Shown in pieces: positions 1 through 64,000 of a DNA stretch of 64,000 nucleotides. The stretch is from Cladocopium goreaui (Eukaryota > Sar > Dinophyceae > Suessiales > Symbiodiniaceae). Below the pieces are notes generated by a model. It saw only the letters and a program-made list of their open reading frames with translations, made no database searches and had not been told where the DNA came from. How positions within the stretch are numbered: position 1 is the first letter of the stretch; each line of letters starts with the position of its first letter. Where the stretch lies: positions 656,475-720,474 of the forward strand of contig CAMXCT020006634.1 of the NCBI GenBank assembly GCA_947184155.2, given 5' to 3'. Position numbers and translations under genes: made by a program.

Positions 1-5
1 CTCTG

Positions 6-824
6 TTGTCGTCTCGGGCTCTTTGGGGTGTCTTGATCTCCGGGCGCAGTCACACCAAGTCTGAATTGGCGCAATACAAAGTTGCCTTCAGTCGGGCGGT
101 TCGGGGCAGTTGGGTGCGGGGGGGCCGCCATTCGGTTCAACTGTACAACGTCTTTGGGTTTGGTCATTGGGTCGATCTCTCTCTGTCGTCGATTCTTCGA
201 TGTCTTTCTGCGGTCCGTCGGTGGGTGCTGTGGAGGCGTCGTATTGGTAGTTCTGATCCGTGTCTTGCGTGGCTCCGCCCTGTCATGTTGGCGCGCGGTT
301 GGGTCAACGACGCTCCTTTGGTCTGGTCTCATGCTGAGTACGGTAGTCTCTCCCTGGTCAATCCTGATTTGTTTGCACGCGGTCTGCACGCCATGCGCAC
401 GCAATGGAGATGGGAGCAACTGGGACATTGGCTTCGATCCAAACGTCGCGACGCTACCTTGATTCGAGCGGCTGGTGGCTCATTGACTGGGTTCAACTTG
501 GATCGTTTTCGGTAATTGGTTCGAAACCTTGACGCTCACGGCATTGCTATCATTACTGGAGGTATGAAAACGGAGGCGACAGGTACACAGGTTCAGAATT
601 GGTGCACGTGCTGTCAATTGGAAATTTTCCCCTCTCTTGATCACATTTTGTGGGAATGTAGTCGGTTCAGTCATCTTAGGGTCTACCCCAAACCCCCGAA
701 TATTTGGGCTCAGAGACTTGGTTGGGATCCAGACACCTATTCAATTCGCCTTATCAGGCAAATGGCACAGATCCGCGCATGCGAGGTCAAAATCAGGCTG
801 CAACAGTTGAAATCTAACAGGTGA
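6..824 (+). pseudogene. LINE-type (non-LTR) reverse transcriptase, C-terminal fragment
   Basis: One frame is open from the window edge to 824 except for a single TAA at 513-515. Downstream of that stop is a Cys-Cys-His-Cys cluster (about 600-660) with spacing C-x2-C-x9-H-x4-C, inside the phrase DHILWECSRF. This is the usual zinc-binding tail after the thumb of LINE reverse transcriptases. The upstream part is Trp/Arg rich, as in connection regions of such proteins. The catalytic palm lies outside the window. In the family the protein copies element RNA at a nicked target. Here the in-frame stop and missing 5' part suggest a decayed copy, although the flanking hairpins look well kept. The family call rests only on the zinc motif and its position. 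Confidence 0.6.
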
Positions 825-1202
825 CCATTCTCTCAGTCTGGTCCACTCTTGGAATCGAGACCATTCCTAGTGTCTGGTCTAGTTGAACCTTTCTTCTTTG
901 GAAAACCGGATCATTCTTTTGTCTGATCCTTTTGGAACTGTGTCAATCTTGGGACTGACACCTGGAAACCTGGTCATTCGCTCTCGTCTGACCTTTTTCC
1001 CCTGCGCGGGGAGGAGGAACCTTCTGCCAGACTGCTGGTCTGACCCCTGAACCCTTCTTTGGATCATTCCATTGTGTCTGGTCCATGTGCTTTTGCACGG
1101 TGAAACTTGGCCATTCCTGGGGTCTGGCCGCGTGGCAGTACTTCGTTCTTTGTCTTGCGGTGGCAGGCGCTGCTTTGTGCGTTTGCTGACCCTCTCTTGG
1201 TC
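821..1202 (+). repeat. array of short covarying hairpins after the LINE fragment
   Basis: At least seven inverted repeats share a loop of the form TTC...GTC but have different stems. Stems: 823-827/839-843 (GACCA/TGGTC), 858-863/875-880 (AGACCA/TGGTCT), 908-913/924-929 (GGATCA/TGATCC), 940-945/956-961 (GTGTCA/TGACAC), 972-976/989-993 (GGTCA/TGACC), 1061-1066/1079-1084 (GGATCA/TGGTCC, one G-U) and 1109-1113/1125-1129 (GGCCA/TGGCC). Extra stems of other types occur at 999-1011, 1087-1098 and 1188-1202. The array starts at the stop codon of the reverse transcriptase frame, so it would lie in the 3' untranslated part of the element. Confidence 0.75.
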
Positions 1203-1632
1203 TCAACACCTGCCATATTGCTTGGCTGCCCCGGTGTTTCGCGTCGCTCCTGCGGATGCCATGGCACCTCCTGATGGAGGGATCTGCTATGTAGCTTAAC
1301 CCCGTGCCAGGTTGCTACAGAAACCTAACACTCTCAAGTAGGGCACAGTTCATGGAAAATATATATCCGAAGGTGCTGGATCCTGTTGGTGCATCTGGTA
1401 AAGTGCCCAGTGCCACAAGCTGATTCGCGGATGGGATCATTTCGAATCACTTTCGGAACAAAAAATGCAAACACCTCGCCAAAATTATCCAAAATTCAAC
1501 TGGGAAACCAAATGCTGCAAAGCATTCACTTCTTGCCTCCCCACCAGCTGAAAGGATTTCATTTTGGACGTAAATCCCGCTTGTTGCCGTGGCAAGCATC
1601 AAGTCCGAAGGTGCGGCTACTGTTTTTTGAGG
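1203..1632. other. no gene recognised
   Basis: Mixed-composition sequence between the hairpin array and a plus-strand exon. Several short frames are open but none has a recognisable motif. The minus strand at about 1,500-1,620 reads as a protein-like segment (LMLATATSGIYVQNEIL) and could be an exon, but no partner exon was found. Confidence 0.3.
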
Positions 1633-1902
1633 ATTCCAGCACTTTCTCACGCAGGATCTGAATCAGAACCTCGGTTGGTACACAGCCGATCCAGCAGACT
1701 CTCCTACCATCTCTTTACCAAAGGTGCCAGACTTCCCGCTTAGCCCGCTTTTTTCCGAAGAAGGAAAGCACTTTGTCAAAGAGATCATTGCCAATACTAT
1801 CTCATATTCCAAGTATCTGGAAATTGATCTGAGATTGGCCATTCAAAATGCTTCAAAGAGTTCTAAAACATGTTTGGTGATTGTCACTGCAACTTCCTAA
1901 CT
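1633..1902 (+). CDS. probable C-terminal exon, product unknown
   Basis: After an AG at 1631-1632 a frame of about 89 codons reads as ordinary protein and ends at TAA (1900-1902). Its central part contains LPKVPDFPLSPLFSEEGKHF and it ends in the hydrophobic strand LVIVTATS. Composition is mixed, with regular hydrophobic spacing and no low-complexity content, unlike the shadow frames nearby. I do not recognise the family. Upstream exons of the same gene were not identified, and the preceding frame contains a stop, so this must be reached by splicing if real. It is one of the few plus-strand coding signals in the left part of the window. Confidence 0.45.
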
Positions 1903-3452
1903 CGTCAGATCTCAAGGTCCCCCATGTGGTGACTATGGGTACACCCATGTGCTTCATTGGTTAGCCTGACAAGAACACCATTTTAAGGGGCAGTGAATCA
2001 TGGCTACTGATCAAAACCCGCGTACCCTGGTTTTCGCATCCAATGACCCGTGCCTATGTATGTTCATCCCGCATTCATACAGGCTGATAGGTTGTGCCCC
2101 GTCCCGGCCATGAACAGTCCATCAGCTCTCTGGGCAAGACACAATGACCGTCGGCATGAGGAAAGCTGCAAAACATGCGCCAAAGTACTTCGCTGGAGTG
2201 TCCTTGGGTTTAAAAAAACGGTCAACTGTCAGCTTGAGGTGGTGTAATCCACTCCCCAAAATGCTGAGAAGCTACAGTTCTAGAGCAGATGCGGCAAAAA
2301 GGCAACGAATGTGGAAAACCCAATAATAAACCATCATCGCAACTAGATGCAAACAGGAGTATACCCGACATCACCCAACAATAGACCTCCGATTGGGGAT
2401 GGCTGCGCAACCTGGTGTTCCGCGCAGAGAACACAGAGATTCTACCCGCGTCAACTGGCCATTCCAACGTGTTGGCAAAGGCTCAATGCCTTCCATGAAG
2501 CGCAAGAAGATCTTCACATGGATCAGTCAAGGAGCAGGAAATATGGGATGAAAAAAGTGCCTGGTGTCCCCCAACTCATGATCCAAATTGTCTGAAAATG
2601 ATGGGGAAACTCCCCAAATTGGATAATTTATCCTCATGTTTCCCATTCAAATGGCCATAGATTGGAGTAGATCTCGATCTCACATTTTGACGAATCCAAC
2701 TGTCATATTATGGTGACACCTCCAACTGTTCACATCCATCAACTATATCCCATGATATCCCATTATATCCCAATTTGATCCTTTGATTTTTTTTACAAGA
2801 CAAAACTTCCACGCCCCAACCCGGGAACTATGTTGCAGCCACGGATTCCACAACCCATCCTGGAAACAGGAACCTCGGAACGACCGCAGACATCCGGATC
2901 TTCGAAGGCTTTGGTATTCTAATTCATGGTTCAATGCATTGGTTCAATGTCAACCCAGGATAACTACTATAATTATGTAAACACACTAAACACCCAGATT
3001 ATTGATAGGGGGTACCAATTTTACCAGTGATTTATCACAGATGTGGTGGTGACCCCCTCAATTCATAGTCAGGGTTTATTACTCAGGGGTTGACATTAAG
3101 GGAAAATCAACAGCGAAAAATATATTGTGTGGGTTGCCTGCAATTTTTCCGAGAAACAAAAGAATTGGGAATGATCCTGTTTTCCCATGTGAAAGTGTGG
3201 CTAACGCTGCAAGTTGTAAGCATGATTTCGAAGCAATTGCTAAGTGGGATGGTGATTGGTATAGGGCATGGCTGAGTGACTTTACAGAGACTTCCACCCA
3301 ATAAATATGCCACACGGGGCTCCTCTCAAGAATTGGGGGATGCTTACAGGATGCTTCAAAAAGAATACTCTTCAGTGCTGGCAAACATGGCAAGCTGGAA
3401 AATCCACCACATATAAATTATCCTAAATGTGTTTTTTAGTGGGAAAATCATC
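1903..3452. other. non-coding stretch, possible weak exon
   Basis: Mostly non-coding. A plus-strand frame at about 3,165-3,300 reads like protein (CESVANAASCKHDF, then a stop), but the opposite strand is also open and no splice partners were found. At 3,008-3,057 there is a loose inverted pair GGGGGTACC / GGTGACCCCC that resembles the ends of the small inverted-repeat elements seen in the 35-46 kb introns. Confidence 0.3.
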
Positions 3453-3454
3453 TG

Positions 3455-3690
3455 TTAAATGGAGGTATTGTCCATGGCCACGTTTCATTGCCAGAGGCTC
3501 CACGTGCCGAGCTTCGAAGCTCCCATTGCTGCCATGCAACAGTGCGCAGGGTTGTGCGGAGCCGATGGCAATTTGGAATCCATTATTCATCACCTGACCA
3601 TCTCCCAGGCAGAAAACCTCCTCCGTCACGTTCCCGGCCATGTCCTGCGAGCAGGAAAGTGCCAAGTTCAAAGAATCCCACAGCCTCTCG
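3455..3690 (-). CDS. probable internal exon, product unknown
   Basis: The minus strand is open for more than 70 codons and reads as well-behaved protein, including DMAGNVTEEVFCLGDGQVMN and CALLHGSNGSFEARHVEP. The other two frames of this strand contain stops. The segment ends near a CAG at 3,453-3,460. Family not recognised. It may belong with minus-strand exon candidates at 4,665-4,714, 5,509-5,568 and 5,798-5,880, but frame continuity among these could not be shown. Confidence 0.4.
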
Positions 3691-5508
3691 TGTTAGTCCC
3701 GGCATTGAACTATGGCCAGCCATGCCGAACCGTGACCTGCTTTGTACTGGACCCATGAAGCATCAGTAGCTGCGCCCTTCCATTCCAGCAGGAGTCAACC
3801 CAGGGAAATCTGGCCATACCACCACTACTGTTGCATCCAATCAAATACGAACGTGAGATCAGGACGTTCCAGCTAATTCACACCCGTTTCACGGCCTACT
3901 GCAAATGAGTACATATGCCTCGCGCAAACATCCTCGACCAGTTACAACTGCAAACATTGGTCATCTGTACTAGTAGATCATGACGTTTTGTAGGCCTATA
4001 CCCCTGCCCCTATGTCTCATCCCTCCAATTCCAGCCCCCTGACCGTCCATGTTCCCATGATGGTGATGGTGATCCATGTGATCCATGTGATCCATGACCC
4101 GGGCGCTCCGGACTAAGCCAAAGCACTGCAGGGTGCAGAAATTCGGAAATTGGTGCAACATGGCGAAACAACCTTCCGTAAAATTAAAGACCCCCAAACA
4201 ACCACGGGTTTGCTGTGTCTCCTTTTGGACCCAACTGTCAAATCAAGAAAACGTGCAGGCAGCAAATGGCAATCACAGTTGAATGGAGGGGGATCAGCTA
4301 ATGATAAGAGGTATGAGGGGTGCCAGCCATCACAAAATCAATTTTCACCTGTCTGGGTTCCCCTCTAATTGACCAGTTGAGGTTTCATCCTGGGCAAACA
4401 CGAGTCCAAATCACAATCAAGGCTCACCACTCAGTGATTGTGACGGCCCTCACCACAAGAATAAGCAGGCTTTTGATATGTTGGCGCACCGTTTCCATGT
4501 CTTCCCATGGCTTCAAAAAACCATACAGCAATAACCAAAGAAGCACTGGGATATCCATGCTAAATGGCCCTTTGGTAAACAACCAGTGGAAAATCCTCTG
4601 GGAAATAGCACCAGGAATCGAATCCTCTCAGTCCCATGCCTGGCCAAACGGCTAACCTTGGTGCCTGCGCCGCAAACGAGTTCTGTAGCATCCATGATAT
4701 CTTGAGGCAAACTACAGTTTTTCGCGTACCTTCAACATCAAAAACGAGCCAACACCTGGCATTGAAAAAAACACCTGGCACTGGAGCTGGATATTGAAAT
4801 CATGTCATTTTCCAAACCCGAATGGGGATTCCAGGATTCCCTCATGGATTATCTGATCCTGATCCCCAAAAAAATATCAGGGGTTCGTGCCTGGCAGGCA
4901 CTCAGCCCCAAATGTGGCACTCGTGGTGCACACCAAACCGCCATGGCAGCATGGTGGCCACGAAACCCACGAAAAAAATGCTGGGCATGTGCCCCAAATC
5001 TATGATATTTACGGCCATTTATGGCTATTCAAGAACGGGAAAACGGATTTTCCAAAGTTGTTTGGGATTGTGATACCTTTTGATGTTTTTTCCCAAGAAT
5101 CGTCAATCACATAGCTGAGGTGATCATGCATGGTTTCCGTGTCTTGGGCCGGCCGACTTCGTTGCGACTCGGCTTCTCTACATCGCAAACCAAAATGGGG
5201 GACATTTTGGACCCACCAGACCGGTATCTTTAGGTACTAAACAATTCATTCTTGGAGATAAGACTTTGAGCCATATCATATTTTTCCGTCTGCAAAACCA
5301 TAAATGATTGCTTCCTTTGCCGGATAATCTTGAACCTAACAACAGACTGTGACTCAAATTACGATGACGACGACAATGGCGACCAAGACCAGAACGACCA
5401 CCACCACCACCGCCACCACCACCAACATCATCATCATCATCATCATCATCGTCTTTAGCATAGTTCGTGTCAAGTCCGCAACTATTTCGAAGGCTTTGGA
5501 GTAGAGAC
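3691..5508. other. non-coding stretch with one small exon candidate
   Basis: At 4,665-4,714 the minus strand reads DIMDATELVCGAGTK between an AG acceptor and a GTTAGC donor, which could be a short exon. At 4,890-4,904 there is a 15-nt palindrome (GTGCCTG-G-CAGGCAC). Around 4,059-4,095 GATCCATGT is repeated. At about 5,396-5,455 a CAC/CAT trinucleotide microsatellite creates His or Asp/Gly runs in several frames. Otherwise nothing recognisable. Confidence 0.35.
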
Positions 5509-5880
5509 CTGGAAATCAATCGCCTCCCGGAAATTCGGCGCTCTAAGAAACTGCCAGGCTTGTTGCAGACTTTAGGAAAGGTGCCCAGCCCATTTCATAT
5601 ATAACTATATATATATACATATACATATATACATATACATATACACATACATATATATATATACAGTATATAGATATATATACACATGTATATTTTACAC
5701 ATTTTACATGTGTATATATATATATGTATGTGTGTGTGTACCTATACATGGACTTTTCGGATCTAAATATACAAACATATTGACATATGTTATCTACCAC
5801 AAAAGCGAAAGCACGGGATGGCGATGTTGTCCAGCTCTTCCACGGTCATCAGCTCCCTGGGACACGTTCGGAACTGCCAC
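5509..5880 (-). CDS. two probable exons, product unknown
   Basis: Exon candidate 5,798-5,880 follows a TAG acceptor, ends at a GTAGAT donor and reads [20 protein letters not shown], a convincing protein segment of 83 nt. A second candidate at about 5,509-5,568 follows AAG, ends at CAG|GT and reads either [20 protein letters not shown] or, in the frame that matches the first exon's phase, a basic segment. An AT-rich microsatellite (5,590-5,740, TATACA-like) lies in the presumed intron. No family was recognised. The exons are supported only by composition and splice signals. Confidence 0.35.
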
Positions 5881-6171
5881 CTACAGTTGTGTACATAGAT
5901 TTAAGTATGTATATATGTATAATAGATATTATATATATATATCAAAGTGCCATCTGAAACTCGATACTGATCGCGCTCTCGCAGCTTCCTTTTTTCCACA
6001 GCCAAGCCTATGTTAAGTCAATGTCACCTGCAATCCTCAGGTTTGCTTTGGGTTGTCACTGTGTGACATGTACATAGCCCCAGACCAGTTTCACCACTGG
6101 TCAGCTACCTGGAACTCCAGGCTGGAACCTGCTCTGCAGGTATCACCCAATGCACTAAACTTCCCAAAGCA
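5881..6171. other. AT-rich spacer
   Basis: Contains a short TA run (5,920-5,942). No gene was seen before the RNase H relic. Confidence 0.5.
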
Positions 6172-6957
6172 CTAAAGGAATTCAAAGGTGAGAATGACAG
6201 CAACAAAAGGCAGCTGGAAAAAGATGGTCGGGAGATACGACGAGTAAAATTCAAAACCATGGCATCGCCACCATGGATCATTGACGCCACGTCGGCTGAT
6301 GTCATCAGCCCAGTTGCTCTTGCTCTGGACGTACTCCCAGTAACCCTGGGCTCGCAGTGCAAACAGAGCTAAGTGGATCAAATGACCTAGCTTCGCTAAG
6401 TCGGCATGGCTAGAACGTCCTCTCACTAGCGTCATGACGGCTGCAACATTGTCCAAAAACCAGAGGCCGTGTCGATTTCGAAACAGGTCAGGTCTTTCGG
6501 CTAAGGCGTAGAGCACCATCGAGAGTTCCAGCTGGGCGATGTGGGTTTCTGCAGGCTGCCATAGTGTCTGAAGCTCTGCACAATTGTTGGCCACAAAACT
6601 GTGACGAATTTGTGATCCGTCTGACTGGAAAAAGATCAGGTGAAAACCTCCTGAACCTGGATTGTCTGCTTCAACTGCTGCATCTGATGCCGCGAGGAAG
6701 CGCAGATGCTCGAAGCGCAGCACGGGAAATTCCCGTTTGTCGGGTTGTAAAAAGATGAGGTGAAAACCGCCTGATCCTGGATTCTCCGCTTTGACAGCTG
6801 CATCTGATGCAGCCAAAAATCGAAGCCGCTCCATTGGGAAAACTGGAAATTCACGTTTTGGCTCGAAACGGATCACTGCTTCGATCACCTCGAAGCATTC
6901 TTCAATCTCTGAAGTCAAGCTGGTGGCACTCTCGTCCTGGCAAGCCTTCACTGCCAT
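6172..6957 (-). pseudogene. retroelement RNase H domain, with an internal tandem duplication
   Basis: An open frame of 261 codons carries the acidic residues expected of a retroelement RNase H: Asp in FLAASDAAV, Glu in IAQLELSMVL, Asp in LWFLDNVAAV and Asp in SNWADDISRRG. In the family this domain degrades RNA in RNA/DNA hybrids. The layout and the ADDISRR ending recall DIRS- or gypsy-like elements, but the superfamily is uncertain. About 40 residues holding the first Asp strand are present twice in tandem (roughly 6,630-6,745 and 6,750-6,855), each with REFPV...LRFLAASDAAV. Upstream sequence is replaced by the 7 kb repeat array, so the reverse transcriptase part is missing and this is a broken copy. 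A diverged relative lies at 24.2-24.4 kb. Confidence 0.7.
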
Positions 6958-7019
6958 AAGGCCACCATAGCCAACTCGGCCATGCCCTGCTCCTCAAGTT
7001 TCCCGAACTGAGAGCACCC

Positions 7020-10000
7020 GTACTTGGAAGCTGAAATTCGCATAAAAGTTCGAGCCAGATTCATGGCAATTGGTGACCACCACGTAGGATCGCCCCCATG
7101 TGGGCCCCAAACCTATGTCACAAAAGCAAGTAAGGCCACATCAAGTAGGATTGCCTCCTGCTTGAAACCCAACCTGCTTAAGACAGCAGAGGCCCACAGC
7201 CATGTGGCTACTGCCTGGCCATGCCCATGGGCAACCTGTGAACCTCAAGTAGCGTTACCTCTACTTGGAACCTGGCTTGCTGGGGCAGTCAAAACCAGCT
7301 CTGCTGAAAACGCCAACACGGGTGCCAGCAAGTAGAATTACCCCCCACTTGGACTCCAAACCTACAGCGCTAAGGCAATAAGGCCACACCAAGCAGGATC
7401 ACCTCCTGCTTGAAACCCAACCGGCTTGAGACAGCAGAGGCCCGTGTCTCTGAGCGCACTGCCGACACCCAGCTTGCTTGGGGAAGTCAAAACCAATAGC
7501 AGCCAATGCTGCTGAACTTACAAAATCTAAGTTTCCAAAAGTAGGATCACCTCTACTTGGAAACTGAAATCTGCTTAAAAATTCGAGCCAGATTCATAGC
7601 AAGTGTTGGGCACCACCACGTAGGATCGCCCCCACGTGGGCCCCAAACCTATGTAACAAAAGCAAGTAAGGCCGCATCAAGTAGGGTTACCTCCTGCTTG
7701 AAACCCAATCTGCTCAAGGCAGCAGAGGCCCACAGCCCTGTGGTCACTGCCTGGCAATGCCCATGGGCTACCTGTGAACCTCAAGTAGCGTTACCTCTAC
7801 TTGGAAACCTGGCTTGCTGGGACAGTAAAAACCAACAGCCTCCAGCTCTACTGAAAACGCAAACACAAGTGCCAACGAGCAGGATTACCTCACTTGGACC
7901 CCAAACCTACGTCACTAAGGCAATAAGGCCACACCAAGCAGGATCACCTCCTGCTTGAAACCCAAACGGCTTGAGACAGCAGAGGCCAATATATCTGAGC
8001 GCACTGCCGACACCCAGCTTGCTTGGGGGAGTCAAAACCAACAGCAGCCAATGCTGCTGAGATTGCAAAATCCAAGTTTCCAGAAATAGGATCACCCCTA
8101 CTTGGAAACTGAAGTTCATATTCATGGCAACTGCTTGGCACCCTCAGGTAGGATCACCCCCACTTGGATGCCGAACTTATGTCGCTAAAGCAATTAGGGC
8201 TACACCACCCAACCAGCTTGAGACAGCAGAGGCTCACAGCCCTGTGGTCACTGCCTGGCAGTGCCGATGGGCAAGCCGTGACCCTCAAGTAGCGTTACCT
8301 CTACTTGGAAACCCAGCTTGCTTGGGGCAGTCAAAACCAACAGCCTCCAGCTCTGCTGAAATCGCAAAAATCCAAGTTTCCAGAAGTAGGATCACCCCTA
8401 CTTGGAAACCGAAATTCGCCTAAAAACTGGCGCTACATTCATGGCAAGTGTTGGGCACCAGCGAGTAGGAATACCCCCACTAGGACCCAAAACAAATGTC
8501 GCTAAAGCAAGAAGGCCCCACCAAGCAGGATTACCTCCTGCTTGAAACCCAACCTGCTTACGACAGCAGAGGCCCACATCTCTGTGCTCACTACCGACAC
8601 CCAGCTTGCTTGGGGAAGTCAAAAACCAACAGCCCCCAGCTCTGCTGAAATTTGCAAAAATCCAGCTTCCAGAAGTAGGATCACCCCTACTTGGTAGCTG
8701 AAATTCGCTTAAACAATTCAAGCCATATTCATGGCAACTGCTGGGCACCCTCAGGTAGGATCACCCCCACTTGGACCGAACGTGTGTCGCTAAAGCAATT
8801 AGGGCCACACCAAGTAGGATTGCCTCCTACTTGAAACCCAACCTGCTTAAGACAGCAGAGGCCCACAACCCTGTGGTCACTGCCTGGCAGTGTCGATGGG
8901 CAACCTGTGAGCCTCAAGTAGCGTTGCCTCGACTTGGAAACCCAGCTTGCTTGGGGCAGTCAAAACCAACAGCCTCCAGCTATGCTGAAATTGCCACCAA
9001 AAAAAACTGTTTCCATGGCAGGTGTTGGGCACCCTCAAGTAGGACTACCCCCACTTGGACCCGAAACCTATGCCGCTAAATCAATAAGGCAACAAGTAGG
9101 ATTACCTCCTGCTTGAAACCCAACCTGCTTAAGACAGCAGATACCCACAGCCCTGTGGTCACTGCCTGGCAATGCCCACTGGCCACCTGTGATCCTCAAG
9201 TAGCGTTACCTCTACTTGGAAACCCAGCTTGCTTGGGGCAGTCAAAACCAACAGCCTCCAGCTCTGCTGAAATCGCAATTTTTTCAAGTTTCCAGAAGTA
9301 GGATCACCCCTACTTGGAAACCGAAATTCGCCTAAAAAACTGGCGCTACATTCATGGCAAGTGTTGGGCACCAACGAGTAGGATCACCCCCACTTGGACC
9401 CAAAACAAATGTCGCTAAATCAATAAGGCAACACCAAGTAGGATTGCGTCCTGCTTGAAACCCAACCTGCTTAAGACAGCAGATACCCACAGCCCTGTGG
9501 TCACTGCCTGGCAATGCTCACTGGCCACCTGTGATCCTCAAGTAGCGTTACCTCTACTTGGAAACCCAGCTTGCTTGGGGCAGTCAAAACCAACAGCCTC
9601 CAGCTCTGTTTCCAGAAGTAGGATCACCCCTTGGAAACCGAAATTCGCCTAAAAACTGGCGCTACATTCATGGCAAGTGTTGGGCACCAACGAGTAGGAT
9701 CACCCCCACTTGGACCCAGAACATATGTCGCTAAAGCAATAAGGCCACACCAAGCAGGATTACCCCTACTGGAAACCCAACCTGCTTACGACAGCAGAGA
9801 CCCACATCTCTGTGCTCACTACCAACACCCAGCTTGCTTGGGGAAGTCAAAAACCAACAGCCCCCAGTTCTGCTGAAATTTGCAAAAATCCAGCTTCCAG
9901 ACGTAGGATCACCCCTACTTGGTAGCTGAAATTCGCTTAAACAATTCAAGCCATATTCATGGCAACTGCTGGGCACCCTCAAGTAGGATCATCCCCACTT

Positions 10001-12440
10001 GGACGCCGGACCTATGTTGCTAGAGCAAGTAAGGGCACACCAAGTGGGATTACCTCCTGCTTGGAACCCAACCTGCTTAAGACAGCAGAGGCCCACAACC
10101 CTGTGGTCACTGCCTGGCAGTGTCGATGGGCAACCTGTGAGCCTCAAGTAGCGTTGCCTCGACTTGGAAACCCAGCTTGCTTGGGGCAGTCAAAACCAAA
10201 AGCCTCCAACTTTGCTGACATTGCCCCAAAAAAAAAAAGTTTCCAGAAGTAGGATTTCATGGCAGGTGTTGGGCACCCTCAAGTAGGACTACCCCCACTT
10301 GGGCCCGAAACCTATGCCACTAAAGCAATAAGGCAACACCAAGTAGGATTACCTCCTGCTTGAAACCCAACCTGCTTAAGACAGCGGATGCCCACAGCCG
10401 TGGTCACGCCTTGGCAGTGCCAGTGGGCAACCTGTGATCCTCAAGTAGCGTTACCTCTACTTGGAAGCTCAGCTTGCTTGGGGCAGTCAAAACCAACGGC
10501 TTCCACCTCTGCTGAAATTGCAAAAATCCAAGTTGCCCAGACGTAGGATCACCCCTACTTGGAAGCTGAAATTTCCTTAAAATTTCAAGCCATGTTCATG
10601 GCAGGTGTTGGGCACCCTCAAGTAGGACCACCCCCACTTGGACCCAAAACCTATGCCATTACAGCAATAAGGCCACACCAAGTAGGGTTACCTCCTGCTT
10701 GAAACCCAACCTGCTTGAGACCGCAGAGGCCCACAGCCCCTGTGGTCCTCAAGTAGCGTTGCCTTGGAGACCTAGCTTGCTTGGGGAAGTAAAAACCCAC
10801 AGCCTCCAGCTTTGCTGAAAACGCAAAAACTCAAGTTTGCAGAAACAGGGTCACCCCTACGTGGAAGATGAGATTAACTTTAAAATTCAAGCAATGTTCG
10901 TGGCAAGTGTTGGGCACCATCAAGTGGGATCACCCCCACTTGGACCCCAGACCCAGGTCACTAAAGCAAGTAAGGCCACACCAAGTAGGCATACCTCCTG
11001 CTTGAAACCCAACCTGCTTAAGACAGCAAACGCCCACATTTCTGTGCGCACTGCCGACACCCAGCTTGCTTGGGGCAGTCAAAACCAACAGCCTCCAGCT
11101 CCGCTGAAAACGAAAACCTCCAAGTTTCCACAAGTAGGATCACCCCTACTTGGAAACAAAAATTCGCTTAAAAACTGACGCCACGTTCATGGCAAGTGCT
11201 GGGCACCAACGAGTAGGATCACCTCCACTTGGACCCAGAACATATGTCACTAAAGCAAAAAGGCCACACCAAGCAGGATTACCCCCTACTTGAAACCCAA
11301 CCGGCTTAAGACAACAGAGGCCCACATCTCTGTGCTCACTACCGACACCCAGCTTGCTTGGGGAAGTCAAAAACCAACAGCCCCCAGCTCTGCTGAAATT
11401 TGCAAAAATCCAGCTTCCAGAAGTAGGATCACCCCTATTTGGAAACTGAAATTTGCTTCAATTTCCATCCATATTCATGGCAACTGCTGGGCACCCTCAA
11501 GTAGGATCATCCCCACTTGGACGCCGGACCTATGTTGCTAGAGCAAGTAAGGCCACACCAAGTAGGACTACCTCCTGCTTGGAACCCAACCTGCTTAAGA
11601 CAGCAGAGGCCCACAACCCTGTGGTCACTGCCTGGCAGTGTCGATGGGCAACCTGTGGCCTGCAAGTAGCGTCACCTCTACGTGGAAACCCAGCTTCCTG
11701 GAGGGAAGTCAGACCCAACAACCTCCAGTTCTGCTGAAGTTGCAAAAATCCCGAGTTACCAGAAGTAGGATCACCCCTACTTGGTAGCCGAAATTCGCTT
11801 AAAAATTCGAGCCAGATTCATGGCAAGTGCTGGGCACCAAAACGTAGGATCGCCCCCACTTGGACCCCAAAACTATGTCACGAAAGCAAGTGCGGCCACA
11901 CCAAATAGGATTACCTCCTGCTTGAAACCCAAGCTGCTTAAGACAGCGGAGGCCCACAGCCCTGTGGTCACTCTCTGGCAGTGCCAGTGGGCAACCTGTG
12001 ATCCTCAAGTAGCGTTACCTGTACTTGGAAACCCAGCTTGCTTGGGGCAGTCAAAACAACCAACAGCATCCAGCTCTGCTGGAATTGCCAAAAACCAAGT
12101 TGCCCAGAAGTAGGATCACCCCTACTTGGAACTGAAATTGTTCTTTAAATTTCAAGCCATATTCATGGCAGATGTTCGGCACCCTCAAGTAGGACCACCC
12201 CCACTTGGACACGAAACCTATGCCACGAAGGCAATAAGGCCACACCAGGCTACCTCCTGCTTGAAACCCAACCTGCTTGAGAACGCAGAGGCCCACAGCC
12301 CTGTGGTCACCCCCCCTGTGGTCCTCAAGTAGCGTTGCCTTGGAAACATAGCTGGCTTGGGGAAGTCAAAACCCACAGCCTCCAGCTCCGCTGAAAACGC
12401 TAAAACTCAAGTTTGCAGGAACAGGTCACCCCTACTTGGA
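7020..12440 (+). repeat. tandem array of about 300-345 bp units, each with four short hairpins
   Basis: About 17 units, anchored by the phrase CATGGCAAGTGTTGGGCACC and its variants (for example 8,441, 9,355, 9,670, 11,190, 11,820). Each unit carries up to four inverted repeats of 7-8 bp stem and 6-8 nt loop. Examples: 7,246-7,252/7,261-7,267 (CAAGTAG/CTACTTG), 7,390-7,397/7,405-7,412 (CAAGCAGG/CCTGCTTG) and 9,296-9,302/9,309-9,315 (AAGTAGG/CCTACTT). Loops read ATCACC, CGTTACCT or ATTACCT. Stems differ between hairpin types in a way that keeps pairing. Stretches between hairpins are also conserved (CCTGCTTAAGACAGCAGAGG). Frames inside are open only because the units are similar; no gene is proposed. 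Confidence 0.85.
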
Positions 12441-12686
12441 GCTGAGATTAACCTTAAAATTCAACGGTACCTACATTTAAATATACGGATATTTAAACAA
12501 CGCAATAGGTAGTTTATACTACCTCCGGGCAAGTTTTCTCTGGCCCGGCCAACCATCTTAAATATACGGAAGTTAACTATTTAAATATACGGAAAAAGGA
12601 GCTGCCGGCGACCGCTCCACCAGTTCAGTACCTGGTGCAAATGGCAAATGTCCACCGTTTCGATCCCCTCGCTTTCGTTCTTGATC

Positions 12687-12717
<31 letters not shown>

Positions 12718-12747
12718 TTAGTCAATAGTCTGTCTTTTATGGTATTG
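12441..12747. other. junction between hairpin array and foldback element
   Basis: Contains the hairpins GGTAGT/ACTACC (about 12,510-12,525) and CCGGGC/GCCCGG (about 12,528-12,551), and several ATTTAAATATACGG motifs. A diverged copy of this module in the same orientation lies at about 23,800-23,855 on the far side of the foldback element. Confidence 0.55.
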
Positions 12748-15700
12748 AGGTTGTACTGTACTATACGATTTTGGCTTTGGTGGAAATTCCTTTCATTAAA
12801 AATTCGAACTGGGTGGAAGCGCGTGGCTAGAAATTGCTTGCTTCTCTCTTTCTTGCAAGAAATGTCCTAGGTGGAGTTCCTGGGTGGAAGTTCCTTGCTT
12901 CTTGGGCGGAATTCCTAGATGAATTCCATAGGTGGAATTTCACGGGTGGTGGTGGAAGTTGCTTGTTTCCCTCTTTCTGCGGAAAAAAACGGTGGGATTT
13001 TTTGGGTGGGGTATCCTGGCTGGCAATTCCTTGCTTTCCTGTGTCTTGGGGAAAAATTGCCTAGGTGGACTTACCTGGCTAGAAAGTTCTGGAATCTTCC
13101 TTCCTCAGCAAGACTTACCTGGGTGGAGTTTTGTGAGTGGAAATTCCTTAGTTCCCCGCTGTCTGGTTGCAAGTTACTTAGGTGGAGTTTCCTGGGTTGA
13201 AGTTCCTTGCAGTGCTCCTGCTCCTTCTTGGAGTCCTTTTTTGGAATTTAAGGGATTTGCTGGCTTCCCTCTTTCTGCAGAGAAATTTCCTAGGTGGAGT
13301 TTCTTGGGTGGGGTATCCTGGCTGGCAATTCCTTGCTTTCCTTTGTCTTGGGGAAAAATAGCCTAGGTGGACTTACCTGGCTAGAAAGTGCTGGAGTCTT
13401 TCTTCCTCAGCAAGACTTACCTGGGTGGAGTTTTGTGAGTGGAAATTCTTTAGTTTCCCGTTGTCTGGTTGCAAGTTACTTAGGTGGAGTTTCCTGGGTG
13501 GAAGTTCCTTGCAGTGCTCCTGCTCCTTCTTGGAATTCCCTTTTGTGGAATTTAAGGGAGTTGCTGGCTTGCCTCTTTCTGCAGAGAAATTTCCTAGGTG
13601 GAGTTTCTGGGTGGGGTATCCTGGCTGGCAATTCTTTCCTTTTCTTTGTGTTGGGGAAAAATTGCCTAGGTGGACTTACCTGGCTAGAAATTGCTGGAAT
13701 CTTCCTTCCTCAGCAAGACTTTCCTGGGTGGAGTTTTGTGAGTGGAAATTCCTTAGTTCCCCGCTGTCTGGTTGCAAGTTACTTAGGTGGAGTTTCCTGG
13801 GTTGAAGTTCCTTGCAGTGCTCCTGCTCCTTCTTGGAATTCCTTTTTTTGGAATTTAAGGGATTTGCTGGCTTCCCTCTTTCTGCAGAGAAATTTCCTAG
13901 GTGGAGTTTCTTGGGTGGGGTATCCTGGCTGGCAATTCCTTGCTTTCCTTTGTCTTGGGAAAAATTGCCTAGGTGGACTTACCTGGCTAGAAAGTTCTGG
14001 AATCTTTCTTCCTCAGCAAGACTTACCTGGGTGGAGTTTTGTGAGTGGAAATTCCTTAGTTTCCCGTTGTCTGGTTGCAAGTTACTTAGGTGGAGTTTCC
14101 TGGGTGGAAGTTCCTTGCAGTGCTCCTGCTCCTTCTTGGAATTCCCTTTTTGGAATTTAAGGGAGTTGCTGGCTTGCCTCTTTCTGCAGAGAAATTTCCT
14201 AGGTGGAGTTTCTGGGTGGGGTATCCTAGCTGGCAATTCTCCTTTTCTTTGTGTTGGGGAAAAATTGCCTAGGTGGACTTACCTGGCTAGAAATTGCTGG
14301 AATCTTTCTTCCTCAGCAAGACTTACCTGGGTGGACTTTTGTGAGTGGAAATTCCTTAGTTTCCCGTTGTCTGGCTGCAAGTTAATTAGGTGGAGTTTCC
14401 TGGGTAAAAGTTCCTTGCTGTGCTCCTGCTCCTTCTTGGAATTCCCTTTTTGGAATTTAAGGGGTTTGCTGGCTTGCCTCTTTCTGCAGGGAAATTTCCT
14501 AGGTGGTGTTTCTTGGGTGGGGTATCCTGGCTGGCAATTCCTTGCTTTCCTTTGTCTTGGGGAAAAATTGCCTAGGTGGACTTACCTGGCTAGAAAGTGC
14601 TGGAATTTTTCTTCCACAGCAAGACTTCCTGGGTGGAGTTTTGTGAGTGGAAATTCCTTAGTTTCCCGTTGTCTGGTTGCAAGTTAATTAGGTGGAGTTT
14701 CCTGGGTGGAAGTTCCTTGCAGTGCTCCTGCTCCTTCTTGGAATTCCCTTTTCGGAATTTAAGATAATTTAAGGGATTTGCTGGCTTCCCTCTTTCTGCA
14801 CAGAAATAGGTGGAGTTTCTGGGTGGGGCATCCTGGCTGGCAATTCTTTCCTTTTCTTTGTGTTGGGGAAAAATTGCCTAGGTGGACTTACCTGGCTAGA
14901 AAGTGCTGGAATCTTTCTTCCTCAGCAAGACGTACCTGGGTGGGGTTTTGTGAGTGGAAATTCCTTAGTTTCCCGTTGTCTGGTTGCAAGTTACTTAGGT
15001 GGAGTTTCCTGGGTGGAAGTTCCTTGCAGTGCTCCTGCTGCTTCTTGGAATTCCCTTTTTGATTCCTTTTTGGAATTTAAGGGAGTTGCTGGCTTGCCTC
15101 TTTCTGCAGAGAAATTTCCTAGGTGGAGTTTCTGGGTGGGGCATCCTGGCTGGCAATTCTTTCCTTTTCTTTGTGTTGGGGAAAAATTGCCTAGGTGGAC
15201 TTACCTGGCTAGAAAGTGCTGGAATCTTTCTTCCTCAGCAAGACGTACCTGGGTGGAGTTTTGTGAGTGGAAATTCCTTAGTTTCCCGTTGTGTGGTTGC
15301 AAGTTAATTAGGTGGAGTTTCCTGGGTGGAAGTTCCTTGCAGTGCTCCTGCTCCTTCTTGGAATTCCCTTTTTGGAATTTAAGGGATTTGCTGGCTTGCC
15401 TCTTTCTGCAGAGAAATTTCCTAGGTGGGGTTTCTTGGGTGGGGTATCCTGGCTGGCAATTCCTTGCTTTCCTTTGTCTCGGGAAAAAATTGCCTAGGTG
15501 GACTTACCTGGCTAGAAATTGCTGGAGTCTTTCTTCCTCAGCAAGACTTTCCTGGGTGGACTTTTGTGAGTGGAAATTCCTTAGTTTCCCGTTGTCTGGC
15601 TGCAAGTTAATTAGGTGGAGTTTCCTGGGTGGAAGTTCCTTGCAGTGCTCCTGCTGCTTCTTGGAATTCCCTTTTTGATTCCTTTTTGGAATTTAAGGGA

Positions 15701-18700
15701 TTTGCTGGCCTCCCTCTTTCTCCAGAGAAATTTCCTAGGTGGAGTTTCTTGGGTGGGGTATCCTGGCTGGCAATTCCTTGCTTTCCTTTGTCTTGGGGAA
15801 AAATTGCCTAGGTGGACTTACCTGGCTAGAAAGTGCTGGAATCTTTCTTCCTCAGCAAGACTTTCCTGGGTGGAGTTTTGTGAGTGGAAATTCCTTAGTT
15901 TCCCGTTGTGTGGTTGCAAGTTACTTAGGTGGAGTTTCCTGGGTGGAAGTTCCTTGCAGTGCTCCTGCTCCTTCTTGGAATTCCCTTTTTGATTCCTTTT
16001 TGGAATTTAAGGGATTTGCTGGCTTGCCTCTTTCTGCAGAGAAATTTCCTAGGTGGAGTTTCTGGGTGGGGCATCCTGGCTGGCAATTCTTTCCTTTTCT
16101 TTGTGTTGGGAACCAAATCCTAGGTGGAGTTTCCTGGGTGGGACATCCTGGCAGCTTGGCGTCGTTCTGGTGAAAATTTTCCGATAGGTGGAATTACCTG
16201 GCTAGAAATTGCTGGCGTCTTTCTTCATCGCCCAGACTCACTTGGAAAGGACCCTCGGGACACCGAGATGTTTCAAAACAATTGCGGAAAGACCAAAAAT
16301 GTGAAGCGCAGTACGGTGGCACAGAGGCTATATGTATCAGAGGATTAATGACTGCTATGTGTTCTTTATAGCCATTTATAACAACCATAAGTGGGCCCTT
16401 GTTGTGCCGTGCGATACTGGTGATATAAAATATCTTGGTGGAAACTTATGTGGAATCCTATGTGTAATTCTATGTGGAAGGGAATTGCATTCTGAGCCGA
16501 GTCACTTCAGGGTATTCAAATTCCTTGGCAAACTGCGGAAATGAAGTTGTTGGAAAACTACGCTGGAAAACCATGGAAAAGCATTGGTGGAAAACCATGG
16601 AAACACCTTGTCAAAGGCACGGAAAAAAACGGTGGAACATCATGCAACATTATTTTGGGCGGAAACCCATGGACACACCCTGGTGGAAAACTTTTGGTGG
16701 AAAACAACGGAAAAGTATTGGTGGACAACAAAGGAAAACCGCTGTTGGAAAACTGCAGACAAAATGATGGAAAACTTGGAAAACCATTGACAACATCTGG
16801 TGGAAAGCCACGGAGAAACAATATCCACTGACTTTTGATTAGGGGCTTGCCGGCACCCTTGCACCATGCGCCAAGTCACATCTGGATATTGACATTCCTC
16901 GATTGGCTCCTTGCCAACCGCTGTTTCTTCAGCTGGCGCCTGTCTATGCTTTGAGCATGCAACCCCAATTGCATGCCATTTTCTTCCAAGATTTTCACAA
17001 CCGGTCCAAACTTTTGGTTCGGCCATGCTTAGAGGAGTGGGGGCCTGACAGCCCAAAAAAGTATTGGGTCTACAGTATATAAGTCTAATCATGATTATCT
17101 GTAAATGAAAAAAGTCCGCCCCCAATCTAGGCTCTAAAAAATGTCGCGTGGGCCACCCTTGCGCCGTGTGACTTCTGGCGCCGTACCCACTGCAGCAGGC
17201 GTCTCTTGGCAATCACAACTCTTCGCAGTCACAACTTGAAGCTAAAAGTATATGGTTGCACCCTTGTCCTTTGGTGGAAACATCTTCTAGGTGGAAATGT
17301 CTTGGGTGGACCTGTGGGCCCCGCTTTGGTGCTGCCGACCCTGCCCCATATAAGCCGAAATTGTTTCACGAATCAAAAAGGCTTGAACCCTGACTGCTCA
17401 TTGTATTCTAAAACAATGAAAACTTTCATGTTGCAAGACTTTGAAAACCGGTCCGAACTTTTGGTTCGGCCATGCGTTGAGGAGTGGGGGCCTAACAGCC
17501 CGAAAAAAACATACGTACGTATTGGATCTAATAATTACGGTTTTTGTAGGTGGGAAAAAGTCTGCCCTCTAAGCCATAGAAAAACCGTCGGACGTCCTTG
17601 CGTCATGTCACTTCTGGAGCCGTCTTAGCTGCAGCAGGCGTCTCCATTGCAGCGGGCTTATCAGCCATAGAACTCTTCGCAATCGCCTCTTGAAGCTAAA
17701 AGTGTGTGGAAACATGTTCTAGGTGGAAATTTCTTAGGTGGACCTGTGGGCCCCGCTTTGGTGCTGCCGATCCTGCCCCATAAATGCTGAAATTGTTTCA
17801 CGAATCAAAAAGGCTTGAACCCTGACTGCTCATTGTATTCTAAAACAATGAACACTTTCATGTTGCAAGACTTTGAAAACCGGTCCGAACTTTTGGTTCG
17901 GCCATGCGTTGAGGAGTGGGGGCCTAACAGCCCAAAAAAAAGTATTGGATCTAATCACATATCCCTGTAGGCGGCAAGAAAAAAAACGTCTGCCCGCAAT
18001 CAAGGTCCTAGAAATACCGCCTTGAAGGCCGGGTCACTTCTGCAGGCGTCTTCCCTGCAGCAGGCCCATCGGGCTTAGAGCTCTTTGTAGTCGCCTGCTG
18101 AAGCGCAAACTGTCTGGTTGAACCTGATTCCTCTGGTGGTAACTGCTTTGTGGTGGAAAAGTTCTTAGGTGGAGGATACACAACCGAACAGCCCTGAAAG
18201 TAGAGTTCGCAAGTTATTTGGAAAATCAGCCCCCCAAAAAAACAGCAGAAGTCGGGTAAAAACTAAATGTTTTTTGTCGGACCTCGTTCGGTTAAAAGGC
18301 CACAAACGGTTTCGAAAAGTATTTACGGTACATTTTGTATGGTTCATTTTATGTTTTTTATTTATTTTTTGTGTTTTTTGAGATTTGTTTCCTCCCACAT
18401 CGCCGTAATAAAATCATAAAAAAATAATAAAACAATAATGTAATTTTCATAAATGCTGATGATTTTTCAATGAAAATTGTTACGTATGATTTTTCATTGT
18501 TTTCCACAAAAAAGAAATCATGAAATTTTCAGTCAATAATAATGTATTTAAAAAACATAAATGTGTGTAACATTTGTTTTTTTAAATGATTTTTTAATGT
18601 TTTCGAAAAATATTATGAATTTATTATGGCGACGTCGGCGGAAAAAAAATAAACAACATCGACAAAATAAGCTAAAACAAATCAAAAAATAATCAAAACA

Positions 18701-19035
18701 AAATCATACATCCAAAAATACAATTTTCCAATTCATAAATCCAAATCACGAACAAATCATTATAAAGATTTTACGTAAAAGAAAAATACTTTAAAAACTG
18801 TTTTTTTTTAAGCATTCCGCAAACTCTCAACAATAGCAAAAACAGGTAAAGCGAGGGCGTTTTTACCGGATCTTGTTCCGGAAACGGGCCGGCAAAGCTG
18901 TTTAGGAAAATATTTTTTGGATATTTTTGGCTGTTTTTCCAAAAACGCGTTTTTATGGCTGTGTTAAATATAGGAAAACGCAGGTAAAATGACAAAGTTT
19001 TTTCCGGAACTTGTTCCGGAAAACGGTGGGCCAAG
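12748..19035 (+). mobile_element. left arm of a giant inverted repeat (foldback-like element)
   Basis: The sequence reappears in reverse complement at 19,396-23,596. Matching landmarks: outer edges GGTTGTACTGTACTATACG (12,748) and its complement ending at 23,596; the AT-rich segment 18,165-18,400 with 20,030-20,267; inner edges GAAAACGGTGGGCCAAG (ends 19,035) and its complement starting at 19,396. The arm has three zones: about ten 300-315 bp tandem units (12,900-16,110), a GGTGGAAAACCATGG-rich zone and three diverged copies of a 'CCGAAC-TTTTG-GTTCGG' hairpin region (16,540-18,160), then AT-rich sequence with CCGGAAC palindromes. No transposase was found. The layout resembles foldback elements, whose arms consist of variable tandem repeats. 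Confidence 0.85.
12900..16110 (+). repeat. tandem array of about 305-bp units in the left arm
   Basis: Units start near CCTAGGTGGAGTTTCTTGGG at about 13,288, 13,590, 13,895, 14,197, 14,497, 14,810, 15,118, 15,420, 15,733 and 16,048. Each contains several GGAA(N)TTCC mini-palindromes and TGGGTGGA motifs. Two or three frames are open for up to 291 codons at once, because the unit has few stops; this is not evidence for a protein. Confidence 0.85.
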
Positions 19036-19395
19036 CCGGCAAGCAAAGGAGGAATCGTCAAAATTCAAAATCTCGCAATTTTTTGGACTTGCCAAAAGTA
19101 GCAAAATCATGGGTTTTTGCTGCGTTCTTGTTCGGTACAGAAGAAGCAAAAGTCGCAAAATGAAAGTTCAAATTCGAACGGGTATCGTTTTCTAACAGGA
19201 AAAAAATCTTACCTTGTATAGAACCTTAAGGATTTCTGAAGGTTCGAATAGATTGCCGCGCAAAACTATGTTTGATGGTTCTATTTTCGGGTTCCCTCCT
19301 GCTAAAAACACTGCGATTTTGCCTGTGTTTGGCTTTGTTTCCCGTATGTAAAAGAAAAACGGCGGTAAATTAGTATCGCGGCGTTTATTTTTTGA
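19036..19395. other. unique spacer (loop) of the foldback element
   Basis: 360 bp between the two arms, AT-rich, without an ORF of note. It includes GTTCTTGTTCGG at about 19,120, a degenerate version of the arm palindromes. Confidence 0.7.
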
Positions 19396-22300
19396 CTTGG
19401 CCCACCGTTTTCCGGAACAAGTTCCGGAAAAAACTTTGTCATTTTACCTGCGTTTTCCTATATTTAACACAGCCATAAAAACGCGTTTTTGGAAAAACAG
19501 CCAAAAAATGCCAAAAATGATTTTCCTAAACAGCTTTGCCGGCCCGTTTCCGGAACAAGATCCGGTAAAAACGCCCTCGCTTTACCTGATTTTGCTATTG
19601 TTGAGAGTTTGCGGAATGCTTAAAAAAACAGTTTTTAAAGTATTTTTCTTTTACGTAAAATCTTTATAATGATTTGTTCGTGATTTGGATTTATGAATTG
19701 GAAAATTGTTTTTTTGGATGTATGATTTTGTTTTGATTATTTTTTGATTTGTTTTTAGCTTATTTTGTCGATTTTGTTTATTTTTTTTCCGCCGACGTCG
19801 CCATAATAAATTCATACTATTTTTTCAAAAAAACCTTTAAAAATCCAATTTAAAAAAAAATATTACACACATTTATGTTTTTTTAATAAATTATTATTGA
19901 CTGAAAATTTCATGATTTGTTTTTTGTGGAAAACAATGAAAAATCATACGTAACAATTTTCATTGAAAAATCATCAGCATTTATGAAAATTACATTATTG
20001 TTTTATTATTTTTTATGATTTTATTACGGCGATGTGGGAGGAAAACAATCTCAAAAAACACAAAAAATAAATAAAAAACATAAAATGAACCATATAAAAT
20101 GTACCGTAAATACTTTTCGAAACCGTTTGTGGCCTTTTAACCGAACAAGGTCCGACAAAAAACATTTAGTTTTTACCCGACTTCTGCTGTTTTTTTGGGG
20201 GGCTGATTTTCCAAATAACTTGCGAACTCTACTTTCAGGGCTGTTCGGTTCTGTACCCTCCACCTAAGAACTTTTCCACCACAAAGCAGTTACCACCAGA
20301 GGAATCAGGAGACAGTTTGCGCTTCAGCAGGCGACTACAAAGAGCTCTAAGCCCGATGGGCCTGCTGCAGGGAAGACGCCTGCAGAAGTGACCCGGCCTT
20401 CAAGGCGGTATTTCTAGGACCTTGATTGCGGGCAGACGTTTTTGTTCTTGCCGCCTATAGGGATATGTGATTAGATCCAATACTTTTTTATGGGCTGTTA
20501 GGCCCCCACTCCATACGCGGGGCCGAACCACAAGTTCGGACCGGTTTTCAAAGTCTTGCAACATGAAAGTTTTCATTGTTTTAGAATACAATGAGCAGTC
20601 AGGGTTCAAGCCTTTTTGATTCGTGAAACAATTTCAGCATTTATGGGGCAGGGTCGGCAGCACCAAAGCGGGGCCCACAGGTCCACCTAAGAAATTTCCA
20701 CCTAGAACATGTTTCCACACACTTTTAGCTTCAAGAGGCGATTGCGAAGAGTTCTATGGCTGATAAGCCCGCTGCAATGGAGACGCCTGCTGCAGCTAAG
20801 ACGGCTCCAGAAGTGACATGACGCAAGGACGTCCGACGGTTTTTCTATGGCTTAGAGGGCAGACTTTTTCCCACCTACAAAAACCGTAATTATTAGATCC
20901 AATACGTACGTATGTTTTTTTCGGGCTGTTAGGCCCCCACTCCTCAACGCATGGCCGAACCAAAAGTTCGGACCGGTTTTCAAAGTCTTGCAACATGAAA
21001 GTTTTCATTGTTTTAGAATACAATGAGCAGTCAGGTCAAGCCTTTTTGATTCGTGAACAATTTCGGCTTATATGGGGCAGGGTCGGCAGCACCAAAGCGG
21101 GGCCCACAGGTCCACCCAAGACATTTCCACCTAGAAGATGTTTCCACCAAAGGACAAGTGTGCAACCATATACTTTTAGCTTCAAGTTGTGATTGCGAAG
21201 AGTTCTATGGCTGCCATCAGGATGCAGTGGAGACGCCTGCTGCAGTGGGTACGGCGCCAGAAGTCACACGGCGCAAGGGTGGCCCACGCGACATTTTTCA
21301 GAGCCTAGATTGGGGGCAGACTTTTTTCATTTACAGATAATCATGATTAGACTTATATACTGTAGACCCAATACTTTTTTGGGGCTGTCAGGCCCCCACT
21401 CCTCTAAGCATGGCCGAACCAAAAGTTTGGACCGGTTGTGAAAATCTTGCAAGAAAATGTCATGCAATTGGGGTTGCATGCTCAAAGCATAGACAGGCGC
21501 CAGCTGAAGAAACAGCGGCTGGCAAGGAGCCAATCGAGGAATGCCAATATCCAGATGTGACTTGGCGCATGGTGCAAGGGTACCGGCAAGCCCCTAATCA
21601 AAAGTCAGTGGATATTGTTTCTCCGTGGCTTTCCACCAGATGTTGTCAATGGTTTTCCAAGTGTTCCATCATTTTGTCTGCAGTTTTCCAACAGCGGTTT
21701 TCCTTTGTTGTCCACCAATGCTTTTCCGTTGTTTTCCACCAAAAGTTTTCCATGGGTTTCCCAATCAGAGTGCTCCATGGTTTTCCACCAGGGTGTGTCC
21801 ATGGGTTTCCGCCCAAAATAATGTTGCATGATGTTCCACCGTTTTTTTCCGTGCCTTTGACAAGGTGTTTCCATGGTTTTCCACCAATGCTTTTCCATGG
21901 TTTTCCAGCGTAGTTTTCCAACAACTTCATTTCCGCAGTTTGCCAAGGAATTTGAATACCCTGAAGTGACTCGGCTCAGTGTGAATTCCCTCCACATAGA
22001 ATTACACATAGGATTCCACATAAGTTTCCACCAAGATATTTTATATCACCAGTATCGCACAACAAGGGCCCACTTATGGTTGTTATAAATTGCTATAAAG
22101 AACACATAGCAGTCATTAATCCTCTGATACATAAAGCCTCTGTGCCACCGCACTGCGCTTCACATTTTTGGTCTTTCCAGCAATTGTTTTGAAACATCTC
22201 GGTGTCCCGAGGGTCCTTTCCAAGTGAGTCTGGGCGATGAAGAAAGACGTCAGCAATTTCTAGCCAGGTAATTCCACCTATCGGAAAATTTTCACCAGAA

Positions 22301-23596
22301 CGACGCCAAGCTGCCAGGATGTCCCACCCAGGAAACTCCACCTAGGATTTGGTTCCCGACACAAAGAAAAGGAAAGAATTGCCAGCCAGGATGCCCCACC
22401 TAGAAACTCCACCTAGGAAATTTCTCTGCAGAAAGAGGCAAGCCAGCAAATCCCTTAAATTCCAAAAAGGAATCAAAAAGGGAATTCCAAGAAGGAGCAG
22501 GAGCACTGCAAGGAACTTCCACCCAGGAAACTCCACCTAAGTAACTTGCAACCACACAACGGGAAACTAAGGAATTTCCACTCACAAAACTCCACCCAGG
22601 TAAGTCTTGCTGAGGAAGAAAAAATCCAGCACTTTCTAGCCAGGTAAGTCCACCTAGGCAATTTTTCCCCAAGACAAAGGAAAGCAAGGAATTGCCAGCC
22701 AGGATACCCCACCCAAGAAACTCCACCTAGGAAATTTCTCTGGAGAAAGAGGCAAGCCAGCAAATCCCTTAAATTCCAAAAAGGAATCAAAAAGGGAATT
22801 CCAAGAAGGAGCAGGAGCACTGCAAGGAACTTCCACCCAGGAAACTCCACCTAAGTAACTTGCAACCAGACAACGGGAAACTAAGGAATTTCCACTCACA
22901 AAACTCCACCCAGGAAAGTCTTGCTGAGGAAGAAAGATTCCAGCAATTTCTAGCCAGTAAGTCCACCTAGGCAATTTATCCCCGAGACATAGGAAAGCAA
23001 GGAATTGCCAGCTAGAATACCCCACTCAAGAAGCTCCACCTAGGGCCTAGGGAATTTCTCTGCAGACAGAGGGAAGCCAGCAAATCCCTTAAATTCCAAA
23101 AAGGGAATTCCAAGAAGGAGCAGGAGCACTGCAAGGAACTTCCACCCAGGAAACTCCACCTAAGTAACTTGCAGCCAGACAACAGGAAACTAAGGAATTT
23201 CCACTCACAAAACCCCACCCAGGTAAGTCTTGCTGAGGAAGAAAGATGCCAGCAATTTCTAGCCAGGTAAGTCCACCTAGGCAATTTTTCCCCAAGACAA
23301 AGGAAAGCAAGGAATTGCCAGCCAGGATACCCCACCCAAGAAATCCCACCTAGGTTTTTTTTCCGCGGAAAGCGGGAAACAAGCAACTTCCACCACCACC
23401 CGCGAAATTCCACCTAGGGAATTCATCTAGGAATTCCACCCAAGAAGCAAGGAACTTCCACCCAGGAACTCCACCTAGGACATTTCTTGCAAGAAAGAGA
23501 GAAGCAAGCAATTTCTAGCCAGGCGCTTCCACCCAGTTCGAATTTTTAATGAAAGGAATTTCCACCAAAGCCAAAATCGTATAGTACCGTACAACC
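19396..23596 (-). mobile_element. right arm of the giant inverted repeat
   Basis: Reverse complement of the left arm with small indels. It keeps the same zones in mirror order but has only three to four of the 305-bp units (about 22,340-23,430) against about ten on the left, which accounts for the 2.1 kb difference in arm length. Around 21,745-21,790 it retains about 45 bp (TTCCCAATCAGAGTGCTCC) that the left arm lacks. The arms therefore have diverged slightly since they formed. Confidence 0.85.
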
Positions 23597-23880
23597 ATTT
23601 CCATCTGATGATTGTGTAGCAATCCCACAGGCCGCTCTCAATAGCATTGTTTTGGGTCTAACTTTAACAACTCGACTCATAGAGTGTTCCAAATCATCAG
23701 CACCATATATTTGGACCATTTACCATTTACCTGCATGTATTCCCTGTGGTTTGCAATTTTTTAAACATGCGGAGTGGGCCCTACCATTTAAACACACGTA
23801 CAGAACTGGTATTTCATACTACCTCCGAGCCTGACTGCCCTGGCCCGGCCACCACATATTTAAATGTGATTACCGAAGCA
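23597..23880. other. right junction of the foldback element
   Basis: No gene. Holds a diverged direct copy of the left junction module (CATACTACCTCCG...CTGGCCCGGCCA, 23,815-23,852). Sequence just outside the arms shows no clear target duplication. Confidence 0.5.
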
Positions 23881-24215
23881 ATACTCATGGCAAGTGTTGG
23901 GCGCCATCAAATAGGATCACCCCCGCTTGGACCCCAATATATATGTCACGAAAGCAAGTATGGCTACACCAAGCAGGAACACCAAGCAGGATCACCTCCT
24001 GCTTGAAACCCAACTTGCTTGAAACAGCAAACGCCCACATTTCTGTGCCCACTGCCGACACCCAGCTTGCTTGGGGAAGCCAAAACCAGCAGCAGCCAGC
24101 GCTGCTGAAATCGCAAATATCCAGGTTTCCAGAAGTAGGATCACCCCTACTTGGAAACTGAAATTCGCTTAAAAAGTCAATCCATATTCATGGCAAGTGT
24201 GGGGCGCCCTCAAGT
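23881..24215 (+). repeat. one unit of the hairpin array, right side
   Basis: Same repeat as 7,020-12,440 and in the same orientation: AAATAGGATCACCCCCGCTTGG, the hairpin CAAGCAGG/CCTGCTTG and AAGTAGG/CCTACTT are present. It ends inside the RNase H relic, which it truncates. Confidence 0.8.
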
Positions 24216-24870
24216 GCTGGGCACGCAGTGCAAACAGAGCCAAATGGATCAAACGGCCGAGCTTTGCTAACCCCGAATTGCTAGAGCGCCCTCTCACCAA
24301 GGTCATGACTGCGGCAACGTTGTCGAGGAACCAAAGACCATGTCGATGTCGAAAAAGGTCGGGGCGCTCGATCAAGACGCACAACACCATAGAGAGCTCC
24401 AGTTGCGTGCCTTGATGGCCATGAGACCGCCATACCCGACTCACCCAGAAATACCTTGCACCAAGAAGTTTGCAAGTCCATAAAGTTTGGAAGCTGTGCC
24501 TCGAGTAAAGTGGCCTGCTTGACGTGCTGTGGCAAGAAATCACGAACTTTGCCATGGAGTCTGGTGCGGGCCCAAAAACGAACATGACCTGTCTTATTGA
24601 TGCAACTCGGGTCATGGGTAAGTCCCAGAGAAGCGCCAGTGCTCTGCATGGTCTGCGTTTTGTCTTCCGCAAATGGGGGTCCGATCATCAGGCATAGTTG
24701 GTTCATCGCCCATTGCCCGGAGCCCTTGGCAGAGCGGACGTCAGTGATCGCGGCATCAAAGTACAGGGATGTCAAAACTTGGCAATACCGGCGGGTCAGC
24801 GCTTCCAACAGTCTGGAAAATCAGTTGAACGAAGTGAATGCCAGGGGGAGCCTAAACAAGAGGCCTGCAT
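24216..24870 (-). pseudogene. reverse transcriptase thumb / RNase H relic, frameshifted
   Basis: Two overlapping minus frames together resemble the 6.2-6.96 kb relic. One (24,440-24,808) reads SLYFDAAITDVRSAKGSGQW and WARTRLHGKVRDFLPQHVKQ, like the region after the reverse transcriptase palm. The other carries TQLELSMVLC, GLWFLDNVAAVMTLVRGRSS and ALFALRAQ of RNase H. The strand with the first catalytic Asp is deleted, and the domain stops at ALRAQ where a hairpin-array unit begins. The two relics differ at many silent-looking positions, so they are separate old copies rather than a recent duplication. Confidence 0.65.
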
Positions 24871-25310
24871 AGACCTGGTATACCGGAGTTTGCCACTCAT
24901 CAGTGAAACCAGACGACAACGCAGCCTAAGCTCTCCTGCTGTGACATGGGGCAGTACCTGTAGGCAGACGGCAGGTCCTCTTGGCCTGTCTCCCAGGCAT
25001 CATGGTGACAAAACTCCGCGACCTCGTCCTCAGACCAACGACGCATAACCAGGCTTATGTGCGACTACATGGTGTAAGCATATTGGCATCGGAAGAAAGG
25101 TCTGATGTCCTCCGGTGTCACCGTTGTCGATGACTCGTTGTTTCCCCGAACTTTGGGTGATGACACAGCACAGGATAATACGATGTGCCAGGCCGCCAAT
25201 GTCCCTGAGGAACTCTGCTTGCCGCAGAGGGGTGTGCAAAAACCATTTCTGGCGTCTTCCAAGGACTGCTGCGGCAAGTCAAGTTTCATCGCCTCGCCAC
25301 GTGCTGCTTG
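24871..25310 (-). pseudogene. reverse transcriptase palm fragment (copy 1)
   Basis: Minus-strand frames, broken by shifts, contain GKQRVIDNGDTGG and EDLPSAYRYC. The second matches retroelement motif A (D-x-x-x-A-[YF]-R) with its catalytic Asp. The same landmarks recur in the neighbouring copy at 25,460-25,745. It continues into the relic on its left. Confidence 0.55.
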
Positions 25311-25459
25311 AACTCCAGGAACGCAGCAGCATGGAGGAGCGTCGCCTCGGTGGCCGCCGGGATATCGCTCCCACGAAGCTTACGCTGCATGCACGGTCTC
25401 CCCTTGCAACTACCAGGTCACCCCTTACGACCCTTGTAACCAACCAGGTCACCCCTGGT

Positions 25460-25745
25460 TATTGATTTGGTGAGCCACTCAATCATCCACGCAACCCAGA
25501 CTTTCTTGCAGCGCCATACGGCAGTACCTGTATGCTGAAGGCAAGTCCTCCTGGCCTGTCTCCCAGGCATCGTGTGCGAGAAAATCTGCGATGTCCTCAT
25601 CGGCCCAACGATGCATCACCAGGCGGATATGCTGTGCAGGGCGCAGTGGGCTGCACAATGTGAGCTTGTTGGCATCAGATGACAACGCTGATTGTCCTCC
25701 CGTGTCGCCATTGTCAATCACTCGCTGCTTGCCAGAACCAATCAA
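25460..25745 (-). pseudogene. reverse transcriptase palm fragment (copy 2)
   Basis: A minus frame of 88 codons reads GKQRVIDNGDTGGQSALSSD and EDLPSAYRYCRMALQESLGC. It is a better-preserved version of the same palm segment as copy 1, in the same orientation, about 550 bp away. Two palm copies in a row mean that at least two elements were inserted here or that part of one was duplicated. Confidence 0.6.
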
Positions 25746-25793
25746 TCAAGGTCTAGGAAGGTCACCCCTTACCAAGACCAAGAAAGAAAAAGC

Positions 25794-25847
25794 AATGAAT
25801 GCTATTTTGGTTCAAGTTTACTTGAGCCAAAATGAAAGCATTCATTG
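25794..25847 (-). other. palindrome with spliced-leader-like arms
   Basis: Inverted repeat with a 4-nt centre (TTTA, 25,817-25,820). On the minus strand the right arm contains CATTTTGGCTCAAG, which equals the last 14 nt of the conserved dinoflagellate spliced leader. The left arm, read on the plus strand, has TATTTTGGTTCAAG, two changes from the same 14-mer. Confidence 0.45.
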
Positions 25848-26660
25848 GAGCACTTAAAGATGATACATGCACACCCAAGCCTGCCAAACTCAATGCATGG
25901 GTATATACATATACAAATAAAATATAATACAATCATCCTGAAGTAGATTTAATATGGTTGCTTCATGATTTTGAAAATCATAGTCGCATTTCAGTGAGGA
26001 TTTTCACAAGAATACCATATTCTATCTTTCCAGGAGGTCTATATTTATATACAATCATCTGGATCTGGATAAATTACAATAACTAATCCTGAAATAAAAC
26101 CATTTTTGGGATGGTTGCCCCGACTAACCATTGGTCTTGTGCACCGCAGTGAGGTCAAGTGCACGATACTGGACATAGTTTGGGTTGTTTCCGGGCAATC
26201 CATCTCGAGTTCATTGCGAACAACGGGGCGGGCAACGAGGTAGTTCATGGGTGTGGGCAACCCATGGCATATAACAATTTTAGGAAAAACAACTCGAAGT
26301 AGTGAAAATCATGTTCCCCTTGATTGACTATCCATCAGAGGATCATCAACCATGTTTGGAGAAACCCACACATCCCTCTTAATGGGCCAATGAAACAACT
26401 TGCCAAGCAGCTTCTTGCCCTTGTTGTCCTCAATTTCCTGGCCCAAAAAAGATGCTGGTGCAGGAGGCTAATCCTCAAAATTCATCAGCCAGCCAGGGTT
26501 GACCTTAACAGGTTTCCTCAACAAATCGTTGAGGCCATCAATTGGTATCATCTGAGTTGGTCGCTGCCAATCCCGACCACCGCGCACCTTGAGTTCCTTC
26601 CAGTTGGGAGCCGCAGTCTGGCAGCACAGCGACTTTGGCGTCAACAGGGCGGGAATACAC
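25848..26660. other. non-coding stretch
   Basis: AT-rich with short TATACA and TATTTATATACAATCATC repeats. No supported gene. Confidence 0.4.
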
Positions 26661-27090
26661 TTACTGATATTGATGATGATGATGATGAAGATGATGATGA
26701 TGATGATGCTTTTTATAATCATCATGAGTACCAGAACTAGAACTAGTACTAGCAGTAGCAGTAGTACTAGCAGTAGCAGTAGCAGTAGCAGTAGCAGTAG
26801 CAGTAGGAGTAGCAGTAGCAGTAGCAGTAGTAGCAGTAGTAGCAGTAGTAGCAGTAGTAGTAGTAGCAGTAGTAGTAGTAGTGTTGTAGTAGTAGTGTTG
26901 TAGTAGTAGTAGTAGGAGGAGTAGGAGTCGCATTCGTAGTCGTAGTCGTAGCCGTAGTGGTCGTAGTACTAATTAGTAGTTAGTAGCTAGTACTTAGCAC
27001 TTAGGACTTAGTACTTAGTACCTAGTACCTAGTAGTGATAGTTAGTAGTTAGTAGTTAGTAAGTAGTTAGTAGCTAGTAAGTAGTTGGAG
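26661..27090. repeat. trinucleotide microsatellite cluster
   Basis: GAT runs (26,668-26,712), AGTAGC and AGT runs (26,741-26,960), then degenerate TTAGTAGT (26,962-27,090). The long Ser, Ala, Val or Thr ORFs here are by-products. Confidence 0.9.
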
Positions 27091-27173
27091 CACGACCCCT
27101 ACTGGGCCGTGTGGTTTTATGTGATGTTTGACATTTTTCATGCCGCGTCACTTGTGTTTTGACATATATTTCT

Positions 27174-27203
27174 GGGGTTGGGGGGTTGGGGGTTGTGGGG
27201 GGG
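27174..27203 (+). other. G-quadruplex-type motif
   Basis: Four G runs of 4, 6, 5 and 7 separated by TT, TT and TTGT. Confidence 0.7.
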
Positions 27204-27221
27204 TGTAATAACGTTCTTGTC

Positions 27222-27612
27222 GGGCGCTTCTTTGTATCTTCTAACAGGTTCTGGGAACTGCAGACACGCTCGTGATGCTACGCTTCTAACAGGTTCTTGG
27301 AACTGCAGACACGCTTGTGGTTCTACGCTTCTAAAAGGTCTTGGAACTGCAGACACGCTCGTGATGCTACGCTTCTAGCAGGTTCTTGGAACTGCAGACA
27401 CGCTCGTGATGCTACGCTTCTAGCAGGTGCTTGGAACTGCAGACACGCTCGTGATGCCACGCTTCTAACAGGTTCTTGGAACTTCAGACACGCTCGTGGT
27501 GCTACGCGTCTAATAGGTTCCTGGAGCTGCAGACACGCTCGCTCGTGATGCTACGCTTCTAACAGGTTCTTGGAACTGCAGACACGCGCGTGATGCTACG
27601 CTTAGGTTCTTG
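27222..27612 (+). repeat. 45-bp minisatellite, about eight copies
   Basis: Unit core GAACTGCAGACACGCTCGTG followed by ATGCTACGCTTCTAACAGG. The 45-bp length keeps one frame open as a 15-residue repeat (WNCRHARDATLL...), but no start context or domain supports a gene. Confidence 0.85.
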
Positions 27613-27894
27613 TAAAAATTAGTTCAGCAGTTCATGTGGCAAAAGCTCCTGGGACCGTGTCAGCCAAGTGTCGTCCAAGGTTGGGCAAAGCCGCCAAACT
27701 AGTCCGCTGAAACCATGGAAGAAAAAACGGCCAGGGTCGAGCAGATGTTGTGCAAAAAAAATAATTTTGTGAAATTCCAAAACCCTGATTTTCACACCTA
27801 AAATATCAAAATCGTTACGGCGCCACAACGCCAGACACTTTTTTGAGATCTCAGAATGCAGATTTTACCACGGCTGCCTGGGGGTCGTGCACCA
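27613..27894. other. spacer between microsatellite clusters
   Basis: No recognisable gene or repeat. Confidence 0.4.
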
Positions 27895-28665
27895 AGTAGT
27901 TAGTAGTTAGTAGTTTGTAGTTAGTAGTTAGTAGTTAGTTAGTTGTTAGTAAGTAGACAATAGTGAGTAGTTTGTAGTTTGTAGTTAGTAGCTAGTAGTT
28001 AGTAGTAAGTAGTAAGTGGTAACTGGTAAGTGGTAAGTAGTGAGTAGTAAGTAGTAAGTAGGAAGTAGCAGTAGCAGTAGCAGTAGCAGTAGCAGTAGCA
28101 GTAGCAGTAGCAGTAGCAGTAGCAGTAGTAGTAGTAGTAGTAGTAGTTGCAGTTGCAGTAGTTGCAGTAGTTGCAGTAGTTGCAGTAGTTGCAGTAGTTG
28201 CAGTAGTTGCAGTAGTTGCAGTAGTTGCAGTAGTTGCAGTAGTTGCAGTAGTTGCAGTAGTTGCAGTAGTTGCAGTAGCAGTAGCAGTAGCAGTAGCAGT
28301 AGCAGTAGTAGCAGTAGCAGTAGCAGTAGCAGTAGCAGTAGCAGTAGTCGTGGTGGTGGTGGTGGTAGTAGTACTACTACTACTACCACTACTACCACTA
28401 CTACCACTACTACCACTACTACCACTACTACCGCTACTACCACTACTACTACTACTACTACAACTACTACTACTACTACTACTACCACTACTACTAATAC
28501 CAGTAGTAGGAGTAGTGGTGGTAGTGGTAGTGGTAGTGGTAGTGGTAGTGGTAGTGGTAGTGGTAGTAGTGGTAGTGGTAGTGGTAGTGGTAGTGGTAGT
28601 GGTAGTGGTAGTGGTAGTAGTAGTAGTAGTAGCAGCAGCAGCAGTGGTGGTAGTAGTAGTAGCAG
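27895..28665. repeat. second trinucleotide cluster with strand switches
   Basis: TAGTAGT-type repeats (27,895-28,060), AGTAGC (28,063-28,140), about 14 copies of the 9-mer GCAGTAGTT (28,150-28,275) and AGTAGC again to about 28,345. A switch to the complementary ACTACC (28,370-28,500) follows, then back to GTGGTA (28,503-28,665). Confidence 0.9.
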
Positions 28666-31139
28666 TCCTAGAGGTAGCAGTAGCGTGTCTTGTGGATCTT
28701 GCTTGTTCGTAGTTGTACTGTCTGTTTCGTGTTCCCCCTCTCAAGTTGGTTGTATGTGTGCGACAGGACACCTGCGACACAAGCCATGAGAAGAGGCAGG
28801 GGATGCACCGTGTATACATGAACGTGCCACAGAACTTGTTGCCAACGACATATTGTCCGTCAGGGCCGCACGGGAAAGCGAACCACATACAATTGGGATT
28901 GGAGTTCTGGAAAGGCACGGATTTTTGCCTCGTCTAACTTGAACCCCCCCTCCGCCCCCCACCTAGCTCTTCTTCGTTTCGTCTTGATCTTTCCTTCCGT
29001 TGTGGTGGGCTCAACTCTGCCCACGACTCGCTCAACACCGGCTTGGTTTTGCACATCTTGCTGTCATGTCGATGGTTGTTTCCGGTTTTTTGTTGTGTTT
29101 GCCATCGGTTTGCTCCGTCGCTTTTTATATCCAATACTTGATCCACTGGCTTTTGCGCCGAACACCTTTTGTACGCATAACCTTTCAAAATATGGCCTTT
29201 TCCAAAACCCTGGTTTACACACATGCTTTGGTTTAAACCTAGACCGTGGTTTGAACAAAACCAATGTTTTTGCGTCCAAACCATCATTTACACAAAGAGC
29301 TGTTTTACACAAAAACTGTGTTATCCACAAACACCAGCGCAAGGGCTGTTTGCAGCCTACAGGATAGCTCTTTCCATGGTGGCCGGCGGAACACACCGAA
29401 GGCGGTTAAATAATATGCCTGATGATCTCAATGATATGAATGATAATATCAATATCAATAAAGGTATTATATAATTATAGTAATAATATGAATAATGATA
29501 ATAACCATGATACTAATAATGACATTAATAGTTAATAGTTAATAATGATATTAGTGTTATCCATCATGATATGAATGGTGATACTAATGATGATGTCAAG
29601 GATGATATTTATGATGATATTGGTTGTGATATCAATGCTGATATCCACAATCATATATTGATGATGATATTATGATAGTAACTGTGATAATCATCATGAT
29701 CGTCATGATAGTATTAATGATCCAAATTTTAAATTATCACATTTTACCCGTCATATTCTTTCATGCGTTGCCTTCGCAGCAGTCCCGACATCCAGGGCCA
29801 AGACGTAAGATTTCCATAAGGCTCTAGCCAAAAGGTAGCCTTTTAAGTAGGAATCTTCAATACTTAAGCTGACCAGGTTGGGTCCCAGTGTCTGCAATCA
29901 TGCTGAAATATGCTGAAATCATGACCCAGACCCATTTCCTGTGGCATTTTCTGCTCAAGCAAAACTCTGCACCCAGAGAGCTGTGGACTGTGCTGGTTCA
30001 GACCCACTTTTGAGGATCTCAACCAACTGGAGAGAGCACAGCAAACGGCCCGACAAGGCTATGGCTCAGAACCAGTGATGCCAAAGGAAGGCATCCGACT
30101 CAATGATCTGTTTGGGGAACTATAAACATCGCAGGCTTTCGCATCGATGGGTTTAAACCAACGGTTTTACTACAAGTAGGATATTATCCAGAACCTCGTG
30201 GTTTAGTACCAAAAATCATGAAATCTATTGGTAGCCCATGTTCGAGCCATAGTCATAACACAATCTAGAAATGCAAAGAATCAGCCCATCTATAAATCAG
30301 CCCTACAGAGCGTCAAACAACAGCTACGGCTGTGGGCCTCCAAGAACTCACTTGACACCGAGAAGTAACTGATCTGGCTCGTTGTCCTGGCCATTTATAT
30401 CCATTTATGGCATACCGCACACATGAACCTAATTCCCATGTGTTGGTGAGCATTTCAGCATTTCCGGAAAATGCTGAAGTAGTGGATTTTTCGAAAGCAC
30501 GACTGTCAAGTGAAAACTGAGCAAAAACGGAGCCCAGTAGTGGTGCGGATCTGCCGCAGTCCAGATTCGAGAAACTGTGCGAGTTCTCAGGAGTCGAGTC
30601 CCGGTTTCGAAAGGCTAAGTAGCTCAGCCCGGGAAAAAAATCGCATGGGACATGGCCTGAAACTCGTGAAGATACAAGAAAAAAAAAGAGCCCACAAAAT
30701 GCACATCAACCAAATGTCACTGTTGGAATCTGTTATTAGATCAACACAATGGTGATCTCTTGGATCGCAACTTGTGGATTTTGTGGGTACGGAAAAGATT
30801 GGTCTTCCTTGCTCAGTAGAGACGCGGATATCCTTCTTAAAAATGCTACACCAGCCACAACCCAGCCACCCTCCTGGCTTTTGTTTCCTTAGTCAAAATG
30901 ATTGTATATAACCATGTCGCGACATCAGAAACGACACTAAACGGAACTAAGCACCTAAATGGAACTAAATGGAACAGAATAGCAGCCAGAAACCAACCTT
31001 TGGGGCCTGAGTTGTCTTGAGAGTAGAGGGCCAGCGTTTTGGCATGACGCAACTACAGGCAGATTCTGTATGCAGGTACTGCCCTTGGCAGCCTTGGCAT
31101 TTGCCCACATACTTTACTGACTTTACTGGAACATATGCT
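28666..31139. other. non-coding stretch with small repeats
   Basis: 28,700-29,000: unique sequence; frames of 100-142 codons are open but show no motif. 29,198-29,340: alternating AAACC/GGTTT motifs, including the palindrome GGTTTAAACC (29,230-29,239). 29,405-29,740: AT-rich GATGAT/GATATT low complexity. 29,760-31,130: mixed, no supported gene. Confidence 0.45.
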
Positions 31140-31646
31140 CCGAAACTCGCGCATGTTGATGGTTTTCTCCCAATTCAAAAGGGTGTCCACTACCTGACGT
31201 TTGGCACTGTCGTTTTCTGCCGTCTCCGCAAGGTCCAGCGCAGTTCTGCCCTGAGAGGTTTTCTTGGCGGGATCTGCTTGGAACGATAGGAGCAGCCGCA
31301 CCATGCGATGACTTGCCAGCTTTGAAGCAACCTGGTCGGCCAGCGGAACATTCTTTCAGTAAAATACAGGAGCTTTTTGTCTAAGTGATGTTTGGCATCT
31401 AGAGGATAATCTGCCGCCCCTACGGGATACCGAAACATGCCGGACTTCCATCTCCATCCAGCAATCACGCTTCCTTTTGGGGAATTTGTTGGGCTTTAGA
31501 TCATACATGGCAGCCACAAATTTCATACACGAAAACCACCAAGTGTGTGGTAATGAGTTTGACCCACATTTCCAAGCCGCATGGATTGGAGCAAACTCTT
31601 CATCCTTCACGAAGATTGTTCCTCGATTGGCATTTGCCGCAGTGGC
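31140..31646 (-). CDS. ankyrin-repeat protein, at least two exons
   Basis: Exon 31,566-31,646 follows a TAG acceptor and reads ANANRGTIFV then EEFAPIHAAWKCG, the ankyrin helix pattern TPIHAAxKxG. Exon about 31,140-31,352 follows CTGAAAG and reads VASKLASHRMVRLLLSFQAD then GRTALDLAETAENDSAKRQV, with the classic hxxVRLLLxxxADP and GxTALDLA signatures. Together they cover about two ankyrin repeats, which are protein-binding helical units. A third segment between them (FRYPVGAADYPLDAKHHL) may be another exon. Exact donors are unclear, because GT is absent at the expected positions. Neither the N-terminus nor the stop was located. Same strand as its neighbours. Confidence 0.6.
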
Positions 31647-33530
31647 CTAAAGGATGAAAACGCGATGGTTTTGCTCCCTGGAAGACTGGCTTGCTAATAT
31701 TTACAGCGGTGGGAGAGGTGGCAAATTATATACTTTGATGAAACTGGTTCGGTCGCAAATATCAAGCCACAATTTACGAACTCCGGATGGCTACCATTTC
31801 TATACCATTTGAATGACCAGTCATGAACCCGTCTTGTCTTTTTCGGTACGCCAAGCATCCGTTGATGTTGCTGAACTTGAAACGCTCCAGGAACTTGGAC
31901 AAAGCCACCTGCTGAACAATGCATAAATGGGGGTACCCCAATAGCTGGATGGTTTATAAGGGAAAATCCTCTTAAAATTGATGATTTAGGGGTATCCACA
32001 TGACTTAGGAAACCTCCAAAATTGTAGCGCACCCGCTCCCATCAAGCGTTGAAGCAGGGAACTGATACATCGCTGATGGTCTCAGTACTAAGAGAATCAT
32101 CCCTCAAGTCGTTCACATTGGATGCGAGACTAGACCCAGTCGGAACTTATCTCATGATTCTCATGCACAAGTCCACCTGTGACTGGGACCCGGATAAGTG
32201 TCATTTTGACTGCAACTACAGAGTCACTTGCATTGCTAGACAAATCACTTCTTCTGAGAACAGATGCACCAAGTGGGCAAATAGCTTGGATTAGTTTTGG
32301 TTCAAACTTCTTGCAGGTTAGATGCTCTCTGCAAAAGCACCACCAGTTCGAAGAAACCGAAATGATCTGCCATGACTAATAAATCATCTCTTCATAGAGA
32401 GTTTTCATGTGGGCATGCTTCAAGATGCTTTGTATCTTTAAGATCCACATTTGTGGTTGATGTCCTTCTCTATTCTGAAAAGAACATCCAATTTTGGGGT
32501 GCAAATGATGTCACTGTCCAGTAAAGTAACATAGACATACAGTAACATACATAGATATTCGAAAAAAAAATAGGGAAACTCCCATATGTATACATGTGTA
32601 TATCATTTTCCTGGTGTTTCCCACGGTTTTGCCCCCCCCTCCCCCATTCGCCCCCGCCTGTTGCTGCCTCTCTCTCTGTTGCCTACGCGCCTTGCTCCGA
32701 GAGCGCGGCAAATGCGGACAGTCCAAGCCTTCACCTAGCAAGGCCGTTGTTTCAACGGACTAATTACAGGAAAACATGGGAAAACCATGGGGATTATGGT
32801 TTACATGGTTTTACATGGTTTTGGTGTAGATTTTGCCTTCAGCTCCATTGGCCCATTCTGGGTCTGAAGCACAACCCAAGACTCTATGACCAGGCCACTG
32901 AACCTTCCCTATGAAACGACCTGCTGACAGCAGATTCAATGCCCATGATCGTGTTTGTTCTGATGGATGCTGGATAGAGTGTGCCGCACCATTCAAAGAC
33001 ACACACTAACATCAACTCAGACCCCTACCGGAGTTAAAATCACATTCGCCTTAGTGAATCAATTTGCCGAAAATCCAATAACCTAAACGCATGTTTTCAA
33101 GCAACAAGTTGGGGCATTTGAGCTCTCTCAAAGCTCCATTCCCCCCCAAAAAGAAAGATGTGCTCCAAGCAAAAATGGTGTCACACAGCGTTCGTTGCAC
33201 CAAGCGAGTCATGCAGGGAGATCCAGCGTCACAAGGGGGGGACCTCGCTTCATCACTAAGATCACCAATGTCCACACACATCCCATCTGCGGCCACGCAG
33301 TCATCAGAGAAGAGCAGGGCTGGTGGCCTTGGCTACGGACTTACGAACTTCTCCTGGTGACCATTGCAATTAATGGTCCCTCTTTACTCTTTCCGATTCC
33401 TGCATTATCTTGCAAGTGGATTGGAACCCTAGTTACTGGTGAGATATTGGGTGGCATGAGCACAAACAGTGCCGCTTGCCGGTCACCCACTGGGCCCCAC
33501 CAAGTCCAGGGAAGTCATTTGTGCTGCAAT
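31647..33530. other. intergenic or intronic sequence
   Basis: 31,925-32,020 resembles one of the small inverted-repeat elements (GGGGGTACCCC near one end, GGAAACCTCC near the other). 32,767-32,820 has AAACCAT/ATGGTTT inverted motifs. At about 33,100-33,300 a minus frame reads DIGDLSDEARSPPCDAGSPC and could be an exon; unresolved. Confidence 0.35.
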
Positions 33531-33785
33531 TTACCAGCAAATCCTGGCAGCACGACAGCCATGCCAAGGTTCTTGGTGACTGGCACATAGCCTAGATGAA
33601 TTGAGGCCATCTCGCTTTAGAACAGCGATGAGTTCTGGTTGGGCATAGGACAACACTGCTAGGCAGTGGCCGAGCCAAATACTGCGACATTGAAACACAT
33701 CCGCCATGGTGATGGTTTTTCCAACCATGGGCCTTACAGGGTCGACGAATTTCAAATCCATTCCTTCATACAGTACTTCATACAA
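33531..33785 (-). CDS. possible exon downstream of bL20
   Basis: A minus frame reads VLYEGMDLKFVDPVRPMVGK then TITMADVF. It looks like protein but does not match the end of bL20, and its phase does not follow directly from the last bL20 exon. It could be an extension of that gene or part of the next one. Confidence 0.3.
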   Translation of the reverse strand: MYEVLYEGMDLKFVDPVRPMVGKTITMADVFQCRSIWLGHCLAVLSYAQPELIAVLKRDGLNSSRLCASHQEPWHGCRAARICW

Positions 33786-33886
33786 GATTCCCCAATTTGA
33801 ATGGCATGAGTATCATACCGACAGGGGCTCAACTATTTTGACTCCTACCACCGTCCCCATGCTCTCCTTTTAGCCCCCGCCGTACC

Positions 33887-35514
33887 TGCACCACGTTGGT
33901 GAAAACTGCCCGGTCGTAGATGCCCAGCTGCGACAGGATCTTGCGGTTGATGTTGATGTTTGCCTCCTGGCATCCGGCAACAGACGTAACGGACACGCAC
34001 AAGTGACATCAAGTGACCATAAATTGGGCCGGGAAATTGGGGATTTATTCGCCGAAAAAGATGGCCATTGGAGGAAAACCAATGATAAATAGGGTGGGTC
34101 GGAGTAGGAGATTCTTGGTCAAACTTATGTCTGTGCTATGAGTCTACTCAAGACCTGTTCAGTATGTGACGTGAAGTCGTCACCTTCAGCTTGCAGATGA
34201 ACTGATTGTACCTGCAGGGATCAAGTTAGAGAGGAATATCTGATGACGGATTTGAGCCACAAGGATCCGCCAGTTCCTGGGTGAGGTAAACAAATACAAA
34301 ACCAGGGTCAAAGATATATTCAAAGATGATCAAAGCAGAAACATTTGAAACCAGTTGCCAGCAGTGATGGTGCCTTGTTGCAGCTAGGTCCAAAACAGAA
34401 CCATTCACATCCATTGATCACTATTCGAACGAAAGAACATGTATGCATCATGAAATTGGCGCGCATCATGTTGAGCAGTGCGTTTCAGCTCCCCTCCATT
34501 TCTGCAAAATCCTTGAGCTATAACTATAACCCTGATTCCCTCATAACTTCATAAGCCTGTACCCCTGGTGTCCACATCAACATAGCTGTTGAACCGGTTG
34601 TTTATGGATCTTCCCCCAAGCTGCTATATATTTGAAGCAATTGCTCCATATCCCCATCGATGAAGCGCACGGAATGCCATGCAGCTTGGAGTTGTTGCTC
34701 ACCTCGGAGGAAACTGAGAGCTTGCAAAGTCGGTCACCAATGGCAGATGTTTCATGAAATTCTACCATTGGATCCATTGGTAAAATTGAACCCCCCAAAT
34801 TCATGTTGAAATCCCCATGCTCAACGCTTAAATCCCCATGGTTTAATGGTGAACCCCCGCCCATTTTCGGCCCACGGACGCGCTGAATCCAAAGCTGACG
34901 CCGCTCGCGCTTGAACAATCGCCGGGACCGGTACCTGGGACCAGTTTGAAGCTGGTGGTCTTCTCCAACAAACTGTACCCCTCACATGTGAATCAACTGA
35001 GGCCTCTATAAGTCGTGGATCCAATTGCCAAGTCCAGGAGCCGAATCCTGTCCCAATCATCCCAGATCTTTGGCTTCCGAAGCTTGCCAGTTTCTTGGCT
35101 AGATTTGAGTTGTAGCCAGGAAGGTCCAACCCTTTTAATTGTTGATCACAGCGGAAGACTAGCACTCAAATACCACCCTGAAGCGGAAAAATCACGATAC
35201 TAGCTGCTCTATCAGAAGAATTGCCACTGCAACTCTGCATTACAGGTAGAGCATCTACAGACTTCCAGGAACGAAATGAGAGGATCCAACCATGAGTTCC
35301 CCTTCCTGTGCGCCATCCCAAAATTTTAAACCCAAGGATTCTGTGGTCTATCATCATGTGTCCCCATTTTTTCATGGCTGCTTTGATCTTTTTGGGATAT
35401 CCTCCACACCATGATGCATGGTGTATACCCCGCGCACTTCCTTTTCAAGGCCTGCATCACTGCTTGCCGCGCCAGTCTGTAGCCTCGCAGAAATTTGTTG
35501 TACTTCACAAGGGG
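33887..35514 (-). CDS. rpl20: organellar ribosomal protein bL20, five exons
   Basis: bL20 binds 23S-type rRNA and is needed early in large-subunit assembly. Five exons spell its core in order: 35,441-35,514 (KFLRGYRLARQAVMQALK), 34,873-34,934 (YRSRRLFKRERRQLWIQRVR), 34,671-34,702 (SNNSKLHGIP), 34,184-34,211 (YNQFICKLK) and 33,887-33,963 (NININRKILSQLGIYDRAVF). These match the bacterial landmarks AKQAVxKA, YRDRRxRKRxFRxLWIxRIN, NGIxYSxFINGLKK and ELNRKxLAxxAxxDxxAF. Phases agree at each junction. Donors are GA, unclear, GT, GT and GT. About 91 residues are recovered of the usual 115-120; the N-terminal lysine/arginine stretch, any targeting peptide and the last residues lie in exons I could not place. 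Whether the product goes to the mitochondrion or the plastid cannot be told. Confidence 0.85.
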
Positions 35515-35515
35515 C

Positions 35516-36860
35516 TGCACCGAACATACCCTCTGGTAACTTAACAGTTTGCCATAAAGAATTGCCCATTTGTCGATGATTTACCTCTTGAATATGGCCA
35601 TATTCCATGGCTACGTTCAATAACCACGGAGTAAATCACTTCATGGAAGCTCGGCATACGTCAACTGGAAATTCCTACTTAGATCTGAGGCAAAAACGAG
35701 CTGTCCCCATAGGAAAAAAATATCAAAGGCTCAATGATGCTCATCGCCGCCCGTGGGCTCGTGGGCTCGTGGGCCAAGGCTCAGGCAATTCCTGCGACGC
35801 TTGTGCATGTTGTCCAAGGAATACTTCAGCCACATCGACTTCCTGGTGCGAAGCCGAAGCGGATATACCCTCTGGAAATTTAACAGTTTGCTATTAAAAA
35901 TGACCTATTTATAATTGATTTGTCTACAAAAACTGGAGATGTTCCATAGTTATGGTAGTTTACCAGAGGGTAAGTATTCACCAACAAAGATACGGGATAC
36001 TGCATAATAAGATAACAGTACTATGGGTAATTAACCACATAGTCTTGGATGTGTGGTAATTAACAAGGAACAATGGGAATGCATCCAATAGTGTGGATAC
36101 CATAAACATGGTCCAAGGTAAACATGTGCCAATAGTGGATGGCGAAAATCACATCCCTCCGGATCCCTCTATGTTGCCGAGGCCGTGCAGAAATTTGGGA
36201 TGCGAAATGAGCCCTGCCCAAATGCTGAAAAGCGGAAGTGCAAATCAGCGAAAGAACCTGTGATGATACAACAGTCGCGCTAGTGATTTTGGAAACTTGG
36301 CAAAACAGTCACAAGACGGCGTCTGCAGAAAAATGACCAACAGGTGGCTCACAACTGCATTGCAGAGACACCGAAGAATTTGAACTTAAATCCTCAATTC
36401 CTAACAAATTCCTTGCAACTGCACCTGCACATGTGGCACATGTAGTAATCCCTTTCTGGGCTGAGATGGCAATATCTACAGCTACTATATAGAAAAATTG
36501 CTGTGATTTGGCCTCCAAAATCACGTGGTTCCATCAACTGTGTCATTCGGTCCTCCTCTCCATGGCTCTTTTGGGGCGCCTGGGATGCGAAAGACTGTGC
36601 GAAAGACTGGAATGGATAACACACATATGATTACATAGATATCTACCGATGAGATAGATTTTGATGAGATATGTAAGATTGATAGATAAATAGATAAATA
36701 CACAAAAAGGCGCAAAAATCAATAAAACAAACGAACGAATGAACGAACGAACGAACAAAACAAAACAAAACAAAAACATATCTAAACTAAACCGATAAAT
36801 ATGTGTGTGTGTGTGCATGTGTTGTTGCTAAATCGTCTTCTTCCCGGTTCCCACTAGGCA
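35516..36860. other. intronic or intergenic sequence with inverted-repeat elements
   Basis: 35,866-35,972 is a 107-bp element with ends TACCCTCTGG / CCAGAGGGTA. A related partial copy starts at about 35,527 (TACCCTCTGGTAAC...AACAGTTTGC). At about 36,540-36,590 a minus segment APQKSHGEEDRMTQLM may be an exon. 36,724-36,780 holds GAAC/AAAAC tetra- and pentanucleotide runs. Confidence 0.4.
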
Positions 36861-36971
36861 GCGATCCCCAAAATGGGGTAGCATTCCTGTGGCCACCAGC
36901 TTTGGTGGCGTCAACTTCAAGGACTTTGTGTCGTAGTTGAAGGGAATCCCTGGCGCCATGGCTGAGACCAT
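36825..36971 (-). CDS. probable terminal exon, product unknown
   Basis: After GGACAG a frame of 48 codons opens with ATG and ends in TAG. It includes MAPGIPFNYDTKSLKL and LVATGMLPHFGDRCLVGTGK. A GTGGGA donor inside could end it earlier. It is either the end of a gene upstream of bL20 or an early exon of bL20 itself. Family not recognised. Confidence 0.4.
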
Positions 36972-37945
36972 CTGTCCACCCGGCGTTTAAGAATACCACG
37001 CTTTATTATTTTTTTCAGGTATCCTCCAAACAGTGCTAATATGATGCTTATATGGGTACCCCCCCAATGAAAAACCTAGAGGGTTATTAATTTAGGGTTG
37101 CGTTAAAGTTTTGACCCCACCGCGAACTATGATGAACCATGATGAACCGTCATGAACCGTGATGAACCGTGATGAACCATGAGGAACCATGGCATGGCTG
37201 GACCCCATATGAGTTTGACCGTCTGGAGTGCCCAGCTTGTGGTTTTCAATCTAGGTTTGGATCGAAGAATCCAATTGAATCCAGCTTAAAGTTCAAAATG
37301 ACCTCGTTGCGGCACTCTTTGGGTCAACAACTGAAACAAGGCAGCTGGGCCCTTGTCTTGATCTGGCAGGAGGGACGGCTCGAGGCAATGAGAAATAGAT
37401 CTCGCCAGTTATTTCTGCGAATTTAGAAAGACGATGTAACTGGTAGATCTGTCCGCAAGTCATGGGTATTTGTGACTCCATGAATAATTGGTACAGGATC
37501 ATCACAGTCATGTTTCCACAGTGCCGTATATTTTTGCAGTCTAACTGGATATACCTTTTGCCATCTTTAATAGAAGCAAAGGCCAAATAGTTTCCAGGCC
37601 ACTTGCGATGCTGGCGCCATTTATTTGATGACAATGAAAAAGGATCTCCGTCTCGGTTGGCTGGTATGCCAAAGGCGACTCCTTTGCCAGTAAAATTACC
37701 TTCCATCCAACGTAGCAATGGAAAATACCAGAAAATACCCGAATGTCTAGATAAATTGCCTAGGATCTTCCATGGCCATGTTTGATTAATTACCAAAGGG
37801 TATCTCCCTCAAATCCCCAAGCTGTGCTGTTAAAATTCCAGTTTTTGCTGTTTCTGAATTCCTTATTTTTAGGGTGACCCATCCTTATCAAACCACCATT
37901 TTGTTGCAACAGGATCTCCGATTCAACCGTGGCAAGGGTAGCTAC
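36972..37945. other. non-coding stretch
   Basis: 37,129-37,189 holds six copies of the 10-mer TGATGAACC(A/G). A minus frame of 167 codons (37,296-37,796) is open but has no motif. Confidence 0.35.
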
Positions 37946-37996
37946 CTGGGCACACTCATGTAGGCTGAGTTCCCCGCTCCAAACCTCTGCTTTGGC
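37946..37996 (-). CDS. possible small exon
   Basis: 51 nt between CTCAG and GTAGCT reading AKAEVWSGELSLHECAQ. Protein-like and flanked by canonical splice sites; gene unknown. A further possible exon at 38,222-38,290 can be read on either strand. Confidence 0.3.
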
Positions 37997-39469
37997 CTGA
38001 GAAATCATCGAAGTCGCACATGGAAAACCACACAGTTTGTTCATTTTTAGGGTGCAATGCCATGCCAATAGTGACCTTACCTACATGTGAGGTGCTTCCC
38101 AAATCGTTAGCTAAGTTGGTGTATAAGTAACATTTCACTAGGGACTATGGTGGATACATCCTACGGTTAATGCAGCTTATAAACCAATTTATCACTATGG
38201 GATGACAAGTCAAAGTGCCAAAAAAAGCCCGCCTGCATGACGACGGCACTTCCATGTGCCTGGATTCTCGCCACTTTGGGCGGGGCCAAAACAAGAAAGG
38301 TAGGTTGATTTCCGAGCAACACCTGCATATTCAGATGGGCTATTCTGATCCGGCCATGATCTCTCTGTATCTAAATAGGGGGTTCCTAAAATGGGGGTAC
38401 CCCTAAATCACTCATGTTTTCTTTGGGATTGTCCATCAAAAAAATCCATGTTGGCCATGCCCCATTTATGGAAACGACTCAAGGCTCGGGCAACTTATCA
38501 TTCACACTCAAATAGGTCATGCCTGGGCTTATTTCCAACATATATGTATGTATAGACTATAGACATGGATGTATATACATACATATAATACAGTAATTTA
38601 ATGTGTATATACATGTATAAATATATATATCTGTACATATACATTTTTATGTGCATATACATAATACACATGTACATACACATGCACATACAGCATTTGC
38701 CATGAGGTCGACATGCTGTCGTTGAGTAGCAGACCGGCGCTCGTTTCGAGCCTGGAGACATGGCAGCAAATGCTCGTCATTGGTTGGGAGTGATTGTTGG
38801 GAGTGATTGATGATAACAATGATAATTGATAATGAATATAAATCAATATAAATCAATATAAATCAATATAAATGATAAAAATGATAAAAATGATAATAAT
38901 GGTAAAAATGATATTAATGATAATTATAATAGTGCTTAATAACGGTCAATAGTTGGTTTATTAATGATTGGTGGCTCAATTAATCCCATCCCCCTATCAT
39001 GTTAAGCACCTCCACTGCATGGTCCCAAATACTTGCTTTCATCCCTTACTTAATCATTGGGTCAACAGATTGTATGTGGTTTATGGTCATCCATCCCATA
39101 ATGGGAATCTTGGGTTTAATGGGTATATAAAATCCCGTTGAAAATGGATTGATGACCATCTCCCAATATATTAAGATATTGATGATTAATGGTTGTTGAG
39201 ATTCTTGATTTATATAGTGACCCCCAACAAGATAGAAGAGTGATTTTTCCCGACCGAAGAGGATAAGGAAATTGTCGAAGTTTGAAAACTGTTCTATCTT
39301 TTGTATCCTATCACTATTCACAGCAAATCCTCAATGCTCATAAGAAAATCCGCCCGCACCGAAGGTGCTGGGGCGTGATCGTCCGGATGGCACTCGTAAA
39401 AGGTTACAGGTTTACCTGGGGGGGGGGGCATTTTTCGGCCAAAACCTCCTGTTTTTGATAGGTCGTGAC
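37997..39469. other. non-coding stretch with repeats
   Basis: 38,385-38,490 resembles the small inverted-repeat element at 46.5 kb (CTAAAATGGGGGTACCCC near one end). 38,545-38,700: TATACA microsatellite. 38,820-38,940: AAATCAATAT and AAAATGAT repeats. 39,085-39,175: imperfect inverted repeat with ATGGTCATC / GATGACCAT ends. Confidence 0.45.
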
Positions 39470-39486
39470 GCTCGCCTTCAAAAAAC

Positions 39487-39954
39487 ACTGTAAAAAACAG
39501 TACGGAAGACACCTGTTCGTGAACGCGCCCGTCCAAAATCGGCAAGCGAAAAGTGAAAAAACCCTGTGTTTTTCAACTTTTTGACCTCAATTTTTTGGTT
39601 TGCAACATCTTTTTTTGCGGTTCCGCAGGTGGCCTGGCCCGGAGGCGGATTTTTGAGTTTTTGGACCCGTTTTCGGACTGATTTTCGTCGTTTTGTGATA
39701 GCAGAAACACTGGTTTTTACAGTGTTTTTCTGTTTTCTGCATGCTTGACGGCTAGCTTCAAAACTTCCAAAAACCTCGTAAATTACGCTGTTTTATGTTA
39801 CGGTGTGAATGAAAACATCGTAAATACCAGTGTTTTTTGACGTTGGTTAAAAAAACACTGTAAATTACAGTGTTTTTGGCCACCTGACCCTCAAAAACCA
39901 TGGTATTTGCAGTGGTTTCTGCTTCTCACCGCGCAAAAACACTGTAAATAACAG
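39487..39954. repeat. array of CACTGTAA-type hairpins
   Basis: Five or more inverted repeats: 39,487-39,501 (ACTGT/ACAGT), 39,705-39,727 (AAACACTG/CAGTGTTT), 39,777-39,787 (CGTAA/TTACG), 39,851-39,877 (13-bp perfect stem AAAAACACTGTAA, 1-nt centre) and 39,942-39,954 (CTGT/ACAG). No coding sequence. Confidence 0.75.
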
Positions 39955-42739
39955 CAATTTCGCCGTTTTTTCATGTTTTTCGTTATTTTTTGAACTGCGT
40001 TGGTCCGCTATACATGGCTATCAAATTCTTCGCGTTTTTTTTTCCGACAATCAGTACTTTCGGATGTTTTTGGTTTCAATGGCCGACATCATTGGCAGTT
40101 ACGATGCGGTGCGGGCGGTTGCCGTCGCGAAGCGACGTGAATAAGATATCTGAAGTGCTCCGTTCCCTGCAACTTCACAGTTGATATCAAAAATAGAACA
40201 TTTATGGAAATTTTAAGGCATTAAAACGATCCAAATATATGCAGATGATATCAGATGATACTAAAGATAGAAAAGTGTTGTGTGGATTTTCTCCCAACAT
40301 TTCTCCCAACATTTCTCCCAACATGTCTCCCAACATTTCTCCCAACATTTCTCCCCACATTTCTCCCCAAAATCTGGGTCAAACTTCACTTACATGTCTC
40401 CGGGATTCTGGGAAAATGTTTCCCTATATGTTTCGGGGTCATAACATCCTCAAACAACTTTTCTATCTTATTGCGTCTCTCTTTCTGACGGGATTGTTCA
40501 TGGTCTGAGTTCTCATACTGGACTAGATACATAACAATCCCACTTCAAACCTGAGTCCTACAGGAATCATCAACCACACCCCCCTGAACTGGCATTGCTC
40601 AAGTTAATCCCAAATGCGAAAGGGCTGCCATCCAGTTGCTGATGTATCTGGTCTATTCCAGACAGCACCAAGAAAGGCGAAGGTGGTGCCCATTTCACCC
40701 TGGTATAGCTACCGTATCAGTTAATGGCGTTTATAGACCAACTTATGAAAACGGCGTACCACCTGAAATATCAAAGAAGCTGTCAGGAGAAAGGGCTGTC
40801 CAAATACCCCTCCCCCTTTCATGACTTCTGAACTCACGACTCTGGAGCATCAAGATTTGAAGATTCCTGGCTAGTAAATCTGCCGGGAACCTTTTTGACT
40901 CAACTCTTTGACAGGCTGGTGCTCCCTTCCAAACACGATTGTATAGTATGTATGGACTAGTGACTAGTTTGCTGTGTTTGGGTGCGTCTCAAAAAATATG
41001 GTACCCTAAAAATACAGCGTTGATGCTCGTGTTCCCTATGAACATCGCTGAACTAATCGCTGAATGATCTTCATGTCCCCTTTAAAAACAGCCACCCTTC
41101 GTCCGCTTCAAACTCAGCGGTCCCCTGTCCCATTTCGCCAAGGGGCCGCGACGCCTGAGGATGAGGATTTAGCCAAATGTGGATTGAACCATCGAAGGGG
41201 AACCATCAATGGATTTGGATTGAACGTGATTGAACCATCAATAAGAAGGTAAACCCAAGAATACATGTTTCCTCAAATCGTAGTCGAATTAGCTGCAAAT
41301 AGCCCTAGATGGCCGTTGAAGTCGGGGGATGGTGTTTTGCTTACCCTTCAGTACCCTCACCATATAATCTATATAGAAGCTGTCAGAACCTGTCAAAGGA
41401 GACCCACTGAATTCTAGATGATCTATATACATACCTCTCATTTGTTGATGTTCCATTTCCAGGGTATTTTCTGGAGGGGGCCGACACAAAAACAGGGAAT
41501 AGATTGGGTACTTCCAGCAGCAAGCCATCATATTTTCTCCGTACTCGTTGACTTAATACCCAAACAAAATGAAATCTGAACCGAAAACAACTGGGATGTA
41601 ACCCATCAACATGTCAACATGGGTGTATCACTCAAACATCGGCTAGTGGCTAGTGCAATACCATTTTTCGATATGTTTATTATTATGATCAAATTTGCTC
41701 AGTCCATTGGTTTCTCCATTGCTTTGCGGCATTCACAGGATCTCCTGCACACCTTTTTGGGCAAACAAACAGCCACTCAGCTTCTGCAGCTACACGTGGC
41801 ACCTGTAGCATTCATCGACCCCATGTCGTCCCATATCCCAGCTAAGCCATGACACCCGTGACCAAAAATGCTGTAGGGGTCCAACTAGATAGTTCTGAAA
41901 TAGACCATGGTAGGACTTCTTTAGCATCTCCAGTGAAACTGGACATACCCAACTCATGAACCAATGCGGTATGGGTAAAAACCTGAGACCCGATACGGGG
42001 ATGAAGATCCATTTGCCAGCTATTTTGGTGCACCAAGGGTACCATGGATTCACGGTCATGCTTTATCACTTCGTGCCTTGGAGCTCATTCCGTGCCACTG
42101 CTCACAGCCAGCGCAGCTGTGAGATGGATCTACAGCATATTGGTAGTAGTACATCGGAACTGGGCGGTGGTTAAGCCAAGTATGCCAAACATATTGGTGT
42201 GTTGGGCACAATAACTATATATATACATATATATGGAAAGGTACCAAGAACTTGAAACCAACCAGCTGTTCGTCGCCTAGAATCTGGGTTATTACAATCC
42301 CCAATAACTTTGGTAGTATAACTTCCTATTCCAAATCCAATCAACCAGCCTATTTTGAATGGTCCATATGTCGATGGTGAAACCTCCAAGCTTTTTCGCT
42401 GGCCGGTCTCAGTACGTCACGAAGACCGGCGGAGCCAGGAAGGAAAACACCTGTCACTATGGCAGTTGATGGATTCATAATTATCATAACCTGCATCAAT
42501 ATGGCGTTGTCGGAAAATGGTGTGTACCCTCCAATATGGTCATGCAATAATATCTAATTGTCGGAAATTTACAGACAAAACCATGGGATTCGGGGACCTA
42601 ATTTTCAGACAAAGCCATATAATTTGGGATGATGATAATGAAATATGATGACAACAATGAAATGATAATGATAAAATGATGATGTTGATGAAGATTAAGA
42701 TTAAGATGAAGATGCAGATTCTGATTCTGATTCTGATTC

Positions 42740-42772
<33 letters not shown>

Positions 42773-42830
42773 GGATGAGGATGAGGATGAGGATGAGGAT
42801 GAGGATGAGGAGGAGGAGGAGGGGCCAAGC
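39955..42830. other. non-coding stretch
   Basis: 40,288-40,370 has seven copies of the 12-mer TCTCCCAACATT. 42,715-42,830 is a GAT to GAG microsatellite. At 41,850-42,060 two minus frames are open and protein-like, but neither is decisive. No supported gene. Confidence 0.4.
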
Positions 42831-43133
42831 TTGACCGTGTAGGATAATCCCCACACGTTTTGTTCAACCAGATTGTGGTACGGCCTTGAGCATCTCAGGT
42901 TGTGGTCATGGACGTTGACCAAGGTATGAGGTTTTTGGGGTTGTGATTCCTTACCACCCCACGAATCGTCTTGCGCTCGAAGTCCTGAAGTTGAGGCCCC
43001 CAATGCCTTTACCGAGGCACGTTGTAATTTGGATCAGAATAGATGCGGAGCAAGCCTGGGCTTCCCAGTCCCAGGCCTAAAGTATTTCATGTCATCATCG
43101 TCGTCGTCATCATCATCAGATTTGGTCAACTAC

Positions 43134-46100
43134 AAAGACGCAGATATCATGCTTCACTTGATCTTGGAATATGTCCAGAGATGGGTCACAATTCATGCGC
43201 TGCTTGAACAAATTCATTGCCAACGAACCATTCCTCGTTCCTTCATTCACTGGCCTCTGGTTCCATTTTTGAAGTATCCCACTTGGAAACTGCTTGCTAT
43301 TTCAGCTTCCAGAATTCCGCCCAGCCACAGCTGGGCTGGGTCGCCTCCCATATCTTTCTCCAAGCGTCGGCTCCTCTGAGCTGCTCGTTTCTGATCCACA
43401 ATCAATTCCTGGCAGAGGGGATCGTCTTCAGCGGCTACCAACCGGCTACCAACCGGCTACATGGTGCTTCAAAGGTACCACAGTTTCAGTTCATGCAATA
43501 GGACTTGTTGCAACCATAGCACTTGAGATCAAAGTGAGAAGCATATATTATAGATTCAGTTCCAGCTTTGCTGTTGTCATTGGAGCATGACAGGCCATCT
43601 CTGATAAAGATTCAGGCCCATCCCATGGCCGCACCTTTAAGTCTGCCACCAAGTTTGTATTCAGATCAAAGTAACCTCAGCCATGGCTGGTTGTCGGCAA
43701 AATGCCCAATTTTAATCAATTTTACAGGACTGGCTTTCCAAAGCAAACTCTATCTTAACAAGAAAGTCTGGTAATTCACTGCAGAAGCAGTGCAAAACCT
43801 GTCCAACTTGTCCTGAGGTGGATATGGGTCAAGTCATTTTGTACCCCAATAATTGGATGGTGAATACCAAACATCAGATACATAAACTCAAATCTATGGG
43901 TCTGAAAATTTTTGGATCAGGTCTTTCATTTTCCCATAATGTGGGTAAAACAATCATAAACCATCCCCCAGTCATCACCATAAATATATAGGTGGTATAG
44001 TATAAACCTTTCCCAGTCATGGGTGGTTTATGACATTGTTTCACCCACATGAATGGATTTTCTAGGCAATGGATGGTTTCTATGGGATTTTTCTAGGTAT
44101 ATAAATGCTATACCCAATGATAATAGCATTACAAACTGATCCTTGGTATCCAATATTGGAGGTAGAATTGGATTGTTGAATAATGATCATGATAAATACG
44201 CTATACCTATCTATACCTAAGGTTTCTATGGGATTTTTCGATGTTTTTTTTAATGCTATACCCATTTTCCCGGCGCATTTTCCCAAGGCACCATGGCGCA
44301 TGCCATTGACGTTCGCATCCATGGAGCTACAGTCCACCACATCAATGCGCGGCCGCAGCGCCGCCAGCGACGTTGCCGGGTCCTCCGGGTCCTCCTGGGA
44401 GGGACGCCAGGATGGTAACTCCTGAGCGGAGAGCCCATCCTGGACATGGCTAGTGACGGAAATCGTGAGATGTTGTAAATAAAATGTAAAATTGAAATAT
44501 GTGTATGTATATATATATATATAGATATATTATATATATATATATAGATATATTATATATATATATATCGTAACTCATTCTCGATGTTGGAAAAAACTGG
44601 GAATCATTGTGATCTCATGAGCCATATTTCAAAACATCCCTTTCCATCTGCATATCAAAAGCCCCGGTCCATGAGAGGCACCGCCATGAATGCCGTCAAG
44701 CAACGACGTCGCCACCTGGGCATGGGCTGACCAGTGGAAACGGCTCTGTATGGCAACCCAGCACTTTCGTTCGCGCTAGCAACTCCAAAGCCCATAGGGC
44801 GAAGTCGTCACCTCGCGCTTGAGAAAGACCAAGGGTGAGGAATCCAAGAACCAAGCAGTGTCGATGCAGATTTTTCTCCGGCCAGTTCAAGAAGAGATGG
44901 GAAATGATCTCGAACCACATCCAACTTTGTAGGACCAAAAATTACAACAAAATCAGTTCATCATTATCAGAGAAACAGGATAAGTCACAAGTTTGGCGGT
45001 TTGATCGGCTTTTCCAAGGACCCCCCCATCCGTGCAGCGCAAGGGTCGATCCACGTACAAGGTCAAGCGCTCACAGATGCCCATGATGCGGCTCAACATG
45101 GGTTGCTCAAAGTCCGAAAGAGGACAAGAGGCATTGCCTAAGCCAGCCCAGATGAGAAATGGCTCATATTTCAAACACCAAAGGACCCACAAAATGCGTC
45201 GGTTCAATAAATCTCTCAGAAACAGGGGTGCAGAAACCATCCAAAACTGGAGGGTTACTACCGGGTCTACCACATTATAAACCACTCGTTTTGGTGCTTG
45301 ATATGATGAACAAAGCCACTGAAATATGACAGCTCCGCAACTCCCATCAACTTCCTGCCAATGCCAACACTGATGCCCCAACAGCGTCACTATAGAAGCC
45401 GATTCACACATCTTCAATCTGGACAATCTTTTTTGCATGACATGCATCTTTCTTACAAGTCACACTGCTCAACTCAAAAACCTGGTAGTACCAGTTGAAA
45501 TCCTTTTTCAGGGCTTCAGTTGGGATGATAATCCTATATATGATAACTTTCCAAATTCATCTCTCAGCCGGACACCCATTGAGCTGTGCGGCAGAAAGAG
45601 ATGGTCTTGACGAGTGGTTGACTGCCACCCTCCTCCAGTCTTTCAGGCTATACAAATCACTGGAAGTCTAAAACATCATTGGAAGGTGCTGGGTTCACCG
45701 TTCCAAAAGCAACTCCGGTGGATAGGGTCCTTTCCATCATTGGATCGGTTTCAGGGAAATCTGCGAGAAACCGCCATAATACTTCTTGCGGCTTTCTCTC
45801 AAACCATCCCAGTGTTTTCCTAGGTAGCAAAACCCCAAGTCGCTCTTGTAGCTCCTGATTCTGCGAAGACTTCCCTTCCCGCCCAACGGAAGGCGCACAG
45901 AAAGCATGGAAAATCACAAGGCAGACTCCATTGACCATCTAAAATCACAATCAAAGCTAGGTTTAGAGATGATTTGGCCAATTGAAAGTAGGGAAAAAAA
46001 AAACTAAAACAGCCGTCCTGGTTCAGCCGTTCCAAATGCTCCAGCGCAGCAGTCACCAGTTCACAGCCCATGGAATGGGCCATGAGATGCATTTCCTGCA

Positions 46101-49100
46101 TTGAAAGTGGCCGGCTATCTTAATGCCAAGTTACATAATTCAAAAATCACTAGGGGGGTCCCAAAAATGTTGTACCGTTTTTCTATTTCAATCTGGGGGC
46201 ACAAAATTTGTGGGACCCCCCTGGTGATTTTTGAATAATGTGAGGAAAACAAAAGTGTTTACCATCCCAACTTTTCCCCTTTTCTTGTGGGGGGCGTAAA
46301 ACCATCAAAAATGATCTTAAAATATCTGTGGTTGATCATTGCTTGCAATGTTACTAACATTAGTCATGTTTAATGACTCCAAAATTGTCAAGATGCTAAT
46401 GCAAGTCCGAAGGGATTGGATCTGGGATGTGGAGGATATGGCCTGTTTTCCAACATGAAGTGGCGTGGTGATTGTTGCCCTGTTATGAGGATTTGTATTC
46501 TGTTGCAACATAGGCAAACCCAATAAACATATGGAGGTTTCCTAAAATGGGGCTACCCCCAAATCATCCATTTGAATAAGATTGTCCATTACAAACCATC
46601 CATACCCCCATTCATGGAAACCTCCATTTCACGGTGTCTTGGTCGCGATCAATTCTTGCTGCGGCCCCTCATCTATTTGCTCGCCTTCACTCCAGCCCGT
46701 CGCAGGCACGCAAGGAATTCCGCCAAGTCGGGGGCGAAGTCCACGAGCTGCTTTCGCACTTGGAAGAAGGAGGGAATGCGTCCTGCGGCCGGGTTTTCGT
46801 CGAAATGGATGTGCCTCAAAATGGTGAATTTAGCGCCAAAATGGCTCTGTCTATCTGGAAATGATACTACAACAGCTATTTTTAGACAAACCCAATTCAC
46901 AACATGCAAGGTCATCTTCCCCGCAGGACTTGAGCATATTGCAGCCATGTACAATGTTTGAGTTGCACTATCCTACATGAATTCAGCATTACGCTTCGCA
47001 TGGTCCAACTCACTGGATTTGTTTTTTAGGATACCTTGCCAGGAACAAACATTTTTCATGGATTTGGATTGCAAATATTATATATATATACATATACATA
47101 TACTTGTATATGTATACATGTGTATATATATATATAATTATATATATATATAATTATATATATATATGAATATACATGGGAGACATCCATAGAAATCCTA
47201 ATTTCCTGTAGATGTTCCCATCCCTCCAAGGCCTGTAGGCCAAGAGAACACCAAGGGCAACACGCTGGAGCCGAAGTTGCCTTAGCAAACAAAAGGACAC
47301 CAGGAGACCAGGCTCCAAACAGCCCAAGCACTGTATTTGATGCCTGTAGTACCAAGAAAGAAGACCTCACTTCATTACATTTCAGAGATTGTAGAGGTGC
47401 CTTTACAGCTCGTCTTGTCAGTTCGATCCTTGCCTGTTTGGAATCTTGAACAAAATCGCAAATACCAGGTTAAATTGAATAGTCCAAGAATGTTTTGTGA
47501 TACATGCTCAAATTTGTGCCTTCAAAAAATCCAACCAACCCCACTCCCATTTTCCCCCAGGACCAAAAAATATACCAATCCGCTGGGGTCGAATCCTCCG
47601 ATCCTTCGAAATCTGATTTCAACTTTGACGCGTCACCCAAAGTCATCAGCTGGCCCAAGCGCATGCAAGCCCAGTCCTGGGCAGAAATGGAACCATGACT
47701 TCAGGCAATGCCCAGGTTTTCATATCAGTGAGGATGCTTCCGATTCCATCCAAGGTCCCTCTTTACATTCCAAAGGTTGATGAACTTCATGTGTCATTTC
47801 CGAAAGAATTGCTATCCCGGATGTCACAAACATCTTGTGTCGTCCGTTCCTGCTGTGGGTTTCATCCCTGCGCCCACCGAGCCAAGGATCAATGGGACAG
47901 TTGTATCCGTGAACGAAAACCAACACCGAATCCGCAGGCGTCGCCAGAAAGGACATTCGGGCTGTGGAGTTGGCGTCCCGAGCGTCCCTTGTCTCTGATC
48001 CTAGTGGAGGCGGGAAAAGTTTCAGAACTTTCGATGATTTTCAATTAATTAGTAATGTGATATGATTTATACGATGATATAATCCATATATTTCACATTA
48101 TTTCACAGGGAAAAAGAAGGATGGAACTATCATTGCCATTGAGAATACCCAACTATCCAAAATGGTGCCAACCAACTTCCATCGCCTGCAGTGGATTGAA
48201 GGTCATGCACCTGACGAACCCCAGTGCCAATGATGTCCCTTAACGGGAGAACGGGAGAGGGTGGGAAGTGCGGAGGGTTGCCGGGGTTTTCCCCTAATTG
48301 ATCAAACAAAGCAGGACATCTACCAGGTTTCGCATCACATCGATGTTGGGAACCCTCTTAGCCACAGCTTCACTATTGCAATTCCCAAAGCTCACGAGTT
48401 CCAGTGCCAAAGTATCCCCAGAGCCCCAAGCGTACCAAGCTGTGGAGATAGTCCTCAACAAATGATCCCGTGACCTTCATGCACTGATGTTGATATTTTT
48501 GGGCTCTAAAACAGCACGTTATCCTCCATGTTTCTTGGTAATTTGGAAAATCCTCTGTCAAAAGCATAGTGACTTTCGCACCTTTTCTTGATATTTCTTG
48601 ATCACTTCTTCAACAAATCTCCTGATCCTGATCCTGTGTCACGGCAATCCCACCAACCCTTCCACACTGAAAGCCGCCCCAAGCACCATCTGCTCTGCAT
48701 GGGGAAAGGTCTTCTGGTGGTATTCAAACAGCTGGGGCAAATGGGCCAGGAAGGCTCCTGTCGAAGCAACCTACAGACTTGGTCAGGCCTCTGGTATCGC
48801 ATCATCTTATGGGTGGTGTTGCCTTGTAATTGGAAAAGCCATTCCCACTTAGAATCTCCACAAGTTTTACATACCAGCGTGTGACAAGAACTATCTGCCA
48901 GGTGAAAAAGTGGCAAAGGGAGGATGCCTCATAAGTTAATCTTGTCTGTTGCGACTAAAAAGGGAAGGAATACGGTCAGAAGGTGTGTTACAGTATCAAG
49001 TGTGATGTGCCTTCGCTCGCAGGTAGGCCAAGTACTCAAAACTGAAAAGGAGAAACAGCACAGGGAGATTCGCTGTTTCTATCCTTCTTTCAAGTCTTTG

Positions 49101-52100
49101 GACCTGAGAATGCCAAGGAATCTCACACATCGATTACTTTCTCCGCGGTTTGATTAAGAAAAGTATGCTGATAGGGATTCTCTTTGAATGTATGTCCCTC
49201 AGATTTTCCGCGAAGTGCTGGAAACGCCCCAGTTCGCAAGTCCCCTATGGATTTTCCCATTCACGATACTGTATGTTGCAAGTTCATGCAAATTCCCAGG
49301 CTTGATGTGCTGAACAGACCCTCCCAGACCTGAAGCTGAACATTCCACCCCACAGGTGCCGAACAAGAAGGTCTCTGTCTCAGGCGGTGGCAGGGTTGGG
49401 GCAGCACAGAGTTGGGCAAGTTTTCATGATACCATCCCCCATTCTTGGAGTGGTACACCCGTTTCACCTATAGACGCCATAATTAGCCCATAAGACGCTT
49501 TGCTGTGATTGACAGAAATCCCAAAACACCTATCTCGATGACCTTTGACCTCACCCAACTTCTTGGGACAGAAAAACGAACTGCTGATGAGCAACTCGCT
49601 CGCGCGTCCAATGTAGCTCCGACAGGCCTTCCAGGCGCTTTGTCCCGTAGCCGGTCTTCAATCCTGGCCACATCACTGACATCTGGGAGCAAAGGCAGAA
49701 CAATGACAAGCACCTTTGAAAAGCCCAAAAAATGGATGGCTCATGAGCCTCTGAATGCGGTGATAGTGAGGCAATACTGGAACGCAGCAACACAGCGAGG
49801 AGAGAGCAGAGCAAGGAGAGAGCAGAGCAAGGAGGGAGCAGAGCAAGGAGAGAGGAGAGCAAGGAGAGAGCAGAGCAAGAAGAGAGGAGAGCAAGGAGAG
49901 AGCAGAGCAAGGAGAGAGGAGAGAGCAAGGCAAGAAGAGAGAGAGCAAGGAGAGAGCAAGGAGAGACCAAGGAGAGACCAAGGAGAGAGCAAGGAGAGAG
50001 CAAGGAGAGAGCAAGGAGAGAGCAAGGAGAGCGAGGAGAGGAAGGAAGAGAGCAAGAAGGAGAGCAAGAAGGAGAGCAAGAAGGAGAGCAAGAAGGAGAG
50101 CAAGGAGAGGAAGGAGAGGAAGGAGGAGAGCAAGGAGGAGAGCAAGGAGGAGAGCAAGGAGGAGAGCAAGGAGGAGAGCAAGGAGGAGAGCAAGGAGGAG
50201 AGCAAGGAGGAGAGCAAGGAGAGGCAGGAAGGAGAAGAGCAAGGAGGGGAGCAAGGAGGGGAGCTAGAGGAGAGAGCAAGGAGAGGAAGGAGGAGAGCAA
50301 GGAGGAGAGCAAGAAGGAGAGGAAGAAGGGGAGCAAGGAGGGGAGCAAGGAGGAAAGAGCAAGGAGGACAGAGCAAGGAGAGCAAGGAGGAGAGAAGGGA
50401 AGCAAGGAGGCAAGAAGGAGAGCAAGGAGGGGAGCAAGGAGGAGAGTGAGAGGGAGAGCAAGGGGGGGAGCAAGACGGAGAGCAGGAGGCAAGGAGAGGA
50501 AGGAGGAGAGCAAGAAGGAGAGCAAGGAGGAGAGCAAGGAGAGGAAGGAGGAGAGCAAGAAGGAGAGCAAGAAGGAGAGGAAGGAGGAGGGCAAGAGGAG
50601 AACAATTAGAGGAAGGAGGAGAGCAAGGAGGAGAGCAAGGAGAGAAAGGAGGAGAGCAAGAAGGAGAGCAAGGAGGCAAGAAGGACAGCAAGAAGGAGAG
50701 CAAGGAGAGCAGAGCAAGGAGGGGAGCAAGGAGGAGAGTAAGAGGGAGAGCAAGGAGGGGAGCAAGAAGGAGAGCAAGGAGAGGAAGGAGGAGAGCAAGG
50801 AGGAGAGCAAGAAGGAGAGCAAGAAGGAGAGCAAGGAGAGCAAGGAGAGCAAGGAGAGCAAGAAGGAGAGCAAGGAGAGGAAGTAGGAGAGCAAGGAGGA
50901 GAGCAAGAAGGAGAGCAAGGAGAAGAAGGAAGGAGGGTAGCTAGAGGAGAGAGCAAGGAGAGGAAGGAGGAGAGCAAGGAGGGGAGCAAGAAGGAGAGGA
51001 AGGAGAGGAAGGAAGGAGGAGAGCAAGAACCATACTATTCCAGCGGTCAGAATCGCTGTTCGCGGAAATGATTATGCTGCAAGATTGGGTCCAGCCCAGA
51101 AATCATCACTCTCCCTGCAGAAACAAGAGACACTGGAGCCGTCCCACCCCGCGAAAGGTCCTCGCGAGATGGCACCAGAGCCAAAACACCTCAGGGATGA
51201 AGAGCGATGATTTTTTTTCTGGCTATTGGCTCATGATCCAAACACCAGAAAGCCAGAATGCGCTTCTGAGGGGTAAAAAAATAATAATCCCGGATGTTGT
51301 TTTTGACCGGGGCCAGCGTGGCCGTGGCACCTGGACACAAAGGGAACCACAGGCTGACCATGTTGCCAGGTGCCATTCAAGACCTCTCCCGGCTGTGGGC
51401 CGTGGGGCAGCTGAAAACCCAATTTGACCATTTGGGCGGTATTGAAGACCATCATGAAGTTTAGCATATGTGCCATGGTCAAAATATGTGAAACTGGTTT
51501 ATGCTCATCCATCCCGGTGTGGAAATCCTAGAATAATGGATGGGTACAAAAAACCTTGTGGAAATGGTTTAAGGACCATACCCCCAAGGACTGGGTATAT
51601 CATAGCATTATCATCCAGCATTTTATTGTAGTTCGTTATGTACATGTATCTATATATTATATGCATATCTATCTATATATATATGCCATTATGTCCCGGT
51701 AAATATACTTTAAATCACCATGTTTGATGCTCAAATCCATCAATTTTGACCCGTGTCACATTTGTTGGGAATCATTATGTGGGGATTATGGTGAATGATA
51801 AGTACCAACTATCACTTATTGATGATTATACCATGGATTGTTGGAATATGCCATGGTATATAATCCAACCATAACCTCACCGTGGCGCACCTCACCATGA
51901 TACGAGTTGTCTTGCCACTCACCGAAGCCATGGGGTCGTCCATTCTCGTCCTGAGGTAAGCGATGAAACACCCTTGAGACGTCGAAAATGTATGAAAGTG
52001 TGGAAACATCCGGATTCAATGATTTAAACCAACATGGTTTTCATGGTTTTTGTGCGGGTGACTGAAATCAATGATAAATGATATTGAATCAACTACCATG

Positions 52101-55100
52101 GGGATTTGGCCAAACTGGCATGTATTCACCTTATTTGCACCATGGGGATGTTCCATTCTCATCTGACATTTGGTGCCGGAAGGCCATCCGCATCTCCGGG
52201 TCCTTGTCCCCTCTATATCTGAACTCGCGGCGGGACAGACTGGTCCAGCCATACGGCAAGTAACTGTAGCCCTCCCTGGCACCATCGCTGGGCTTGACAC
52301 AACTCACACAGCGGCGGAAAGTACTCGGAATACGCGGATGTACTGTAATTGGTAACAAATGGTGATGTGAAATTAGAAACTTAATGGTGATAGAATGGTG
52401 ATATAATTGGGAGACAATGGGGATATCATGGTGATATAATGGGACATATGCTTAGGAAATTCTGCTTGTAGCTCCTTGACTCCCTGTATTTCTTTGGGAA
52501 TGTGGTTACCCATAGCTCGATACACTGCTCCAAGACACCCAGTGTCTGCTGGACGTATTCGCCAGAAGCATCGGAGAGCAAACTTCTGGTGGCAATATTT
52601 CACCTGGGTGAAGGGCAAAGCACTAAAAGGAACCTGCTGTCAGAAAAGACACTGACAGTAGGTGTCTGCAAAAACACTCCGCCCGGGAGAATCGCTTCGA
52701 GTGGTCTGCCATCCTATGGGATCGTATGTATATGTACATGTATCTATCTATCTATATATTTCTTTTTTTATGTACATGTATATGTAATGCATATATATAT
52801 ATATATATTGTACCATATCTATATATATATTATATATATATTATATATATATATATTATACGTCATATATTCATATTGTGAGTGTCCAAGAATTCATCGT
52901 CCACTTCGCCAAGTTGCCAGGAAAGGATAAACTTTGTAGATCCAAATCCAGGCCAGTAGAGTGATGGCTTCCAGACTCAAGAACACCGACAGCACCACCT
53001 TCTCATCATCCGTCATCCAGGGCTCTTCACGCCAGGGGCCTGCAACGGCTGTGAAATACCGTGAAATACGGTTGAAGAACAACGGATTCCATCTGGTGGA
53101 GAAGAAAACCCAAGGTTTTATGGGTAGTTTAACCCCAGAACAGAATGATCAACCAGGGATTTTTTCAACGCAGCTTTGCAGCTGCTCAGCGGTCAGCCAA
53201 GTTGGAAGCTTCACCCTGCCCAGGTGCACCTGATCGAGTTTCAGGCCAAAGCCAGAGCTCCCAGACCACCAAGAGCCTCCGATGGGCCACAGCAGGCAAG
53301 TGCCACCAAGCGTATCTCTGTTCGAAAGCACGAGGATCTATGTAGATATAAAGATATATAGCTGGTTTGGATGAGCCGTACCTACCAAGAAGATCCAAGA
53401 AGCAGATTGGGATAGAAGATCGATCAACCCTCTGATCTGCTTGCGAGATGTGGGACTGGGGATTGGTGGGAATTTTACTGCTTTGGCTTGCTCCCAAACC
53501 ATATCAAATCTGAGCTGAATTCAATACAGTAAATAACTCGGGGCTTCTGTGAGTCTATTCCCATGTAGGCATGGCTCAAGCTTCAGTACCCAAAAAATTG
53601 GATGATGCGTGTTATATAATATTCTAAAACACCACTAGTATCTGTGAGCTGATCATCATGGCAATCTCATCCATGGCACATAATCCAAGTCTTTGCCCAA
53701 AGAGAGGCCACATTGTCCTTGTTGGCGATCGTCCTGGCACCCAGCGCTTGCACTTTTGTGACCGTTTCTACTGTCAACAGATAGCGTCCTCTGCAGATTC
53801 AAATTTATTTTCACACTCCAACTCGCGCCTGTTCAGTGTGAATGCCACCGCACAGATCGTCACAAGGATTGGCAGCGCCAGGTAACCAATGTCCTGCAGC
53901 CAGGGACCGGGCAAGGAGGCTATCACAGCTGCCGGGGCCCGCAGGTGGCACCTGCTGTGGGTTCCCGAAGAGTTGTGTCCGCAAAGCAGCCAGGCCGTAA
54001 AGGGAAAAGCCTGGCGAAGTCACCAAGGATTCCCAGGATCCCCACCCCACCTGCAAAGTCCTTTGAAATGCATGCTGTGCTCGGCTTACTGAACTTTAGC
54101 CATATTGCTAGTCAATGCCATTCATGGAGGCTGAGGCTCACCCATCTAGGCTTGTTTCATGGCCAAACCACACCACCTCCCCACAAGGGCTGTCCTTTTC
54201 TCTTCAACAAATTGGTTCCGACACAGCCACACTTGGTCTTCTTGGTCGCCGCTTCCGTTCACCCAACACCATCCCCAACTTGTCCGGCTGCGGCCGAAAA
54301 ATAATCATAGCTCCATGCACCTGCACATCTCCCAGCACTGGAAGGTGCAACAACTGCTGACAGTTCTGCAAATGGAGCTCCTGATAAACCGACGCCCAAT
54401 TTGTGGCTACTCCCACCCGTCCAGCGACGCTGCGAAAGAAACCCGGTACATCTTGCCGCTCCGCGCGGAAGTAGGGAGGATTCTGCAAGGATTTCCGGAT
54501 GCCTCTGGGAGATGCAAAGTCCGTGGGCCAAAACGCCAAGCCGGCTTTGTAGTTCCCAGCATGCGTCTTATTCAAGCCACAGAGGCGGCCGCGGAAGTTC
54601 ACGGACATAATGCCATAGTCAAAGTTGCCAGCGGTTAAAAACCAGGAAGTCAATACATCATTGCTGGATACAAATCCACCTTCATCCTGAAATCGTCTTT
54701 TCTGATCTCTGAGCCACGTGGCATCCACCTCCCAGGCCTGCCATCGATGTTTAGGCCGCAGCAACGCATCCAGCAGCGAGCCCCAGCGTGCAGCCCGCGA
54801 AGACGGCCAAGCCTGCTGCGGTCCCAGCGCCTGGGCGACGGCCCTGGGGAAGTCCGCCTTCCGCCAGGGGTTCAGCCGCGCCCGCGCTGGGCCAGCAGAG
54901 CCTTGGTAGGTGATCCCAGCCACCTGGGTGGGGCGCTGATCCAGGGCACCATAGAGGCGGTAGTAGGTGAAGCCATCACCCAGGACATGGCTCATGGACA
55001 CCACCAAACAGAAGGTGTCGGTTGTATGTGTTTGAACCAAGGCCACGGAGAAAAGGGGCTCGGAGGCATCCAAACATTGAATTCCGGGCTTCACTGTGAG

Positions 55101-55607
55101 GTCTTGCAAAGTCGCACGCATTTTCATGAGTGGCATATGCATCTCCAGGTCTTCTCGCAGCGTCTGCTTGAAGTGTTTGGAGAAATCCTGAACCTCGCTT
55201 GGTACCCAAAGGTTCACCATCCCAGTGGCTTTATCACGCCGTAGTTGCCCTGCCAGCCACGGATTCGCTCGAATCAGTTCTTCAGTCATGCCACACAGAA
55301 TTTCCACATCTACTGGACCCTGGTAGAAGGTCACTGTGGTGATGGATGGCAACATCAGAATGGGTCCTGCTTCATCTGGCAGCAGTGGCAAGGCACCAGC
55401 CCTACATCGTAGCCCTGAACGGCGGCCCCGGAGTCCAGGGACGGCAGCCCCAGCGAGGGCGGAAGCGACCACTGGGCCCCAGGTGCCACCTGGCAGCCAC
55501 GTGGCACGTATCCGTATGTTGCACCTGACATGGGACGCTGCACTTGGCGCAGCAAGTCTCCATCTCAAAGTTGAGGCTGACACTAACAGCCCCACTTCAA
55601 CATCCAT
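43134..55607 (-). CDS. multidomain acyltransferase-like / membrane / MORN / alpha-beta hydrolase gene, 25 exons
   Basis: Gene model assembled by eye; every junction keeps the frame and the total is 3,582 nt (1,194 codons). Exons, 5' to 3': 54,263-55,607; 54,024-54,050; 53,817-53,928; 53,154-53,317; 52,933-53,039; 52,510-52,585; 52,141-52,342; 51,896-51,972; 51,308-51,385; 49,555-49,682; 49,270-49,378; 48,658-48,757; 48,518-48,581; 48,396-48,453; 47,891-47,994; 47,632-47,676; 47,206-47,263; 46,685-46,758; 46,018-46,095; 45,820-45,874; 45,048-45,137; 44,732-44,817; 44,292-44,394; 43,307-43,425; 43,134-43,256. The ATG at 55,607 follows an in-frame TAG. No terminal stop was found, so more exons follow, perhaps one at about 42,830-43,005. 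Donors of the first 14 introns are GT, then mostly GA or GC. A short exon may be missing between the 44,292 and 43,425 exons. Predicted to be membrane-bound. Confidence 0.75.
43307..47994 (-). CDS. exons 15-24: DUF900-type alpha/beta hydrolase domain
   Basis: The order of landmarks fits the DUF900 family of serine hydrolases: strand plus oxyanion motif SVLVFVHGYN (exon 15), RLGQLMTLGD (16), VLPLVFSWPTG (17), LVDFAPDLAEFLACLRRAGV (18), nucleophile elbow HLMAHSMGCELV with Ser in A-H-S-M-G (19), LGFCYLG/NASCPLSDFE (20-21), RLTLYVDPRGDDFALWA with the likely catalytic Asp (21-22), RIDVVDCSSMDANVNGMRH with the likely catalytic His (23), and QKRAAQRSRRLEK (24). Such enzymes cleave esters or related bonds; the substrate is unknown. 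The usual 'HSYF' after the catalytic His is not visible, so an exon may be missing there. Confidence 0.75.
43937..44053. mobile_element. small terminal-inverted-repeat element in an intron
   Basis: About 117 bp with arms of about 40 bp. Left: ATGTGGGTAAAACAATCATA then AACCATCCCCCAGTCAT. Right: CCCAGTCATGGGTGGTTT then ATGACATTGTTTCACCCACAT. No coding capacity. It lies in the intron after exon 23. Confidence 0.65.
44505..44572. repeat. TA microsatellite
   Basis: Runs of TATATA with AGATATAT interruptions, upstream of exon 23 in the intron. Confidence 0.9.
46131..46243. mobile_element. small terminal-inverted-repeat element in intron 18
   Basis: Arms 46,138-46,163 and 46,211-46,236 (ATTCAAAAATCACTAGGGGG against CCCCCTGGTGATTTTTGAAT) pair almost perfectly over 26 bp and more loosely beyond. 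About 105-113 bp in all. Confidence 0.75.
46531..46627. mobile_element. second, unrelated inverted-repeat element in intron 18
   Basis: 97 bp with ends ATGGAGGTTTCC...ATGGGG and CCCCCAT...GGAAACCTCCAT. Related sequences appear at about 38,385-38,490 and 31,925-32,020, so this is a dispersed family. Confidence 0.65.
47075..47170. repeat. TA-rich microsatellite
   Basis: TATATA/CATATA repeats in the intron after exon 17. Confidence 0.85.
48396..49682 (-). CDS. exons 10-14: linker of unknown fold
   Basis: Five exons of 58-128 nt reading, among others, DVARIEDRLRDKAPGRPVGA, FLFGTCGVECSASGLGGSVQ, FLAHLPQLFEYHQKTFPHAE, HYAFDRGFSKLPRNMEDN and YLHSLVRLGLWGYFGTGT. All have AG acceptors and GT donors, and lengths agree with the phases. 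In each exon at least one other frame is open, so the frame was chosen by phase continuity. No domain recognised. Confidence 0.5.
49796..51030 (+). repeat. 1.2 kb polypurine tract
   Basis: Almost only A and G on the plus strand, built from GGAGGAGAGCAA-type units with an isolated C every 10-15 nt. It lies in intron 9 of the minus-strand gene, so the transcript carries a pyrimidine tract ending about 110 nt before the exon 10 acceptor. Both strands show ORFs of 300-490 codons made of Glu/Lys/Ser/Arg or Leu/Ser/Pro/Cys; these are composition artefacts. Confidence 0.9.
51308..52342 (-). CDS. exons 7-9: linker and MORN-like repeat
   Basis: Exon 7 (202 nt) encodes a charged segment with EGYSYLPYGWTSLSRREF. 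Exons 8 and 9 join as GRPHGFGEWQDNSYHGE and LNGTWQHGQPVVPF, which fits the MORN pattern (GxGxW..G..YxGex...G.W..G). MORN repeats often bind membranes or phospholipids. The junctions TG|G (Trp) and G|AG (Glu) are split codons that rebuild the motif exactly, which supports the model. Confidence 0.6.
52510..54050 (-). CDS. exons 2-6: membrane segments
   Basis: Exon 2 is only 27 nt (VGILGILG). Exon 3 encodes a likely membrane helix, IGYLALPILVTICAVAF, followed by the basic end TLNRRE. Exon 4 reads LLWPIGGSWWSGSSGFGLKL and LPTWLTAEQLQSCVEKIPG. Exon 5 encodes MTDDEKVVLSVFLSLEAI and then TLLAWIWIYK, a second likely helix. Exon 6 is basic (FALRCFWRIRPADTGC). All five donors are GT. The helices suggest that the acyltransferase and hydrolase parts are tethered to a membrane; topology cannot be fixed from sequence alone. 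Confidence 0.6.
52725..52870. repeat. TA-rich microsatellite
   Basis: TATATA runs with TACATG interruptions in intron 5. Confidence 0.85.
54263..55607 (-). CDS. exon 1: CoA-dependent acyltransferase-like domain
   Basis: 448 codons without intron. The motif HVLGDG (His207, Asp211, Gly212) within SMSHVLGDGFTYYRLYG is the HxxxDG site shared by chloramphenicol-acetyltransferase-like folds (BAHD, condensation and wax-ester/DGAT-type enzymes), where the His removes a proton from the acceptor. Before it lies ELIRANPWLAGQLRRDKATG, like the N-terminal part of such acyltransferases. After it come SSNDVLTSWF and a C-terminal strand GAMIIFRPQPDKLGMVLG. No DFGWG motif typical of plant BAHD enzymes was seen. 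Substrate unknown; an acyl-CoA and an alcohol or amine acceptor are inferred from the fold only. If exon 2 were not used, the frame would run on to a stop at about 54,204. Confidence 0.7.
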
Positions 55608-57193
55608 GGTGCTCCAGGCTACGACTTTGGAGCCTGAAGGCTATTGAATGCCATGAAGCGTCCTGCTAGTCCAATCTTCCTGGAAAGCTTTTCGAGAAAT
55701 TTGATCTGAAACCAGCCCACAAAGACCTTCAATCAAGGGTTTGGGTGGCCCCTCAATGATCAGCTGTGGCATGCGCCCAAGCGTGAAGCTGTGCAATTGC
55801 GGCCAGCTGGATGAGGCTGTGGCTCCAAATCATCAGCCTCTAGATTAAACTCTTAACTTGTATAGGTCTGCCAAGGTCCCAAAGAAACCCCAACATCCGT
55901 GGTGGTCGCAAAACATGTTGGCTGACAAGAGTAACTGAACAAATCCCCCCAAACCGGCCCAGTAAGGCACCTAGAAACATGGCCACCTCCGAAATGGCAG
56001 AGCAAACCCCGCGCGCCATTAACCTGCACTGGTGCAGAGTCTCAGAGGGACCTTGAGGGATATTGTGGATCAACCAAAAGTTGCCCTAGTCAGGTGACAA
56101 ACATCTCATTGTAGTTCAGGAGTCTTGGGTTTCCACATATTCCATTCCTACCCTGGGAACTGCTAGGGTGATGCTCCCAGGCTGAAGGCATTCTGTAACC
56201 CTGTCCGCAGTTCCGGTCACAGGGCTGCATTCATGAATATACTTCACGAATCTAACACACGCTCCACCCTATCAAGAAATAAGAGTAGTTCGTATCCATT
56301 TTATCCATTCGATTCTATCAGCCGCCTCCCCTTGGCTTGTCGCAGCTGACGCCGCTCCTGCCAATCTACCACCGAACAGCCAAAAGCTGATCGCTATCGC
56401 TTGGTTTCTTAAAACGTGGGGGAAAGCAAAATTCCAATCATCCAATACTCATTATTCTGTAAACCATGAATGAATCAGCAAGTTCACCAACAAAAAAAGG
56501 AATCATCATTACTAGTCTGGGGATTTGGTGCATCGAATGGTGAAAAATGGAGCTCTCGGCTCCTCCATAAAGAAGAAGGACTCGTGCAGCGCCTCCGGAA
56601 ACCATCCATCGGATTCAAGGGATATCGATCCCTCTCGCTCCGCCTAGCTGGGCTGGTTCACGGCCACCCCCCCCATATGGTATGGGGGTTACCCCCCCTC
56701 ACCCCGCACATGGTATGGGGGACCACCAAACGCTGGACCATGTGTATATACATATATAAATATATAAATTAGAGTATCACGTTTTGTATGTGTATATATA
56801 TATATGTGTATGTATGTATGTATGTATGTACGTACGTACGTACGTACGTAGGTAGGTAGGTAGGTAGGTAGGTAGGTATGTATGTATGTATGTGTATATA
56901 TATATATATATGCAAGTGCTGGAACACTTGTCTCATACAGTCCAAACCATGGCTGTATTTCGAAGTCATTTGATGTCCGAGGAAAATAGGTTACTGCTGG
57001 GTAGCACACCGCTTTGCCGTGTCAAGGGATAGCTTGTAGCCATAGCCTCCAATCTTTGTGACTTGGGAACTTCAGTTCGCTACTGACCTTGTTGGACCAT
57101 CCCAGTTGGATGGTAGCTTTGAGCCTGAATTGAAACCAGGGACCTGAAAAGAAAAGGCCTGGAACGTGTTTTACCTTCCAGGAGACAACAGAG
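55608..57193. other. upstream region and copia leader
   Basis: 55,840-56,040 is open in all three minus frames and may hold a last exon of an upstream gene; not resolved. 56,745-56,915 is a TATG/TACG/TAGG tetranucleotide tract. 57,111-57,125 (TGGTAGC...GAGC) weakly resembles a primer-binding site for initiator tRNA, as expected before copia gag. No 5' LTR could be delimited without its 3' partner, which lies outside the window. Confidence 0.4.
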
Positions 57194-60100
57194 ATGGCCG
57201 GGGTTCAGAAATCGAAAGATGGGGTACCTCAATGGGATGGTGACTCTGCTTCGTTCCAAGAATATGAAGAGACAGCACTCCAATGGGAACAGAGCATAGC
57301 ATACCATAAGAGGTACTTAGCTGGACCTAGGTTGGTAGCTGAACTGTCAGGATCAGCTCGGAAGCATGTGATGGGGAAGCGGCCAGAATGGCTGTCCTAT
57401 GACGGGGGTGTGGCACATTTGCTGAGCCACCTTCGTAACTGTCTGGGACGACCCACCATTCCGGAGCTGACCGAGTTCCTCAACCGCTACTTCAGACAGA
57501 GTAGACGCAGAAGATTCGAAACCATGAATCAATACATCACCAGGAAGAATGAGATCTACCACCGTGCTCGCCAGGCACTGTCTCGAGTACAAAGCCATTA
57601 CCAACGAGATCGTGAACCAAGGCCGGCATGGCAAGGAAGGCACTGGTGGCAGCCCCCCCATCAGACTTGGTGGGAAGGCTGGCAGCCAGAGACTCCCTCA
57701 GAGGCACCTGTCAGTGAGGTTGAGCCCGGTGCTTCCGAACCAGCGGCAGCAGGATCTGAGCCCTCAAGAGGGCAGGCTGATGATGATGATCGCTGGGAGA
57801 ACTATGGGCACCACATGTCCTCTCACTACCAGTCATGGCAGTGGACCTCACAGCCAAAAGCGAGCTATGGGAGTGGGAGCACCTATGATCCCAGCGAGGA
57901 TGAGCCTTGGAAGCTCCACACCGATGAGCTCCTTCCTGAATTTCTTCAGGGATGGTACATGTTGATCGATGCGGGTTTGGACAGCACCTCCCGCAACATG
58001 GTCCAGACTGCCCTCAAAGAGGACTACCGAGTGCACCGGGTGTCGCAAGAACTACGACAACAGTGGCCTGATGATGACCTGAAGAAGTTTGACCAGCAGA
58101 ACAAGGGCACTGCCTATCTCCAGGATGAGGTGGACGCCGAGGAGGATGAGTGGCCTGACGCTTGGGCCACAGATGATCTCACCGAAGAAGCTCAGGTCCT
58201 TTTTGGAGCAGCAGAAAAAGAAGCTCAGGAAACCTACGCGATGATCCAGCAAGGGCGCAGAACCTTGCGTGAAGCTCGAGCTCGTCAACACCAAATGAGG
58301 TTGAATCGTCAGTACTACAAGAACACCTTTGCCAAGGACAAGGTCTATGGCAACCGCTCCTCTCCTTCTTCGCAGAGTGGCTCCACTGCGGCGACTTGCC
58401 TGCGTTGTGGCAAACAACACAGGACCTCAGACTGCCCTCTTGGCCGAGACAAGTCCGAGGGGCAGTCACAGGCCCAGAGTGCAGAAGAGGCACCGCTTGT
58501 ATGCTTCACAGAGGACCCTGTGGCCTGTGCAGCTCAGACGACCCAGTCCATGAAGTCAACTCGTGAGGCCGTGATGTCTGGCTATGGAGTGATTGATGGT
58601 GGTGCAACACGCACTTTGGGCTCAGTCACCGCAATCCAGTCCGTGATGGACATCAACCAGGACAAGTACGGTGACCATGGTATCACCGAAGTGGACGTGG
58701 CCAACAAGCCCACGTTTGGTTTTGGCAATAGCTCTCAGAACCAGTGCATCTCGACGGCCCAGCTGAAGATCAAGGCCAATGAGAAGCCAGGCACCTTACA
58801 GATCCACGCTCTGAACCAAGGTCAAGGACCTATCTTGATCTCCATCGACACCTTGCGCAAGTTGAAGGCAGTGATTGACTTCAGCGAAGACCTGATGGTG
58901 CTTCGCGCCATTGATGACTCCAAGATGATTCCCCTAGAACGCTCAGCTGCAGGACACCAATTGCTGCCGCTGACTGAGGACCTCATGAAGCATGCAATGC
59001 CATGCACTCGCCAGGTTCCCAGCCTTAGGAGTTTTTGCTACGGACATCTCCTCTCTGATTCCCCGCCTGAGGAAGAAAGGGAGGGCAGTTTGTGTCAGGC
59101 AACTGTTTTGACGGCCACCGGTCATTTGAAACATGAACACATGTCATGTCATGATCATGAGGGTTATCATGGTGTTGATGGGTTTTGTAGCCGAAGTGAT
59201 GTCATTGCTGCCAGTGAGTTTTCACACACATACACCACAGCATGCGCATCACAGAAGTTTGAGGGACCAAAACCGGAAGTGCCCAGTGAACCTTCCTCAT
59301 CGGCATCTACAACTGAGTGCCATGTCTCGCATGAGTCAGAAGGAGCTTCGTGCCGAGATCCAGCGGTTGGGAGAGGATCCTCCTGCGAAGTGGACCAAGG
59401 CCGAGCTGCAGCACCGCCTGTCCGAGCTCTATGTGGAGAAGGATGTGGCACCACCGGGCCAGAAACCCCAGACCGCCCTGCGTTAGCAGGTGATCGCCAT
59501 GAACACCAACAGCAAGACCAAGAAGCTCCTGCAGATGTGGTGCCAAAACACGTTGGGCATGCCAATCTCGGGCAACGAGACAATCCCTCAGTTGCAGCGT
59601 GCAGCAATGACCCGCATCTACCAGGAGACCACTCCAGATGCGCAGGATCCAGTGGGTTTTGGCAAGGCAGCCTCCATGACCTACCAGGAGATTGCCACCG
59701 ACCAGCAGTACTGCAATTGGGTCAAGACCACAGCGGCCGAGGGCGGTTGCTCAGTTCAGCTTTCGCGCCTAGCGAAATGGCTGGTGACCCAAGAGACTCA
59801 GCCCACACGCACCATGGATGTCAAGATGAACTACCTCCAACAGGAGCCATCGCCGGTGAAGCACAAGCCGATGCAATCAGTAGACATCAAGAGCAGTGCC
59901 AGCCAGCCCAGCAGTATGAGCGACTCCACGGTACAGATCCTATGTCAGTTGACCGAAGCTGTGAAGGACCTCAAGGAGGAAGTGGCGGATCTTCGCCAAG
60001 ATCAACCTCGACGCACCCGGAAGAAGGACAGCGAGATCAGCTTCAGCATGGTGAGCGAGCAGAACCCATGAACAGTTCCGTCCTGCAACCTGAAGTGCCT

Positions 60101-61255
60101 AGCTTAGTTGATCCATCACAGGAACGAAGATTCCTAACTGAGTCAGCCGCCAGACACTTAGAACAGCAGTCTTGGAACTTAGCTCCAGGTTTTTTCCAGT
60201 CGCTTGTTCAGGATCACCAAGAGAAAAGAACTTTATTTATGGAAGTTGCGTGTTCCCCTGAAAGTGTTTTGAGTTCGGAGATTCAAAAACATGCTGGATA
60301 TCCTGAAGCTGCCATTAGATGTGCTCACTGGAATAATCATGACTTGCGCACTGATGCGGGGGTTCGGTTGATTTTAGACACCATTGATGCCAAAAGACCT
60401 TTGCACGTGTGGATCTCGACAGAATGCGGACCATACTCCCCAATGCAAAATTTGAATCAACGTACTGAAGCCCAGCGTGCCGAGCTGGAGGAAAAACGCC
60501 GTGATGCGCTGCGGCAATATGTGGGAGCTAGCTGTGTCTTGCATTATGCCATTCAAAAAGGTATCCACACGACTTGGGAATGGTCTCACAAATGTCATGC
60601 TTGGCGATTGCCTTTGATTCAGAAAATCATGCAACGGTATCAGCCTTGGATTAGCGTTGTAAATGGTTGTCAGGTGAACCTTAGGGATGAAAAGACCAAG
60701 AACCTCTTGCATACGGGATGGAAAATCATGACCACTCAACGACGCATGGCCCAAATGTTGGATTTACCCTGTCGATGCCCCAAAAACATTGAACATCAAA
60801 GGTGTGAAGGTAGGATGACTTCCCAAAGTGCCTTTTATACGATTGAGTTCGCGAAAAGAGTTGTCAAATGTGTCATGCAGGAACTCACTCATACGATGTT
60901 GGTTGATGAAATCAGGGGTGAAACTCAATTGGTTCCTTGGTTTGGGAGTGGGGCATGTTGCATGTGTGAAGAACTTGAAGCTCATGGTAGGAAGCAAACT
61001 TGCGGTTCTTGTCTGTTGAATCAGGGTTATCGGGGACATGTTGTTGGTTCATGTGAAAAGACTGATTTGTCAATGGTGAATGATTTGGGACACGATGATA
61101 CTGGTTCTGTTCAAAAATCTGATGCGTTTATTCAAAAACAATTGTATCAACTTCATGCCGCTACGGGCCATGGTAGCATTCGTAACCTGGTGGATGCCCT
61201 GAAAAAGCATGGTGTTTCCCGTAGGGTTGTGGAACTTGCCCAGAAATTCCAGTGA
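57194..61255 (+). CDS. Ty1/copia polyprotein, gag-protease to integrase zinc region
   Basis: 1,353 codons. Gag-like N-terminus with RYFRQSRRRRFETMNQYITR; a zinc knuckle CLRCGKQHRTSDCP (C-x2-C-x3-H-x4-C, from residue 402), which packages element RNA; the aspartic protease active site GVIDGGATRTLGS (Asp468); then a long Ser/Pro/His-rich stretch (about residues 710-960) that coincides with a second-frame ORF. The frame regains normal composition from the Met at 60,068 (CGPYSPMQNLNQRTEAQRAE and so on). It ends in the integrase zinc region LHAATGHGSIRNLVDAL...KFQ, stopped by TGA at 61,253-61,255. The ATG at 57,194 is the first in this frame after the leader. Confidence 0.85.
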   Translation: MAGVQKSKDGVPQWDGDSASFQEYEETALQWEQSIAYHKRYLAGPRLVAELSGSARKHVMGKRPEWLSYDGGVAHLLSHLRNCLGRPTIPELTEFLNRYFRQSRRRRFETMNQYITRKNEIYHRARQALSRVQSHYQRDREPRPAWQGRHWWQPPHQTWWEGWQPETPSEAPVSEVEPGASEPAAAGSEPSRGQADDDDRWENYGHHMSSHYQSWQWTSQPKASYGSGSTYDPSEDEPWKLHTDELLPEFLQGWYMLIDAGLDSTSRNMVQTALKEDYRVHRVSQELRQQWPDDDLKKFDQQNKGTAYLQDEVDAEEDEWPDAWATDDLTEEAQVLFGAAEKEAQETYAMIQQGRRTLREARARQHQMRLNRQYYKNTFAKDKVYGNRSSPSSQSGSTAATCLRCGKQHRTSDCPLGRDKSEGQSQAQSAEEAPLVCFTEDPVACAAQTTQSMKSTREAVMSGYGVIDGGATRTLGSVTAIQSVMDINQDKYGDHGITEVDVANKPTFGFGNSSQNQCISTAQLKIKANEKPGTLQIHALNQGQGPILISIDTLRKLKAVIDFSEDLMVLRAIDDSKMIPLERSAAGHQLLPLTEDLMKHAMPCTRQVPSLRSFCYGHLLSDSPPEEEREGSLCQATVLTATGHLKHEHMSCHDHEGYHGVDGFCSRSDVIAASEFSHTYTTACASQKFEGPKPEVPSEPSSSASTTECHVSHESEGASCRDPAVGRGSSCEVDQGRAAAPPVRALCGEGCGTTGPETPDRPALAGDRHEHQQQDQEAPADVVPKHVGHANLGQRDNPSVAACSNDPHLPGDHSRCAGSSGFWQGSLHDLPGDCHRPAVLQLGQDHSGRGRLLSSAFAPSEMAGDPRDSAHTHHGCQDELPPTGAIAGEAQADAISRHQEQCQPAQQYERLHGTDPMSVDRSCEGPQGGSGGSSPRSTSTHPEEGQRDQLQHGERAEPMNSSVLQPEVPSLVDPSQERRFLTESAARHLEQQSWNLAPGFFQSLVQDHQEKRTLFMEVACSPESVLSSEIQKHAGYPEAAIRCAHWNNHDLRTDAGVRLILDTIDAKRPLHVWISTECGPYSPMQNLNQRTEAQRAELEEKRRDALRQYVGASCVLHYAIQKGIHTTWEWSHKCHAWRLPLIQKIMQRYQPWISVVNGCQVNLRDEKTKNLLHTGWKIMTTQRRMAQMLDLPCRCPKNIEHQRCEGRMTSQSAFYTIEFAKRVVKCVMQELTHTMLVDEIRGETQLVPWFGSGACCMCEELEAHGRKQTCGSCLLNQGYRGHVVGSCEKTDLSMVNDLGHDDTGSVQKSDAFIQKQLYQLHAATGHGSIRNLVDALKKHGVSRRVVELAQKFQ
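59321..60071 (+). CDS. overlapping ORF with SAP-like motif inside the copia polyprotein
   Basis: In another frame from the polyprotein, an ATG at about 59,321 opens a segment MSQKELRAEIQRLGEDPPAK with WTKAELQHRLSEL, like a SAP helix-turn-helix (DNA/RNA binding). It is cut by TAG at 59,484-59,486. It resumes with FGKAASMTYQEIATDQQYCN, VKTTAAEGGCSVQLSRLAKW and an end coiled-coil, ILCQLTEAVKDLKEEVADLR, stopping at TGA 60,069-60,071. That stop overlaps an ATG of the polyprotein frame (ATGA). The composition here is more protein-like than that of the polyprotein frame, so this may be the ancestral coding frame. Confidence 0.6.
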
Positions 61256-64000
61256 CCAGTGTGCATGGAAAAACGGAAGGTGTCACACAAACATGTGGCC
61301 TCTTTGGAGGCCCTGCCCCCTAAATGGGCCACCATTAGTGGGGATGGGGGAAAATGGATTCATCCTCATACTGGAGAACATGTTGAATTCCTTCTGTTGA
61401 TTGATGAGGGTTCTCGTTTTCGAATGGGGAAAATCATGTGTAAGGGTCGCAAACAAACTATGAATGCCATGATGTTTACCAACTACTTGAGGGAAGGATG
61501 GTGTCAGTATTTTGGGTTCCCACAAAATTTGCGTTTGGATCCAGCCGGTGCTTTCCGTAGCAATGAAGTAGAAAGGTTCTGCGACAAACATGGCATATAC
61601 CTTGATTTCATACCGGGCGAGGCCCACTGGAAGCTGGGAGTTTGCGAACAGGCCATCCAGGGGGTAAAGAACCTCATGGATAAACTGGCTGAAGGTGACC
61701 CAAAGATTTCACCGGAAGAGGCCCTCAGCACAGCCATATACACCTTCAACAACAGGGAACTGGTACGGGGTTGCTCCCCATCACAGCATGCATTTGGAAG
61801 GGCGCCGGATGAGACCGGACGTTTTGTGCAATCACTGACTGGGCAACCAACAGAGCAGTTTTTACCTCACCCAGGAACTGACTTTGAGACCACAGTAGAG
61901 CGCATGAAACAAGCAGAGCAAGCTCATTCAGAATGGAACGCTGCAGAAAGAATCCGACGTGCCCTGCAATCCCGTGGCAATCGACCACAGAATTACCAAC
62001 CTGGAGATTTGGTGTTTTACTGGAGAAAACAAGTATCTGGAAAATATCACACCAGTCAACAGCAAAAGACAGGCTGCTTTTTAGGTCCAGCAAGGATCTT
62101 AGCCACCGAGACTCACCGAGATCCAGATGGCAACCTACGACCTAGCAGCTCAATCTGGGTTATTCGTGGCCGACGGTTGATCAAGTGTTGCCCCGAGCAA
62201 CTTAGACCAGCCACACAACGTGAAGAACTTCTGGAGCACCTACATGAAGACACCGAGAACAAAGCACCATGGACTTTTACGAGATTGACCGATGGTCTTG
62301 GGGGAAATGAGTTTGAAGATGTCACCTCACAGGTACCTACCCTGGAAGAATGGCACCAAGGACAAAGTGATCCTCAGCCATCGACTTCCTCAAGTTCAAG
62401 ACCACAACACTCCAGTGGCTCCCAGATGCCAGTGGAGATGGATCCACCAGATGCGCCTATGGCACCACCAGCAACACCCAGGATGCGAGTCTGGGGAAAG
62501 CGCAGTGAGCAGCCAACTCCAAGCAGCACTCCTCCTCTCACCCGACAGCGAGTGGGAGCTCCCGAAGCAGGAGCAGAACTGGTCACTCAGGAGGCTTGGT
62601 ACCACATGACGACGGAGACAAGCCGCCAAGAAGCATGTGGCAAAGATCAGTGGCAAGACTCCACATCCATCGTGGAGGTGGCCATAGACTTGCCGGAGAC
62701 CAACCGCAGCCGACGGAGCTTCATCAATGACCTTGAGGGTTACTTTGTTGGTGCCTTAAAGAGACGTGCAGTGGAGGTCAGCATGAAAAATCTGACCTCA
62801 GCAGAACGAGAAGGTTTTGAACAAGCAAAGGCAGTGGAAGTGAAGAATTTCATTGCTGCAAAGGCTTTTGAGGCTTTGCCCCCAGAACTGCGACCTCCAG
62901 AAGGAAAAGCCATTAAGATGAGATGGCTCCTTACCTGGAAAGTCAAAGAGGACGGCAGTACCAAGCCCAAGGCTCGGGCAATTTTGCTTGGGTACCAGGA
63001 TCCAGAGTACGAGCATCGATCTACAACATCACCAGTGATGACCAAACAAACACGACAACTGATGCTAGCAGCCACCGCTCGTTTTGGTTGGAAGGTGTGG
63101 AAAGGCGATGTGACAGGTGCTTTCCTGCAAGGACGTACGTATCCTGGTGAGCTCTATTGCATACCATGTGATGAGATATGCAGCGCAATGGGCCTCGACA
63201 AAGGCAGCATCACCCGTGTGAGAAAAGGCTGCTATGGTTTGGTGGACGCCCCCATAGAGTGGTATCGCTCAGTGAGCGAATATCTGGAAACACTAGGACT
63301 GGTAAAAAGCTGGAGCGATCCGTGCTTGTGGATGTGGAAACCTCAAGGGAAACTGCAGGGCCTGATAGCAGGACATGTGGACGATTTCCTTTTTACAGGA
63401 CCACCTCACTGCCCAGCCTGGAACAAAATTCTGGAATCCATCAAGAACAAGTTCAAATGGACCGACTGGGAGACCAAGTCTTTTACCCAGTGTGGAGTTT
63501 TGGTGGAGGAGCAGCCGGATGGGTCCTTTCACCTGTCTCAGAAACAGTATGTGGAGAAGATACCAGAGATTTTCCTGAATGCCACACGGAAAAAGCAGAG
63601 CAATGAGGCCACCACTGACCGAGAAAAAGGGCAACTACGGGCCACACTAGGCGCACTGAGCTGGTATGCCCAGCAGACGGCACCACATGTGTCAGCTGAA
63701 GTAGGCCTTTTATTGTCAGAGGTTTCTAGCAGTACAGTGGAGACAATTGTAAAGACCAATCGTCTCGTGTCTTTTCCAAAGGCCCGAAAGGACCACAAAC
63801 TTGTCATCCATGCCATTCCTGAAAGCATCCCTGTGGGAGTTTTTACCTGGGCTGATGCCGCTGGCCAAAACCGTCAGAACGGAAGCAGCACACAAGGTAT
63901 ATTTGTAGGTCTGGCACCAATGACCATGTTGGCAGGCGAGGTCTGTAAGGTTCTTCCCATAGCTTGGCATTCCAATAAGATAGAACGACAGTGTAGAAGT
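61256..64000 (+). CDS. Ty1/copia polyprotein, integrase, reverse transcriptase and RNase H (partial)
   Basis: Same frame as the upstream polyprotein and open for 915 codons to the window end. PVCMEKRKVSHKH closes the integrase zinc finger. The integrase core carries Asp in LLLIDEGSRFRMGK, Asp in LRLDPAGAF and Glu in HWKLGVCEQAIQG. A basic, Ser/Pro-rich linker follows (about 62,100-62,700). Reverse transcriptase: MRWLLTWKVKEDGSTKPKAR, GDVTGAFLQG, CYGLVDAPIEWY and the polymerase site GHVDDFLFTG, where copia usually has YVDD. RNase H starts at GVFTWADAAG and IAWHSNKIERQC. No stop, frameshift or deletion was seen, which argues for a young copy. Its 3' end and LTR are outside the window. Confidence 0.9.

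Follow-up and report, generated by a model that had tools for sequence, protein, structure and literature searches.

The window, meaning the whole 64,000-nucleotide stretch of Cladocopium goreaui DNA that was analysed, carries on its minus strand a long intronless open reading frame, here called gene A (55607-54204), followed by a region for which splicing to 15 exons, with 14 introns and an open reading frame of 516 codons, can be modelled, here called gene B (53016-43247). The stop of gene A and the ATG of gene B at 53016 are separated by a spacer of about 1.2 kb. On balance we think it probable, with no great confidence, that the stretch is best explained by two co-oriented neighbouring dinoflagellate genes, A and then B. 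The features are as follows.

54204 to 55607, minus strand: gene A, intronless 467-codon open reading frame, TGA stop at 54206-54204, HxxxD acyltransferase-like (H207, D211)
54263, minus strand: last base of exon 1 in the earlier note, a possible GT donor of phase 1 that is phase-compatible with the acceptor before 53039
53060 to 54204, minus strand: spacer between A and B; searches found no second copy of it; open frames of chance length, GC-rich parts exon-like in score
52905 to 53016, minus strand: gene B exon 1, MTDDEKVVLSVFLSLEAITLLAWIWIYKVYPFLATWR, transmembrane anchor by hydropathy, with its own ATG; start as an internal exon possible at 53039
52164 to 52342, minus strand: gene B exon 2, GYSYLPYGW...DPEMRMAFRHQMS, GA donor (splice model)
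51891 to 51950, minus strand: gene B exon 3, DENGRPHGFGEWQDNSYHGE, MORN-like by eye (splice model, single-frame profile search)
51331 to 51383, minus strand: gene B exon 4, VLNGTWQHGQPVVPFVS (splice model)
51148 to 51189, minus strand: gene B exon 5, tentative (splice model)
49555 to 49675, minus strand: gene B exon 6, tentative (splice model)
48643 to 48770, minus strand: gene B exon 7, outside the homology coverage (splice model)
47891 to 47987, minus strand: gene B exon 8, start of DUF900, VFVHGYN, GA donor (splice model, profile, alignment)
47630 to 47676, minus strand: gene B exon 9, DUF900 (splice model, profile, alignment)
46685 to 46814, minus strand: gene B exon 10, DUF900, GC donor (splice model, profile, alignment)
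46011 to 46095, minus strand: gene B exon 11, holding the nucleophile elbow AHSMG with Ser331 (DUF900 profile, alignment)
45048 to 45137, minus strand: gene B exon 12, DUF900, LTLYVD at its end (splice model, alignment)
44732 to 44811, minus strand: gene B exon 13, with RDDFAL and, beside the junction, the triad Asp (383/384) (splice model, alignment)
44292 to 44439, minus strand: gene B exon 14, VDCSSMDANVNGMRH, triad His457 beside the junction (splice model, alignment)
43247 to 43425, minus strand: gene B exon 15 with the TGA stop at 43249-43247 (splice model, alignment)

The long minus-strand frame from 55607 encodes SMSHVLGDG, as the earlier note had stated, and H207 and D211 of the HXXXD motif are invariant in all four aligned members of the gene A family. 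Residues 101-300 gave a weak profile match to NCBIfam acyl_WS_DGAT (TIGR02946; 2.4e-5), which at 23.4 bits falls far short of the cut-off of 309.95 bits, and one of the four family members matched this model at E<=1. Gene A also resembles a PF02458 protein of bacterial origin (24% across 188 residues; hhalign probability, 88%). No Pfam family, PF02458 included, matched gene A at E<=1, none of the four members of the family alignment (A1) matched PF02458 at E<=5, and DFGWG, a motif of the BAHD/Transferase (PF02458) family, is absent from the translation of the frame. The HxxxDG acyltransferase identity proposed earlier holds on the H207/D211 motif and the likeness to acyl_WS_DGAT and the bacterial PF02458 protein, and the product is probably an HXXXD-type acyltransferase-like protein, a distant relative of the HXXXD acyltransferases. 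This superfamily has a two-lobe, chloramphenicol-acetyltransferase-like fold. His207 of gene A would be the base and Asp211 would be structural. The enzyme would esterify a lipid alcohol or a similar acceptor, both the reaction and the substrate being predictions.

Paralogs of gene A with about 30 to 43% identity are present in the same genome, their count being a lower bound. Three have long continuous reading frames (two on C3804 and one on C319), while in C6054, the paralog nearest to gene A at 43% identity across the matched region, the domain is split over several frames. The stop of gene A comes 21 residues past the last conserved methionine (Met446), and those of the three long-frame paralogs come 27, 31, and 57 residues past the equivalent position. 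Two of the three align with gene A up to residue 458-459, beyond the donor proposed in the earlier note at codon 448; the third alignment (L006) ends at residue 447, right at that donor. The tail of gene A is weakly like the tail common to the paralogs, and C6054 may have an intron at the end of its domain, where a possible GT donor lies at the end of IFKPSQNT. When the spliced gene B protein was searched by tblastn at E<=1, no match turned up near the four paralogous loci (C3804 twice, C319, and C6054), whose flanks were covered for 9.6 kb or more on the downstream side; all 14 rows came from the window itself. The paralogs thus look stand-alone.

A spliceable minus-strand chain below exon 1 that codes for a transmembrane helix and DUF900, as previously described, is present. 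Its parse used hand-chosen anchors and left out a minisatellite stretch, since a first free parse had set exons in the minisatellite. The in-frame ATG at 53016 lies directly ahead of the anchor and 23 nt past a CAG acceptor, in a context without distinctive features. The 25-exon list of the earlier note, in which five lengths are given, could not be rebuilt. No stop codon ends at 43134, where the earlier note had placed the end of the gene: the stop used by the model is the TGA at 43249-43247, and another stop codon, TAG, occupies 43132-43130.

The spliced gene B protein scored 51.0 bits against PF05990 (DUF900; cut-off, 20.5) with a curated splice whose boundaries were partly picked to fit DUF900, an automatic parse with the hand-chosen anchors scored 34.8 bits against the same cut-off, and the 99-residue frame holding AHSMG alone scored 18.3 bits (0.0017), under the cut-off. 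Two plasmid-encoded DUF900 proteins aligned with gene B at about 27% identity over 222 to 226 residues, Ser/Asp/His positions included (E values of 5e-13 and 4e-11 in a search of a three-sequence set). All three triad residues are present at aligned DUF900 positions. In the five-row alignment (gene B, the two plasmid proteins, and two frames of the same assembly), the serine site reads HSMG in four rows and HSYG in L016, the aspartate site reads DD in four rows and DK in L016, and the histidine is present in four rows, L016 being gapped there. A β-strand ahead of NASCPLSDF (exon 12) looks to be missing from the model, and no convincing small exon for it was found between 46011 and 45137. The hydrolase identity assigned earlier is upheld by the profile score and the aligned triad, and the gene B product is a putative membrane-anchored DUF900 serine hydrolase with a Ser-Asp-His triad. 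The MORN-like repeat fared differently and is motif-like only, without statistical support: MORN (PF02493) reached 10.1 bits in a single frame against the Pfam cut-off of 22.5 and was missing from the E<=1 profile list of the spliced protein. From the N terminus, the product would consist of a signal anchor, a GYSYLPY/MORN-like module, and the α/β hydrolase domain, and it would cut an ester or amide at the membrane through the predicted triad Ser331-Asp383/384-His457.

No second copy of gene B was found in the genome at E<=0.001. One candidate paralog, C397, was rejected as chance (E 0.22, with no above-noise hydrolase match in 30 kb), two others (L029, E 0.27; L030, E 0.55) were dropped likewise, and C6108 matched at E 6.4. 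Because the PF05990 search of the genome ran exon by exon, it did not recover gene B itself; it yielded two frames of bacterial type (C3872 and C1). Scans of viral contigs gave no relatives, and searches of solved structures gave nothing credible (best E values, 0.031, 2.5, and 0.68).

The 1,345-nt first exon of the earlier note (55607-54263, donor GTGAACGG) is a legal splice choice. Starting from its donor phase and the acceptor phase at 53039, with GT, GC, or GA donors, 235 possible single in-frame intermediate exons were counted in the spacer (54204-53060); 200 dinucleotide shuffles averaged 213, and 61 of them reached 235; with GT donors only, the count was 72 versus 58.7, reached by 37 of 200 shuffles. 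The kept reading frame, previously taken as a sign of one gene, is not confirmed as such, in-frame linking exons being as frequent in shuffles. Open frames in two stretches of the spacer are also of chance length (88 and 137 of 500 shuffles had frames as long). The first 500 nt are GC-rich and exon-like, a frame at 53893-53828 (DIGYLALPILVTICAVAFTLNR) is strongly hydrophobic and reads as a helix, and three segments have codon scores of 18.4, 16.5, and 15.8. These are as high as the scores of exons accepted for gene B, and higher than the 14.7 of the top plus-strand segment when the minisatellite is set aside. However, scores of 19.1 and 17.1 arise when exon 1 is read out of frame, which shows that the codon score tracks GC, and the exon-like scores are weak evidence for coding in the spacer. 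Gene finding by codon usage was dropped, its scores being GC driven and the minisatellite firing on both strands. A spliced-leader relic at 54111-54094 was likewise rejected as a mark of the gene B start, its score being matched by 26 of 100 shuffled spacers.

The sequence offers no proof of one fused gene, or of a protein that both makes and cleaves an ester as described earlier, and two genes are mildly favored because gene A has its own stop, no hydrolase match was found near four of its paralogs, gene B has its own ATG, and linking exons occur at shuffle level. That an acyltransferase, one or more anchor helices, the GYSYLPY/MORN-like module, and the DUF900 hydrolase form one product of about 970 to 1,200 residues is possible but rather doubtful. 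Both parts lie on the same strand only about 1.2 kb apart, and a direct splice from 54263 to 53039 is phase-compatible and gives ...LGMVLGPWREEPWMTDDEKVV, although such compatibility arises by chance in one case in three. The exon-like codon scores and GC of the spacer, with the hydrophobic frame, would suit this alternative, as would the L006 alignment stopping at the proposed donor, the mere weak likeness of the gene A tail to that of its paralogs, the possible intron at C6054, and the undistinguished context of the gene B ATG. Against these stand the stop of exon 1, the chance supply of linking exons, the absence of a hydrolase match near the four paralogs, and the failure to find a second example in the genome. 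A single membrane-anchored HXXXD-DUF900 polypeptide that could both form and break an acyl ester is accordingly a tentative proposal; it might, e.g., take part in cyclic lipid remodelling or acyl transfer at a membrane of the dinoflagellate. A role in toxin or polyketide metabolism is speculation on which nothing found here bears.

It is very improbable that gene A arose by retroposition as an intronless relative of C6054, which bears introns, and came to lie upstream of gene B, with transcripts that may occasionally read through. The absence of introns from gene A next to a 14-intron gene B model and its split nearest paralog fit such an origin, but the C3804 and C319 relatives have long intronless frames too, so the intronless form may be the ancestral state of the family. 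The spliced leader argues against it as well: there was no match with up to three mismatches within the window, and none of the best gapped scores lay near 55607. The 21-nt core of the spliced leader has 172 exact copies (81 forward and 91 reverse; reversed control, 0), which confirms the assignment to the dinoflagellates.

Under the two-gene reading, gene A would be a stand-alone, intronless HXXXD-superfamily acyl-CoA acyltransferase gene, the ATG about 1.2 kb downstream would start a separate gene, and a separate trans-spliced leader would cap each mRNA. The gene A frame, its paralogs, the splice model of a hydrolase, and the triad alignment are direct observations; the separate transcripts, the substrates of their products, and the membrane topology are what we infer. 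With two genes, the hydrolase would still be a membrane-anchored dinoflagellate addition to DUF900, a family in which Plasmodium members are already tabulated (PMC9464883), and the A/B case shows that exon chaining without tools easily merges adjacent dinoflagellate genes. A fusion, if true, would unite a synthase and a hydrolase in one chain, an unusual pairing, and would be a marker for domain shuffling in dinoflagellates.

Among known systems, gene A shares the HxxxDG motif with the HXXXD superfamily (BAHD, PF02458; wax-ester synthase/DGAT, TIGR02946). The motif form of these acyltransferases is HHxxxDG, and gene A has Ser where the first His stands. DUF900 (PF05990) hydrolases are described as mainly alpha-proteobacterial. 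Gene B has the HGYN, AHSMG, RDD-AL, and triad His of that family but differs from it in being an intron-split eukaryotic gene, in the extra module between anchor and hydrolase, and in the one β-strand not found in the model. The acyltransferase-DUF900 architecture is named in no title or abstract opening among the papers listed. A 2024 classification calls DUF900 bacterial and reports an N-terminal transmembrane helix, as in gene B, for a Rhizobium member (PMC11878206). Apicomplexan DUF900 hydrolases, likewise from alveolates, already appear in a table (Plasmodium 0709900 and 1359900; PMC9464883). Brown algal ROCO proteins carry a C-terminal DUF900 within a larger eukaryotic protein (PMC11378527), but their partner domains, LRR and ROC-COR, are other than those considered here.

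The window belongs to contig C5993 in a genome of 1.17 Gb, and an earlier note had read the part described here as one gene joining an HxxxDG acyltransferase, membrane helices, a MORN-like repeat and a DUF900 hydrolase. The organism is a dinoflagellate, since the dinoflagellate spliced-leader core has 172 exact copies genome-wide and its reversed control none. The elements of the window are as follows.

55607-54204, minus strand: gene A, an open reading frame
53016-43247, minus strand: gene B, a multi-exon DUF900 hydrolase model
49808-51027: 1.2-kb minisatellite with periods of 12 and 33 nt, its plus strand rich in purines
12995-16137: tandem array, period 303, 10.3 copies, 92% matches
22328-23354: second tandem array, period 314, its unit by eye resembling the reverse complement of the period-303 unit
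25821-25834, minus strand: perfect match to the final 14 nt of the spliced leader, within an apparent short inverted repeat; perhaps a relic, perhaps a hairpin element
57134-61255, plus strand: 1,373-codon open frame, by eye resembling retroelement gag-pol (zinc-knuckle-like CLRCGKQHRTSDC), with no Pfam match at E<=0.001

Gene A runs from an ATG at 55607 to a TGA at 54206-54204 (467 codons within a 478-codon open frame) and carries the motif SMSHVLGDG, with H207 and D211. The same genome holds at least four paralogous loci, on contigs C3804 (two), C319 and C6054, a lower bound from 12 scored candidates. Aligned with the two C3804 sequences and the C319 sequence (four rows in all, the fragmentary C6054 gene being omitted), gene A is 30-32% identical to the others, and H207 and D211 are invariant. 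Scanning the genome with this alignment gave 25 candidate stretches, two of them bacterial loci. One of these two, a 353-aa frame still open on its 5' side, belongs clearly to PF02458 Transferase (7.5e-29) and aligns with gene A at 24% over 188 residues (profile probability 88%). The NCBIfam model acyl_WS_DGAT matched gene A at 2.4e-5, far under the family cut-off, and one of the four family members overall. Because of the invariant residues, the bacterial relative and this match, we class gene A, on sequence grounds, as an acyltransferase-like member of the HXXXD superfamily, from a dinoflagellate family. The acyltransferase claim survives at this level; neither Pfam (no family at E<=1) nor the NCBIfam cut-off places gene A in BAHD or WS/DGAT proper. 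In the nearest paralog, on C6054, IFKPSQNT (locus L022, about 9525-9660) ends, where gene A runs on, in a TAG in frame or what may be a GT donor, so this paralog is either broken or has an intron where the domain ends.

Gene B, a chain of exons below 53.1 kb, was modeled as 15 exons and 516 codons, from an ATG at 53016 to a TGA at 43249-43247, with all phases consistent. Boundaries were picked by phase, AG acceptors and GT, GC or GA donors, and in the hydrolase part also by DUF900 fit. The 14 donors comprise 10 GT, 3 GA and 1 GC, and PMC11453091 describes all three as being in use in dinoflagellates. Of the exons, 5 and 6 are provisional and 7 lacks homology support, and the model seems short of one strand near 45.1-46.0 kb. 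The minisatellite sits within an intron of this model, where it gives rise to long but spurious open frames on each strand.

The assignment to DUF900 was borne out. The spliced protein scored 51 bits, a value somewhat flattered since its boundaries were partly selected for that fit; an automatic parse with hand-chosen anchors gave 34.8 bits, and the frame holding AHSMG, alone, gave 0.0017 (18.3 bits, slightly below cut-off). With tblastn, 334 plasmid records matched at E<=10 (best E near 1e-6). Two of them align at about 27% over 222-226 residues, and Ser331, Asp383/384 and His457 fall where the plasmid proteins have their triad. The Asp and His adjoin splice junctions, and the similarity continuing across both supports these boundaries, although they had been picked with DUF900 in view. 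Hydropathy gave one prominent hydrophobic segment (residues 8-26), profile searches lent the MORN repeat no support, and a search at E<=0.001 detected no further genomic copy of gene B. Contigs C1 (7.38 Mb; L016) and C3872 (L015) carry DUF900 ORFs that are intronless and bacterial in type, and C1 may be a bacterial chromosome within the dinoflagellate assembly.

Both genes are probably real, and we lean towards their being separate, the earlier note having over-joined them. Gene A stops roughly where its three long-ORF paralogs stop, the fetched flanks of the four paralogous loci contain no gene B match, and gene B has an in-frame ATG immediately before the anchor, 23 nt past an acceptor. No second copy of the spacer between them was found. 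A single fused gene, which we consider possible but less likely, would fit the shared strand, the spacer of just 1.2 kb with its hydrophobic frame and its segments of exon-like codon scores and GC, and a legal, in-phase direct splice from a donor at 54263 to an alternative gene B exon start at 53039. However, possible linking exons and open-frame lengths in the spacer are at chance level, so exon lengths that keep one frame, previously offered as evidence of one gene, do not count as such. With two genes preferred, the locus is mildly interesting, unless transcripts reveal a fusion.

The two enzymes might act jointly in acylation and deacylation, which presupposes fusion or co-expression, and the substrate of gene A is something we can only infer. 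In HXXXD enzymes, the His deprotonates an acceptor hydroxyl or amine, which attacks acyl-CoA, and His207 of gene A would act as this base. In alpha/beta hydrolases, a Ser attacks an ester or amide, as Ser331 of gene B might do at the membrane surface.
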